This document shows, in pieces, positions 1 through 64,000 of a stretch of DNA of 64,000 bases (positions are counted from its first letter, which is position 1; each line of letters opens with the position of its first letter). The DNA is from Mesostigma viride (Eukaryota; Streptophyta; Mesostigmatophyceae; Mesostigmatales; Mesostigmataceae). The notes beneath the pieces were generated by a model, which did no database searches, was not told the DNA's origin, and was given only the letters and a program-made list of their open reading frames with translations. The stretch is from NCBI GenBank assembly GCA_009746045.1, contig RPFO01002130.1, positions 27,501 through 91,500 on the forward strand, in the 5' to 3' direction. The position numbers and the translations under genes are program-made.

Positions 1-73
1 GTCAACAAACAAAGAATTATTAAATTTCGCAGCCAGTTCAACGGTTGTTCGGTAACCAAACAAACAAACTAAT

Positions 74-276
74 TTCGGGGAAATGGGTATAGTTTATTAG
101 CCAATTATGGACCAAAGAGGTGAGAGGGGAAATGAGTATCAGCGAATCCTAATTAAGGTGGGCACACACACGTGTGGCGGTGACAGGTCAGTGAAAGGCT
201 AATAGGGCGCGTTATTAGACCAGGGAAGCCATTGGACCTGAGTAATGTCGCCATGAGGCATACTGGTGAATACCTG
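74..276 (-). mobile_element. 5'-truncated 3' end of a LINE (family A)
   Basis: This segment is the reverse complement of the last ~200 bp of the LINE at 394-2827 (compare 2630-2822). It is flanked by a perfect 16 bp direct repeat, AAACAAACAAACTAAT, at 58-73 and 277-292, which I read as the target-site duplication. Only the very end of the coding region and the 3' untranslated region are present, as expected from abortive target-primed reverse transcription. It carries no complete gene. Confidence 0.85.
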
Positions 277-394
277 AAACAAACAAACTAATAATTAATT
301 AATTGGGCGGGTACAGTAGCACTTTCAACCAATAAAACGCTAATGTCTAATTCCGAAGGGCCTTTTGGCTGAACTGAATTAAAACTACCAATGA

Positions 395-1813
395 AAACAC
401 CAGAACGATCCTCGCATTCGGGGCTTCCCGACAGGTAACGGTAAAGGTATATTCCAAACGGCTTATGTGGATGACACAACAAATGTTTGTATCTCTCTGC
501 CTGAAGTGCATGCTGTCATGGATAATATCACTACCTATTCTGTTGCCACACAACAACGATGCAATGTGCTCAAGTCCACGGGACTGCATATCGGCAAAAC
601 CAACACCCTACGCTACGCCCTCCCCAACCTGGCTGTGACCTGGGTCAAGCCGGGGGATCACCACCTTTTGCACAATTGTCCCATCGGCTGCACACCCGAG
701 GGACGCTTGGCTGAACAACGTTCTTTCATGTATGATGAAACCAACCACGTGGGCAAGCTTGCAGGCGCTCTCCTTACCGCAGGGCGCTGGGGGGCCGTCC
801 ACCGCATGAGCCTACGAGGGCGAACCCTGATCGTCAACCAACTGTTGTTCTCTAAGGTCTTGTATTATTGCCAAGCACACCCACCCAATGATGCCACCAC
901 ACAGCTCATCCAACGCCTTGGCAGCAATTTTGTCTGGAAACAGAAAGGCTTAATCTCCCACACGGTCCACGGATGGATCAACAGAGAGATGTCCTTCATG
1001 TCATGGGTGCACGGGGGCCTCGGGCTCCACAACATACAATGGCGTCTGTGGTCGCTGTATGCTAAACAAGTGATATCCGTTTTTATGGGCGTTAACACAC
1101 ACCCTGGCTGCATGCTTGCACGTGAAACGCTAGCCTCTCTTTCCACCCATGCTAGTGGCACCTCGTGGCAACTGGGGGCGGGCATACTGGGCAGCACCCT
1201 TATTTCGTACAAAGGACTCCCATGGTATTGGCAGCGCATATGGACAGGTTACAATAAGCTCAAGCCGGGTCGCCTAGTCTTTCCTACTACTAGAGAGGAG
1301 GTGGCACGGCAGCCACTCTTTTTTAATGACTTAATCACAGACGCTACTAACAAGCCCCTGGGCACTCTCCACGGACACAACCCGTATGATGGCTTTCTGC
1401 GCGCGTCACCGCCGATTGTCAGGGTGCTGGACCTCTACCTGGGGCACGGCGCTGCGTACCGACGGCTCAGCTACGACGAGGTCAGCACTTGGGTCTCCCA
1501 CATGCCCTCCCTGCAAGCGTGGCAAACTCTTATAAGTGCGATACCAGCGGCGTGGCATGCATTGATGACTGCCCCACGCAAGCCAATTATAACCGGCGAC
1601 TGGGTTAGCTTCTACGCCGACGGAGTCACGCCTGCGTGCAAGGGTTTAGTCGTGACGGTTCTGCCACCTGAGGGGCTCCAACTACAACTGCTGGACGCTA
1701 TTTCTGGCCACAATGGGTGTCTGTATCAACTATCCACCTTATATGCGTACACGCCAGCTTCCCAGTGTCACCGCATACGCGTAGTCCCATGGTCTGTGCC
1801 AAGATCTGCATGA
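395..1813 (+). pseudogene. LINE reverse transcriptase, C-terminal fragment
   Basis: The frame is open from the truncation point. About 20 codons in, it reads A-Y-V-D-D-T-T (461-481), the catalytic YxDD motif C of a reverse transcriptase, preceded by G-F-P-T-G-N-G-K-G as in plant-type LINE RTs. The rest resembles the RT thumb and connector of L1-like elements. No start codon exists because the copy is 5' truncated; the GTG of the Y-V-D-D motif is not a genuine initiation site. The frame stops at 1813, where the continuation lies in another frame (1717-2703), so one indel near 1790 has broken the ORF. It cannot encode a working enzyme. Confidence 0.85.
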
Positions 1814-2703
1814 TCCAGCCGGACCCATTATCCCCGGTTGAGAGCATTACATGGCTACACGTGGGCAACACACGGCTCGATCTACTACATCTGGACCCGG
1901 TTGAATTTGGATGGGTCTTAACCAAGGGGGACATCAGAACCAGCAAATGTATCTTTGAGTACACCGCAGATTGGGGTTATGATATCTTGTTGCATATGTA
2001 CCATCAGCCCCACCCGGGCCGAGCCCGCTGGGGAATACATTGGCCGGGCTACACTTGGGTTAAGATGATTACCCTGGCGGTAGACCACCCTCTCGTGGAC
2101 CGCAGGGCCACTGATGTACAACACCTTTTGATGCATAGGGCGATAGGGGTCTGCGCCATGCTCCACGAGCGTTTTGGTCATGATGCATCATGCCTGTGCA
2201 CGCACCCTAGTGAAACCATTGAGCACAGGTTTCTTTACTGTAATCTCCCTGGGGTTTGGACGTGGCTCATTAACATCTGGGCCGCATGGACGGCATCGCC
2301 ACCCACTCTCCCAATCAGCGTGCGTACCATCATTTTCGGTATTGCTGGCACACCAGGGTCCGAGCTTTCAGTTTCCCAAGCAGAATGGATATGGCTACGC
2401 ACTACTATGCTATACGCGATCTGGACCATACGCAACGAGACAGTCTTTAAGGTCCGCGAGGAGTATACCCGCGGCGGCGTAGTCCGGCGCTTTATATACC
2501 TATGGAATGCGGCTATGCGCCGCTACTGGCTGTTAGCTCAGGAACAACACAGGGTGTGGGACCCAGGGCCCAATAACGACAAGCCCAGCCCGCTCCAGCT
2601 TTTTCATGATCTACTGGGCCGTAATCAGGTATTCACCAGTATGCCTCATGGCGACATCACTCAGGTCCAATGGCTTCCCTGGTCTAATAACGCGCCCTAT
2701 TAG
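1717..2703 (+). pseudogene. LINE ORF2 C-terminal region with zf-RVT-like motif
   Basis: This continues the RT fragment in a different frame. Around 2190-2250 it reads C-L-C-T-H-P-S-E-T-I-E-H-R-F-L-Y-C, which matches the zinc-binding zf-RVT pattern (C-x-C, E-T-x-x-H, C) at the end of many plant and algal LINE ORF2 proteins. The final residues run into the 3' UTR shared with 74-276. The methionine at 1717 overlaps the upstream frame and is probably not a real start. The role in the parent element would be RNA binding during retrotransposition, by analogy with the family. Confidence 0.8.
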
Positions 2704-3073
2704 CCTTTCACCTGTCACCGCCACACGTGTGCGTGCCCACCTTCATTAGGATTCGCTGATACTCATTTCCCCTCTCACCTCTTTGGTCCATAATTGGCTA
2801 ATAAAATATACCCATTTCCCCGAAAAAAATTAAAACTACCAATGCGGAGGGTGTATGCTGCAACCCCCGCGCCATTACGACGGAGGATCACAATTCACAG
2901 ACGGAGACTTCATTTTCACGATGCACAGACAATGCTTTTCAACAGCTAGGTATTCGATCCAGTCTGAGCCATAATTGATCACGTGCCTTGACGTGCCTTC
3001 TAGATTGGAGGGGCTCTTGTAGACAACAAATTCCAGGCGCTTGGACCTTCCTCGTTGCCATTCTTCGCGCGAT

Positions 3074-3119
3074 TAATTAATTAATTAATTAAACTCGTGC
3101 TCCCGTTGGGGAGTCACGG
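3074..3119 (-). mobile_element. 46 bp LINE 3'-end insertion with (TTAA)n tail
   Basis: A 46 bp insertion flanked by an 11 bp direct repeat CTTCGCGCGAT (3063-3073 and 3120-3130). On the minus strand it reads as a short hairpin-forming segment (CTCCC-CAAC-GGGAG) followed by a (TTAA)n tail. The same sequence forms the 3' terminus of the minus-strand LINE ending at 31763 and recurs near 48246-48318, so this is an extremely 5'-truncated copy of that LINE family. It sits directly before the ATG of the TTL-like gene; the A and T of that ATG belong to the duplicated target. Confidence 0.85.
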
Positions 3120-3128
3120 CTTCGCGCG

Positions 3129-4943
3129 ATGAGGCCGCGTTTGATCATGAACCACAAAAAGGCTACGTTCTCTGGCGGCCGCAATGTCGGCCCTCATCGA
3201 CTGCTCATTGGTTCGGTCATGGCGCTCGCGATCCTCTCTATGACGATGCCTGGTGTGTGCCTGGCGAGCTCGATAACATCGGGCTCGGAGCTGGCGATTT
3301 TGGACGCGGTAAGGGCGTTTTGCCGATGCGCAGATAGCCTGACATCGTACGAAATCCCGCCTGAAAAGCTCTTCAAGCATCCTCCAGTGCATGCGACCGA
3401 CAATGCCGTGGAAAAGCTGTTGGCTGGCATGGTGACGTCCCTCGGAATCCGCAGTGCCGATCAAATCCGTGAGTTTTGCCGTCAAGAGTCTATAAGGCTA
3501 TCGCCCATCTCTGGCGGCACGGAGGGCAACTGCACCGGCTTGTTTTTCATGTACTCTTACAGCCCTCCTCTCCTCAGCGCCATTTCCTTGACAATGTGTC
3601 GACGGGGCTGGGTTTTCTGGGACCCCCGGAAGCCTCGCCCTAATAGCATCCCTGGGATTGCAGACTGCACTGCCACGGCCCCCAAGTTGATCTGGACACG
3701 GTTCACACACACGTACGACCCCGAGAGCGGATATGGCGGCCGGATGAAATTCAGTGTGTTTAACGAGATCCCAGATAGAGAGATACTTCGTGACAAGGGG
3801 CGCATGCTCGTAGCCATGAGGCAGTATGCAGCAGGCCGGTCTCCTCAATGTTTGCAATCGATCAACGCCCTCATTCCAAGGACATTCCTGATTTACAAAG
3901 AGGAGGAGTGCCGTCATTTCTTCACGAGTGAACTCAGGGGACAAGTGCCCTTATGCGGCCAGCATGAAATGTCCGGTGCTGCAGGCCGGCAGATGTGCGA
4001 TTCAGCAGTGGATGCACCCGTGTCCGCAGGACAGGTCGCAGTGGCATGCCAAGATGCTGCCAATGAGACATGGTGGCTCGCCAAAATCACGGATGGGTAC
4101 AAGAGCAAAGGCCATGGCCTGATTATCCCATCCCTGCACTTCAAGGGCCTTGACTCCTGCCCTTGTGCCGACGGCAGTGCAGACTGTCCCACATCAGCTG
4201 CCAAGAAGCCAGTTCCAAACAGATTGCAGGCATACGGTCCGCGGGGCGAGCATTGCGCGGAGATTGCAAAGAAGGGCCAGCCGAGGGACATTGTGACGGA
4301 GTATATAAGGCGGCCATTGTTGATAGAAGGTCGCAAGACCCACATACGGGCTTACGTAGGCTTAGCATCTGCCGAACCGCTGACAGTTTTTTTCCAGCCC
4401 GCATATGTCAAATTCACCCAGCGAGCATATAGCGGCTCGGCAGAGCATGCGTTCGATGCATTCCGCCATTTCTCAAACGTCCCAAACCCCAACTCTGAAG
4501 ACGCAGATGTGTGGTGGAGGTTTGATGAGCTGGATTGGTATTTATCGGCGGTGGCAGGACGGGTGGCCCCAGGGTACGTGAACGCCACCCTGGTGCCTCT
4601 TTTCAAGCGGGTGGCTGTGTTTGCCATGCGGATCCTGCACGCGGCGATGCCTGTGAAGTACGAGGGCTTTTTCCAAGAGTTTTCGTTTGATTTCATGCTG
4701 GATGATGCGTTCCGGGTGTACCTTTTGGAGATAAACACGACAACAGGCACCAGATCCTATGACCTCAGCTTCTTCACATCCCTTATCAATGTTGTGGATG
4801 AGCTCAGGCTTGCGAGGGAGAGGGGGACCTGGCCGAGTGAGGCACCGGGGGCAGCCATGCTGCCAGAAGGAATGGACATTGGGACCATGGAACTACTCAT
4901 TTACAAAGACTGGGACACAGGCAATTTAGAGGGCTGTGACTAA
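3129..4943 (+). CDS. tubulin-tyrosine ligase-like (ATP-grasp) protein
   Basis: A 604-residue intact ORF, the only convincing host-type gene here. The C-terminal half shows the TTL/TTLL ATP-grasp signature. W-W-L-A-K (315-319) corresponds to the W-I-x-K-P nucleotide-binding strand. E-Y-I-R-R-P-L-L-I-E-G-R-K-T-H-I-R (391-407) matches the family hallmark. F-D-F-M-L-D-D with L-L-E-I-N (D521, E534, N536) matches the Mg-ATP-binding acidic residues. Known family members ligate tyrosine, glutamate or glycine to tubulin or other proteins. The N-terminus (about 25-47) is hydrophobic and could be a signal peptide or membrane anchor, followed by a Cys-containing region I do not recognise. Initiation at 3129 is assumed; an alternative ATG lies at 3150. 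A 46 bp LINE fragment sits immediately upstream. Substrate and localisation are unknown. Confidence 0.8.
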   Translation: MRPRLIMNHKKATFSGGRNVGPHRLLIGSVMALAILSMTMPGVCLASSITSGSELAILDAVRAFCRCADSLTSYEIPPEKLFKHPPVHATDNAVEKLLAGMVTSLGIRSADQIREFCRQESIRLSPISGGTEGNCTGLFFMYSYSPPLLSAISLTMCRRGWVFWDPRKPRPNSIPGIADCTATAPKLIWTRFTHTYDPESGYGGRMKFSVFNEIPDREILRDKGRMLVAMRQYAAGRSPQCLQSINALIPRTFLIYKEEECRHFFTSELRGQVPLCGQHEMSGAAGRQMCDSAVDAPVSAGQVAVACQDAANETWWLAKITDGYKSKGHGLIIPSLHFKGLDSCPCADGSADCPTSAAKKPVPNRLQAYGPRGEHCAEIAKKGQPRDIVTEYIRRPLLIEGRKTHIRAYVGLASAEPLTVFFQPAYVKFTQRAYSGSAEHAFDAFRHFSNVPNPNSEDADVWWRFDELDWYLSAVAGRVAPGYVNATLVPLFKRVAVFAMRILHAAMPVKYEGFFQEFSFDFMLDDAFRVYLLEINTTTGTRSYDLSFFTSLINVVDELRLARERGTWPSEAPGAAMLPEGMDIGTMELLIYKDWDTGNLEGCD

Positions 4944-5508
4944 TTTACTTATTCTTTTATCCTTTCACAGGCATTTGTCAGGTCGAGTGATGAGGTGTGT
5001 ATCTTCAATGTAGAAAGTTTCTTAACATAGCAAATCTTCTGTCTAGCTGGGAGGCAAGCCACTGTCATTTATAGGCACATTCAGAATCATCGATGGTGGG
5101 ATGCTTGGGACCCAGTTGCCACCAGTCACTGCCACATGGGAAAGCGTAGAATGCTGTGTGTCCAGAATAATCGACTTTGATGATATCAAAGAGACAACCA
5201 GTGCAGGCCAGAAATTATCTCCAGGGAAGCAGATTTGATAATATTGTCATTTGTCGAGGCAAGCTACTGAATTAGTAAACTAAATGAGCACTGCAGAGCG
5301 CCGGGACGCAAAAAATGCGAAAGTCCAAGTAGCTCCACATACCATGGATTCGTACTTTAAGGTAGTTAACTTCGTGTTGAAACATCACCACCATCATATG
5401 CATGCATTGATAATGATAGATTACGGAGGTGAGAGTGGCATGCGACATGGAAATTAAACCCCGAAAAGAAGAGCCCTAAATAGTACTAACTAAGAATCCG
5501 ACACGGGC
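4944..5508 (+). other. no gene recognised; 3' flank of the TTL-like gene
   Basis: A 565 bp stretch with no convincing coding region. It probably includes the 3' untranslated region of the TTL-like gene and ordinary intergenic DNA. It ends at the target-site duplication of the LINE fragment at 5521. Confidence 0.5.
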
Positions 5509-5520
5509 ATCATTGCAAGG

Positions 5521-6007
5521 CGCCGTCACCAAGATGCTGCGCAAGGCCCTTAACATCCCCTTTGGTTTGCACATTAGTAATGAGGATTTGTACGCTGATT
5601 TGCCCTATGTTTCCCACATTATTAGGCACAGGCGCCTGGGCCTAGCCGGGCACCTGGCCCGCACTGATCAGGTAGATAAATCAGATAGACTAGCTGGCAC
5701 CAAGCCCGCCCAGCCTGGGCGATATGTCCTCACCTGGCGTGACCCCGGCCGCGCGCGGCAGGGCCGCCACCCGTGGACTTTTCGTGATAGACTCGGCATG
5801 GACATGTGCTACACTAGACGTGACGGGCTCACCCCCGGGCAGCCTCCTGGTTTGTCTGTAATATGGAGGCAGATGGTGCGCAAGGATAGATGGCAAGTCG
5901 TGATGAAGGAGACCACCCCCAAGCCTATGGGGGCTCCGCGTGTGACCAAGTATGGTATTCATAGCGATTCGGGCCGCGGTGCCCACACCCCTGTAACTAG
6001 GACCTAG
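5521..6007 (+). pseudogene. LINE ORF2 C-terminal fragment
   Basis: About 160 codons are open from the truncation point. The peptide begins G-A-V-T-K-M-L-R-K-A-L and contains I-I-R-H-R-R-L-G-L-A-G-H-L-A-R, the familiar C-terminal signature of APE-type LINE ORF2 proteins. The ATG at 5513 lies in the target-site duplication, so translation from it would be fortuitous. It has no RT or endonuclease motifs and is a dead fragment. Confidence 0.8.
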
Positions 6008-6100
6008 ATAGCTTATACCATCCATTCCATCCCATGTTCCCCTCCCACTGAGGACTTATGCTCACGTGACGCAGTCACGCGTCTATTAATTAATTAATTA
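5521..6100 (+). mobile_element. 5'-truncated LINE (family B) with (ATTA)n tail
   Basis: A 580 bp insertion flanked by a 12 bp duplication ATCATTGCAAGG (5509-5520 and 6101-6112) and ending in (ATTA)n. Its coding part (to 6007) resembles the end of ORF2 of the full-length LINE at 8372-19866: both carry a T-x-M-L-R motif, then E/D-L-P-x-V-(S/T)-H-x-I-x-H-R-R-L, then Q-P-G-R, then a W-rich tail. It is therefore a truncated relative of that element, with a different tetranucleotide tail. Confidence 0.85.
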
Positions 6101-6112
6101 ATCATTGCAAGG

Positions 6113-6755
6113 ATAAAGCCTGGCAGCACAATGTAATTAACTACAACACAAAACTACGACGTACACACAGCAAGACCTCTGCCGGCCCACCAGGCCGGGG
6201 AAGTGACCTACGCCACCTAGTGGGTCGCGACAAAGTCGAGATCAGCCCGGACGCGGCGGAATAACACATCAGCCACCTTTTACATCCGGCTGACCGCCGG
6301 CTAGATGAAAGATCTATACCTGATTCATAGCTGATTGCTGTAAACAATGGTCGCGACTTCATGGTAGGAACTAATCCCTGGAACAGGATGTGCATTACAT
6401 TAATCAGGACATTCCGGATCATGATAATGACATGTAGGTAATGACATGTATTGACCAGAACCAGGACCCATGTCAAATCCTAGTCTGCGGGCGTTGCCCC
6501 CTCGGAAAGTAGACGTGAGTCACTTTATGCCATTGCAATTAAACCGAGAGAGAGTAGGTAAATCAAACATCAACACCGATATGCCCGCCGTCATGCACCG
6601 TTGGAAGACGATGCACGACGCGTGCATGCATGATGCATAGATGATCGACCCACAACCAGGCCATCAGTGACACTCACAATCACAGACTGTTTCGGAATAG
6701 CAGTGGGTTGAAACCCACTCTTCCAACTAGCTACAAATGATAGAACACTGGAATG
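6113..6755. other. no gene recognised
   Basis: About 640 bp between the LINE fragment and an LTR remnant. Short open frames on both strands look random. One sequence similarity is visible: A-C-T-A-G-C-T-A-C-x-A-A-T-G at 6726-6739 recurs around 6781-6794 inside the neighbouring LTR. Confidence 0.4.
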
Positions 6756-7052
6756 TGTTATAAACCTGAAAGCCACAGGACTAGCTACGAATGGGCGTAC
6801 ACTGGAAAATGCCCTCTAGAGACCAAGGCTCAGCCCACCACATGGCTCGGCCTTGCTAGCCGGCGCTACACCATCTGCAGCGCCGGGCCCTGACCTACAC
6901 AACGTATGCTAGTAAAAGCACCACAGCTCCAACGTAGGCCAACCCCTGAAAAAGGGTGCGTTGAGCTAGCTACTCAAGTCTGACGACAGTATATTGTTAC
7001 TGCCAATATGCCCACTATAAAGAACCCTAAATAAAAAGGCTTGAACATAACA
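6756..7052 (-). repeat. LTR of a minus-strand LTR retroelement
   Basis: On the minus strand this segment starts TGTTATGTTC (7052) and ends GTTTATAACA (6756). That gives TG...CA ends with a short inverted repeat, as in LTRs. Directly before its start, in element sense, lies a purine run (complement of 7053-7068, C-T-C-T-T then nine C) that would serve as the polypurine tract. This places it as the 3' LTR of a minus-strand element. No second copy is present, and I could not find a target duplication, so the call rests on termini and tract alone. Confidence 0.5.
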
Positions 7053-8000
7053 CTCTTCCCCCCCCCATGGGGGACGGTGGAATCTGTTCGTAACGGTGGC
7101 ACGGGCCTTAAGGGGGATTACACTCCTTAATTAAGGGGGGAGCACGCACAACGCCACAACAGAAACAACGTGACAAACAGCCAGGTGACCACAAGAGCCC
7201 AGTAAGGCTTGATGCCCAGCAAACCAGAGTGACAGTAGGGGGGCCCACAGCTGCCCCGCCCGCGCCCGGGGTAAGGATCCACACACTAAAGCCAGAGCCC
7301 GGCCTAGTGATGGCCCAAGCTCCTCTGGCCCACCAGAACGCTACACCTGTCCCAGGTTTAATGACCACCTAACCATCTGCCAGTTGTACTGTGTGACGGC
7401 ACCCTGAAGCGAGAGTCCTGAGGTACTCATCATGCTGCTGACGTGCCCGCATCTCCCCGGGGTGGAAGTGTCGCGGTCCATGTTACAGTCCTGCAACACC
7501 CCACGCACCAGGACTTTGCCCTTCTCGCCCCGTCGCGTCAACACCGACGTACCGTATACCCGGTCCAAACCCTCAGTGCCATCAAACCAACCTGTTGCGG
7601 CACCAGGGAGGTCCTCCCAGGCCCCTGAGGGGGAGCTTGGGCAGGAACCAAAGGTCGGTTGGAAGAGCTGGAAGAAGGCCTCGCCAGGTGGGGACCTGAC
7701 GGCCCCGGTACCACCCCTGGACGGACGCTGGAAGGCCCCGTCACTGGGGGGCCTGAAGGCCCTGCAACCCTGGAACCACCCGCAACGGTCACAGCATCCA
7801 CCGGTAACGTCGCGCTGGTGACTGCCCCACGCCCAGCCCTTGAGGCGCGACGTGACTGGGTCCTGCATGCACTGTAAGGTGCAGAAGCCCCAGGTCCCGC
7901 CGCCGCTTGGGGAGTCCTCATCCGCTCCATCACCTTCTGGAGTAATTGAATAAAATTTTCTGAGACACCTGTTTGGATGACTATGGAATGCTGGAGCTCT
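7053..8000 (-). pseudogene. decayed 3' portion of an LTR retroelement
   Basis: The DNA upstream (in element sense) of the putative 3' LTR contains only broken open frames. The best are 7538-7933, a Pro/Ser/Gly-rich peptide with many P-S-G-P and P-V-x-G-P segments, and the overlapping 7341-8015. The composition is reminiscent of the Pro/Ala-rich ORF at 62445-63950, which also lies directly upstream of a polypurine tract and LTR-like end, but I see no alignable motif. No protease, RT or integrase motif is visible. The true end of the remnant is unclear. Confidence 0.35.
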
Positions 8001-8436
8001 AAGCACCCACCTCACTCAATTATGACACCATGCTTGAGACATGGGGCCTTTTTAATGCATCTCTTGTACATTTACATGTGTGAGGTGACCTTGGGTCCTA
8101 ATAGTTGTCTGACAGATTTTTTCTAAAGCATTGGGAATGGCTGCGTCCATTCAATGGCTGTGTACGTGTGTTTATGTTGAAACCCAAGAATTATAACTTT
8201 TAAGTGGGAGTTAGTCTAATTAGTCTCCCGCCTATAGCCTGTATAATAAGTGGACACGTGTCAGTGCCGCCGGCACCCAATTGGGTGCTGCATGGGTCGG
8301 TACTGGACTAGAGTTGTCTCCTTGATGTTAGGACTGCCAGATCAGGTTGTAACGGATATGATAGGCCAGTCTTAGTCAGAGAGCTTAGAATAATCTGCTG
8401 AGGATCATCTACCGCGAAATTCAAAATTGACATGCT

Positions 8437-9660
8437 ATGGCGGACGTAAACGACGATAACTACCACGTTTGGTCACCGAATGAGGTCGGATTTGTCACGA
8501 TCGACTCGCCATTCCACGACACATCGACCGAGCTCGGTCTTGAAGATGGTTACCAAGAAATCAGGGCGCGAAGAATTACCGCCTGCTGCCGGCATGCCGC
8601 CCGTGCAGGCGACGCCCCGCAGGCGCCAGCCATAGGAGAAGGAACGGGCAACTCTCAGGCTATGGAGTCTGCCGCCAAGAAACATGGGCCTAAATCCCCC
8701 CGTGGCCACACTGGCACAGCCCGGGCCCTGTTCGTCGCAGCCCCTGCCGACTCGGGGCACACCGATACTGAAGTCCGCAATGCACCCTTCGACGCTGCGG
8801 CATGCATTTGCTAACGGCACAGCTAATGTGCAAACCCTTCTGACCTTGTCTACGCTGGACCTCGTGGCTCTGCTCACCGAGATTATGCAACAAGGCCGGC
8901 CCCTACTCTGGCCTCAGCCACCGCCTGGGCTCACCGCCATTACCCCGGTTACCGACCCCAAGGACTTGACCTCCCTCAAGAAAAGTGAGTTGCGCGTCGT
9001 TGCCACGACGACGCTGCTGGGAAATTCGGAACTGCTGCCAGTATCCGGATCTGCAGCAGCAGCAGCCCTTGCCGGTACGGTGGCGCAGAAGCTTGCCACG
9101 GAGCTGATAAATTCTGATCTCGCAGGCCACTTGGCTGCGGCGATCGAGGACAACGTGGCGGACAAGGTGGCGGCCCAGGTCGCCGGCACGCTGACGGAGG
9201 CGGTTGCCGGCACCCTAGCGGCGCAGGTGGCCGGCAATTTAGCGGACAACGTGGAGGCGCAGGTGGCGAAGGTGGCCCTGTCCTACGCGACTATGGCCAG
9301 CACAGCCATCCAAGAAATAGCCACTACATAGCACTGCTCAGGCGGTCTCTAGGACCTTCGCCGACCGGGACAACAAAGAGCGGCGCGGCCGCACCATAAT
9401 TATTCGTAATGTGGCGGCCCTCCCCCGGGAGACGGGGCTGAGCCTCCGCCTCAAGGTGGAGAAGGAACTCATCACCAACTTCCGCCTAGAGGACAGTGTC
9501 ACAATTGACACCGTCCGCCGCCTACCGGGGCGCGCGGATGCGCCGGTGGCGCTCGTGCTTACGCGCCCCATCGGCAAGCACTATATTCTCCAACACCGCA
9601 CCAAGCTACCACGAGGCTTGCATGCATGGGTTGGAGTCTCGACGACGATCTGACCCCGGG
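8437..9660 (+). pseudogene. LINE ORF1-like protein (frameshifted)
   Basis: The reading starts with ATG 8437, 65 bp after the element's 5' end, and passes through at least three frames: 8437-8814, 8684-9331 and 9411-9653. The middle part (9040-9290) is Ala-rich with repeated V-A-G-T-L and D-N-V-A-D-K-V-A-A-Q-V units, probably an extended or coiled-coil region. The last part has a short R-x-L-P-G-R / L-T-R-P-I-G-K-H-Y-I-L / L-P-R-G stretch like the RNA-binding C-terminal domain of L1-type ORF1 proteins. In LINEs this protein coats the element RNA. Assignment is by position and general features; no zinc knuckle is visible. Confidence 0.55.
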
Positions 9661-10206
9661 CGGCGCAGCTTCGCGCCCGCAGGGACCGGCTAGCTGGCAC
9701 AAGAGGACGCGAAGAAGGCCCTCGCTGACCGCACGAAGAAGGTGCGGCTGCGGTGGAAGGACGACGCATGGCACATGGAGGTTACCTCACGGGAGGTTAC
9801 CACGCCGAGGGGAGACGCGCGGGGGGGTAGGGAGTAGGCCCTCCCCGCCCCCTCACACCGCGAGCAGCTACCGGGGGGTTAGCTAGAACCCACCCCCCAC
9901 ACCCGTCGTCCGATGGCCGAGCGTGTCTTGGATAGTCCAATCTCAGGACGACGCAACGGAGTCAAAGCCGCGACCTTCATCGCCAACTTCGCAACAAGGA
10001 GCGCCTGCTGGCTTTCGCAACCCGGCACTCCCAACGGTATGGTGCATTCTTTGACCCCAAGACCAGGCGAGCAAGTCGCGCCGCCCGCCTGGAGGGTGCC
10101 CTAAGCGCGTTGAAAAGTACTAGTGTTATCTCACGCCGCACACACGTCCCCGCCAGCCTCCCCCCAACCCCCTGCCGACACCGCGGGTCCCCGGCGGCCC
10201 CTGCTG

Positions 10207-10794
10207 GGCCAACGCCGGCACCACTCGCTGCGCATCGCTACCTACAATGTCCGCACCCTGCCTGGGGGACATGCCCCCCCGCGGGCCAACGAGCTTAATT
10301 GTCCACTACTGCCACATAATAATATGGCATTGATGTGCTTGGGGTCCAAGAGCACCGACGCTCCTTTGAGGGCCCCGTTCAGCGTGTCACCCTCGCACTA
10401 CAATGGCAACTGCTGTGCGGCCCGGCGCATGCACCGGGTCAGGGAGGAGTGGGCCTGCTGTGCTCCCCCACCGCTGCCGCCCAGCCCGTGGACCACAAAC
10501 TTTGCTCTAATCGGATCCTTCAGTGCACTTTCCGCTCCCTTGAAGGACGGACCCCCATTATGCTCTCGGTAATTGTCGGATATGCCCCACATGCTGGGCA
10601 CCCGGCCGAGGACCGCGCAGCGTTCTTCAACCAGTTGCTCGACATAGAGAAACAGATCCCACGTCAATACATCGTTGCCATCTTGGTGGATGCCAACGCG
10701 ACCCTGCCCGTGGGCCGCGGGGGCTGCATCATTGTATGCGCCGCGCCTAACCGATAGCAATGCCAACACCCCCCTACTTGAGCAACTGCTCACT
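10207..10794 (+). pseudogene. LINE ORF2: APE-type endonuclease, N-terminal part
   Basis: Two frames (10123-10572, then 10335-10757) together show the apurinic-endonuclease-like motif series of LINE ORF2. It runs L-R-I-A-T-Y-N-V-R-T-L (Asn motif, about 10228), L-G-V-Q-E-H-R (catalytic Glu, about 10336), V-I-V-G-Y-A-P-H-A-G (about 10570) and V-D-A-N-A-T-L (Asp/Asn, about 10686). Family members nick target DNA to prime reverse transcription. The frame changes near 10320 and the domain is cut at 10795 by a tandem LTR-like insertion. It resumes at about 13985. Confidence 0.8.
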
Positions 10795-13700
10795 GACAAT
10801 ACAAAAGATTCATAACTGCCAAATGTCACGCACCGGAATATTGCGCAAGCCACCAAGGCTTTGCGCCCCAAAGTCTTGCGCCTGAACCTAAGTCAGGTCA
10901 CCTAAGACTGTCACTCTAGAAATTCAGGCCTTTCCGGCGCGGCGCTCCACACCGGCCCAAGGAACAAAGCCTGCGGCCTACTGAATCGGAACCAACCAAA
11001 CGTCGGTAACGATTCCGATTACGGCAACCGCGTAACTTCTTGAGTGCACGGACGTAAATGATCACGGACGTGACAGCTGTCGCGTTTGCGTGCCATTATA
11101 TCCTAGCCTATCACTTGGAAGGCATATCCATAGCAATAGAGTACTCTTGTGTGTGATCCACTATATTCCCCCCCACTTTTTAGCTCGAAAAAATGAAGAG
11201 CCAAAAAGTCAAAAAGAGGATCACATAGGGAAAAAAAAATTCCCACGACAGGACCACACATGCTTTTCAAATAGGCTAAGCAATAACCTCTTCAGTGCTT
11301 TTTCAAGGATAAGCATAATCCTCTTCATGGCTTTTTCAAGGATAAGCCTAATCCTCTTCATAGCTTTTTAAAGGATAAGCTTAATCCTCTTCCAAGTGCT
11401 TGATTCTGCAAGCAGCTTGGGTATATCTCCGGCTCAGGCTGTCCGAACTGAACCCGCCAAGGGTTGTTCGCTCGTTTAAATAATGTGGAAATGATAGGTG
11501 TGGTCCTTGACGGCACCACCACCTTCATGACAGGCAGCGCAGCCAGCCGATATTTATATTATGAAGATTGCAATAATGCTTTATGATGAAAGCAAGGCCC
11601 AAACCATTCATTCCATAACATTTGACAAATTACAATGAATGCCGAGTTGTGCTGCCGCAACTGTAAGAGTAACTACATATCCTTGAGACCCATCGAAATC
11701 ACCACAGACCAACCATGACGCCACTGTGGCGCAACAGTGTTTACTTACGTCATAATCTATATCAACTGTGTGACTCTGCGCTCATGTCCCAGTTACTGGC
11801 ACACTGGCCAACGACGAACCGGCCCTTTCCCGGGACTGTTCCCGGGTCAGCAGAACGTTTCTCGTCCACAATGCCAACAACATCCCAACCGGATCAAACC
11901 ATTGTCAATCTTATCAACCATCGTCATGGCAACGACATGCAACCACTCACGGGGGCTGCTCCGGGCTGTTCGAGAAGTTTAACCCCATGAAGACAACAAA
12001 CTAGTTGTGAGGGAGAGAAACGAGCGAACAACGACCACCATGGCCGCTGCGCTGCTCCTAAATACCTCCAAAAATCCCGGCATCCATGCGCTGTCGCATT
12101 TGCCAGCAAGCCGCCTGACGTGCAGTTAGACTGCCAGCAAAATGCAGAGCAAGTCTGTTCGACAACCACGTGCGAGCCAGCACACCGCACACTACGATCT
12201 GCGTATCTAGCTTTGTCAGATGGACTGAACATCATTCCGTCTGGACAATACAAAAGATTCATAACTGCCAAATGTCACGCACCGGAATATTGCGCAAGCC
12301 ACCAAGGCTTTGCGCCCCAAAGTCTTGCGCCTGAACCTAAGTCAGGTCACCTAAGACTGTCACTCTAGAAATTCAGGCCTTTCCGGCGCGGCGCTCCACA
12401 CCGGCCCAAGGAACAAAGCCTGCGGCCTACTGAATCGGAACCAACCAAACGTCGGTAACGATTCCGATTACGGCAACCGCGTAACTTCTTGAGTGCACGG
12501 ACGTAAATGATCACGGACGTGACAGCTGTCGCGTTTGCGTGCCATTATATCCTAGCCTATCACTTGGAAGGCATATCCATAGCAATAGAGTACTCTTGTG
12601 TGTGATCCACTATATTCCCCCCCACTTTTTAGCTCGAAAAAATGAAGAGCCAAAAAGTCAAAAAGAGGATCACATAGGGAAAAAAAAATTCCCACGACAG
12701 GACCACACATGCTTTTCAAATAGGCTAAGCAATAACCTCTTCAGTGCTTTTTCAAGGATAAGCATAATCCTCTTCATGGCTTTTTCAAGGATAAGCCTAA
12801 TCCTCTTCATAGCTTTTTAAAGGATAAGCTTAATCCTCTTCCAAGTGCTTGATTCTGCAAGCAGCTTGGGTATATCTCCGGCTCAGGCTGTCCGAACTGA
12901 ACCCGCCAAGGGTTGTTCGCTCGTTTAAATAATGTGGAAATGATAGGTGTGGTCCTTGACGGCACCACCACCTTCATGACAGGCAGCGCAGCCAGCCGAT
13001 ATTTATATTATGAAGATTGCAATAATGCTTTATGATGAAAGCAAGGCCCAAACCATTCATTCCATAACATTTGACAAATTACAATGAATGCCGAGTTGTG
13101 CTGCCGCAACTGTAAGAGTAACTACATATCCTTGAGACCCATCGAAATCACCACAGACCAACCATGACGCCACTGTGGCGCAACAGTGTTTACTTACGTC
13201 ATAATCTATATCAACTGTGTGACTCTGCGCTCATGTCCCAGTTACTGGCACACTGGCCAACGACGAACCGGCCCTTTCCCGGGACTGTTCCCGGGTCAGC
13301 AGAACGTTTCTCGTCCACAATGCCAACAACATCCCAACCGGATCAAACCATTGTCAATCTTATCAACCATCGTCATGGCAACGACATGCAACCACTCACG
13401 GGGGCTGCTCCGGGCTGTTCGAGAAGTTTAACCCCATGAAGACAACAAACTAGTTGTGAGGGAGAGAAACGAGCGAACAACGACCACCATGGCCGCTGCG
13501 CTGCTCCTAAATACCTCCAAAAATCCCGGCATCCATGCGCTGTCGCATTTGCCAGCAAGCCGCCTGACGTGCAGTTAGACTGCCAGCAAAATGCAGAGCA
13601 AGTCTGTTCGACAACCACGTGCGAGCCAGCACACCGCACACTACGATCTGCGTATCTAGCTTTGTCAGATGGACTGAACATCATTCCGTCTGGACAATAC

Positions 13701-13974
13701 AAAAGATTCATAACTGCCAAATGTCACGCACCGGAATATTGCGCAAGCCACCAAGGCTTTGCGCCCCAAAGTCTTGCGCCTGAACCTAAGTCAGGTCACC
13801 TAAGACTGTCACTCTAGAAATTCAGGCCTTTCCGGCGCGGCGCTCCACACCGGCCCAAGGAACAAAGCCTGCGGCCTACTGAATCGGAACCAACCAAACG
13901 TCGGTAACGATTCCGATTACGGCAACCGCGTAACTTCTTGAGTGCACGGACGTAAATGATCACGGACGTGACAG
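10795..13974. mobile_element. tandem 1449 bp LTR-like repeat (2.2 copies)
   Basis: A 282 bp segment (GACAATACAAAAGATTC...GGACGTGACAG) occurs at 10795-11076, 12244-12525 and 13693-13974. The 1167 bp between the first two copies is repeated between the second and third, so the layout is LTR-int-LTR-int-LTR with a 1449 bp period. Copies look identical by eye. No coding region over about 115 codons and no RT motif are present. Three imperfect ~45 bp repeats built on GGATAAGC-x-TAATCC occur at 11307-11395 and again one period later. It interrupts the LINE endonuclease. Candidates are a tandem non-autonomous LTR element or a Penelope-type tandem; a TGAC duplication (10794-10797, 13982-13985) is only suggestive. 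Confidence 0.7.
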
Positions 13975-14038
13975 GGGGACTTGACTGCTGCATGCCAATA
14001 CACTGTTTGCTAAACCGCCTGATGCACTAGCGACCTTT

Positions 14039-14365
14039 GTGGGCCCCATGCGCAGGGCGGCTGGCTCGATGCTCCCTCGGCGGCGATGTGTATGCTTGGA
14101 CTACATACTTGTGCGCAAGTGCTGGCGCTCTTCCGTCATCGATGCCCGAACGCTGACCACCCCCAGTGTCGCATCGGATCATCGCTTGGTCACCGCAACC
14201 TTGCGCCTACGTCTTCAGGCCCGGCCCTGCGCGCCGCCGCCCCTGGCCCCGCCCTGCATGACTGGACCTGCTTACGCCCCGTCCGTGGGCGCAGGGAGAA
14301 GTGGTCAGGGAATGAGATACGCCGCGATGCAATCAGGTCTGCCTTCGTGGACGCGCAACCTTTGA
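14039..14365 (+). pseudogene. LINE endonuclease, C-terminal part
   Basis: After the tandem insertion the ORF2 endonuclease resumes. L-D-Y-I-L-V-R-K-C (14098-14124) and S-D-H-R-L-V (14174-14191) are the last two motifs of the APE-like domain, containing the catalytic Asp-His pair. The frame then runs into Pro/Arg-rich sequence and is lost by about 14365. Downstream (14435-15013) the linker to the RT is read only in short overlapping frames. Confidence 0.75.
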
Positions 14366-15031
14366 TGTACCTGGACGCAGATCGCGGTGTAGATCTCACG
14401 CCACCCTACGAACTGTTCATGCGATCGGTGGAGCTTGGCTCTAATTAAGCTTCTCCCCGAGCAACCCCGCGCCCGACCAGCCCCGCTCTACCTGCGCGAC
14501 GCCCGGGTGCATGGTTGCCGCCCGGCTGGCGCTAGCGCAGGCCCGCCGCCGCGGGGAGGACCTTTACCCGTACCAAGAACGGCTTACTCAAGCATATACT
14601 GCCGCACATGCGGAGGAGGTGGAGACACTTGCCGCCCGGCCGAAATCAATCGCCACACGGCCGCGGCAACCAGCACAAGGCGGCCTGGCGCTCTCTCGAC
14701 CGTCTCACCGGACGGCGGGAAACGCAACGGGCTGACATCCCAGGCACCCCCATGCAGTGAACGCCTTGAGATTTGGTTCCGCTCCCAGGCCAAACTATCG
14801 GGGGCCCCTGGCCCGCCCCCCCCGCTTGACCCCGCTGCAGCTGCACGCCCTGCGGCCAGCCGAGGCGGCCCCATATTGAGCCCCCGCAGGCACCCACCAG
14901 CGAGACGGACTACCTGGTCCCACCGCTCTCCGGCCCCCTGGTGGACGGCCCCCACGACGAGTGGACTCCCCAGGAATGGGCTCAGTGCTGCCATCTCCAT
15001 GCACCCGGCCTAGCTCCGCAATGATGCTGCC

Positions 15032-16115
15032 ATGGGAGTGGACAATATTTCACCGGAGGTGGTTAAGATGCCTGAGCTTGAGCCTTTCCTCCGGGGTGTT
15101 TGCAACCGGATTCTACGAGATGGCCTCCCCGGCCCCGCCGACGTATTGGAAGACCGCTGTCCGGGTCATGCTCTACAAGGGCAAGGGGTCCGCCGCGGAT
15201 ACCGGCAATTCTACCGCGGCGTATGCCTCCAAAGCTGCGTGCTGAAAGTCTTCATGCGTCTCCTGCTGAACCGCATGCGCGCCAGCCTCGATCCCCACCT
15301 AGGTGAGTCCCAGATGGGCTTCCGTGTTGGTCGCAATTGTGTTATGGTCACTATTACCGCGCGCCACCTGATCGAGGAAGTGGGCCGCCTGGCCCCCGGC
15401 CTCTTGCCATTGCTATTGATCTTCGTGGATTACACCAAGGCCGATTCGATACGGTTATATGGGACGCCCTGTGGGTGGTCGACCTTCACCTAGCTGTTCT
15501 GTGTCCCATCGTACATCGTTGAGATCATCCGCCAGTTCTATGAAGGGTCCCAATTAAGCCCACTGGCAGGTCCGTACCGCCGACGGCGTCACTCCGGCGT
15601 TCCCCCTGCACACCGGGGTGTGGCAGGGCTGTGTGCTCTCCCCATATCTATTCATCATTATGGTGGACTATATTATGCGGCGTGCACAAGCCCGCTTCGC
15701 CCGCGGGTGGAGGGACGCCCGCCGGGGATCGAGGTCACGGATCGAGTACGCCAGCTACGGCGGGGTTGACCCACCCTACCGCCTGAGCGATCTGATCTAC
15801 GCTGATGACACGACACTCGTGGAAACCCCGGAGTCAGCCCATGCAACTCTGGCTAGACAGCTTATCACTGGAAGCGCGGGCGGTGGGGCTTATGATCAGC
15901 AAGAAAACGGAGGTCATGGCCATCGGCTTCCCTGCTGGGATAGCCCCATGCACCCACCCTCCTCTTGCTGGACCGCAGCCCCGTCCCCCCGGCGACTCGC
16001 TTCAAGCTCCTTGGCACCTGGCTTCCCTCCACGGCCGACGACATCAACACCCGCATTGGCCAGGCCTGGGCGGCCCTCCGCCGCCTCGACAGGTTCTAGA
16101 CCTGCCGCTACCTGA
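15032..16115 (+). pseudogene. LINE reverse transcriptase (frameshifted)
   Basis: Two frames hold a near-complete RT. 15032-15493 has G-V-D-N-I-S-P-E-V-V-K, then L-G-E-S-Q-M-G-F-R-V-G-R-N (RT motif with Q-x-G-F-R), then L-I-F-V-D-Y-T-K-A (motif A, Asp at about 15425). 15618-16115 continues with W-Q-G-C-V-L-S-P-Y-L-F (motif B) and L-I-Y-A-D-D-T-T-L (motif C, about 15796). In LINEs the enzyme copies element RNA at the nicked target. At least one indel between 15480 and 15618 and another after 15860 break it. Confidence 0.85.
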
Positions 16116-16130
16116 GTGAGCGACGCAAGC

Positions 16131-16410
16131 GCATTCTGTTCAAGGCCCTTGTCCTCAGCATCCTCCTTTATGGCTGCGAGGCGTGGACCCTGGACCAGGC
16201 GCTGAGCCAGCAGCTTGACGGCACCGTCACTCGAATGCTCCGTCATATCCTCGGCGTCCGCTACCAAGAACGCCGCACGTACCCGGGCCGAGCTCTACTG
16301 CGAGCTCCCTCTTGTCACCCATACCATCCAACACCGCCGCCTCCTCTTTGCATGCCAGCCATCTTGCCCGCACAGACCAGGTGAATACCGATGTGGGCCC
16401 TGCGGGGGGC
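16131..16410 (+). pseudogene. LINE ORF2 C-terminal region, first half
   Basis: Frames in 16131-16410 contain an R-x-L-F-K-A-L-V-L-S-I-L-L-Y-G-C-E-A-W stretch (the conserved connector after LINE RTs), then D-G-T-V-T-R-M-L-R-H-I-L and a T-H-T-I-Q-H-R-R-L region similar to the fragment at 5521-6007. The region is cut at the TTAA of 16411-16414 by a DNA transposon. Removing that transposon joins C-G-G-L-K directly to T-G-Q-P-G-R-H-L in one frame at 19073. Confidence 0.7.
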
Positions 16411-16414
16411 TTAA

Positions 16415-19068
16415 GGGGAGGTGCGCCCGCCGAATTTTTTGGCGCCAAAAATATTCGCGGTACCGCCGTGAAGTGAAAAGTGGGTGCACGGTGCGCGCAC
16501 CCCTTGCGGAAGTGGCCATGGCGACTGCGTTTAGGCGAAACTAGCAATGTAGGGCTAGAGAAATGCAAAAAAAATGCTCGAATGTTGGAGACGATGATTT
16601 AATGATGTTGGGTTGTGGCGGCAAGTTGCTGGTTTACAATATCGCTGCTTTCTTTTACTGCCATCGGCATGGGGGGTAAACTGCATTTTTTGGTCGCGCG
16701 GAATAAAATAGAATTCGTGATAGCGGCAGTGAATTCGCAGTTTTGGGGGGCTTTTTGACCGTAAACGATGCATTAATATCGGTAGCATTGAATTCCAAAC
16801 CAAACTGGTGCTTTTTGCTACATTTTCGGCTATTCTCGGTAAGTAATTCTTCAGGCCTGCGCAGTGCATGTCGGAACCTTCCATGGAAGAACGGCCGTTG
16901 TTGCGCGCCTGGGCGAGGGATCTGCGAGGGACAGGTATAGATTTGTCGCGAATGTTATGTGCTATCAGTTCTTTCTTCTATGAGCTCATCGTTCGAAGTT
17001 TTTTTCGTTCTTTTGGGGCAGTTTCCGCCAGCTAGCTCGCCGTTGCTTGCCGTGGTGTTGTCGAATACCTGGCAGATTTAGATTGTTTTCGCTGACGTCG
17101 TGGTCAGGGCCGCTTCAGTCGAAGCCTATATCTTCTCGGGAAGGTTTAAGGCATTTCATAAAACGTGTTCTGGCAAGGATGTTGTGCGTATGGACGCTTC
17201 TTGTTGTGTGAGAGTGACGCACCCTCTCTTCGCAGCGGCATCACAGCGCTCATGCGCTGGAGGGCCGCCAATGGTTTCTTTCCATTTTATCGTGCAGGGG
17301 AGGAAGTGTTTTATTGACGATCATGTTGGAGATATTGCATTTGTGTGACTGCATGTAGATAGCTACCACCATTGGTTTATTTGAGCTTTCCCTTGATATC
17401 ATCATGTGAAAAGACTGCAATGTGCTGAGCCAACCATGGTTGACATGGTTGACTGCATGCAAGCTTTGTATGCCATGATCTCCTTGGTTCCTTGCCCTCC
17501 ATAGTTCCAGTTTGTTGCCCATCTCAGGTAGGGCAGTTCAGGAGTTGTTGCTGTGTTGATTAGCTTGGTTGGCATCAACCTTACACTCTAACCTGGGAGA
17601 AACATAGAAAATGCTGGTAAGGCATTTTAGTGCCATCATCATTATTGCTAGTCACATGCTTATAAGTCTGGCCATGCTCGAGGGACGGTTAAGGGGTATG
17701 AGGTGTGTGGCCAACCCTGTGTACTTCATAACATATTCAGCATGTATTTGATGCATGTTGGATGGCATGTAAAGTGTAATTGTGTTTATACTTGGTTACT
17801 GAGTGGTCCTTAGCGCCTGTCCGGTGGTCGTCTAGGAAACGCATCAGTGCGTGTCACAGTGACCCCCAACCTTGAGCATGTGTCGTCATCAGTGTGTAAT
17901 AGTTATTTATATGTGCTTTTGGTCATAGATTTGCCGAGTTCTAATCATGAAGTTTACAAGGTAACCTTGGGTTGAGTATAGTGTATGCTCTCGTGGCATG
18001 TATGCCTAGCGATCGTGTTGCTATGCTTGCGTTTGCAAGGTTGGCCATGCCGAGGGCAGGTAAGGGCAGATGCGGTGCCTAGCCGTTTGCTTGTGGGTGT
18101 AGACACCTCCCCCGCTGCCCTTGCACAGCTGGATGAGCTGAGGAAAAAGAGGGAGTGCCAGCAGGTGGTGAAACGGACGCTAGAGTTCAAGACCGGGGCT
18201 GCAAAGGCCAAGAGCACAAAGCGTGGCCACCACTGGGATGATGCCAAGAAGGACAAGCAGCGCGGCCAGCACCCATACAGCAAGGCGGTGTTCTATGGGG
18301 GGTGGGGGCTGCCACTGGGGGGCAGGGTGATGAGGATGAGTGTGACACTGCCCACATCCCTTGCTTGCGCCGCTCTAAGACCGATGCATCTGATGATGAC
18401 CCTTTCTTGCTGTGCAGCACACCCGGGTGCGATGGGGGGCTCCACCTGAGCTGCACGGTCCCTCTCCTGCCCAGCGTACCTGATGGGGACTGGTTCTGCC
18501 CAGTTTGCTGCGGGGAAGACTGTGATGATGGCAGTGATAGTGACAGTGACTAGTATAATGGACGCCCAGGTGGCATGCTGCCAAAGAGCATAACTTCCAC
18601 ACCGCTTGTCCAAATGCAGCCAGATTTTGCGAGCGTGTGTGTCGATGACTAATGGAATTTTAAATATCATGTTTGGCCCATTTCACATGTGTTTGGTATT
18701 TTATTATTTTTGGCATGTGTGAAAAACAGCGTTTTTGTACTTGCAAGAGCATAAAAATTCTAAAGCATGTCAGATATGGGTTGTGAGTGGCTCTAATTTT
18801 TGGCCACCCACGACCTGCTTGGAAAATATCATGGCTGGCCTGAATTGATGTGTGCATTGGCTGGGGCATACTGTGCCCTAATTAGCGTCTTTTTCTATTT
18901 TTAGCGCGATACCGGCGCGTGGTTGGGGGTAGAACCTTCAATGAATGCATGGATAACTCACTAAACATGTTATTTAGGGCCCCTAATCATGGCTGGGCAT
19001 AATTCAATTGAATTCATATTGAAACAAGTGTATTCCAGTTTTGGGGGGGTTTGGTGGCACACCTCCCC
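16415..19068 (+). mobile_element. TTAA-flanked DNA transposon with PHD finger
   Basis: A 2654 bp insertion flanked by TTAA on both sides (16411-16414, 19069-19072). Its ends are inverted repeats: left GGGGAGGTGCGCC, right complement GGGGAGGTGTGCC. Removing the element with one TTAA restores the LINE frame across the junction. TTAA targets are typical of piggyBac and Kolobok superfamilies. The only recognisable coding remnant is a PHD-finger region (17985-18553). A C-terminal zinc finger is a known feature of piggyBac transposases, so a decayed piggyBac-like element is the favoured reading. Confidence 0.75.
17985..18553 (+). pseudogene. PHD-finger protein fragment in TTAA transposon
   Basis: The end of this region reads F-L-L-C-S-T-P-G-C-D-G-G-L-H-L-S-C and then V-P-D-G-D-W-F-C-P-V-C-C (18402-18510), the second half of a PHD finger. 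An acidic tail D-D-G-S-D-S-D-S-D and a stop at 18553 follow. The upstream lysine-rich part (17985-18300) is in another frame; the shift falls at a G-rich run around 18296-18308, so this is either an indel or an unrecognised splice. A GGGCAG-GTAAGG donor-like site at about 18055-18066 suggests the original gene was spliced. No DDE catalytic core is recognisable. Whether this is the C-terminus of a transposase or a captured gene cannot be told from sequence alone. Confidence 0.55.
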
Positions 19069-19072
19069 TTAA

Positions 19073-19391
19073 GACGGGCCAACCAGGTAGACACCTCCTC
19101 CTATGGCATGCAGGGTCCCCTTGTCCCATCGCAACCCAAGCTGGCAAACTTGCGCGCGCCGGGCACCTTCTCGGCGCGACCCGGACCTATGTGACACAAC
19201 TGCTTGATGAAGATGCAGGGCTTTTGGGACTATCCGTACTCCGCGCCCGCATGATTGACAAGGAGAAATGGGCTGCCATCTGCGATAAGCACCTTCCCGA
19301 GGGGTATGCTCCTGTTTTCTCCCCACGGGCCCCGCGGCCCGTTGCTAGCCAGTGTAGAAGTCCGCAGGTGGAGGTTATTGGTCCTGCATGA
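19073..19391 (+). pseudogene. LINE ORF2 C-terminal region, second half
   Basis: Continues the LINE ORF2 after the TTAA transposon, starting T-G-Q-P-G-R-H-L-L-L-W. The spacing of Q-P-G-R, a long linker, and a K-W-A-A-I-C-D-K tail parallels the W-R-D / K-D-R-W-Q-V end of the fragment at 5521-6007. The following ~190 bp to 19585 is 3' untranslated region ahead of the microsatellite tail. Confidence 0.6.
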
Positions 19392-19585
19392 TGATAGCCG
19401 CTACACTACCGCCTCGTCTGCCATTACAGTAGAGGACAGCTCGGATGAGGATTACATCCCCATGCATCTAGTGCTTAACGGCTGGGGGATGATGCAGACG
19501 ATATTTGTTCAAACTTTTGTGTAATTATTTTTCTAATGAGATTAGCATAGTACTCCGTGGCATGCCTTTGCGCATGACACGCAAG

Positions 19586-19867
<282 letters not shown>

Positions 19868-19877
19868 TAGGCCAGTC

Positions 19878-20898
19878 CGTCTCAGATCAGTAAGTTAGAG
19901 TTAACTTACGCAAAGTCTGGCCGGCCAGCCATTGTTGATGGCTGGCCAGCAGTACATATATGCCAAACCTATCCTCATGCCAAGGTGTCTCGTTGTCCAC
20001 ATGCGCGCAAGCAAGCCATTAATTTGGCATTCTCTCAGTGAACTCAGTTCCCTCGCGGCTGTGTTGGCAGCTCACAACTGGGAGGAGAGGAGAAGTGGGG
20101 CCCGGCGGAGGTAGTCAGCTGTGGCGGTGGGAGGGGTGGTGGCGGTTATTGCGGTGGGGAGGAGGGAGGGGGGTGGGAATGTCTCGATCGTCATCAGCAT
20201 CGGCGGCGGGGGTGGGGGTAGGGGGGGGCAAGTGGGAGAGTACAGGGGTCAGGGTGGTGCATGGAAGGGTGGGGCCGGGGGAGGGCGGGAGCTAGGGGTC
20301 GGTGGGGTAGGAGGGGTAGGAGGGGAAGGCGGAGGTGGTGGGCGGTGGACGGGTCCGGGTGGTGGCGGTAGGGTGGGGGAGGAGGGAGTGGGATCTTCCC
20401 AGAGGCGGCGGTTAATTGCTGCCTCAGATCCCCGGCCGACGGCGCAATGTCGGGGATGAGTCCTCGAAGATTGAGCTGCGACGGCAGGCGCAAGTACTTG
20501 AACTCAGGATGGTGCCCACGAGTCGGGTCGTGGCGGCCCCGTTTCAGATGTCACGTGCCGGCACGCCGGCTCGCCCGCCCATGCAGCTTCCGTCAGTGCA
20601 CATGGTATGAGGGTGGTGGGTGGTGGGCCGGGACCTTGGGTCAGACGGCACCCTCCTGCGTTTCCGACGCGTCGCGACGCCGTTTCGCGGCCTCAAGTTT
20701 CCGACGCGAATCCGACGCCGCCGACGCGAATCCGACGCCGTGGTCCTGGATTCTGGAGCTGCATGCAGTGTGGATCACACTGTATGGATTCATACTTTAG
20801 TTATAGATCGAGTTGGGGCGGACTATGCATCCAAGTCCTGGTACAGTGCCCAGTATATGCGTCCATATGTCCTCGTACAGTGAGTACCCGCCGGCGAG
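19878..20898 (+). other. no gene recognised; G-rich tract
   Basis: About 1 kb with no convincing gene. 20080-20400 is strongly G-rich on the plus strand, with many GGG runs that could form G-quadruplexes. 20695-20742 has short tandem repeats of CCGACGCGAATCCGACGCCG type. At 20742-20883 a short peptide begins V-V-L-D-S-G-A-A, faintly like a Copia protease, but it is too short to call. Confidence 0.45.
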
Positions 20899-20935
20899 CC
20901 ACGAGCCACGAGGTAGCCATGGCTGATGGCGGAGC

Positions 20936-21280
20936 AGTTAAAGCCCGACCGGCTCAGCTATGGCGGTCGGTCACGTTGAGCTTGGGATAAGGTGAACACA
21001 GAGAACTGCTGTCGGAGCTGGCCCACCACTGGTTTATGTCTTAGCCAGCAAACCCTATCCGGTTAGCCGTAACCGTGGGACAAGCTAGCTGTCCGTACCG
21101 ACCCGGATAAGGCCCCGGACTGGGGCCTAGGTGGCGCCGGCCCTAGGCGCCGCCCTTAGACCGGTCGACCGCATCGGACCGCCGGATTATAGCCGGCGGC
21201 TTAGCGGACGCTAGCGGAAGGCGTGCGGACGGACATGGGGAACTTAGAGCCAGATCCTAGGGCTCTAGAGTTACTCAACT
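20936..21280 (-). repeat. Copia 3' LTR
   Basis: 345 bp copy matching 26745-27089 throughout by eye. In element sense it begins AGTTGAGTAACTC and ends GGGCTTTAACT. The DNA before it in element sense (A-A-A-G-A-A-C-A-A-A-A-G-A-G, complement of about 21291-21304) is purine-rich and may be the polypurine tract. Confidence 0.93.
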
Positions 21281-21657
21281 CCGACATACTCTTTTGTTCT
21301 TTGATTAATTATCAAAATAATTACATCAAATGCAGACCATACAAAACCCTCTAAGGTAGGGAACTCAAGGGGGCCTCAAGGCCGTCAAAATCACCACGGT
21401 ATCGACCCGCGCCCTTGTGATCACACATGAATAGTGATGTAATAAGTATCGAGAAAAAAACAACTATGCCACCAGACAAAAGGTGACCCATTTATTAGGA
21501 CCAGTGACCCGCCGACGGGCCCAAGGCACCGTCCAACGTGGCTAGGGTATGGTCAGGACAAGCAAAAAAACTACCACCATGATATTCGTGAATGCTAGCA
21601 ACACAGGGTGAGTTATGGCTGTATTCATAAAGCGCCCGAGCCGTAACCCTGTGTGGC

Positions 21658-23976
21658 TCACGGGTGTTGCATCGTCATGCGCTTGCGCAACACTGCGTAC
21701 TGCGGGGCAGCCTCCCGCGCCTCCTTGGTGAGTGCATCCGCGGGATTGAGTTCATCCGCGATGTGCTGGAGACGCGTGACGCAGGAGGCCGCCTCAGCGA
21801 GTACGAGGTAATCAACGTCCTGTGACCGCGCATAGGGATTGTCAAGGAAGGCCAAACAACTTTGTGAGTCAGTGTGCACCGTGCTAGTCCAGTGAAGAGT
21901 GAACCCACACGAGCCAAATACCCAACCCAGCAAGTACCGCAGCCACATGCCATGTGAGATAGCTGAAACAATGCCCCGGCATTCAGCCGTGTTGGGGCTA
22001 GTGGCAATGCGGCTGTGCAAGCGCGAGTACCAATCTAACAACATGCCAGGCTGGCCCTCATTGCTGATAAAGAACAGTGCCCCCATGCGGGCCCGCACTT
22101 GGCTGACTGTGCGCGTCTCTAGATTAGCATCCGTCACTATCTCGAGGTGCACCGGCTGTGAGCAATCGAGCCCACGAAGCACAATGCCGGGCGTCATGGC
22201 CAGCTGCCGCCGAACATGAATGGACCCTAGTCCTTCCAGCACATCATCGGGCAGGCGAGCGAGCACTGCCAAATCAGGTGCCACCGTGTCCGCCAACCAC
22301 CCGAGCTTGCCCTTAACCGAGGGCCCATGGGTTGCCAACAGCGGGGACGGGAGGTCGGCCAGCAGGTCAACCACATAGTTGCGGCTATCCTGCATGTGCA
22401 TGACCCATTCGCCAGAACGCGAATCCCGCTGCAACGTAGACTGCACGCCGCAAAACACCACGGGTTTACCCTCCTCATGATCCACCGCCCTGCCCAGGGG
22501 AAACTTAGCCGCCACTGCAGCAAGAAACTGGGTAGCAAAGGTGCGAGGTGCCACCAGCTTGAAGTCATCGCCATGCCACACGAAGAGGGCTGGCTCGCCA
22601 GGGACGCCGGTGGGGACCACAAAGAAGTTAGGATCCGCGCGATGGTACGTGGCCCCTAAGCTCTGCAAGACCTCCTCCGCGGAAATGCGGAAGATGATGG
22701 GAGAGCTCTGCAGCCCCTCCACCCCTGTCAACAGCTCGATATACTCGCTGCCAATGGTGCCATCCTGCCAGACCACCGGGACCTTCACCACGTAGCGGGT
22801 GCCTTGCCATGTTTGCTGCGCGACCCCAGCGTCGCTGTGGAGGAATGCCCGCTGAAAGTCACCGCACCACATCCCGTAGTCCTTGCCCGCGTTCCGCTTG
22901 CCCAAGTAGATGACCGTCAGTAGCCGATGCGAAACATGGTTGAGCCCAGGGGTATAAAGATCCTTGGCGTCCAGCGGGGAGGACCCCTTCGTCTCCGTGA
23001 CCACGGGCCTTACCCGGAACACCACCGAAGAGTTGGTCTCGTCCGGCTTGTAGGTGAGCACGAACTTCAACCGCAACCGCGTGGCCCCGGCTGGCACACT
23101 CTCCAATCCTCGGTAGACCTCGCGCTCTCGCCACTGCTCCTTGGCTCGAATGAACGCGTCGCGCCACAAAGCAAACTTGAGAGGATCTTGACAGTCCAGG
23201 ACAAGTTGCTCCCACGTCACAGGGCTATCCGCCGCCAGTGAGTGTGAGTGGAGGCCGAAGCTGCGCGGGTGCCAATCCTGAGGCTGAATGATGGACTGGA
23301 CGAGCGGCGGTGTGGAAAACGCCGCCATCGGTAAGCGCCGCACGACGCCGGGCTGCCCGACCACCACCCCCAATGGAGCGTGGTACTCGCGAAGCGGGAT
23401 GCTGCCCACCCCCGCGACTGACAGCAAGTCAGCGGACACTGAGAACCCCGGGTATGATACGAAAGGTTCGCCCAGCAAGGCCACATCCTCGTAGCCATCC
23501 ACGACGTGAAACGGCGTGTCAATGCCCAACACCGGCAGCACCACCATCCCGGTAACTTGATATGCCGAAGTGCCTGCAAAGTCGGTCACCGATTTGTACG
23601 GCGACTCTAGCACTGGATACAGGGTGGCTGCCCGACGAGAGATAATAGACACGGATGCTTGCGTGTCCACAGCCACCAGCTGCCACGGTCTACACGTAGG
23701 AAACAAGGCTGACTTAACCGGCCTGACCCCCTGTGAGAGAGTTTTGACCTGAGCCACCCCTGATGCAGCTTTCGCTTTAAGCGCCTGAGCACGCCACAAG
23801 GCCGTGACCGTTGAAGCCAGGTCCCTAGGTGGGCGAGGCGCATGGGCAGGACCCTGACCCTCCGGCGAGGCCACGCTAGGCGGGCCTCCCACATTATCCG
23901 TGGCTAGCACAGGAGGTGAGTCACTACGTGCACTAGGTCCCGTCAAACCCACCCCATCCTCATCCCACCCATCCAC
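21658..23976 (-). CDS. Copia pol part 2: protease-like, RT, RNase H
   Basis: A 772-codon frame. Residues 100-190 look like a retropepsin: V-A-V-D-T-Q-A-S-V-S-I-I-S (D104, with DTQ instead of DTG) and later V-A-L-L-G-E-P-F-V. Residues about 260-560 are a Copia-type RT (RVT_2), with G-D-F-Q-R-A-F-L in motif A and W-H-G-D-D-F at 467-472 as the catalytic YxDD equivalent. The C-terminus is the Copia RNase H with V-T-D-A-N, H-T-D-S-Q-S and N-P-A-D-A-L-T-K. The frame is entered by a -1 shift from the integrase frame; the first residues overlap it over 23943-23976. It would make element cDNA in cytoplasmic particles. Having the protease after the integrase is abnormal for Copia. Confidence 0.88.
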   Translation of the reverse strand: MDGWDEDGVGLTGPSARSDSPPVLATDNVGGPPSVASPEGQGPAHAPRPPRDLASTVTALWRAQALKAKAASGVAQVKTLSQGVRPVKSALFPTCRPWQLVAVDTQASVSIISRRAATLYPVLESPYKSVTDFAGTSAYQVTGMVVLPVLGIDTPFHVVDGYEDVALLGEPFVSYPGFSVSADLLSVAGVGSIPLREYHAPLGVVVGQPGVVRRLPMAAFSTPPLVQSIIQPQDWHPRSFGLHSHSLAADSPVTWEQLVLDCQDPLKFALWRDAFIRAKEQWREREVYRGLESVPAGATRLRLKFVLTYKPDETNSSVVFRVRPVVTETKGSSPLDAKDLYTPGLNHVSHRLLTVIYLGKRNAGKDYGMWCGDFQRAFLHSDAGVAQQTWQGTRYVVKVPVVWQDGTIGSEYIELLTGVEGLQSSPIIFRISAEEVLQSLGATYHRADPNFFVVPTGVPGEPALFVWHGDDFKLVAPRTFATQFLAAVAAKFPLGRAVDHEEGKPVVFCGVQSTLQRDSRSGEWVMHMQDSRNYVVDLLADLPSPLLATHGPSVKGKLGWLADTVAPDLAVLARLPDDVLEGLGSIHVRRQLAMTPGIVLRGLDCSQPVHLEIVTDANLETRTVSQVRARMGALFFISNEGQPGMLLDWYSRLHSRIATSPNTAECRGIVSAISHGMWLRYLLGWVFGSCGFTLHWTSTVHTDSQSCLAFLDNPYARSQDVDYLVLAEAASCVTRLQHIADELNPADALTKEAREAAPQYAVLRKRMTMQHP

Positions 23977-26135
23977 GGGGTCATATTGGGGCCCAGGGGA
24001 GGGGGGGGTGTAGCTGTGTCTGCCCCTGGGAGCGACCCGTGGGGTACCACCTCAGATGCTACGACAGGCGCATTATCCTTCACTACCCACCCCAGTGCCC
24101 TGTTGGCTGCCAGCTCACTCTCCATGCTATCCCCTTGCTTATAGCCTGCCACCGATGCCCATGGTACCCTATACACCCGATCATTCCACTCTATGTCTAT
24201 GACCCGCAGCGGCCAGTCTAACTTTGTGATGGCCCCAGGCCCCTGCATGGTGCCCCGTTTGCCGCTGGGCGAGCTCTCCTTGTGGAACATGACCAACTGC
24301 CCGACCTCAAAAGCGCTAGACAAATCAGGCAGCGTGGCATCCTTGAGCCGCAGCTTGGCGGCGGTATCCTGTAGATGCTGTTGGTATGCCTCTACTACCT
24401 CGGGTGAGTAGGTGCCCGCTGACAGCCCCCGAGGCGTGACTAGCCCAAAGCCCTTGACATCAAGCACGTGCCTATGGTTGCACACATGCATGAGCTCCTT
24501 GCACCACGCCGTCTTGACCGCGTAGGATTTGCCATGTGGGTTATCCTGTCGCTTGGCTGCCACAGTCTTGACATAGCTTACAGTGCGATCTATCATGCCC
24601 ATATTGCCGTGATCCTCACGCCCCACGATGACCACGGCCTCCATCCCCGGCAAACCTTGCACACAGCGGAACTGCTGGTCTAGCATGAGCTCCACTACGG
24701 GATGAAAGAAAGCCAGGCTGATCTTGATAGCCCTGTGCAGGTCAGCCTCAAACATGTGGGGCAGCGGCTCAATGTAGGTGGCCTTGCTGAACCTATCCTT
24801 GACTATGAAATAGGTGTCCCCCCCTTCCATGTGCATGACATCCCCCACAAGGTACCCTCGCTCCAAGGGTGGAGTCTTGGCATGCCGCCTACGCGACTTC
24901 TTCCTGATCTTGATGCAGGCAGGACACTGAGCACGCACATTCTTCAGCTCGTTGTATAAAGGTGCCCCCAACATGTGTGCCCCCTCTACCTCGGCTTGGG
25001 CCTCATGCCCGTATGCACGGTGCATCTGGTATGCTAACAGTTTCAGGGTGACAGCCTGAGGTGCAGTGGCATTGTCAGGATTCTCAACAGGTGGGGTGAC
25101 TACTGGGGTAGTGACATTGGCTAACTGGGCAGCTTCAGAGGCTGCACGAAAGGCCGCCCGTGTGAGCACCTTGCCAATGTGAAGATCCACACTAGGGTGG
25201 TGTGTACCGAGAACATCTGCCCGCCCAGCATTCTCTTGCACTGTCACAACATTCCTCATAGGCCCAACCGCCCCAGTATCTAGCTGGGGTGCTGCAGTAG
25301 TGCTTGGTCGCTCGGCGTTGTACACACCCGACCTAGAAGACACCACATTGCTTAGGTCACGCATTGTAGACCCGTGCTCAGGAAGCACGTGATCCTGGCG
25401 CGACAGAGCCAGAGCAGCATCAACGGATTGCGTGAGCACATCACGGAATGAGACAGAGGATGCAGTCACGTTGCTTTTAGGAACGACGTCAGGCTCTACG
25501 ACGGCCCGGTTCAGCGTGACGCATTGAGCAAAAGAAGGGGTATCGAGCGTGCTCTCACCTGACTTTCGTGCTGCCCGTCGCTCTGCCCACTCCTCGCGTG
25601 TGCCGTGGACGACGATGCGCTTGGCCTTGCACGCCTCCACGCTGTGACCACGCAGAACGTCGTGGCACTTGCGGCAAAGGTTGTCCTCGAGCTCCAGGTC
25701 CGGGCGAACTCGGCAGTCATCCCGGACATGGCGACGTCCGAAGCAGCGCTCACAGCGTTGCTTGCGGTCAGTAGACGCCCCCTGCTGCCGCTTGGCCGGG
25801 GGATTATCACCCTGCTTGGCGTCGCCACCATGCCCGCGCTTGCGCCCTCGCTGGCCCCCGTTGTTGCCGTGGCCGACGACCTTTTTCAGGATGGCCGTAA
25901 GCTCCGACCGCGTAATGGAGCCTCTGCGCCTGAAGAAGAAGACGCGCCGGCATCCACCTTGCGCAGGGATGGCAGAGCAGCCGAGGCAGCCGGCTTGGAC
26001 TGCGCACTCTTGAAGCATGAGATCAAATACAGCATGCCCTCGTCGAAACTGACGGCACTCTTCTTTTTGAGTTCCGTCGCTATGGTCAGATGCACATCCG
26101 ACGACAGGTCGCATTTCTTGAGAAATCGATTGCAC
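23943..26135 (-). CDS. Copia pol part 1: zinc knuckles and integrase
   Basis: A 730-codon frame overlapping the end of gag. It reads C-E-R-C-F-G-R-R-H-V-R-D-D-C, a CCHC zinc knuckle, then C-R-K-C-x6-H-x4-C, a second finger-like motif. The integrase follows. M-H-R-A-Y-G-H and C-P-A-C form the HHCC domain. G-D-V-M-H-M-E-G-G and Y-F-I-V-K-D-R-F-S-K contain the first catalytic Asp region, and E-L-M-L-D-Q-Q the second. The third acidic residue is less clear (G-R-E-D-H or M-I-D-R-T). A C-terminal SH3-like stretch precedes a Pro/Gly/Met end. No convincing protease lies between knuckle and integrase. The first methionine (26135) need not be used if translation arrives by frameshift from gag. Confidence 0.85.
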   Translation of the reverse strand: MQSISQEMRPVVGCASDHSDGTQKEECRQFRRGHAVFDLMLQECAVQAGCLGCSAIPAQGGCRRVFFFRRRGSITRSELTAILKKVVGHGNNGGQRGRKRGHGGDAKQGDNPPAKRQQGASTDRKQRCERCFGRRHVRDDCRVRPDLELEDNLCRKCHDVLRGHSVEACKAKRIVVHGTREEWAERRAARKSGESTLDTPSFAQCVTLNRAVVEPDVVPKSNVTASSVSFRDVLTQSVDAALALSRQDHVLPEHGSTMRDLSNVVSSRSGVYNAERPSTTAAPQLDTGAVGPMRNVVTVQENAGRADVLGTHHPSVDLHIGKVLTRAAFRAASEAAQLANVTTPVVTPPVENPDNATAPQAVTLKLLAYQMHRAYGHEAQAEVEGAHMLGAPLYNELKNVRAQCPACIKIRKKSRRRHAKTPPLERGYLVGDVMHMEGGDTYFIVKDRFSKATYIEPLPHMFEADLHRAIKISLAFFHPVVELMLDQQFRCVQGLPGMEAVVIVGREDHGNMGMIDRTVSYVKTVAAKRQDNPHGKSYAVKTAWCKELMHVCNHRHVLDVKGFGLVTPRGLSAGTYSPEVVEAYQQHLQDTAAKLRLKDATLPDLSSAFEVGQLVMFHKESSPSGKRGTMQGPGAITKLDWPLRVIDIEWNDRVYRVPWASVAGYKQGDSMESELAANRALGWVVKDNAPVVASEVVPHGSLPGADTATPPPPLGPNMTPWMGGMRMGWV
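24005..24012 (-). promoter_or_regulatory. candidate -1 frameshift site (C run)
   Basis: Near the end of the integrase frame the coding strand reads ACA-CCC-CCC-CCT. The heptamer C-CCC-CCT allows both P-site and A-site codons to slip one base back. A -1 slip there enters the downstream frame, which continues P-P-S-P-G-P-Q-Y-D-P-V-D-G-W into the protease-like/RT ORF. The integrase frame stops at 23943, about 60 bp further on. The coordinates give the cytosine run approximately. Confidence 0.5.
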
Positions 26136-26725
26136 AGGAAAATGGGCTTGAGAGTATCTAGCAGCTTGTGCTTGTGCACGAAGACCTGGAAATCACGTGC
26201 AGCCCCGGGCAAATTTGCCTTATTAACTGCATAGCCCTCGAAGTCGTTGAAGGCTTGCTCGTCGGCCTCTTCCTTAGACCGCGACAAGTGGGCATCTAGA
26301 CCGTTGTAAAAAACTTCCCAGGTTTGTTTGTTGTCGTCCGCAATGCGAACTAGATTGGCAATGTTTGGGTGCTTTGTTGTACTGCAGAATACTGCACGGA
26401 ACTTGCCAATCAGCTCCGAATCTTTGTCTGCGCGTCCATCGCGCAGACGCTTGAGAGCAGCTAGAAAATCTGCTGCGTCGTCCGCCGTATAGTCGGCAGG
26501 TAGATCCGCGGGCACCTCCGTTTGCTTGAGAGGGCCGCGATTCAGTGCATCGTCAGCAGCAAGCATCAGATGCTTGAACTGCTTGGCCAGTTCAGGTTGC
26601 GCCACGAGGGTTTGCATCAACCTCGTGGCCTCGTCCGCACTAAAGCGTGGCAGGACGGACCCTGCGGCCTCGCCACTTGGCGTATCTGTGTGTTCGCCCG
26701 TGCGGCTCCGTGTACCGGAAGCCAT
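25886..26725 (-). CDS. Copia gag
   Basis: A 279-codon frame starting only 19 bp after the 5' LTR (ATG at 26725). It is helical in composition, with L-M-Q-T-L-V-A-Q-P-E-L-A-K-Q-F-K-H-L-M and D-A-A-D-F-L-A-A-L-K-R-L-R-D-G stretches, consistent with a capsid protein. It lacks a zinc knuckle; those are in the next frame, reached by a -1 shift. A possible slip site in the overlap is CTC-AAA-AAG around 26060-26070, after which the -1 frame reads E-E-C-R-Q-F-R-R-G. The protein would form cytoplasmic virus-like particles that package element RNA. Confidence 0.75.
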   Translation of the reverse strand: MASGTRSRTGEHTDTPSGEAAGSVLPRFSADEATRLMQTLVAQPELAKQFKHLMLAADDALNRGPLKQTEVPADLPADYTADDAADFLAALKRLRDGRADKDSELIGKFRAVFCSTTKHPNIANLVRIADDNKQTWEVFYNGLDAHLSRSKEEADEQAFNDFEGYAVNKANLPGAARDFQVFVHKHKLLDTLKPIFLCNRFLKKCDLSSDVHLTIATELKKKSAVSFDEGMLYLISCFKSAQSKPAASAALPSLRKVDAGASSSSGAEAPLRGRSLRPS

Positions 26726-26744
26726 CGGGATTTTTATGAATACA

Positions 26745-27089
26745 AGTTAAAGCCCGACCGGCTCAGCTATGGCGGTCGGTCACGTTGAGCTTGGGATAAG
26801 GTGAACACAGAGAACTGCTGTCGGAGCTGGCCCACCACTGGTTTATGTCTTAGCCAGCAAACCCTATCCGGTTAGCCGTAACCGTGGGACAAGCTAGCTG
26901 TCCGTACCGACCCGGATAAGGCCCCGGACTGGGGCCTAGGTGGCGCCGGCCCTAGGCGCCGCCCTTAGACCGGTCGACCGCATCGGACCGCCGGATTATA
27001 GCCGGCGGCTTAGCGGACGCTAGCGGAAGGCGTGCGGACGGACATGGGGAACTTAGAGCCAGATCCTAGGGCTCTAGAGTTACTCAACT
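26745..27089 (-). repeat. Copia 5' LTR
   Basis: 345 bp copy that matches 20936-21280 by eye. It would contain the promoter and start of transcription. The sequence directly after it in element sense is TGTATTCATAAAAATCCCG followed by the gag ATG. It does not begin with the TGG expected of a primer-binding site complementary to a tRNA CCA end. Confidence 0.93.
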
Positions 27090-27207
27090 GGAGCTCATAG
27101 CTTAACTTCACGTTTGGGCACCAAACTCGGCTGTGACTATCACAATCGCTTCGTCTTTCTAAGACGCACACGCTGATATAAAATTTACCGAAGCTATTAC
27201 GCAATAT

Positions 27208-28486
27208 ATGACGAGCAAACGCTCCGGCGACGCAACGCAGCCTAGCTGGCGGATGCGCTAAGCCCTGAAAATACGTCTGCAGAAATACGTCTGCAGCTCC
27301 GGCTGCAGCTTCGCCCTCAGGTCCGGCAGGCAGCGGTGACACTAGTCGTGCATGCACTGGTGGTCGCCCTGCACCCTCCCGGGCTTAATGCCTCGCCTCA
27401 AGCATCGCCTGAGCCCGAACGCAGCCGCCCAGCCGCTCGAACCTACATAGCTGGTCTGCGCGCGACTTTGACGTTGACGGGTTATTTTCCACCTTTGACG
27501 TCGACAGACCCAGCTATTTCGACATGCCACCCATCAAGATACTGGAGCTCGTGTTTTATGGGTCGTACGCCTCCCTTCTGGACCTGTGCCATGCAGCGCC
27601 TCCGCAATGGACCAGACGGCCGGTTTTCTCACCGCGGACTTGACTACCTGCTGACCATGCAACTGGTCCCGACCGCGCCTTGAACAGCTCGCCGCCCTCT
27701 AATTTACCATCCTTCAGCGATCTGCCGCGGACCTCTGGGTCCCCTCCCCCGGTTGACCGAATCCACCTTCCTCCTCCACCTCCAAGAAGACATCTCACAG
27801 CACGGGCCATCGCCATCGAGGTCCTGCAAAACACCGCAGGCCTCACCGCCCAGGCGGTGAAGGACATTGCCGCGCCAAGCCAGCCCCAGCTGACCTGGCT
27901 GGCGATGCTCCTCCCATCCCGATCTGGGCGGACATGCTTAAGCAGCACACCAGGTGCCTCCACCACCTCCGCCGTCGCAGCACAGCTCCAGCAGCAGAAG
28001 CTCGACCTCCGCGAGGAGGCCGAGCTCGCCAAGCGCAGCCTAATTAACCCATTATAACGCCATACTCAAGAACTTCAACATGGAGGAAGGTGAGAATTCC
28101 GAGAAGCTCGCACGTGCGTTTGAGAGCAAAATCCTTGATCGCATATGGGCCTTCTTGGTGAGATTAAGCTGGTCGCCCACCGCCTTCCCCGCGCGCGAGG
28201 TAAGGCAGGGCCGGGCGCCCCCGCTTCTTCTCATCTTCAAGAGCCCATTGGACAAGATTTCGTTTCTCAGACGCCGCAAACGGCTCGAGAACACTCCCTT
28301 CACCGTGGACGACGACTTGACCCTGGCGCGCAGCAACAACGGCGACGGGAGCTAATACATAATGGCCGACCTACCTCCAGCTCCGGCAGACCAAGGCGGG
28401 ACAGTCGGTGTACTGGAAGGGGGCGGCCATCTACGTCGGCCACAAGCCCTGGCACGCGACCCCCGCGACACCCGCGGCCCCAGTGA
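27208..28486 (+). pseudogene. LINE ORF1 (family C, copy 1), broken
   Basis: ATG 27208 begins M-T-S-K-R-S, as in copies 2 and 3, but the frame breaks within 20 codons. Later frames carry N-P-P-G-L-N-A-S-P-Q-A-S-P-E-P (27370-27415), a coiled-coil-like region to 28080, and the C-terminal RNA-binding part: G-L-L-G-E-I-K-L-V-A-H-R-L-P-R-A-R-G-K-A-G, L-L-I-F-K-S-P-L-D-K, F-L-R-R-R-K-R-L and V-D-D-D-L-T (28145-28325). This resembles L1-type ORF1 proteins, which bind element RNA. Several frameshifts make it non-functional. Confidence 0.7.
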
Positions 28487-28560
28487 CTCCATGCAGACGC
28501 CCCAGCCTATATAGTATAGGGGAATACAGCAGTCGTAGTGTAGAGTAGTCACAAAGTGGC

Positions 28561-28704
28561 CTTGTACATGCACGCCTACTACAGGCACTATACCAGCTGA
28601 CTCATATGAACATTAATTAGTCATGTACATATGTGTTCCCATGACGCGCCACAGTGACCAGATGATGCCTAGTAGCTTTATTTATTATTTAGTTATGCTG
28701 TGCC
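28561..28704. other. short stretch without recognised gene
   Basis: AT-rich DNA between LINE copies 1 and 2. It contains a TTTATTTATTATTTA run that could be the tail of copy 1. No coding signal is seen. Confidence 0.35.
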
Positions 28705-28867
28705 TACGCAGAGAGCCACGAGCCACGAGGTAGCCATGCATGGCTGACGGCGGAGCTCATATCTTTCACGTTTGAGCACCAAATTCGGCTGTGACTATAT
28801 CACAATCGCTTCGTCTTTCTAAGACGTACACGCTGATATAAAATTTTCCGAATCTATTACGCAATAT

Positions 28868-30290
28868 ATGACGAGCAAACGCTCCTCGACGCAACGCAGT
28901 TTGGCGGATGCGCTCGGCCATGAAAATACGTCTGCAGCTCAGGCTGCAGCTTCGCCCTCAGGTCCGGCAGGCAGCGGTGACACTAGTCGTGCATGCACTG
29001 CATGGTGGTCGCCCCGAACCCTCCCGGGCTCCATGCCTCGCCTCAAGCATCGCCTGACCCTAAACGCACCCGGCCGCTCAGCCGACAAAACAGGAGGGTC
29101 TTCATGCCCCTCAGAACCGCGCTTTAAGCCTGAACCTTTCAAGGTCGATGATCACGACTGGACCAACATATGTCCCCGGCAAGTTACTGCCCTGCGTTGC
29201 ATCTTCTTCGGGGACTACGCCTCGCTTTACGACCTGTGCCTCCATCTCCACGACATCAATCGCCTCATCTGCTCGGACGGCACCTGGTGGCACAACACCA
29301 GTGTTCTGTTCGGGTGCAACCGCCCCTTCGATCCTCCAGCACGCCATCCTCAACTCCCTTCTCATGCGCTCTGATGGCGAGATCTGGGCTCCATTCATCT
29401 CCGCCCCCACACTCCGTTCCATCCTCACGGAAGCCTTCCAGCAGCACGTGACCCCCCTTGCTGCCGACGTAGCAGCAATGGGTGGCACGCTGGCTACTGA
29501 ACTTCCTCACCTTTCCACCACCGCCGCCTCCACCTCCACTGCCATAATTCCGCCTCCAAGTGCCGACATCAAAGCCCAGCTCCTCGACCTCGACCAACGC
29601 CTTCAAGCCACCGCCACCGCCCTTGAGTGCTTGCATGACACCGCCGGCCTCACCGCCCAGGCGGCCGGTGAAGGACATCGCCGCCCAGCCGGCACCTGCT
29701 GGCCCGGCCGGTGATGCTCCCTCCACCTGGGCGGACTTGCTTAAGCATCACACCACCTCCACCACCTCCACCATATCGCGGCACAACTCGATCAAGCAAC
29801 AAGCCCTCGACCTTCGCGAGGATCGAGGCCGACATCACCAAGCGCAGCCACCGCAATGTCATCGTCATGCAAGCACTTCGACCAGCCGGCAGGTGAGACC
29901 TCCACGAGCCTTCTCGAGGCATTCGATCAAGCGCGCCATTTTTGCCCCCATGCAACTCACTGGTGATCGAGCTGCGGATGTCGGCTGTCCGCCTCCCCCG
30001 CGCGCGGGGTAAGGCTGGCCCGGCACCCGTGCTCCTCATTAAGTATACATGGCGGACAAGCTGGCGTTCCATAAATGCCGCAAGAAGCTCTCGGAGACTC
30101 GCTTCAAGCTGGACGACGACTTGACCCTGGCCCAGCAACAGCGGCGACGCGAGCTATGGCCGACCTACCTTCAGCTCCGGCAGAGCGCAGGGGGGAAGCC
30201 GGTATACTGGAGGCCGGGGGGGCGGTCATCCACGTTGACCACAAGCAATGGCAGGCACCTCCTGCCACCTCAGACTATAGGGATTCATAT
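28868..30290 (+). pseudogene. LINE ORF1 (family C, copy 2), frameshifted
   Basis: ATG 28868 gives M-T-S-K-R-S-S-T-Q-R-S-L-A-D-A-L and stays open for 168 codons, including D-D-H-D-W-T-N-I and F-F-G-D-Y-A-S-L-Y-D-L-C-L-H-L-H-D-I-N-R-L-I-C. Frames then change (29148-29714, 29560-30012, 29942-30396). The end shows V-R-L-P-R-A-R-G-K, A-D-K-L-A-F-H-K-C-R-K-K-L and L-D-D-D-L-T-L-A-Q-Q-Q-R-R-R-E-L, the RNA-binding C-terminal signature of L1-like ORF1. Copy 3 (46332-47725) is closely similar but carries different indels. The original protein was probably about 470 residues. Confidence 0.75.
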
Positions 30291-31675
30291 ATATATTAAA
30301 AATATAATTACTTACAGCAGAGTGAAATCACTCAAACCAAAGCAAACGCCCAGCATATATACCAGTAGTGTAGATTCATATATATTAAAAATATAATTAC
30401 TTACAGCAGAGTGAAATCACTCAAACCAAAGCAAACGCCCAGCTATAAACCTATATACAGAGCCATGTCAAAGCTCTATACTACGATAAGACCAATGGAA
30501 ACGCCTAACGGGAGGAACCTAATAGCCCTGCTGCACCGCAAAATCAGCCCGCGTACGGCGGAGCATGATGTCAGCCATGGCCCGAGTCAGCGCCACCGAC
30601 AAGCGCTGACGCCAATATGACGTCCAGGTCCGCGCCGACCATGGGGCCCGCTGGCCCTCCAGGTCCAGCCGGTCCTCCCGGAGCCGGCAACACTCCTTGA
30701 AGAAGGCGGAGGTCAGGGGCCCCATGGCACCAAACTCCTCCAGGACAAAGGGCACCACACGATGGTGCCCGACGTCGCCGTAGGCCAGGAGCTTGGCCCG
30801 CTCCGCCCGGTCCGCCGTGTAACCTGCCGTGAGGGAGGCCCCAGCCACGTGGCTAAGAGCCAAGGGCCGCGCCACCGAAACGTCGATAAGCAGATGCCGG
30901 CCACCCCCCTCAAAGTCCAGCACCACGATGTCAGGCCGGTGGTTGGGGGAATAGAAGGCAGCGCCATCCGCATCCTCGGACCGGATGTTCGCGTGGGGGA
31001 AAACCGACCGAATCATGGCGAGCACCACCGTCAGGAGGACAGTGTGCAAATACAAATACCAATTCTGATTCTGTTGGCCCCCCATGCAGGCAAGGTAGTG
31101 AGTCCCCGTGGGATCCAGCGGCTGCCCACAGCTACCACAAGGCCGCCCGGCCGGAACAAGAGGCTGCGGGGCAAATAGCTGGTGCCGGAGCGCCACCGAG
31201 TAGTGGCTGGGAGCCAAGGCGAATGGGGGGGCCATGGGAAGAGCACGAAGGTACGCCGAGCCCACACTCCGCAAGGTATATATATTAAAAATATAATTAC
31301 TTACAGCAGAGTGAAATCACTCAAACCAAAGCAAACGCCCAGCTATAAACCTATATACAGAGCCATGTCAAAGCTCTATACTACGATAAGACCAATGGAA
31401 ACGCCTAACGGGAGGAACCTAATAGCCCTGCTGCACCGCAAAAGCAGCCCGCGTACGGCGGAGCATGATGTCAGCCATGGCCCGAGTCAGCGCCACCGAC
31501 AAGCGCTGACGCCAATATGACGTCCAGGTCCGCGCCGACCATGGGGCCCGCTGGCCCTCCAGGTCCAGCCGGTCCTCCCGGAGCCGGCAACACTCCTTGA
31601 AGAAGGCGGAGGTCAGGGGCCCCATGGCCCCAAACTCCTCCAGGACAAAGGGTATATATACCAGTAACGCAAGGT
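30287..31675 (-). mobile_element. site-targeted LINE 3' ends with endonuclease-like ORF (family D)
   Basis: Three minus-strand copies share one 3' end (complement of CATATATATTAAAAATATAATTAC...) but have different 5' truncations: about 30287-30354 (very short), 30377-31276 (0.9 kb) and 31285-31660 (0.38 kb). All lie at a TATATA-rich site. The longest is bracketed by a ~22 bp duplication including TATACCAGTAGTGTAGATT (30355-30376, 31676-31697). The third is nested at its 5' junction with a 15 bp duplication CGCAAGGTATATATA (31270-31284, 31668-31682). The target lies in the 3' part of the ORF1-only LINE. Confidence 0.75.
30519..31274 (-). pseudogene. LINE C-terminal zinc finger and REL-like endonuclease
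   Basis: A 251-codon frame, 5' truncated. It reads C-G-S-C-G-Q-P-L-D-P-T-G-T-H-Y-L-A-C, a CCHC-type finger. R-P-D-I-V-V-L-D and H-L-L-I-D-V-S-V-A-R-P follow about 70 residues later. The R-P-D ... D-V pattern downstream of a zinc finger is that of the restriction-enzyme-like endonuclease at the C-terminus of R2/CRE/NeSL and Dualen-type LINEs, which makes these elements insert at preferred sites. A second partial copy of the end is at 31419-31625. The methionine at 31274 is the truncation edge, not a real start. Confidence 0.65.
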
Positions 31676-32200
31676 ATATATACCAGTAGTGTAGATTAGT
31701 CAGGCTTACCCTATAGCATGTGGCCCACGCGCATGTGCGCTCACATAATGGCCCCCATGGATTAATTAATTAATTAAGTAAACTCGTGCTCCCGTTGGGG
31801 AGTCACGGAGCACCGAAGTGCTTTTAATCCCTGTGTGTGCACAACAGGAGAAAGGGCAGAGACCCCCGGTCTCCTTCATGCCTAAGGCATGCCACAGCTG
31901 CATTCGGGCGCGCTAGCTAAACGGCCGGACACGCTAACGATCCGGCAGCCTGTGGGTGCAATAAGACCCATGTGAGCGTATCATAACAAGGAGCGTGGGC
32001 AAGTAATCTGATCGAAGCCAGGACGTAGCATGGCTGTACAAGGACTAAGCTAAGGCTATGGCTGGTTGTGTACCGTGCGTTAGCGGTGCACGTGACTAGG
32101 TACTGTACTAGGTGGCACAACTAGGCAAACATTCTAAGCATGGCTGCCATGGCGGCATGCAGTGACTACCATTGAAGTAAAGCTAGGGCTACAAGCTATT

Positions 32201-32534
32201 CTAGCCCGCTGGGGGCGTCCACATCTTGCGGTTGATCATCAGGTCCCCGCCCCTCCAGTACACCTTGGGCTTCTGGGGGTCCTGCTTGTGGCGGAGGTAT
32301 TCAGGCCACAGGTCACGTCGCTGCTGCTGCTGAGCGGGGGTCAGGTCGTCGTCCAGCGTCCAGGTGAGGTCGTGCAACCGCTTGCGACGAGAGAGGAACC
32401 GCTGCTTGTCCTCACGGGAGGGGAAGGTGAGCAGGACTGGTGGGGGAGCCGCCTTGTCCCGTGAGTGGGGAAGGCGGTGGCACCCACGCAGTTCTACCTC
32501 ACCTACCAGGCCCATGAGGGTAAGGAGCTGGTCC
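32201..32534 (-). pseudogene. LINE ORF1, C-terminal RNA-binding part
   Basis: Encodes L-L-T-L-M-G-L-V-G-E-V, P-P-P-V-L-L-T-F-P-S-R-E-D-K-Q-R-F-L, S-R-R-K-R-L, L-D-D-D-L-T-P-A-Q-Q-Q-Q-R-R and V-Y-W-R-G-G-D-L. This is the C-terminal half of an L1-like ORF1 protein (RRM plus C-terminal domain). It joins the piece at 34263-34835 in frame once the TTAA transposon between them is removed (D-E-L followed by K-D-Q-L-L). The stop is at 32201, followed by the 3' UTR. This is the best-preserved ORF1 C-terminus in the window. Confidence 0.85.
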
Positions 32535-32538
32535 TTAA

Positions 32539-34258
32539 CCCTTAAATCGTCACGGGTCCGTTATAATGGTCCCAGTCGAACTGGGACCATTTAAACGGAC
32601 CGAGTTTGTGGCAGAACTGGGCGCCGCGCCACTTTGAATTTAACGGTCAACTCGACGGATCCTGAAAGCTGGCCACGTGGCCTATCCGCAGCACTTCTCA
32701 GACCGTCCATCGGACACTTGGCCAGGGTGCTACGCGCTTGCAAGTCCAGGGGGGTACCATGGTCGAACGAAGACGACGTGCATAAAAATAATTTTGTCGT
32801 GCATGCAATATTCCGGCTATGGCGAAGCAAAAGATGATTGGGGCAGGAGCACGGATGATCAGATTGCGCTGAAATTTTGTGGAAATATTATTTATGTCAT
32901 AAACATGCTGCATACCTAGCTGCGGAACAGATAGAAATGCGAATGTAGGCTTCGGAGCAATTTTTCCTTGCGGCAGCTCGTTAGGGCGGCCAGGCGATGA
33001 GCATGCCAGGGCTACGTCATTAATCGCAGCGAAAGTCCATTTGTTTGCGCACTGATGCAATATATAAATTGTTTTTAGCATTTGTGGTTAGTGGCGTGTT
33101 GAAAAAAGCCGCGGTGGATACATCTACAATGTGGGGGTGCTGGCTCCCGCAAGCAAGGTAACGTCCGGTCTCCAGCTGGTACGTATTTGAGCGCTGGCGT
33201 CTTGTAAGAACCCAGTATATATAGTTTAACGTTTGGCACTTGTTCGTAGGCTTGTACTAGAAGGTTTGTAATCGTTTTTTTGTGGTTTGCTGCTTCTTTG
33301 CACAGGCTTGTCAATTGGTTGGTGTACGCCAATGTCGGGCAGATTTTAGCCCATATTCACTTCCGTTCAGCCAATATTAGCCTCATGGTGGTGATAACAC
33401 GGTCGGGGTCGTTCATGGATAAGATATATGTAATACCAAGGTGATTATCCCTCGCTCATGCAGGTCGAAAGTAGTGTTTCCATGGCAAGCTTTTAGCTGC
33501 ACCACTTCATGTCTTGCTAGCTTCTTGTTGTGTGCTCCTTGCAAGCTAGAAACATGACCCTGCTGGCATGGCAGCATGTCCAGCTTAAACCATTTGTTTT
33601 TCTCATCATTGACAACACTTTAGGGGTGCTTTTTTATACCTTTGCTGCACTAGTAATCTCCACCTTGCTATGCCTCCTCCTTGCGACCGTCCGTGTGCGT
33701 ATGGTTGATTGCACAAGCTTTATACCCAATGCATAGAATGGCAGTAGCTCTGTATGCTGGGGCTGTGCATTTGGATGCATTTGTGGTTGTTTATGATGAT
33801 GTTGGCCAGGTTGCCACAAAGAAACTATACGGTAGTGCTAGCGAAACACACCCTAAAAACTGGGGCCGTTATAACGGACTAAGTTATTTTGGGCATTTTG
33901 CTAGCTGTGGTAGGCAGCTCTCTGCCATTTCATGATGTGAGTGCATCTATGCCATGCCTGTGAGTATAGCAAACTACCTTTGAAGGGCCAAGCCCAACTG
34001 ATTTGTATAAATGGTTTATATTGCATGGTATAGGTCTCATACCCTTTTTTTTTGGTACCCCCTTGGGGGGCATGCTATTTATAGCACCCTTGGAGCATGG
34101 AAATGTGACCAACAACATGACCCCATCAAAACTTGATATAAAAGCATGCTTGGATACAAGGGTGGGCCAGAAAATGTTATTGGGCTTGATACTAGCGTGT
34201 TTGCAAAGATAGGTCAACTCAGTCCGTTCTCGTGGTCCCAGTCAAGACGGTTTAAGGG
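32539..34258. mobile_element. 1.7 kb TTAA-flanked DNA transposon (non-autonomous)
   Basis: Flanked by TTAA (32535-32538, 34259-34262) with terminal inverted repeats CCCTTAAATCGTC on the left and CCCTTAAACCGTC on the right complement. CCC ends with a TTAA target are typical of piggyBac-like elements. A palindrome TGGTCCCAGT-CGA-ACTGGGACCA lies near the left end (about 32570-32592), and its half-site recurs near the right end. An internal GGGCCGTTATAACGG at about 33855 echoes the terminal sequence. No transposase frame is visible; the open frames inside are short. Its exact excision restores the ORF1 frame. Confidence 0.85.
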
Positions 34259-34262
34259 TTAA

Positions 34263-34835
34263 GCTCGTCGGCAAGGGAGGTTGATGTCTCACCTGGCTTC
34301 TGGGGGAAGCGACGCAGCACCACCCGGCAGTCGCGGCGGGCGCGGTCGGTGGCCTCCCGTTCTTGAGCCTGGCGAAGGTCTTCAAGCTCCTGGAGCTTCG
34401 TAGCGATGGCGTCGGTGGTGGAGGCGGTCGCTGTCCGCAGCAGGTCCGGCGCATAGGAGAGGGGCGGGAGGTCACCAGCATCCAGCCGGGGTGGCTGGGA
34501 TGCGATGGTGGCCGTCTGCTCCGCTATCTTTGGGACCTGTGAGGCAAGGGCCTCGGTGTGGGCGGTGATGGCTTCAAGCTTCTTCATGAGCACGCCGCAC
34601 TTGCCCTCCACCTGAGAGACAAGTGCAGCGTGCGTCTCAGATGCCTATACGCCGCGGTGTGCAGCGTCGTGAACTGGGGCTGAAGCTTGTGGACGACCTT
34701 GCTCTCCACATTGGAGACCCGGGCCTCCACCGTGTTGAGCGTCGTGTTCAGCGAGGTCAGCTTCTCGGCCAACGGCCAGGTCACGTGCTCCTCCAGCACT
34801 GCTCGGATGTCATCCTTGCAGAGGGAGGATGCCGA
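34263..34835 (-). pseudogene. LINE ORF1, central coiled-coil part
   Basis: Two overlapping frames (34584-34835 and 34252-34611). The first has S-L-C-K-D-D-I-R-A-V-L-E-E-H-V and L-N-T-T-L-N-T-V-E-A-R-V-S-N-V-E, heptad-like coiled-coil sequence. The second has L-E-A-I-T-A-H-T-E-A-L-A and K-L-Q-E-L-E-D-L-R-Q-A-Q-E-R-E. ORF1 proteins trimerise through such coiled coils. One frameshift lies near 34600. Upstream it joins S-E-S-A-S-S-L across the 8.6 kb transposon to the piece ending at 43460. Confidence 0.75.
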
Positions 34836-34840
34836 CTCAG

Positions 34841-34868
34841 CCCCATGCACACCTGGATTTGTACTACA
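34841..34868 (+). repeat. left terminal inverted repeat of the 8.6 kb transposon
   Basis: 28 bp, identical to the complement of 43427-43454. Starts CCCCATGCACACC. Host DNA with the CTCAG duplication precedes it. Confidence 0.92.
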
Positions 34869-34962
34869 GCACAAGTACAAATTGATTTTTTTCAACTTTG
34901 TTATTTTGTACCTCTCTTAGGTCCAAAGGTAGGAGGTAAGTGTCTCATCATGTTTTGACACC

Positions 34963-35330
34963 GTTGCACCGTTGCACCGTTGCACCGTTGCACCGTTGCA
35001 CCATAAAACTACCATTTTATGATTTTGTATGGTGTCACGAGGTAACCTAACGTCCAATACTAATGTTATAATGTCCACAAGCACTGCCTAAAGTGGGGTG
35101 CCACTGTGCCACCGTTGCACCGTTGCACCGTTGCACCGTTGCACCGTTGCACCATAAAACTACCATTTTATGATGCTGTATGGTGTCACGAGGTAACATA
35201 ACGTCCAATACTAATGTTATATTGCCCACAAGCACTGCCCAACGTGGGGTGCCACTGTGCCACCGTTGCACCGTTGCACCGTTGCACCGTTGCACCGTTG
35301 CACCGTTGCACCGTTGCACCGTGCCACCGT
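34963..35330 (+). repeat. left subterminal minisatellite, GTTGCACC orientation
   Basis: Three blocks of a tandem 8-mer (GTTGCACC on the plus strand) at about 34963-35001, 35112-35152 and 35262-35322. They alternate with a ~110 bp spacer (A-C-C-A-T-A-A-A-A-C-T-A-C-C-A-T-T-T-T ... G-G-G-G-T-G-C-C-A-C), giving a higher-order unit of about 150 bp. The same 8-mer lies near the right end in the opposite orientation. Repeated subterminal motifs often serve as transposase-binding sites. Confidence 0.85.
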
Positions 35331-35589
35331 GACATGTCTTGACACATCATTTGTTGACTTTTCCTACGCAAGTAATGCAAGCACATGGCAAAATAAAATA
35401 TTGATGATGATTACTTGAGACAAATATTAATTGATTATCAGCATTGTCTCCAATGTCTCCTACATGTAACATATGGAGAAGCAAGTACTACGTGATCGCA
35501 ACCACAATTCCTTTGTTCGCCAACTAATACATCACAGCATAAAAAAGCTGAATAAATGGCTGAAAACTGACAAAGAGGTGCAAACACGA

Positions 35590-36790
35590 TCAATATGAAC
35601 ATGAACCATAATAAACTGGTTCCCCTCGCTCATTTGCATCTTGCGAGTACGGCTGATGCCTTTTCCGCGATGGAGGGGCGGGGGGCGGGGGGCGGGGGGC
35701 GCTGCGAGCACGCATGCGTTCATCATCAAAGTTGCTGTGAGTCGTGAGACGAGTATGCTGAGTTGCTGCATAATGTCCCTCAGCATAATGTGGCCTATCT
35801 GGCTCCCTCGTGGCGGCATAACGGTAAGCGCCCTGCAAGGGCTCACCGTGGGCCATATAATAGGAGTCATAAGGCTCGTACAGGCCATGCGATTCATCTT
35901 GCCAATCCAGCTTCCTTGCCTCATCGATCGCGGGTGCGCGCGTGCGCGGCTCTGGCTCATCTTGCCAATCCAGCTTCCTTGCCCCATCCATCGCGGGTGC
36001 GCGCTTGCGCGGCTCTGGCTCACGGCGTGCCGGCTGCCATTCTGCCCCCTGCATGCCGGTGAAGCCTTCACGTTGCCGCAATGTGGGAGGCGCAGCAGGA
36101 ATGGTCGGCCGGTGAATCTCCGTGCCGCGGCTTGAGGTTGGAGCACATTCAACAGGCGTGCATGGCACTCGTTCCCTTTCCAAAGCATCAACCCTCTCCG
36201 TCAGGGATTTGACCTGTTCCTTCAGCTTCGCAGTCGCGGGGTTCTCTGGGGCGGCAGCCGGCTTTGCACGCGCTGCCAATGATGATTGGCACTTGGAAAC
36301 CTTTGCATTCAAATCAGCGATCTGCATAGCCACAGACGGCGGCGCCTTCTTCCTCCCTTGCTTCGCTTGAAACCCCACCCAGTCCTTCAGCTCTGCGATT
36401 GCTGCCTGTGCTGCTTGCAACCCCTGAGTAAGGGGCGCTAGCCACTTTGCCGGGGGAGCTGCCGGGGGAGCTGCCGGGGGAGCTGCTGGCATCGCACTCT
36501 CGGACGGTGCTGACTTTGCTGCGCGAGGCGGCAGTGCCTTCCCGCCCTGGTATTCAAGCTGGCGTGCAGGGCGCAAGCTCCGCTGGCCCCCCCCCCCGCC
36601 GCCGTCGAGGCGCGCTTCTTGGGCTTGACGGGTGATGTTTGTTCCTCGCTGCCATCGTCACCCCCCCTTCCCCATCATTGTGCTCCTCCTCCACCTCCTC
36701 TTCATCCTCCAGGTCATAGCTGGCATCGCCCCCGCTTTCATCTTCATCTTCATCTTCATCGGATGGAGCAGGCGGGACGACAGCGAGCAC
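35590..36790 (-). CDS. partner gene A, exon 3 (acidic/basic, coiled coil)
   Basis: The exon begins after the acceptor TTTACAATTCAG (exon start 36790) and reads V-L-A-V-V-P-P-A-P-S. An acidic run follows (D-E-D-E-D-E-D-E-S and E-D-E-E-E-V-E-E-E), then a basic R-R-R-R-G-G cluster resembling a nuclear localisation signal. At an 11-C run (36587-36597, plus strand) the frame ends soon after (stop 36554), while a 328-codon frame continues to 35590. A one-base change in the run, real or a sequence error, would join them. The second part has P-P-A-A-P-P-A-A-P-P-A, a coiled-coil-like K-L-K-E-Q-V-K-S-L-T-E-R-V-D-A-L-E-R-E, and a ~21-residue duplication (E-P-E-P-R-x-R-A-P-A ... K-L-D-W-Q-D). Function unknown. 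Confidence 0.55.
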
Positions 36791-37008
36791 CTGAATTGTA
36801 AACATGCACGCATACAGAGATTGACATTTTACATCAACAATAATTAATGTTTTATGGTGCTTACAAATAGAGTGCTCCTGATGGTGTCTTCTAGTATGCA
36901 CATTGATAATATGCGCCAGTGTGGTTTGCGCTCGGCTGCGGTTGGATTGCGCATGGCATGTTCTAGCATATGAATGTCAACAATGCAAAACCGATCTGAG
37001 ATACTTAC

Positions 37009-37773
37009 AAGATAGCCCTGCCCGGTGGTCTTGTTGGTCGCGCTCCTTAACTGGTTGATGCGCGACTCCTGGCGGGTAAACACTGACGTGATGTCCGCCA
37101 TGGCATCCGCCAAGGTAGTACTCGAATGGCAATGCAATTCGGCGGTGGCGGCAGGGTCAACCGTCAAGTTATATGGTCGGCACCACGCTACACGGATTTC
37201 ACCGGAGGCGAATGAGGTAACCGTCCATTCTCCTTCCCCGCAGCTGTAAATGGGACGCACCAACGCCACAAAGGACTGGTACTCATGGCCAGTGCTGGCT
37301 GCCCTCACACAAGCGAGTCCGAGGATGACAAGCCGCACAACGGTGTTGCCCGTGGGAGTGGCACGCAGGTCACGCATTAGCTCAGGATCCGCATGACTGC
37401 AGATGTCACCGATGGAGAACGACGTCACCTTGGCGGTGCTACGAGAGCCAGCCTTTTTGCACGAAACATACAGCGGAGGCCAGTCACTCTTGGTGTCTAG
37501 TTGGGCCAGGGAATCCTTTTCATCAGACAGCGTGTAGAAGTTGTGAGCTCGTGTGATGTTGTGCTCTGGAACGGTTATCTGAGGAATACCGTTGATGAAC
37601 CTGCTGTTGGTTGGAAAACCCTTGCCCACGTCGAGCATGTGAAGCACAACTGGCTTGGCCGCAGTAGCACCCCGGGATGCAATCGAGAGGCTGCCGGCTC
37701 CCTTCACGAGCACCCCCAAATATCCCAGATACTTGACGAGGCACTTGTGCGCAGGTGGGTCCTGCGATGCTGC
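37009..37773 (-). CDS. partner gene A, exon 2
   Basis: 255 codons between a likely acceptor (GAATTGCAACAG before 37773) and the donor CTT-GTAAGT (exon end 37009). Both boundaries fall between codons, so the phase matches exons 1 and 3. The peptide runs A-A-S-Q-D-P-P-A-H-K-C ... G-Q-G-Y-L. It contains paired Cys and His residues (V-S-C-K-K-A-G, I-C-S-H-A-D, Y-S-C-G-E-G-E-W) but no motif I can name. The open frame extends past the donor to 36844, but the strong GTAAGT and the following acceptor argue for splicing. The product may act with the transposase. Confidence 0.6.
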
Positions 37774-37834
37774 CTGTTGCAATTCAACAGCAATAGCACA
37801 AGCAATGTCATGATTCCAAACGCCAAGAACTGCA

Positions 37835-38035
37835 CTTAGTAATATTCCTTTGGTAAAATGCAATTCAAGAGCAATAGCACAAGCAATGTCATGATTCCAA
37901 ACGCCAAGAACTGCACTTATTGTAATATTCCTTTGGTAAAATGCAATTCAAGAGCAATAGCACAAGCAATGTCATGATTCCAAACGCCAAGAACTGCACT
38001 TATTGTAATATTCCTTTGGTAAAATAACAACCGGA
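37835..38035 (-). repeat. ~80 bp direct repeat in gene A intron 1
   Basis: A unit containing C-A-A-T-A-G-C-A-C-A-A-G-C-A-A-T-G-T-C-A-T-G occurs about three times between 37780 and 38030, spaced ~80 bp. The first partial unit overlaps the start of exon 2, so the repeat was made by duplicating the intron-exon junction, including the acceptor region. This could create alternative acceptor sites. Confidence 0.75.
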
Positions 38036-38056
38036 TTTCCCCTGTCATAAATTTAC

Positions 38057-38338
38057 CTGAGATTTCCCATCCGTTTTGGCTGTTTGCTCGGTTTCCTCAT
38101 CCGAAGCACCGGAGGCATTCATTCTATGAAGTTCATTGACTGCTCCCCTGACGTACACGTTTGATGCCCTTTGCTTCTGTACTTCATCACCTACAGCGCC
38201 CACTGATACAGGGCCTGTATCCATTGTGTTCTCTTGCCCCGGTGGTGCTACTGCGTCCTGTTCACTGGCATGCTCCACATGTCCGGCATCCCCGCCATTG
38301 TTTTCAATACCTGCCTGCGGCTGCACGCCGCTAGCCAT
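38057..38338 (-). CDS. partner gene A, exon 1
   Basis: 94 codons from ATG 38338 (M-A-S-G-V-Q-P-Q-A-G) to the donor CTCAG-GTAAAT (exon end 38057). The exon is acidic and polar, with D-E-E-T-E-Q-T-A-K-T-D-G near its end. It ends on a codon boundary. The gene is transcribed away from the central palindrome, divergent from gene B. An ATG is also present at internal codon 39. Confidence 0.6.
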
Positions 38339-38499
38339 TCTCAGCTATCCGGATTTCCGAACTACGCCAATACCTGGCCAGAATGGCTGAAAATTTCCAC
38401 GAAATGCATCCAAGTGCACGAATTATTGAGTCGGTGGTGGCACCATGGCACGGAGTACAAATGGGTGGTGGCACGCCGTGCCACCGGTGGTGGTGGCAC

Positions 38500-38778
38500 G
38501 GTGCAACGGTGCAACGGTGCAACGGTGCAACGGTGCAACGGTGCAACGGTGCAACGGTGCAACGGTGCAACGGCCAGTGATTGGCCCGTAGTTGATTTTG
38601 TGATATGCGCCTAGTAAAAATTGGCCGCAAATCTTGTGCCCACGTACGACCGGACGAATTTGCGGCCAATTTTTACTAGGCTGCATGTCAGCAAATCAAG
38701 AACGGGCCAATCACTGGCCGTTGCACCGTTGCACCGTTGCACCGTTGCACCGTTGCACCGTTGCACCGTTGCACCACC
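38500..38778. repeat. central palindrome with inverted minisatellite arms
   Basis: Left arm: (GGTGCAAC)n followed by GGCCAGTGATTGGCCCG... and TAGTAAAAATTGGCCGCAAAT. Right arm: ATTTGCGGCCAATTTTTACTA ... CGGGCCAATCACTGGCC followed by (GTTGCACC)n. The arms are separated by about 25 bp (38631-38656). The structure lies between the two divergent gene starts (38338 and 38983), so it could hold a shared promoter. It might also be a remnant of two elements joined end to end. Confidence 0.8.
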
Positions 38779-38830
38779 AAATTTTCCTGGCCAGAATGCC
38801 CTGTCTTTGCATGTAAAGGATAATTATGAT

Positions 38831-39012
38831 AATGAACCAGCGATGGAAGCAAGGGGATAATGAACCAGCGATGGAAGCACCAGCGATGGAAGCGATGGAA
38901 GCGATGGAAGCTGGAGGGGGAGGGGGAGGGGGAGGGGGAGGGGGAGGGGGCGGCCGTATAATATTACGCAGTTCCTAAAGCCATGTATTATTACGCAGTT
39001 CCTAAAGCCATG
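38831..39012 (+). repeat. short repeats upstream of gene B start
   Basis: Copies of A-A-C-C-A-G-C-G-A-T-G-G-A-A-G-C occur at 38835-38910. A (GGGGGA)n run follows (38914-38950). A direct duplication of ATTACGCAGTTCCTAAAGCC comes next (38967 and 38991 onward), creating two in-frame ATGs at 38983 and 39010. Confidence 0.8.
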
Positions 39013-40689
39013 AAGGGCCTGGGCATTATGGAGCCCGATGCGGGGGCGCAGGTTTTTGGAATGCTATTCTCGCTGCTTGTCCTGGTGGTCGTGTTGCTCG
39101 TCATGGCGAGACGAGGGCTCCGTCTTAGCGCTGCCGCCGTCTTAGCAAAATGCACCACAGATGCGTCCTGTGCTGCGGCACTTAGCAGGGACTGGGACTG
39201 TGGGTGTGGCCGCCATTGTTTGCGAAGCGTGCATTTCGAGGAGATAAGAGCGATGAGGACCGACATGTGGTCTAAGAAGCCTGCGGATCGGAAAGAGTTT
39301 ATAAAGAACCAGCTTTTTCAGGCCGGCCAGCGAGAAACTGAAATTCCGGGGAGCTTGCGTCACAAACGCAGTCGAGATGAGGGCTTCCTTTTCGCAGTGG
39401 ATGGCTACGTTACTTACCCAGCTGACAGGCATCAGCCAGAGTCGGCAACCCCGTTTCGGCATCGCATGTGTGAAGCCGCTTTCCGCCGTGCTTTGTATAT
39501 CAACCCCAATATGTGGCACGCGGCTGTCAAGGAGACAACCCGCCCTCGACCTTTGCCTGGTGATCGTGATTTGGAGTCCGGCTTGGGTAGCACTGCTGGA
39601 CGGCGCATTGGGGTATCCCGGTCAGTGTCTGCCAAGATTGGGGAGGCCAAGGCGCTTTGTGAGCTGTGGATTCGGCGTTGGTTCTGCCCAGCAGTTGAGA
39701 AGGATCCCCGGGATGGCGCCAGCATCATTGAGCAACCGTGCAAGAAGACTTTATACTCGGACTACACTGCAGAGCAGCAGGACTACGGAACACCTGTAGT
39801 TAGCATGTCGCTTTTCAGGAAAATTTTTGAAGCAGTGAGAGTAAGCATGCGAGTCCGGATTGAGAAATATCGCACGAAAATTATGGGTGAGTGCTCCCGC
39901 TGCCGGAAGTTAAAGGATGCCATCTTGTCTTATCGTACCACTGACCGGGCCCGGTGGGAGGCTTTCAAAGAGAAGTTAGCTGATCACACCGACTTCTTTA
40001 ATGGGGAACGGATGGCTTACCTGCAACGAAGGTTTGAGGGCGCCAAGCACTATTTTGTTTCCATAGTCATCGATGGTCTGGCGAAAATGAAGACGGCGGT
40101 TCCAACCAGGGGCAGCGCCTCGAAAGAGTGGCTTAGCAGCCGCAAGCTACATATACCCTACCAGCTGGTTTGCTCGATTTTGCATGGAGTGAGGACGTAC
40201 TTCTGGGTGATTATGCCTTGGGTAGCCAATTCTGAGGTTTCTGGTAATTCAGGGCGTGTCACTGCGACGCTGCTCACACACCAATTGTTGGAAGTGGTGG
40301 TTGAGCGACCATGGGAAAGGTCCCGCAATCCTGAGATCCGCGAGTTTGGCCTTGCCACGACACTCGTCCTTCAAGTGGACGGGGGTGGGGACAACATGAA
40401 TAGCGAGCTATTGGGCTTTCTAGCGGTTCTCATTAACCGCCGTCTCTTTTCTCTCATCAGGGTGTGCCGCCTGCCCCCGGGGCACACCCATAATGACGCT
40501 GATCAGAGATTTGGTTGGTTTATCCGGTGGTACAACGGGATGAAGAACCGCGTGTCAGATCTCGCACCGGTGCTCATGCTGACATTTCAAGATGTGTTGC
40601 AAGGGCTGACGCGTGCCTTTGCACACTACTACGAGCAAGGCCCATTCGGGAGCATGGCGACAATAAACCCACTGCCGCCATCTGCCAAG
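38983..40689 (+). CDS. transposase-like gene B, exon 1 (DDD/E core)
   Basis: 569 codons ending at the donor AAG-GTTGGT. Likely catalytic core: I-V-I-D-G-L-A-K-M-K (D364), L-Q-V-D-G-G-G-D-N-M-N (D466, D470, N471), and L-P-P-G-H-T-H-N-D-A-D-Q-R-F (H501-F510, D505 and D507). The G-H-T-H-x-D-x-D-Q motif is typical of DUF7869-type proteins of algae and protists, which look like RNase H-fold transposases. C304-S-R-C307 is a possible zinc knuckle half. Residues about 24-43 are hydrophobic, odd for a transposase; the start could be at 39010 or 39031 but the segment stays included. The role would be cutting and joining the 28 bp termini in the nucleus. Confidence 0.75.
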
Positions 40690-40827
40690 GTTGGTTTTCT
40701 TTAAAATACTATGAATTTCTTCCGGGTTCTTCTTCTTTTCCATATGTAGCATGCCATAGTTAACCAATAATCACCTTGCTTACTCGCCTCTTATTGCAAC
40801 TGTTTGTTCTATGCTTGTTGCTTGCAG
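40690..40827 (+). other. gene B intron (138 bp)
   Basis: GT-AG intron: donor AAG-GTTGGTTTTC, acceptor TTGTTGCTTGCAG-CTCGTC after a pyrimidine-rich stretch. It contains an in-frame stop (40702) and is flanked by codon-boundary exon ends, so splicing joins the two long frames (P-P-S-A-K then L-V-N-A-A-L-D-F). Confidence 0.8.
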
Positions 40828-42498
40828 CTCGTCAATGCAGCGCTGGACTTCACAACGTGGCTTCGAGGCTGCATAGACCCAGATCTTGGGCGTTGGGTCA
40901 AGTCTGCTGACGTGGTTATGGACGCGTCAACCAACCAACCTGTGGTGGAGCATCGGCCGGTCAGCAAGATATTTGATATCGAGCTATTCGGCCATCACGA
41001 TGAAGGTGCAGGGGCGGACGTTGGTGATGACTGCTTTTTGCGCTACCGACTTGCCACGGCAGAGGCGTTAGCTGATGTGCCCGCCAACTGTTGGAGGCCT
41101 CTTGGGCCGAACGAGGAGCCATGCGACATGGTTACTGTCTCTTCGAAGCGTGTGAGTGATGGCAAAGAGCTCCGCGGCGTGCTAGTCATGGAGGCGACCA
41201 AGGCGCCCAAGGGCAGCCCAGGTGTTGCCGCGTTTGCGGATTGGGATGGCGATCGCGCAATCCGCCGTCATTGCTCTAAACTCAACCGAGTGTTTCCAGA
41301 CATCATGACGGATGCAAAGCAAGCAGAGCTCAACGAGGAGATCCGCGGCTTCCCCGCTGAGCCGGAGCAAGTGGAAGAAGAAGCGTCGGTGTTTGACCGC
41401 ATGATCCAAGCTCTGACGGAGTGCAGGGAGCAGCAAAAACACAAGCCCCTCCCTTTTTGCCTCCACAGTGCAGGGGATCAGGCGGTGATGCGGGCTGCCC
41501 GTGCTTTGGAAGCGCCGCTGCACCCAATTATCAGCCATGCAGGCAACCGCCGGCACGAGGTGCAAACTGCCATTCACCGGGCGCGACGCGAGGCTGAGCG
41601 CCTGCCGGCCGCATCTGCCACGCCTGCCACGCTTGCCTCCAATCCTCCTACTGGAGTTGCCTCCAATTCTCCTGCGGATGCCACCGGTGGTGCACGGACC
41701 ATTGCGACTGCGGATCATATTTTTTCCGTAAATCCCGGCATTATCTCCCGCGGAGACTTTCTCATCATCAAGAGACCTGCGGTGACGTGCGGGGAAGGCA
41801 TGCCCTGGCCAGAGGAGCTCTTGGTGAAGGTCGTGGATGCGTCTACTGTTCGTTCACGCGGGACTCTGACTGTTTCCGTGTTTTACTCACCCTCCTGGGA
41901 AGGGCAGTTTAACAAGCTCTCGCTCGCAGGCGGTGGGCCGGGCCTGACGGTGTCGGCATCGGAAATCATCGTTCAACACTGGACAGTTGGTGCATCAGGG
42001 CAGGCTGTCCACACTCCGTCGCTGACAGCAGCACGTAAGCTATCTCGTGCAACCCTCCAGGCCTTAGATGACCATCCACACGTGCACTTTGCTGGTTTTC
42101 AAACACAGCAAGCTGCTGCAGCGACGTCAAAAGCTGCATGTGCGGCACACTTTGTTGAGCACGGGCTGCACGCGCTGAAAGGGAGAAGGCTGTGCGCCTT
42201 GTGGGGTGCTGCCAAGACCCGTTTTCACGGGTGGGTCACAGAAGTACATGAGAATGGCGGGGCTTTGAAGATCGAGACGGTTTGGTCCGACGGCAAGGGA
42301 GCGACGTACACCACGTTGGAGGAAGTCTTAAAGTTCATCTGCGGGTGCCCTCATGCGGCTAATGCCTTTGGCCGCGAAAAGTTTTTTCAGGATGGTGCCG
42401 CGGCCGACGCTGAGACGGGGGCGGAAGAGCCCCAACTTTCTTTTGTTTGTGAGAGTAGCGAGAGTAGCGATGATGAGGAGGAGGAAGCATGGGAATGA
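40828..42498 (+). CDS. transposase-like gene B, exon 2 (C-terminal half)
   Basis: 556 codons continuing exon 1 in frame, giving a protein of about 1125 residues. Recognisable parts are a charged helical region (E-E-I-R-G-F-P-A-E-P-E-Q-V-E-E-E), an Ala/Pro/Thr linker, a G-D-F-L-I-I-K-R-P segment, and L-K-G-R-R-L-C-A-L-W-G-A-A followed by F-H-G-W-V-T-E-V and V-W-S-D-G-K-G-A-T-Y. That last segment looks like a small beta-barrel (Tudor/SH3-like) but is not a certain assignment. It ends in an acidic S-S-D-D-E-E-E-E-A-W-E tail. Such additions could contact chromatin or the repeat arrays; that is inference. Confidence 0.65.
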   Translation, partial: LVNAALDFTTWLRGCIDPDLGRWVKSADVVMDASTNQPVVEHRPVSKIFDIELFGHHDEGAGADVGDDCFLRYRLATAEALADVPANCWRPLGPNEEPCDMVTVSSKRVSDGKELRGVLVMEATKAPKGSPGVAAFADWDGDRAIRRHCSKLNRVFPDIMTDAKQAELNEEIRGFPAEPEQVEEEASVFDRMIQALTECREQQKHKPLPFCLHSAGDQAVMRAARALEAPLHPIISHAGNRRHEVQTAIHRARREAERLPAASATPATLASNPPTGVASNSPADATGGARTIATADHIFSVNPGIISRGDFLIIKRPAVTCGEGMPWPEELLVKVVDASTVRSRGTLTVSVFYSPSWEGQFNKLSLAGGGPGLTVSASEIIVQHWTVGASGQAVHTPSLTAARKLSRATLQALDDHPHVHFAGFQTQQAAAATSKAACAAHFVEHGLHALKGRRLCALWGAAKTRFHGWVTEVHENGGALKIETVWSDGKGATYTTLEEVLKFICGCPHAANAFGREKFFQDGAAADAETGAEEPQLSFVCESSESSDDEEEEAWE

Positions 42499-42789
42499 TG
42501 GGGAATGTGTGAAAGCTTCGATAGGAGTAAAGGCGTCTCTTTGTCCTGTCAAGCATGCTAGTCTTGTTGCAAGAATGAAGCCCAACATGCCAACTGTCCA
42601 TGCATGGTCATGTTGCATAATGGTGGGCATAAGATACATGTGTTTGCTAGTGGCCATGTTTTACACGGAAATGGATTTACGTTCAGTATGTGATTCAATG
42701 ACATGTGATTATTTTGGTTGATGCATGCAAATTTATACCCCATGATAACCAATGCACGTGCAAAGATGTGTGTTTATATGCAATTTAAG

Positions 42790-43336
42790 GTGCAACGGTG
42801 CAACGGTGCAACGGTGCAACGGTGCAACGGTGCAACGGTGCAACGGTGTCATGAGCATCTAGGTAACCCTTGCATGACCCATCCACCTACATAAAACCCA
42901 TGGATAACAATTGCATGTGCAAAGGTGTGTGTTTATATGCAATTTGAGGTGCAACGGTGCAACGGTGCAACGGTGCAACGGTGCCACGGTGCCAAGGTGG
43001 CACGGTGGCACGATGCCACGATGCAACGGTGTCATGAGCATGTCTAGGTAACCCTTGCATGACCCATTACCCTAGATAGATCCCAATGGATAACCATTGT
43101 ATGTGCAAAGGTGTGTGTTTATATGCAATTTGAGGTGCAACGGTGCAACGGTGCAACGGTGCAACGGTGCAACGGCGCCACGGTGGCACGGTGTCATGAG
43201 CATCTAGGTAACCCTTGCATGACCCATCCACCTACATAAATCCCATGGATAACCATTGCATGTGCAAACGTGTGTGCATATATGCAATTTGAGGTGCAAC
43301 GGTGCAACGGTGCAACGGTGCAACGGTGCAACGGCC
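42790..43336 (+). repeat. right subterminal minisatellite, GGTGCAAC orientation
   Basis: Four blocks of the 8-mer (GGTGCAAC on the plus strand) at about 42791-42847, 42950-43030, 43133-43190 and 43291-43335. They alternate with a ~100 bp spacer containing C-A-T-G-A-G-C-A-T-C-T-A-G-G-T-A-A-C-C-C and G-T-G-T-G-T-T-T-A-T-A-T-G-C-A-A-T-T-T. The orientation is opposite to the left-end array. Some units have point changes (GGTGCCAC, GGTGGCAC). Confidence 0.85.
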
Positions 43337-43426
43337 GCCGACGAACTTTTTTTTCCTCAAAGACTTTAGTTGACCCTTTAAATGCATGAAAATGCAACTT
43401 TCAAAACTGAAGTACAATTTGAAAAA

Positions 43427-43454
43427 TGTAGTACAAATCCAGGTGTGCATGGGG
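43427..43454 (-). repeat. right terminal inverted repeat of the 8.6 kb transposon
   Basis: 28 bp complement of 34841-34868, followed by CTCAG at 43455-43459. Sequence identity to the left terminus stops exactly at 28 bp on the inner side. Confidence 0.92.
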
Positions 43455-43459
43455 CTCAG

Positions 43460-43890
43460 AGGTGGCTGTCGGCCGCGCAGGCTGGGCTGGGGCGCGGATC
43501 TTGGCGTCGATTTTGGCCATAGGTAGCTGGAAGTGGCTGCACAGGATGGCGAGGCGGTGGTTGAGCTCTCCCATGGTATGTAAAGAACCTCTCCAGGTGC
43601 TCGTCGGGGACGGGCCCCATGGCCCCATGGAGCTTGCGTTCCTGTGCCAAGAAACGCACGATTTCGGCGCATTCTTCTGTGGACAGCTCTAGCCAGCGCT
43701 GAAAAGAGAAGCGCTCGTAATCAGGTATAGGTACCTGCGCCATTTGTGTTCGTGGCAGGGTTTCTTGGGCTCGGGCGAGGCGCTTGGCGATGCGTTTGCT
43801 GGCGGTGGATTTGCGAGCCCAGCCGGCTGGGCAAGGACGATGGCGAGTGGGTTGGGCTGGGAGCCGGAAAGCTCCTTTGGGAGCCGGAAA
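43460..43890 (-). pseudogene. LINE ORF1, N-terminal part
   Basis: In element sense this begins at the 5' edge of the minus-strand LINE (43890). It carries a basic region (K-S-T-A-S-K-R-I-A-K-R-L-A-R-A) and then F-S-F-Q-R-W-L-E-L-S-T-E-E-C-A-E-I-V-R-F-L, which sits where copies 2 and 3 have their F-F-G-D-Y-A-S-L segment. A frameshift near 43575 leads to M-G-E-L-N-H-R-L-A-I and T-A-T-S-E, which is in frame with 34835 downward. Open frame beyond 43890 belongs to another LINE copy and is not part of this gene. Confidence 0.65.
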
Positions 43891-44279
43891 GCCCCCATGG
43901 ATGATGCCTTCAGAATTTAGCCAAGCCATGCCTATATAATGGGACCCCCATGGATTTTGCATTAAGAATTTAGCCATGCTATGCCTACTATGCAGAGAGA
44001 TGCTCTCTGTTGAGAAGCCATATTTCCTAGCTCTTGTATAGCCATGATGATCTTCCCCCACAGGACAGGCTCCCCCTTAGCTGGGCATAGCTTGATAGAT
44101 CATGAGGGTGCAGGTGCCCGGCCTGGTGCACCTAGAGCAAGGGTAGCTTACATTCCCACCCTTGCAGGAAGTAGCCCAGAATGTATTAAAAGCCATATGC
44201 CCCTTCTCAGGGCCGGATATGTGCTACATGTACTCCCAACGGAGTTATGTTCCGAATTTTAATTAATTACGCCGAGAGC

Positions 44280-45002
44280 TACTGTCTGCTGAGAAGCCAT
44301 GCCGGCCTAGCTTTTGTACAGCCATGCTGATCTTCCACCCCATGACGGGCCCCTCTTAGTTGGGCTGGGCTCTGATAGATCATGGTGGTGCAGGTGCCCT
44401 TGGTGCACCTAGAGTAGGTGGCAGTTTACATTCCCCCACCTGCAGGAAGTAGCCCAGAGTGTATATGCCCCTTCTCAGGGCTATGTGCTACATATACTCC
44501 CAACAGAGTTATGTTCCTAATTATTTTATTAATGCATCCAAGTTTGCATGAGAACCGCCCATAGTTGCCTGAATTATAGTAGAATTTGGTGTTTCATTCA
44601 ATGGTCAATACTATATGGTACAAAATTCCTTTTTTATAAAACTACCAGTGCGGACGGAGCTGCGGGCGGAGTTATTGTTGTTCCACCGCGCCACAGGCAC
44701 TAAGCCGCCCCCGCCCACCTCCGGTGGCTTGCGCCACCTTTACCCCAGTCAACCCGTCGCCCCTCGGGTTGGGGACAACGCCTCCACCATCCGACGGCCC
44801 CAATCCCTCGCGTCGCGTCTATGTGGTTTTTCGGCTACCACTATGCGGTTTTCGGCTACCACTATGCGGTTTTCGGCTACCACTTTGCGGTTTTTCGGCT
44901 ACCACTTTGCGGTTCTCGGGTGTACCTGTCCGTCTGTCCGTCGGATTCACCCATCTGACGGTCGTAAAACGTTGGGAGAGTAAACGAGCGGAATAGGGTT
45001 GC
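44280..45002. other. LINE 3'-end repeat and short tandem repeat; no gene
   Basis: 44280-44520 is another copy of the 3' region of the ORF1-only LINE, diverged from 44000-44260 and 47900-48180 (shared C-A-G-G-A-A-G-T-A-G-C-C-C-A-G-A and A-C-T-C-C-C-A-A-C). 44824-44920 holds about five copies of a ~20 bp unit (TTCGGCTACCACTATGCGGTT). No gene is supported. Confidence 0.6.
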
Positions 45003-46252
45003 GTTGTTGTTGTTGTTGTTGTTGTTAATTGTTGTGTCCCACGCCGCACATGGGCACTATGTTGTAGGTTACAGTAGGCACGACACCTGACACTGGCAAG
45101 GTTCCACCCCATGGCCGTCGGTTTCGGCGTCGGATTCCTCCCCTGGGTAACTGACGTCGGTTCCCCCCGGCCCAGAGTTTCTGACTTTTCAGACGTCTGA
45201 CCCAACCCGGGTGGTGGGGGTGGTGGGGGTGGTGGGGGACAGGAGGAGGAGTCCTGTGGAGTGGCGTGCATGCAGTCGATGGGCGTGGTGGGGTCGCAGA
45301 GGTGTCCCTGTGGATGCAATGAATGAGGGTGGGGCACTGGGCGCGTGGATAGCCTACACCGTGGGTGATACCGTTGCGGGAGGGGAACTGCGTGGGCCGG
45401 GTACTCGTGCCGGGTCCGAGGTATGGTTGCATGGTGCAGCAAGGGCTCATGGCCAGCGAGCTTGGTGTGTCCGAGCCAATGATCGAGGTTCCGCCAATCC
45501 AAGCAGTAGATTGTGTGAGAAGCTGGGTCGGATGCATATAGTGGGCGCTGCGAGAGCCGGGTGCATGGCGGCGATGCACGTACGGCCGCGCGGACGTTTG
45601 TGGCCGATCGGCAGTAGGCGGCTGCTGGGCGCGCCTGCGGGGGGACGGAGGGGCGGGGTGGGCGGACAACTGATGAAGGTCCGGGAGGCCGTTGGGCGTC
45701 TTTCTCCGTCAGGTGCATGGCGGAGTATGTCACATGTAGACGGGTGAGGGGAGAGGTGGTGCGGGATTGGGTGCCGTGGGGGGGCCGGGAAGCAGTTGTC
45801 AAGGCCGGTGGGGGCTCAGAGGGGTTATTGTGGTTGAGGTGTGGGGCGGGGTGGGGGTGGGGGGGCTGAGGGGAGGGGGGTAGTGAGGGATGGGCCGTGA
45901 TTCGTGAACGGCGGCTGCCAGGTACTATTGGTGCGGGTGCGGGTGTTGTATGTACTCTAGAGTTGTTCTAATAATCGATTCTCTGCTGCTCATGCATGTA
46001 CGTGCGGCGTGTAGTAGGGTTGGCCGAAATCAGTATAAGTATATTTAGACTTAATTATATACTATACAGTATTTAGATAGCAGTATTTTGGAGCCGAAAT
46101 ACACATGTACTGCAGTATATGACACGTGTCATCACGGGGTTGACCGGCGGCCCTCCCCACTCATGACTTATTACTAGTTGGCACTTGGAGTTGGCGGATA
46201 CTACACGAGGAGTACCGCTATCAATAAGTAGGCCGATCGAGATGGCATGGGT

Positions 46253-48188
46253 GAATATCACCATCGCTAAGTTCGTCTTTCTAAGATGCACATGCATGCT
46301 GATACAATTTTCCGAATCTATTACGCAATATATGACGAGCAAACGCTCCTCGACGCAACGCAGTTTAGCGGATGCGCTCGGCCATGAAAATACGTCTGCA
46401 GCTCAGGCTGCAGCTTCGCCCTCAGGTCCGGGGCAGGCAGCGGTGACACTAGTCGCGCACTGCATGGTGGTCGCCCCGAACCCTCCCGGGCTCACTGCAT
46501 CGCCATCGGCATCGCCTGACCCTAAACGCACCCGCTCGATCAGCCGACAAAACAGGAGGGTCTTCACGCCCCTCAGAACCGCGCTTTCGGCCCCAGCCTT
46601 TCAAGGTCGATGATCACGAGTGGACCAACATATGTCCCCGGCAACTGCCCTGCGTTGCATCTTCTTCGGGGACTACGCCTCGCTTTACGACCTGTGCCTC
46701 CATCTCCACGACATCAATCGCCTCATCTGCACCGACGGCAACCGCTGGACCAACAACAGCATGCTGTTCGGGTGCCCCCGGCCGCCCCCAACTCCAGCAT
46801 GCCATCCTCAACTCCCTTCTCATGCGCTCTGACGGCGAGATCGATCTGGGCTCCATCCATCTCCGCCCCCACCCTTCGTTCCATCCTTACGGAAGCCTTT
46901 CAGCAGCACGTGACCCCCCTTGCCGCCGATGTGGCAGCAAGTGGGGGGCACGCTGGCTACTGAACTTCCTCACCTCTCCACCACCGCGCCGACTCCACCT
47001 CCACTGCCATCACCGCCTCCACTGCCGACATCAAAGCCCAGCTCCTCGACCTCGACCAACGCCTTCAAGCCATGCACCGCCACCGCCCTTGAGTGCTTGC
47101 ATGACACCGCCGGCCTCACCGCCCAGGCGGTGAAGGACATCGCCGCCCAGCCGGCACCTGCTGGCCCGGCCGGTGATGCTCCCTCCACCTGGGCGGACTT
47201 GCTTAAGCATCACACCACCTCCACCACCTCCACCATCGCGGCACAACTCAAGCAACAAGCCCTCGACCTTCGCGAGGATCGAGGCCGACATCACCAAGCG
47301 CAGCCACCGCAATGTCATCGTCAGGCACTTCGACCAGCCGGCAGGTGAGACCTCCACGAGCCTTCTCGAGGCATTTTTGCCCCCATGCAACTCACTGGTG
47401 AGCTGCGGATGTCGGCTGACAGTCCGCCTCCCCCGCGCGCGGGGTAAGGCTGGCCCGGCACACGTGCTCGATCCTCACCTACATACATGGCGGACAAGCT
47501 GGCGTTCAATAAATGCCGCAAGAAGCTCTCGATCGGAGACTCACTTCACGCTGGACGACGACTTGACCCTGGCCCAGCAACAGCGGCGACGCGAGCTATA
47601 TGGCCGACCTATGTACCTTCAGCTCCGGCAGAGCGCAAGGGGGAAGCCGGTATATACTGGAGGGGGGCGGTCATCCACGTTGACCACAAGCCCTGGCAGG
47701 CACCTCCTGCCACCTCAGACTAGGGAACATATACCAGTAGTGTAGATTAGTCAGGCTTAGCCTAGCATGTGGCCCACGCGCATGTGCGCCCATAATGGCC
47801 CCCATGGATGATGCCTTCAGAATTTAGCCAAGCCATGCCTATAATGGGACCCCCTTGGTTGGATGTTGCACTAAGAATTTAGCCATGCTATGCATGCCTA
47901 ATAATGCAGAGAGATGCTCTCTGTCGAGAAGCCATGCCCTATAGCTCTTGTATAATAGCCATGATGATCTTCCCCCACCTATGACAGGCTCCCCCTTAGC
48001 TGGGAGTTGCCCGAATCTCTGAGTGGTGCAGGTGCCCTAGTGCACCTCGAGCAAGTGTTGTTTACATTCCCACCCTTGCAGGAAGTAGCTTAGAATGTAT
48101 TATAGGCCAATGATCTGCCCCTTCTCAAGGGCTATGTGCTACAGATACTCCCAACGGAGTTATGTTCCTAAATAACTAATTAATTAAA
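46253..48188 (+). mobile_element. ORF1-only LINE (family C), copy 3
   Basis: A 1936 bp insertion flanked by an 11 bp duplication ATGGCATGGGT (46242-46252, 48189-48199). It contains ORF1 (46332-47725) and directly after it the ~450 bp 3' region shared with copy 2, ending ...GTTATGTTCCTAAATAACTAATTAATTAAA. There is no endonuclease or RT. It is 5' truncated within the leader relative to copy 2. Confidence 0.85.
46332..47725 (+). pseudogene. LINE ORF1 (family C, copy 3), frameshifted
   Basis: ATG 46332 gives M-T-S-K-R-S-S-T-Q-R-S-L-A-D-A-L-G-H-E-N and is open for about 90 codons, to A-F-Q-G-R. Further frames hold L-R-C-I-F-F-G-D-Y-A-S-L-Y-D-L-C, a coiled-coil region, V-R-L-P-R-A-R-G-K-A-G, A-D-K-L-A-F-N-K-C-R-K-K-L and L-D-D-D-L-T-L-A-Q-Q-Q-R-R-R-E-L. 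The indels differ from those of copy 2, so a consensus of the copies would give a continuous ORF1. Confidence 0.75.
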
Positions 48189-48245
48189 ATGGCATGGGTA
48201 CTTGGGTAGAGAATTGAAGAATCTAGATGGGCATTGGGCTGGGTA

Positions 48246-48340
48246 TTAATTAATTATTAATTAATTAATTAATTAATTAATTAATTAAGTAGACTCGTGC
48301 TCCCGTTGGGGAGTCATGGAGCATTAATCCCCAATGGATG
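48246..48340 (-). mobile_element. LINE 3'-end fragment with (TTAA)n tail
   Basis: Contains about ten TTAA/AATT units followed on the plus strand by GTAGACTCGTGCTCCCG and the C-G-T-T-G-G-G-G-A-G-T-C-A sequence seen at 3074-3119 and at the tail of the minus-strand LINE (31763-31806). Similarity extends a little further (G-G-A-G-C-A ... T-T-A-A-T-C-C-C). It is the 3' end of that LINE family in minus orientation. Confidence 0.7.
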
Positions 48341-48642
48341 GATGGATGGGTGCAAACAGTCCTAGGTACCAGTCTAATCTATCTACAACAGCTATGGGCT
48401 GGGTATGTTTCGGGGATGATTAGGGGTCATTTGGGTACCAAAATACTAGCCCATGTACAGGTGCGTGTATAGACTCAGTATACACTAAATATATACTGGG
48501 CAGTATTTCGACCATGAAATACTGTATATGGCCATCCCTAGCGGCGTGGGACACAACAACAACAACAACAACAACAACAACTCTACAGTAGAGTAGAGTT
48601 GAGTTGAGTTAAGTCCCGCACCGGCACTAGTGTATTGCCTGA

Positions 48643-49963
<1,321 letters not shown>

Positions 49964-50717
49964 CTGGTTATCGGAGGAAATGTGCTGGAAAGGTTAGCTA
50001 ACTCTCGCGGAGAGGGTTAGTGAGCCAATTAGGATACCAAGGGCGGAGCTTGACGTAGGTAGACTGGTAGAGGTTCCGGAATTCAACGACTGCTGACAGG
50101 TCGGCGGCCAGCCCGTAAAGGGATTCAACGACGACCTAGGCAGCAAGCGGCCAGTCTGGGATACTCGGCGGGGCTAGCCATAGTCCTGTGGTGAGGTGCT
50201 GTCAACGATAGCGTTCAGCTCTCCTGTTTTCAACGACACCTAGTGGCGGCCAGGGCTTGCCTTCAACGACACCGGGTGGCGGCCAGCTCAGGAGGGATTA
50301 ACGTCATCGAAGATGGTACGTCCCCTAGTTAGGATTCTTTCTTTGCAAGCTATGCCTGTGAAAGGCTAGCTGGCGTGCTCGCTTTCTCTCCGGGTCCGCA
50401 CGCGTAGGGGGTTCTTGTTATACGTTGTACCTCTATAGGTTGTGAATGTCCTTGGTGCCTATGGACGTCGCGGAGACGGCCATCGTTGTTTGACCTGTCG
50501 TGGGGGTGGATACCGTCTGGCTGTTGCCGACTGTGTTGACGGTGTTTACCTCCGTGTGCTTATTGTATAGCCCTCTGCCGCGGAAGGCTGGGGCGTGTGC
50601 TGTGCTAGACTCCGTGCTCTTTCCTCGTTTGTTTCGGTAAAGGTCACTGCATTTAGAGGTAGCCTGGGATTCCCCTTTTTCTCCTGCTTGCAAGCTTCTG
50701 CCAGCTTATGATGTAAC
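49964..50717 (+). other. Gypsy leader with repeated TTCAACGAC motif
   Basis: 750 bp between LTR and first ORF. T-T-C-A-A-C-G-A-C followed by G-G-C-G-G-C-C-A-G recurs about four times between 50080 and 50290. These could be RNA secondary-structure or packaging elements, but nothing more can be said. Confidence 0.5.
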
Positions 50718-51038
50718 ATGCCTAGACGCAACAGAATAAGTAAGGGTGGTCAATCTGGTTTTCCTTACTATGCCGTGGCCCATGATGGGGGCGAGGGTAG
50801 ACCAGCCATATTTTATAGTTGGAAGGCATGTGAAGAACACATCAAGGATAAGATAATGTCCAGAGACTCTAGTGCTAAGTGGAAGGGGTTTGATAACATC
50901 ACTGATGCAGATAGGTTTGTTAGGGAACACATGCCATTGCCTGAGGGGATGCACACCACTCGTGAATGCCCTATAAGCCACCCACGCTCAGCAGTCAGGG
51001 GGAGGGGACAGCAGTTACAGTTACCTTCTCTCAGCTGA
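50718..51038 (+). CDS. RNase H1 N-terminal (viroplasmin-like) domain ORF
   Basis: 106 codons. P-Y-Y-A-V-A-H-D-G-G-E-G-R-P, then I-F-Y-S-W-K-A-C-E-E-H-I, then K-W-K-G-F-D-N-I-T-D-A-D-R-F-V match the small RNA-DNA-hybrid-binding domain at the N-terminus of eukaryotic RNase H1 (Cauli_VI family): Y-A-V-x-x-G ... G-I-Y-x-S-W-x-x-C ... K-x-F-x-x-x-x-x-A. Such domains bind RNA:DNA hybrids. It is a separate ORF ahead of gag, not joined to the element's RNase H, and is followed 155 bp later by the gag ATG. A role in cDNA synthesis is inference. Confidence 0.7.
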   Translation: MPRRNRISKGGQSGFPYYAVAHDGGEGRPAIFYSWKACEEHIKDKIMSRDSSAKWKGFDNITDADRFVREHMPLPEGMHTTRECPISHPRSAVRGRGQQLQLPSLS

Positions 51039-51193
51039 CCATTGGCCCTAGCAAACAGTAGAGGAGACTATTACTAGGGAGTAATACTAGGTCCTATATT
51101 TGTAGATCTATAGCACGTGGTTGCTCTCTCTCTCTCTCTTTCTTCCTGGGGAGGTGTTGCCTGCATGCTGTGTAAGGTACCGGTACGAGCACC

Positions 51194-51498
51194 ATGCCAA
51201 CACGGTACCAAACAAGGAACGCCAGAGAGACAGAAGACGAGACTAGAGAAAGAGACTCAGATAATAGAGAGGTAGAACCTGTAGACAACCACGAGCACGG
51301 TACAGAAGGGCTAGAGGTACCGCCACTGCACGTCCAAGTAGGGACAGGTACAGGTGAGGTCATGGTGAGACCTGTGGAAGGCTCCCCACGATCCAGAGAC
51401 CAGAACCCTAGGCGGTTCCCAGCGGATGGGGACATTCTAGACGCCTTAACCGGGCAGGAAGATGACAGAAGTGACCAAGAGATACTACAAGGGGACTC

Positions 51499-51566
<68 letters not shown>

Positions 51567-52321
51567 GACAGCAGCAACAGCAGCAGCAGCAGCAGCAGCA
51601 ACAGCAACCGTCACCGCAGCAGCAACGGCAACAACAGCAGCCCCGACCGCGGCAACAACAACCTCAGACGAGACTACATTGGCTAACCCATGATCCTGAG
51701 CAGCAGGGAGACGAGAATGAAGATACCATGCACTACCGCTATCAGCAGCCAGCTACAGGGCGGCCATCGCATCCTTGGGCGGGGCGGGGGCGTCCCCAGG
51801 GAGCTCCGCCGGGCCCCACCCACCGGGGCAGACGCAGAGTGTCCTTCGGCAGCACCTCCCTGTTACCCACGGTGCTATGGAATTCGGATGAGGATGGGGA
51901 GATTCCAGGGGCAGATGGCGAGTTTGACGATCTGGAGGGGACTGGCGAGGTTGACGAGGAACCAATTACGCAGGGCCCACCCGTTGGTACTCATAGACCA
52001 CGGGCCAGACCAGGGGATGACAGAAGCAGTGCCACTGCCCGAGGCGAGGAGACTCATACGCCCGTCCAGCGTCCGTTACCTCAACCGCAGCGTCCACGGG
52101 TGCTTGACAGCAGCGTGGTCCCATCGCCTGCGCCTGTCGGCAACCTTAATTTCAGCAGGGTGGCCTTGGATGACCCGGGGTACGAACATCCCTCATCAGT
52201 ACAGGTGCGGCGGACTCATGGTACGCCGTCCAGATCCGGATCTCTCCCCCGGTCGCAGCCCCCCGCCTTCGGCTCCATCTCCTACGTAGACGTTGCCGGG
52301 GCCCATCACCAACGCGGTTAA
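51194..52321 (+). CDS. Gypsy gag N-terminal region with poly-Gln
   Basis: 375 codons from ATG 51194 (M-P-T-R-Y-Q-T-R-N-A-R-E). Mostly polar and disordered, with a long Gln run encoded by CAG/CAA repeats (about 51499-51610) and Pro/Arg/Gln-rich sequence after it. The capsid region follows in a +1 frame (52293-52946), so an indel or a programmed +1 shift separates them. CAG repeats are length-variable, a simple source of such shifts. Confidence 0.6.
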
Positions 52322-52946
52322 GGCCCCACCGATGCCCAATTTCAAGAATGTACCCAAGCTGCACGCGGATATGAAACCACGAGAGGTTGACGAATGGGGA
52401 CGCATGTGGCAACAGCAGTATACCATCTGGCGCAATCACCACAGCTGGCAGCTGGCCACTTGTGATCTGATCCCGCATGTGGTTAACACCTGCATGGACC
52501 CCTCGGTGGTGAGCATCCTGAATTGTGAGAGCATCGCATCCCAGTCGTACCCGCAAACCGTAGAGGAGCTGATGGATCGGGTGCGCCGCAAGCTGGTGCC
52601 CCCAGATGCTGTTATCCACGAGCGACTCGCATTCGGCAAGCTGCGCCAGGGCACCACCCCGTACCGCGAGTTTCTCTCCAAGTTTGAGTCCAGCGCCGCC
52701 TACCTGACAGACATGACCTGGTATGAGTACAAGATCCGGTTCATTGAGGCACTCAGTCCCGAGCTGCAGGATGAGGTACTGAAGCACTACGCCGAGGTTC
52801 CTTGGGAGGAGTGGGACATCTTGAATATCCAGAGATATCTTCTGCAGGTGGCCGACGTGGTGACTCGCGGGCGCGCACCCTCAGTGCGCCCGGCGTTTCT
52901 TCAGGCCAGCGCCCCCGCGACGGGTGAATCAGATGTATTCCACTGA
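52293..52946 (+). CDS. Gypsy gag capsid region
   Basis: About 215 codons carrying a retrotransposon gag-like helical region: W-G-R-M-W-Q-Q-Q-Y-T-I-W, L-R-Q-G-T-T-P-Y-R-E-F-L-S-K-F-E, T-W-Y-E-Y-K-I-R-F-I-E-A-L and L-Q-D-E-V-L. The Q-G ... F ... F-I-x-x-L-x-P-E-L-Q-x-x-V order matches the conserved capsid of Gypsy elements. It would form the particle shell. It is read in a different frame from the regions on either side. Confidence 0.7.
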   Translation: MPGPITNAVKAPPMPNFKNVPKLHADMKPREVDEWGRMWQQQYTIWRNHHSWQLATCDLIPHVVNTCMDPSVVSILNCESIASQSYPQTVEELMDRVRRKLVPPDAVIHERLAFGKLRQGTTPYREFLSKFESSAAYLTDMTWYEYKIRFIEALSPELQDEVLKHYAEVPWEEWDILNIQRYLLQVADVVTRGRAPSVRPAFLQASAPATGESDVFH

Positions 52947-53520
52947 GTTCGCCGGCGAGGAGGAGGACGAGTACCTCGACGACCCTGATGATGGCTACAC
53001 TGACCAGGGTGTCAACGCGATCGACGCTAGCAAGGCGCGGTGCTTCATGTGCAGTGAGGTGGGACACCTCAAGCGCGACTGCCCCAAGCTCCGGGGCAAG
53101 CACGCCAGTCGTGGTGCAGGGGATAAGGAACCCAGTGCTCGCTTCTCCGGTCCAGCCTTCGGCAGCCGCCCCGACTCCTCCGGTCCCCGGGACCGACCCC
53201 GCAACGCGGGTGAGCGTGCGGCTCGCCTGCAGCATGCCAGACAGGTCCCGACTCAGTACCAGCAGCCGCGACCACCCGCGACTAGCTCTACCAAGGGCGT
53301 GTTGCGCGCGGTCAGCGAGATTGAGGCGCCGCGACAGTCCTCCTCTTCCGGCCAGACGCACGCCGTGGCTGGCTATACGAGTATGACGACGAGGAGGAGG
53401 CTGACGAAGAGGAGGAGGGGAGGGAAGAGGGCGGGCGGTCGGGCGAGGCGGCCTCCCGTCCCACCGCTCCTCGGGAGTAGTAGCCTTGCCCGTGGGCTTG
53501 GGCCCCGGGGTAGGGGATAG
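52924..53520 (+). CDS. Gypsy nucleocapsid zinc knuckle region
   Basis: Contains C-F-M-C-S-E-V-G-H-L-K-R-D-C (C40, C43, H48, C53), a classical CCHC knuckle that binds element RNA, followed by Arg/Pro/Ser-rich sequence. An acidic D-E-Y-L-D-D-P-D-D-G precedes it. The frame overlaps the capsid frame by 23 bp and pol by 35 bp. Confidence 0.75.
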   Translation: MNQMYSTEFAGEEEDEYLDDPDDGYTDQGVNAIDASKARCFMCSEVGHLKRDCPKLRGKHASRGAGDKEPSARFSGPAFGSRPDSSGPRDRPRNAGERAARLQHARQVPTQYQQPRPPATSSTKGVLRAVSEIEAPRQSSSSGQTHAVAGYTSMTTRRRLTKRRRGGKRAGGRARRPPVPPLLGSSSLARGLGPRGRG

Positions 53521-55640
53521 GGTAGAAAAATCAGATGGTAGTCCAGACGCGGAGTCAACTAGAGTAGAGGTAGACGTCAACAACGTGGCCTCAGACGCGT
53601 CCACTCAACCGGCGGCGCGTGCATCTCAAGGAGGCTCGCGACATTTGTTTCTTTTCAGTGGAGGGTTACTGGTTCCTCCCACCGTCCTTGATCCGTATTT
53701 GAAGGAGAAAACGGTCATGGACGTGAAGTTTCTGGTTGACACCGGTGCCTCCACGTCCTTCATCAACGAGGCCCTGGTGCGCCGGCTGGGCCTGGTACCA
53801 CAACCACACACCACGGCAGTGTATGTCACCTATTCGGACGGCCGGCGACACCAATCGCCGGGCCTAGCAGACATCAAGGGTGTGCTGCAGGGCACGCCGG
53901 TGGACCTGGTGGCGACTATTGCGCCGCTGGGCGCTGCCGACATCATCATTGGAGTGGACTGGTTGGACAAGCAGGATGTGGACATCAGTGTGCGCCGACG
54001 GGTAGTTTGGTTCCCGGATGGTTCCTTCTGGTGCCCCGACAGCGAGTACAGGGCACAGGCCGCTGAGGTCCATAACATTACACACGAGCGCTCGGCGGAC
54101 GGGCCTCGACCAGCGTCCCAGATCCTGATGAGTAGCAAGACGCTGGCGCGCCAGCTCCGGAAGGGCAAGGAGTATGCGATGTACCGAATAGACCTGGACA
54201 GCACTCAGGCTATGCTTAATGAGATCGGGGCCGGCTTCAATCCGGACGAGCTGGCGCGGTTCAACGCCGTCCTGGAGAAGCGCGCTACTCTCTTCGCGGA
54301 TCGCACCCCCCAGTTCCCTCCCAATCGATCGGTGCTACACCGTATCCAGGTCCAGGAGGGTTCCGGGCCGACAGCGTCTCCCATGTACCGCATGGGCCCA
54401 GTCGAGCTGGTGGAGCTCAAGAAGATCCTCATTTCGCTGCTCGACGCCGGGCTCATTGAACCCAGCAACAGCCCCTTCTCAGCGGGCGTGCTGCTTGTTC
54501 CCAAGCCAGGGGGCAAGTGGCGTCTGGTGACTGACTACCGGAAGCTGAACGCCATCACTGTCAAGTCCCGGTATCCTCTACCGCGGATCGACGACATCTT
54601 CAACCGTGTCCAAGGGGCTACGTGTTTCACCGTCATCGACTGTGCGGACGGGTTTTGGCAGCTGCGCATCGCGCCAGAAGACTGCCACAAGACCGCGTTC
54701 GCCACGCCCTTCGGTCACTACCAGTTTCGGGTGGCGGCAATGGGGCTGTGTAATTCGCCTGCGTCCTTCCAGATGCTGATGAACGACATCCTCCGTCCGG
54801 TGATGGGCACAGCCCACCTGCCGCAGGTCTCCAAGGATCTGACGGACCCGCAGAAGGGGGCGCGCCCGCCCTGGACCTACAAGCGCACGTGCGCGCTGGC
54901 GTATCTGGACGACATCCTGGTGTACTCCAAGACGTTCGAGGAGCACCTGGAGGATGTTGACGCAGTGCTGCAGATCATGGAAGACGAGCACCTGTCGGCG
55001 CGGAAGGCCAAGGTGCGCGCCGGTCGCTGGGTGCCGTTTCTGGGCCATACCCTGTCCGCGGACGGCATCGCGACCGACCCGGAGAAGATCGAGGCTGTCC
55101 AGCAATGGCCGGTCCCTACGGACGTGAAAGGGGTGCGCAGTTTCCTGGGGTTGGCATCCTACTACCGGCAGTTCATCCCGAGGTTTGCCACCATCGCCGC
55201 CCCGATCAACGCTCTTCTCAAGAAGGGTACCCCGTTCCTTTGGGCTGAGCAGTGCCAACAGGCTTTCGAGGCACTTAAGCGCCACCTCACCACAGCGCCG
55301 GTCCTTGTCCTGCCGGACCCGTCCCTTCCTTTCGTCGTGGCTACTGACGCCAGCAAGGTGGCCATCGGGGGTGTTCTCCTGCAGGACCAAGGCAAGGGCC
55401 TTCAGCCCATCGAGTACATCTCACGCACAATGATTCCGGCGGAGCGGAATTATCCAGTGCATCAGCAGGAACTCCTGGCAGTAGTCAACAGCTGCCACAC
55501 GCGGCGTCATCATCTCCTGGGGGCCCAGTTTTCGGTGGCCATTAGTGAGCAGGGGGATCTCGACCCCCACCGCCTGGTAATCCACACGGACCACCGGCCG
55601 CTCACCCACCTCCTGCCAGGTGCAGCCCAACCTGACGCCC
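53486..55640 (+). CDS. Gypsy pol: protease, RT, RNase H
   Basis: The longest Gypsy frame. Protease: F-L-V-D-T-G-A-S-T-S-F-I (D85) and I-I-G-V-D-W-L. RT: Y-R-K-L-N-A-I-T-V, Y-P-L-P-R-I-D-D, F-T-V-I-D-C-A-D-G-F-W-Q, F-R-V-A-A-M-G-L-C-N-S-P-A-S-F-Q and Y-L-D-D-I-L-V-Y-S (Y473-S481). RNase H: V-A-T-D-A-S (D621), Y-P-V-H-Q-Q-E-L-L-A and H-T-D-H-R-P-L. About 25 extra residues lie before the Y-L-D-D motif compared with typical Gypsy RTs. At about 55620 the frame is lost: the expected L-T-P-R-Q-A-R-W and Q-F-A-P-F segments lie in other frames. The methionine at 53486 overlaps gag and may not be used. Confidence 0.9.
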
Positions 55641-55668
55641 CGCCAGGCGCGGTGGATGGATCGAGTAC

Positions 55669-56690
55669 TTGTCACAGTTTGCGCCGTTCAAGATCCAATA
55701 TGTCAAGGGCGCGGACAACGTGGTGCCCGACGCCCTCTCGCGACGGGCGGACTATTGGTTCTACGAGGACATGGACGTGCTGCATACCACCTGTGTACCA
55801 GTGGCCGCCCCGGGGACCGCCTACGGTGTGGAACCACGGTCTCCCCGGGCCCGCCACCTGTTTCATCTTGGGCACACCACCATGGATGACTTGTCACCCC
55901 TCCTGGAGGAGCCGGTTCGGCCAAGCGCCCACGAGGACGTGGACACCCCCGGGGAGGGGGAGGGGTCGCATACGCGCGTGCCCCTTAGTCACGTGGTGCC
56001 GCCCCAGGGAATTTTTCAGCTTCAGCCGCTCGGCCCTCCCACAGTCTTCTCAGAATTCGTCAACCAGGCGAGTACGGATGCGGCGGAACCGGCTGCGGAC
56101 GCGTTCACAGTCACGTCGGACCTGGAGACGATGATCAGTCGTTTCACGGTCACGGAGGAAGCGGCGCTTGAAGCCATCCGGGCGCACCCCCAGCAGATGG
56201 GTGCCTACCCTTGCAAGTTCCAGGATGGGCGCCTGTTCGTGAGTGTCCAGCCGGAGGAATGGCGGCTGTATGTCCCTGAGCTTTGTAGGGACGCGTTGCT
56301 GCACGAGCTCCATGATTCCCTCCTAGGCGGACATCAAGGAAGCCACCTCCTCCTTCCCCGGGCCCGCAAGCATTTCTACTGGCCAGGGATGAAGGAGTAT
56401 ATCGAGACGTATGTGCGCCAGTGCCCCTCGTGCCAGATCATGAAGTCCAGGAACACGGGCTCTCAAGCCGTCCCTAAGACGCTGCCGGATCCTATGGGTC
56501 CTTGGGATTCTATCATGACGGACTTCATCGGCCCGTTTAAGAAGACGAAGAGCGGCTGGGCACCAAGGTCTTGGTGTTCGTGGACCGCCTGACGCGCATG
56601 TGTCACTTGGCCCCGTGTCCGGTCGACCTCACAGCGGAGGAGTGCGCCAAGATATACCTGACGCACGTGTTTCGGTTTCACGGGCTCTGC
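55669..56690 (+). pseudogene. Gypsy RNase H end and integrase N-terminal part
   Basis: Begins S-Q-F-A-P-F-K-I-Q-Y-V-K-G-A-D-N-V-V-P-D-A-L-S-R, the classical RNase H end. H-E-L-H-D-S-L-L-G-G-H-Q-G and C-P-S-C-Q form the HHCC zinc domain of integrase (about 56300-56440). G-P-W-D-S-I-M-T-D-F-I-G-P starts the catalytic core with its first Asp. An indel near 56565 shifts the frame; V-F-V-D-R-L-T-R-M then continues. The domain is cut at 56691 by a Copia insertion. Confidence 0.85.
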
Positions 56691-56691
56691 C

Positions 56692-58854
56692 AGTTGCAAT
56701 CTGTTGCTTGACCGAAATGCGTGTATAAACTGGTGCATGCATAATGGAATGTAAATCTGTGAAACAATACTCACAATTGCTGCACACAGCTTGTGTACAT
56801 GACCATGGTGGCAGTATAGCCAAGCTGATGCATTATAACTAGTGGTCGCGCTGCATTACTGTTGAGCACTGACTGTCGGTCAGGCTGTTGAAGTCGTGCC
56901 AAGGATTGATGAGATAAAACACCCCTTCAGAGATGAGACGGCTAAATTGTGGGAGGGCACCACACCGCTGTATGTTAGGACACCCAAGATGTGGGAACCT
57001 ATTGTGGGCAAGAAGTTCATGAGGTTGGTGAAGGCTGTGGATGGGACCGTGGCCGGGCCGCGGGCGTGGCGCAAGAGTTTAGAGCGCCTTCTACTTAACC
57101 GCGCACGCATGATGTACAGCGACCTGGACCCCTCCTAATGTTTGTTGGTGTCTGGAAGGGGGAGCTCGTGTTTGTTTTCGTGCATGCTGATGACTGTGAC
57201 TGCCTGGGGCCACGGGAGTGGATTGTGTGGTTCCATTCGCTCGTGCACTCAGTGTACCCTGTGGGCAAGCTCGTCTTTAGGGAGCCGGGCAAGATCGTGC
57301 CCTTCATGGGCATGGACACTATTCTCGATCACGATGAGCAAGGGCAGTGGGTCATGTTGCTGCATCCTAAGGGTAGCTATGTCCCCGACCTGGTCAAGGA
57401 GGTCATGGCCCGCACTGGGCCTATCCTTCCCTCTGAGTGTGGTGCGCTGCGTGGCAAACTCAATTGGCTTGCGTGTACCACGAGCCCTGACTTGGCTGTC
57501 CTTAGTCGGTTGACAGACGATGTTCTCTGCTTGTTGGCCCGCCCGGTTGTAGCTGAGTATGTGCAGGCCTCACCGGGGTTGGTCCTGCAGGGTGTTGACT
57601 GGGACAAGCCCATCGAGCTAGGGGCTTATTGTGACAGTTCTTTGGATGCGCGGGTGCTCACCAAGATGCGTGGTAGGTGTGCGGCTGTTAGCTATATCTC
57701 AAACGCTGACCAATCTGCGCCATCCTCCATCTTTGCGTGGTTCTCACGTCTACACCGCCGTGTGTATGTGGGGTCGGACACCGCCGAGGCGCGTGCGTAT
57801 TGCGAGGCTGCAAGTGAGCTCGCGTATTTCCACACGCTACTCTGCTGGATCCTCAAGCTGGGCGGTCTCACCACACGCATCGATCGCGTCATGCGCACCG
57901 ACAGCCAAGCGCTGGTGGACTTCATTGAGAACCCCTACGCTCGCACGAGAGACCTTGACTTCCTCCGGGTGAAGGAATTTTCTGATGCGCTCCATACCGA
58001 GCACGTGGCAGGCGACCAGAATTGCTCGGATGCTCTTACCAAGCTCTATAGCTCCGCCAAGGCACAGTATACTCTTCTTAGGCACCAAATGAACAATATG
58101 TCGCTGGGTCAGCCACGGCACTAGTTGAGATGTCGTGGAGTGTGAATGGCCCCTTGACTCGGGTTTTACCTTGGTAGGTTTTCCCGGTAGCGATGCTATG
58201 GTGTAATTTGTTTGGCTGGGGATTACCCTCCAAAACCATGTGGGGCCTAAGGTGCGTTCATGATGGCAAGGCCTGCGCGGCCGTAGTTCTTACAGATTTG
58301 AGTACGCAGTCCTATTGCCACATGAAAAAAGAAAGGGCTGGAGTTGCAATCTGTTGCAGTGTTGCTTGACCGAAATGCGTGTATAAACTGGTGCATGCAT
58401 AATGGAATGTAAATCTGTGAAACAATACTCACAATTGCTGCACACAGCTTGTGTACATGACCATGGTGGCAGTATAGCCAAGCTGATGCATTATAACTAG
58501 TGGTCGCGCTGCATTACTGTTGAGCACTGACTGTCGGTCAGGCTGTTGAAGTCGTGCCAAGGATTGATGAGATAAAACACCCCTTCAGCGGGCAGACGAA
58601 TACGGCAATATTCCCTGCTAATGGATATTTGTAAATGGTTCTAGAAGCGTCTAGAAGCATTGTGCAACGCTGGCGTAACGCTAGTTCAGTGTGCCTCTTG
58701 GAAATCGCTAATGCACATGAAATGTGATTGGTGCAATGACGATAAGGCCTATCGCAATCTTGGGGTTGGACACATGACTTGTAACCATATAAATTGATAA
58801 TAAACCCAGGCACCTAGTGCCGCATTCTTGCAAGCATCATTCTCAATCTCAACT
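56692..58854 (+). mobile_element. internally deleted Copia element in Gypsy integrase
   Basis: Inserted with a 5 bp duplication CTGCC (56687-56691, 58855-58859). The right LTR is 58342-58854 (513 bp, AGTTG...CAACT). The left LTR keeps only its first ~238 bp (56692-56929) and then joins directly to RT coding sequence, so a deletion removed the rest of the LTR, gag, integrase and part of the RT. A polypurine tract (A-A-A-A-A-A-G-A-A-A-G-G-G) precedes the right LTR. Removing the element restores H-G-L-C followed by R-Q-F-I-S in the Gypsy integrase. Confidence 0.85.
56896..58124 (+). pseudogene. Copia RT end and RNase H
   Basis: Two frames (56896-57138, then 57138-58124). The first has A-W-R-K-S-L-E-R-L-L. 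The second has V-F-V-H-A-D-D-C-D-C-L, the YxDD equivalent, then L-R-G-K-L-N-W-L-A, R-T-D-S-Q-A-L-V-D-F and N-C-S-D-A-L-T-K, the Copia RNase H end. It resembles the Copia at 20936-27089 (shared x-N-P-Y-A-R-(S/T)-(Q/R)-D segment), so both belong to one broad clade. A single indel near 57130 separates the frames, and the 5' part is missing by deletion. Confidence 0.8.
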
Positions 58855-58859
58855 CTGCC

Positions 58860-59425
58860 GGCAGTTCATCTCTGACCGCGACAAGCTCTTCACGGCCAAA
58901 TTCTGGCAGGAGTTTTTCGAGCGGCTGGGCACCAAGGTGTCGCTGGGCACGGCCTACCACAGCTCGTCGTCGCACCTGGTGGAGCGGTTGAACCGCACAG
59001 TGCAAGAGACCATGCGACACTACACCGACACGGTGGGCAGCAATTGGGAAGAACTTCTGGGCTTGGTGGAGTTTTCCCTGAACAATGCCCCCAGGCCGCC
59101 CATGGGTTTACTCACTTTTTCCTCAACTCCGGCCGACACCCTCTCATGCACACCGCCCGACTTGCTTATGAGCCCCGGACTTGGAGAGGATCAGGTCAAG
59201 CTGGACACCCTTCAGGGGGTTGAGCGGTTGCTGCAGCGGATGCACCAGGCGCATAACAGCGCAGTCCAGGGCTACCGCGCAGCGACAGAGCGGTATCTGG
59301 AGAGGACAGCCGGCAAGCGGGATCACCGGACGCCGTCCATCGAGATTCGAGGTGGGCGATTGGGTCCTGCATGGTTGAGGGCCCGCAGATCGGGCGATTT
59401 TCACACAAGGTGGAGAAGGAGCTGA
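58860..59425 (+). pseudogene. Gypsy integrase core, second part
   Basis: Continues the integrase after the Copia insertion. F-I-S-D-R-D-K-L-F-T (second catalytic Asp), then L-G-T-A-Y-H-S-S-S-S-H-L-V-E-R-L-N-R-T (catalytic Glu in V-E-R-x-N-R) and W-E-E-L-L-G-L-V-E-F-S-L-N-N are standard Gypsy integrase motifs. The frame shifts near 59360, and the GPY-like end lies in the 59371-59769 frame. Confidence 0.88.
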
Positions 59426-59769
59426 AGACTAAGCTCCGTCCCATGTTCCTGGGTCCCTACAAGGTCCTCACCAAGTTCGACGATGTCATGTTCCAGGTGG
59501 ACATCCCAGTGTCATGGAACCTCACGTCCAACCGTTTCCACCGTGACCAGCTCAAGTTGTATCACCAGAACACCATCCAGGGCAGGGTCAATCCCCCAGC
59601 CCCGCTGGAGTTCAATCCGGACACGGGGGAACCGAGGAGGACGAGGTGGCAGCGATCGTGGGACACCGGGATGTCAGACGGGGACGAGGGGTCCAGCGAC
59701 AATACCGGGTGCGATGGCGATTCGCACAGCATGAGTCTGAGGACTCCTGGCGCACCGCTACTAAGTTAG
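59371..59769 (+). pseudogene. Gypsy integrase C-terminal (GPY/F-like) domain
   Basis: F-L-G-P-Y-K-V-L-T-K-F-D-D-V-M-F-Q-V-D-I-P and N-R-F-H-R-D-Q-L-K-L-Y match the GPY/F module that ends many Gypsy integrases (G-P-Y/F ... V-x-H-V-S-x-L-K). An acidic, Thr/Ser/Asp-rich tail to 59769 follows. No chromodomain aromatic cage is visible, so this is not an obvious chromovirus. Confidence 0.75.
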
Positions 59770-59773
59770 CCGG

Positions 59774-61021
59774 GTGCGCCCGCTTACTAGAAGCATTATT
59801 ATAAGAAGACGCACCAGTTGCGTTAGCAGGCCACATTCGGTAGGGTGTAGGGTGAGAGTGGTGCGTGAGCTGGGTACCAGGTACACGCCGACTAATGCCC
59901 TGGCATCTTGTGTGTGGGCTGTGCAGGGGGACGCCGCGGAGGCGCTTCCCATGGGCCAGACTTCCGCGGAGGCTGCCGACGCAGAAATCTGGGAAGCAGA
60001 CGGGGAGTCCAGCGATGAAGATCTGGTTGCCATGGACATACCCGACCAACCTGAGGCCCCACAATCAGAAGCAGGGGCGAGGACGCAGGTAGCTCGCGGA
60101 GAGCCTGCAGTAAGTGCAGTTCGAGGGGGTGCGCCAGGGGCCGGGGGCTCGGGAGGTGGTGGCGGGCAGACGGGGCCTTCATCTGGCCGCGAGCGCCGGC
60201 AAGAAACCTCGTCCAGACCCGGAGCACCGGACACGCGTACGTTGCAGCTAGTGAAGGAGCTGCACGATCGGGAGACGTTTAATCCCCGAGTGTTCTTGCG
60301 CGACTATGGTCGGGAGGGTGAAGCCTTGTTGGAACGACGACGTCGGCGCCGTAACCGGATGCCTTCGGAACTCCGCGCTGATTCCATTATGGCGCGGGTC
60401 GGCCCTGTGCAGATGGATACTTTTCGAGGGTTCGTGCGGCGCAACGTGGGGTTCAAGATCGAGACCCGCACCGCAGCGCGCGACGGCGTGGTGGTCGGCA
60501 CAGATTGGGAAACCCATGAGCGGGAGTGCTCCTGTCACGCGTGCATGAACACGCTGGAAGCGGGTCTGGCATTCCCACGGCTTTTGCTCCTCCTAATTCC
60601 GCCCGCAGTACGGAAACTGCTGGATCGCTACTTTCCCCGGTATCTTCCGCTGGAGGGGGCGATACGGGGCGAAAAATGTCTGCGTGAGGGGCAGTATTCG
60701 TTACGGCAGGCTCTGGATCGCATCGTGGCCATGGATGATGAGGACCAGGACTATGGGAGTGAGGGGTATGTGTTACGCCGCGGGTATCTACCACTACCTC
60801 TACCTCTAGCTGGCCTGATGCTACCTAAACTAGTCAAGCCTCCTCTAGTCAAACCTCGATCTAGCGAAAGACGAACGAGACGATCCAGATCTCAATGCAT
60901 TAACGTAAGTGTTGCTATAATACGCCATAAGCCATTTACACAACCCGTTTATTCCAGGAATAGAGGAAGGAAACACAACTACACTGCCGTGACCCAAGCC
61001 TATATGTGTCAATTCATTTAA
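59774..61021 (+). CDS. extra ORF 3' of Gypsy integrase, unknown
   Basis: A 415-codon frame. An acidic N-part (A-E-I-W-E-A-D-G-E-S-S-D-E-D-L) is followed by a Gly-rich linker, a helical R-E-T-F-N-P-R-V-F-L-R-D-Y-G segment, a basic R-R-R-R-R-R-N-R cluster, H-E-R-E-C-S-C-H-A-C-M-N-T (a C-x-C-x2-C arrangement) and a hydrophobic A-F-P-R-L-L-L-L-L-I-P. I do not recognise it. It occupies the position of env or an extra ORF in Gypsy elements, but no signal peptide is seen. A likelier start is M-G-Q-T-S-A-E (59950). After about 60780 the sequence is low-complexity and may belong to the next element. Confidence 0.4.
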   Translation: MRPLTRSIIIRRRTSCVSRPHSVGCRVRVVRELGTRYTPTNALASCVWAVQGDAAEALPMGQTSAEAADAEIWEADGESSDEDLVAMDIPDQPEAPQSEAGARTQVARGEPAVSAVRGGAPGAGGSGGGGGQTGPSSGRERRQETSSRPGAPDTRTLQLVKELHDRETFNPRVFLRDYGREGEALLERRRRRRNRMPSELRADSIMARVGPVQMDTFRGFVRRNVGFKIETRTAARDGVVVGTDWETHERECSCHACMNTLEAGLAFPRLLLLLIPPAVRKLLDRYFPRYLPLEGAIRGEKCLREGQYSLRQALDRIVAMDDEDQDYGSEGYVLRRGYLPLPLPLAGLMLPKLVKPPLVKPRSSERRTRRSRSQCINVSVAIIRHKPFTQPVYSRNRGRKHNYTAVTQAYMCQFI

Positions 61022-61345
61022 CACACGCCGAGTGCACACACGAGGGGTAGAACGTGCATAAATGGTCACCAACGGTCCAACACGCTCGGGCCGACATGGC
61101 CCTCGCCTACAGATGCACGCTGGTCCACTACATCTACAGATGCACGCTGGTCCACTACATTCTACCAAAGGATCAGGACCACTAGTAAAGTACGCGGCGC
61201 GGCGCCCCAAAGGCACCCAATATACCACGGTACTGTTACGAGGACAATAGTGTCCCGGTAGGAGCTACACGTAAACCTAGGGACAACCGAGGCAAAAGAC
61301 CTAATTTACGTCCGTAACTACAACGAATTGTTACGCGACGTAACA
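60905..61345 (-). repeat. LTR-like end of a minus-strand element
   Basis: In minus sense a terminus TGTTACGTCGCG starts at 61345, directly after a purine tract (complement of 61346-61356, ending G-G-G-G-G-G-G-G-A-G-G). That is the arrangement of polypurine tract followed by 3' LTR. The LTR's far end is unclear: CCTCGTAACA ends at 61234, giving 112 bp, but TATA-like and AATAAA motifs further left suggest it may extend to about 60905. It contains a duplicated ACAGATGCACGCTGGTCCAC unit (61109-61158). Confidence 0.45.
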
Positions 61346-61714
61346 CCTCCCCCCCCACAAAGGTAGGGAGCCCTCTCCCTACGCACAGGGAGGAAACAAA
61401 GGAGTAGGAAACCTAATGCACCCAGCACACACCAACACAATCGGCAGGCCATCCAAGATACAAAGCACCAATAGTTCACACGGTCTCCACCACCACGCCG
61501 GGAGGTGTAGGGTTAGCCAGCACCAAGCCTGGTGGTAGGTTCCCCTAACTGCCTGGAACAAAGTCCTTGCCGGGGGGAACGGCACTGGGCAGGACACACA
61601 GGGTAAACAAATCAGCACCAAGGACCAAGAACGACCAGTCAACTGGCCAGAACGTGAGGGCGACTCTATATACCGGAGGGACAACACCCTCAGGTCGGGC
61701 CTAAGGCCCTCTAT

Positions 61715-62480
61715 CTAATGGCCATCCGTCTGGTAGGTACCACGGGAGGCCAGCAGGACATCCAGGTACGCCTGGTAGTGAGACACATCCTCAGCATTGT
61801 CGTGCCTATCTACAGTGAGGAAAACATCGGCCCACACGCCGTCAAGAAAAAGACCCAGGAAGGCCCAGTAATACCTATGCTGCGTAAGAACGACCTGGCC
61901 CCGGGCCCAGTCCAGGAAACCACAGGCAAAGAGGCGTAGGAAAGGCTCTACCGCGATCAGGCAGAGAGCCCGCAGGAGCAGGCGATGGTACCGGATCCGA
62001 GGGCGCATACCCGTCGGGAAAAACAAATCTACCAAGGGCTCCACGTTGGACGGCCACAACCGGATATGCCGAATCTCACGGGAGCGCCACCGACGGGCAC
62101 ACTGTCGCGACCCGAACGTCTCGAGGTAGTCGCTAGCCCGGGGAGGAGGATGACCCCGAGAGTCCAAACCCTGGCCCGGGATGGGCGCTGGACGACGGGC
62201 ATCCCACTCTAGGATGGGCTGAAGGACCGTGCTGTACGTGGCACCCGGCACCGCAGGAAACTCTACCGTAAGGGCATCTGAGGCCGTAATGCCCAGAGGC
62301 GGAGGGTAAGCCCACTGGAACCCGCCGTAGGTGTCCAAGTCATTGTGGCGCCTAGCCCAGCGATACAGGACGCGCCGCACCAGGATCTCACCCTGGAACA
62401 CCGGATCAGCTAAAATAACCATGTCGAAAGGAGGCCGATCAGTCTCAACTGCATGGTAGGCCACGGTCCCGCGGCGCCCG
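61715..62480 (-). CDS. unknown ORF, C-terminal part (minus-strand LTR element)
   Basis: This frame is convincing from about 62480 down to the stop at 61715. It reads F-D-M-V-I-L-A-D-P-V-F-Q-G-E-I, Y-G-G-F-Q-W-A-Y-P-P-P-L-G, V-L-Q-P-I-L-E-W-D-A-R-R-P, R-R-W-R-S-R-E-I-R-H-I-R-L-W-P and W-A-F-L-G-L-F-L-D-G-V-W-A-D-V-F-L. It looks like a folded, Trp/Arg-rich domain, but I recognise no family. It continues the 62445-63950 frame after one frameshift; the upstream part of this frame (to 63280) is a shadow. Confidence 0.45.
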
Positions 62481-63950
62481 ACACACCTGAGAGAAACCGT
62501 AGGACGTGGGCGAAATGGCAAGCTCGGCGGAGGCGCGCGGCAGGTCACACTGGCGGCAGGCGAGCGCAGACATACCATACCCAAAGACAGGCGTGTCGCG
62601 CGACTCCGGAGTCGCATGCACCACAGAAGGGGCCCGATCCCGATCGCCCTCTGACAACTCCCGAAGGGAATCGGCAGCGCGGGTGGCGCGCGGGTCAGCG
62701 CCACTGGACCGAACAACCGCAGCCAAAGATCGCGGGGCCGAAGGGACAGGGGCCGACGAAGGGGTAGGAACCGGCACAGACGCAGAAGGCGCCGGTACAA
62801 CAGGGGGCCGCGTCGGACCCGATGCCGCAGGGGGTCGCGACGGACCTGCCTCCGCAACTGGCGCGCCGGTCTCTGGGGGCGGAGCACCACCAGGCCACAT
62901 GTTGAAAATAGGGCCCGTGGGGACAGGCAATCCGGCATACGACTGGTTACCGTCCAAGCTCCAGTCAGGCACCGGGATCCTCTGCGGAGGACCGCCCTCC
63001 CAAAGCCTGGGAAGACCGCCCGGGTCGCTGAAGAAACCCCGCGAGGGCGGCGCTGACGTGGTGGGCGGCTCGGACGCGGCGGCGACGGGCGCGGCCGCTG
63101 GGACGGTGGACTCGCGCCGAGGCACAGGTACGTCAGTAGCAGGCGCAGAGGTAACCGAAGGCGTAGGAGCCGCAGCAACAGAGGGAGCCGCAGCCTCCGA
63201 GGGCTCGCGCGGCCCGGACGGACCCGTAGACGCCGAGGCGACCGAAGGGGAAGGGGACACAGCTGCGGCAGACACCCCACCTGGCGTGGCTGGAGCGTGC
63301 GCCTGGGCCGCCATGAAGGCCCCGAAGGCCGCCGTCAGGGACTGGATCTGCGCCTGCATCGCAGAAACTGTCGCCGCAAGAGGATCAGGCTCACGACCAG
63401 AGCCCAAAGGGGTAGGCTCCACCGAGGCGCACAGGACCGACCTTGGTGAAGACGGGACAGGGGAAGGCGCCGACACTGAAGAGGAGGACGCCGCAGGGGA
63501 GGCCGAATACTCAGGAGAATACTGTGCCTCTACCGGCGCGTCCGTGGGAGTAGGGTCGCCCAATCCTACGCCCGCTGTCTGGTCTGCTATCTCCATGAGC
63601 TCTACGGCCCGTAGAAGGTCGCAGGGGTTCTCATCTATTTCCGCATCACCCTCGGCCGGAAGCCAGGGGAACACATCCCGTAGGCAGGAGCGGCCCACAG
63701 GGGTAGAAAGGTAGGAAAACACCCTGGGGCACTGGAGAACCGCAGCTATCTGTCCCAGGGCTGGACAGATGGAGCCACATTCTAGCAAACAGTGGCCGGC
63801 ATCGTCGAACCCGTGCAAAACAAGCTGATGCGGTTCAGCAGGGGAGGGACCGTACCACGTGACCCCGAAGAGAGCCGCCCTGCCTAAACCCGAATGCTGG
63901 GCCTGGAGGGCCGGATGCACGACGCCACCCGGGAAACTGGACCGTGACAC
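62445..63950 (-). CDS. unknown Pro/Ala-rich ORF (minus-strand LTR element)
   Basis: 501 codons. The N-terminal ~130 residues look folded (G-V-T-W-Y-G-P-S-P, H-C-L-L-E-C-G-S-I-C-P-A-L-G and V-F-P-W-L-P-A-E-G-D-A). A long Ser/Pro/Ala/Val-rich region follows, with a short coiled-coil-like segment (T-V-S-A-M-Q-A-Q-I-Q-S-L-T-A-A-F). It ends near a frame change into 61715-62480. The position directly upstream of the polypurine tract makes it the last ORF of the element. The first methionine at 63950 may be internal, since the element continues past the window. Confidence 0.45.
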   Translation of the reverse strand: MSRSSFPGGVVHPALQAQHSGLGRAALFGVTWYGPSPAEPHQLVLHGFDDAGHCLLECGSICPALGQIAAVLQCPRVFSYLSTPVGRSCLRDVFPWLPAEGDAEIDENPCDLLRAVELMEIADQTAGVGLGDPTPTDAPVEAQYSPEYSASPAASSSSVSAPSPVPSSPRSVLCASVEPTPLGSGREPDPLAATVSAMQAQIQSLTAAFGAFMAAQAHAPATPGGVSAAAVSPSPSVASASTGPSGPREPSEAAAPSVAAAPTPSVTSAPATDVPVPRRESTVPAAAPVAAASEPPTTSAPPSRGFFSDPGGLPRLWEGGPPQRIPVPDWSLDGNQSYAGLPVPTGPIFNMWPGGAPPPETGAPVAEAGPSRPPAASGPTRPPVVPAPSASVPVPTPSSAPVPSAPRSLAAVVRSSGADPRATRAADSLRELSEGDRDRAPSVVHATPESRDTPVFGYGMSALACRQCDLPRASAELAISPTSYGFSQVCRAPRDRGLPCS

Positions 63951-64000
63951 CCAACGGCCCGGAAGGGCTTCGAAGTACAGCTCAGGGTCCGGTAGGGGCA

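Follow-up and report, generated by a model that had tools for sequence, protein, structure and literature searches.

An element of 8614 bp (34841-43454) in a 64,000-nucleotide stretch of the genome of the streptophyte alga Mesostigma viride (contig RPFO01002130.1; this whole stretch is called the window below) is very probably a recently active, autonomous cut-and-paste DNA transposon, with a transposase of the DDD type that we infer to be its DUF7869 protein. We base this reading on the ends of the element, its copies elsewhere in the genome, the duplications that adjoin them, the intact frames, the order of the repeat arrays and the homology of the protein core. We also see a slightly better than even chance that the element is the founding member of an undescribed eukaryotic superfamily, characterised by a DUF7869 transposase and a mirror-symmetric plan of arrays, in which case the DUF7869 proteins of other eukaryotes would be transposases or descendants of transposases. 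In this plan, two divergent genes lie around a palindrome, each bracketed by inverted arrays of an 8-bp unit, and the plan is kept in copies that lack the genes. Such an element would suggest a likely mechanism for a domain so far labelled as being of unknown function and would extend the DDE/D transposons by a probable superfamily, and its near-identical intact copies are material for testing activity. The features of the element are collected in Table 1.

Table 1 Positions, within the window, of the features of the element
Feature	Position	Strand	Details
Left flank duplication CTCAG	34836-34840		5 bp, window copy; family norm 3 bp
Left terminal inverted repeat	34841-34868	+	28 bp, perfect match to right end
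Left subterminal arrays, 8-bp unit CACCGTTG	34959-35330	+	34959-35002, 35110-35153, 35261-35330; within 151-bp tandem repeats
Divergent partner gene (model)	35593-38338	-	Exon 1 38338-38057, exon 2 37773-37009, exon 3 from 36790
83-bp tandem repeat, 3 copies	37778-38025		Inside partner intron 1
Central palindrome between the two genes	38498-38775		GGTGCAAC-type array 38498-38573, CACCGTTG-type array 38718-38775
DUF7869 transposase (inferred function)	38983-42498	+	Exons 38983-40689, 40828-42498; intron 40690-40827; 1125 aa
N-terminal cysteine cluster C73-G-C75-x3-C79	39199-39219	+	Putative zinc site
CxxC (C304, C307)	39892-39903	+	
D364	40072-40074	+	Candidate first catalytic acid
D466	40378-40380	+	Candidate second catalytic acid
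GHTHNDAD (residues 500-507)	40480-40503	+	D505 / D507, candidates for third catalytic acid
Right subterminal arrays of GGTGCAAC	42789-43334	+	42789-42848, 42948-43031, 43134-43193, 43293-43334; inverted with respect to left arrays
Right terminal inverted repeat	43427-43454	-	28 bp, perfect match to left end
Right flank duplication CTCAG	43455-43459		5 bp, window copy

Ends, copies and target-site duplications

A first-pass annotation of the window had proposed a complete two-gene DNA transposon with exact ends, recognised by perfect inverted termini of 28 bp and by CTCAG on either side. Both of these features are present as described, and the proposal gains strength from other copies that share the terminal inverted repeat (TIR) ends, 19 of 20 of them with an adjoining short duplication. 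When the first 24 bases of the TIR were sought within the window with up to 3 mismatches allowed, only the two ends matched, and 100 shuffles gave no match. If the flanks are joined with a single CTCAG, a 161-aa frame on the minus strand and a 129-aa frame on the plus strand cross the site, the remaining frames across it being of 54-106 aa, while one 206-aa frame ends there; this gives weak support to insertion into formerly continuous sequence. An Rfam search of the window returned 0 matches.

Elsewhere in the window, a Tubulin-tyrosine ligase family protein is encoded at 3093-4943, and 10795-13974 is a long tandem duplication (1731 bp match the same sequence at 100% when shifted by 1449 bp). 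At 48583-49419, a very long trinucleotide repeat leaves several frames open on both strands, and a frame at 53405-56134 with matches to reverse transcriptase, RNase H and aspartyl protease marks a retroelement, which we take to be probably of the Gypsy type.

Copies were sought by comparing the left 365 bp of the element with the Mesostigma viride genome (440 Mb, 2243 contigs); 40 of 310 candidates were scored, and counts of this kind are lower bounds. There are at least 40 left ends (the window included) with 93-100% identity, the matches running from the start of the element to the end of the query. Thirty of the 39 other copies were read: for 20 of them a stretch of up to 10 kb was taken, and for 10 the reading was confined to the two end regions. 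Their ends were located through TIR similarity. Both ends were found in 20 of the 30 (13 of the 20 long stretches and seven of the 10 end-only copies), and in the other 10 there was no right end within the stretch read. In copy L034, the right end is 17 kb from the left end, the two being paired on the basis of distance and a matching CAT; between them is an 8.4-kb insertion (at about 880-9276 of the stretch), the frames of which have what we presume to be a retroelement-like look. Some copies have flanks in common (L025/L026/L030, C141/C318 and L038/C476).

A 3-bp duplication lies directly outside the ends in 19 of the 20 further copies with both ends (18 of 19 if a repeated locus is left out, as the flanks of C476 repeat those of L038 and the two may be the same insertion); the copy at C1579:7648643 has none. 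The duplicated words CCC, TCC, GGG, TAT, CCT, AGG, CAT, GCT and CTT occur once each, and ACG, CAA, ATG, AAG and GTT twice each (the GTT pair being the repeated locus), so there is no fixed target word among the 19 three-base duplications. A second duplication length also matches in L020, L032 and L039. The flanks of the window copy match at 5 bp and not at 3 bp, and 5 bp had earlier been taken as the target length; with further copies compared, of which 19 of 20 have 3 bp and one none, we reject 5 bp as the family's target length, and the 5-bp duplication is an exception of the window copy. A combination expected of DDE/D cut-and-paste transposons as a class, TIRs with duplications of fixed length in several copies, is found in this family, with 3 bp as the length.

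Gene content and the order of the arrays

Twelve two-ended copies were read whole, two with both genes and ten with neither. The former (L024, 8597 bp, and L029, 8558 bp) are about 98.6% identical to the window element over nearly its full length. The ten gene-less copies, of 6.6-9.1 kb, match the window only at the left (about 460 bp), in the centre (about 270 bp) and at the right (about 700 bp); they gave no protein match to the transposase or the partner at E 1e-6 and, among the pairs listed, are alike over most of their length. Of the other eight long stretches, in which both ends were not found or lie far apart, L023 has kept both genes and lost its right end, L025-L028 retain the partner together with part of the transposase, L030 and L034 show, over the length read, the 3' portion of the partner, and L035 shows, over the length read, neither gene. 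L035 also has, on its minus strand at about 3.5-4.6 kb, a frame with SDNCAVQFKSR and GEQHGKGEVDGQG that, by these motifs, may represent another transposase-like family.

The transposase frame of 1125 codons is unbroken in four copies (the window, L023, L024 and L029), and the intron sites that differ from those of the window number 0 in L023, 2 in L024 and 0 in L029. Between the window and L024 there are 2 silent and 9 replacing changes, and in all six pairs of intact copies the replacing changes are never fewer than the silent ones. The intact frames would therefore speak for recent movement rather than for a measured purifying selection.

The inverted minisatellites of the first-pass annotation are not only present, but more regular than it had described. 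In all 13 elements compared (the window and 12 copies), whether or not they carry genes, the order is CACCGTTG at the left, GGTGCAAC and then CACCGTTG in the centre and GGTGCAAC at the right, and the central palindrome, the arms of which (38516-38608 and 38683-38775) are 95% complementary, is retained in the gene-less copies. The plus strand of the window has one occurrence each of CACCGTTG and GGTGCAAC outside the element. Both termini read CCC[CT]A in 13 of 13, and within each of these elements the fourth base is the same at both ends (both C or both T). The persistence of array order and palindrome in copies without genes hints at an unusual need in cis, one open to direct testing.

It had been suggested that finding the termini without the two genes, as parts of unrelated repeats, would count against a single element. 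The termini do stand without the genes in 10 of the 12 two-ended copies read whole, yet these ten agree with the gene-bearing copies in their ends, their centre and the order of their arrays, and for this reason look like non-autonomous relatives of the element rather than unrelated repeats. Other genes in their two slots are not supported: in the five of the ten copies for which frames of at least 150 aa were listed (L020, L021, L031, L032 and L033), these are mostly repeat-coded and up to 314 aa long, and by inspection none is recognisable as a transposase. A 163-aa frame of L032 has, we presume, a LINE-like look.

The divergent spliced partner gene proposed earlier stands as a multi-exon divergent gene, and its 3' part rests on a predicted third intron. 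The model reads through an acidic stretch and then, by way of that intron, into a coiled-coil-like frame (36657-35593); at the change of frame, L023, L024 and L029 have the same bases as the window. None of the partner frames had a Pfam match above cut-off (a FlxA-like match, at E 0.006, was below it), and no relative of the partner was found in the fetched loci of the DUF7869 relatives considered next.

The DUF7869 protein and its relatives

In the spliced protein, D364, D466, D470, N471 and GHTHNDADQ (from residue 500) are all where the first-pass annotation had placed them. The Pfam domain DUF7869 matches at E 4e-11 (43.3 bits, against a gathering cut-off of 26) over residues 463-520 of the stop-to-stop frame, which correspond to profile positions 56-114 of 192 only and cover the stretch from D466 to GHTHxDxD; up to E 10, exon 1 had no Pfam match besides this one and exon 2 had none. 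By this match, the 1125-aa protein is a DUF7869 protein and not an orphan. In Pfam (PF25273), DUF7869 is only a named domain, whereas here it occurs within an element for which ends, duplications and copies can be defined; no mention of DUF7869, PF25273 or three further accessions for such proteins was found in the open-licence papers searched.

Relatives were sought in a bacterial and archaeal collection with a back-translated GHTHxDxD(I/V) pattern, which matched eight contigs. Four of these (L006, L009, L010 and L011) code for DUF7869 proteins, with a best E per contig of 1.7e-42 to 5e-15 (another piece of L010, at E 0.009, fell below cut-off), and the window protein matches those of L009 and L011 at E 8e-18 and 1e-12. 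The remaining pattern matches (L004, L005, L007 and L008) were dropped as chance, as were the three loci of a separate search (L001-L003). The four contigs are filed under bacterial MAGs and are probably eukaryotic contamination, because the frames look intron-broken in three of the four and because of the content of the contigs. A search of viral and phage collections yielded nothing useful.

L006, L009, L010 and L011 keep D364, D466, H501, H503, D505 and D507 in each row that extends over the residue in question. The window protein and all four relatives have a C-x3-C close to the N-terminus, and a CxxC ahead of the first acid is seen in three of the relatives (L006, L009 and L010). The C-terminal part of the window protein is similar to the end of its counterpart in L011, a protein with Tudor/Agenet matches below threshold. 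As judged by inspection, the features that surround the acids are arranged in an order consistent with an RNase H core. AlphaFold models, from a single sequence and from a six-row alignment, were of low confidence (pLDDT 39.7 and 41.6), and Foldseek searches with these low-confidence models found nothing at E <= 0.001, their top match (0.019) being to an unrelated protein; a sequence search of the PDB found no match up to E 10.

Around the genes of the four relatives, on their short contigs, no TIR of at least 12 bp with a flanking duplication was found. A palindromic repeat of about 21 bp occurs seven times in L006, three before the DUF7869 frame, four after it and none inside (at most one copy was seen in 200 base shuffles); as repeats that flank a DUF7869 frame, these are suggestive only.

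Two further stretches in the Mesostigma viride genome resemble the transposase. Beside the L023 copy (L023/L041, G000:C2122, about 506.1-508.7 kb) is a relative that lacks the catalytic core and has 43% identity across 499 columns in the C-terminal half; going by this divergence, it is a second, diverged lineage. A weak match to the C-terminal half at L030 4693-5157 (25% over 159 columns, E 3e-4) possibly represents a third.

Mechanism, and affinities with known transposons

How might such an element move? We suggest that the DUF7869 protein, with a putative RNase H-type DDD core (D364, D466 and either D505 or D507), would cut the element at its CCC[CT]A ends and join these to target bonds with a stagger that is usually 3 bp and, in the case of the window copy, 5 bp. 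The 8-bp arrays may be binding sites that order the ends, and the partner protein, read away from the shared central palindrome, might by analogy be what binds them. The second protein of CACTA-type elements binds such sites. The gene-less relatives would have been moved in trans by the same machinery, and the transposase may bind zinc.

The element might instead belong to a described superfamily (EnSpm/CACTA, Academ, Zator, Harbinger, KDZ or a Repbase entry) with a transposase that has diverged beyond recognition by Pfam. Duplications of 3 bp also occur in EnSpm, Harbinger, Zator and AcademX, as far as the excerpted descriptions go, and CACTA elements, too, are large, with two genes and with subterminal repeats near both ends, but we consider this origin unlikely: DUF7869 was the sole profile found in the two exons up to E 10, a CAC terminus is absent, D466 is separated from D505 or D507 by only 38 or 40 residues, with a single Cys and neither C(2)C nor H(3-4)H among them, neither TNA nor ANT describes the 19 duplications, and those of KDZ are, in the same excerpts, longer. 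Much less probable still is a passenger role for the DUF7869 protein, with the element moved by some other transposase that uses the same ends. The gene is absent from 10 of the 12 two-ended copies read whole, so that their ends have moved without it in cis; against this, the DUF7869 frame has the only DDD arrangement recognised in the element and is kept intact in the gene-bearing copies read whole, and no transposase-like frame stood out among those of at least 150 aa in the five gene-less copies listed. A segmental duplication or satellite-rich block with inverted ends by chance, which the wealth of tandem repeats in the element and the shared flanks of some copies might bring to mind, can be given almost no credence when the same ends recur in many flanks that differ from one another, 19 of 20 copies having matching 3-bp duplications, and any non-transposon reading is in our view refuted by the copies in differing flanks.

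Taking the element, then, as a DUF7869 transposon, we compared it with described groups, relying for the list of superfamilies and their duplication lengths on excerpts of PMC12730594, PMC10045372 and PMC4455052, and for reports of KDZ or EnSpm elements in algae and for the target rule of Harbinger on excerpts of PMC12477816 and PMC8226300. As described in the first three excerpts, piggyBac resembles the element in its CC..GG termini and differs in its 4-bp duplications; the element has no piggyBac Pfam match. For Zator (ISAzo13-type transposases), compared by profile only, there was no Pfam match up to E 10. KDZ elements are likewise eukaryotic DNA transposons, found in algae among others (according to the excerpts of PMC12477816 and PMC8226300), but their duplications are given as 7-8 bp (in those of PMC12730594, PMC10045372 and PMC4455052) against 3 bp here, and there was no KDZ Pfam match up to E 10. 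AcademX, with duplications of 3-4 bp in the latter excerpts, is similar to the element in this respect; a nuclease (AcademX) or helicase (AcademH) is described there beside the transposase, whereas neither was matched by Pfam in exons 1 and 2 up to E 10 or in the partner frames up to E 1, this comparison being one with descriptions. The 3-bp target of PIF/Harbinger is TNA or ANT (excerpts of PMC12477816 and PMC8226300), and 0 of the 19 three-base duplications of the element fit it.

EnSpm/CACTA has several features in common with the element: to the large two-gene plan and the subterminal repeats are added the 3-bp duplications given for EnSpm/CACTA in the excerpts of PMC12730594, PMC10045372 and PMC4455052. 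It differs in that the termini of CACTA elements start with CAC, whereas those of all 13 of the present elements read CCC[CT]A; in that C(2)C and H(3-4)H are described, in the same excerpts, between the second D and the last E, whereas residues 466-507 of the DUF7869 protein hold one Cys (C495) and HTH; in the lack of an EnSpm Pfam match; and in the divergence of the two genes around a palindrome. The earlier statement that no standard superfamily fits is thus plausible, none having been matched by Pfam profiles or by published descriptions, and so is a superfamily outside those described. On these profiles and descriptions, the best reading seems to be that the DUF7869 element works in the manner of CACTA, yet stands outside the families with which it was compared.
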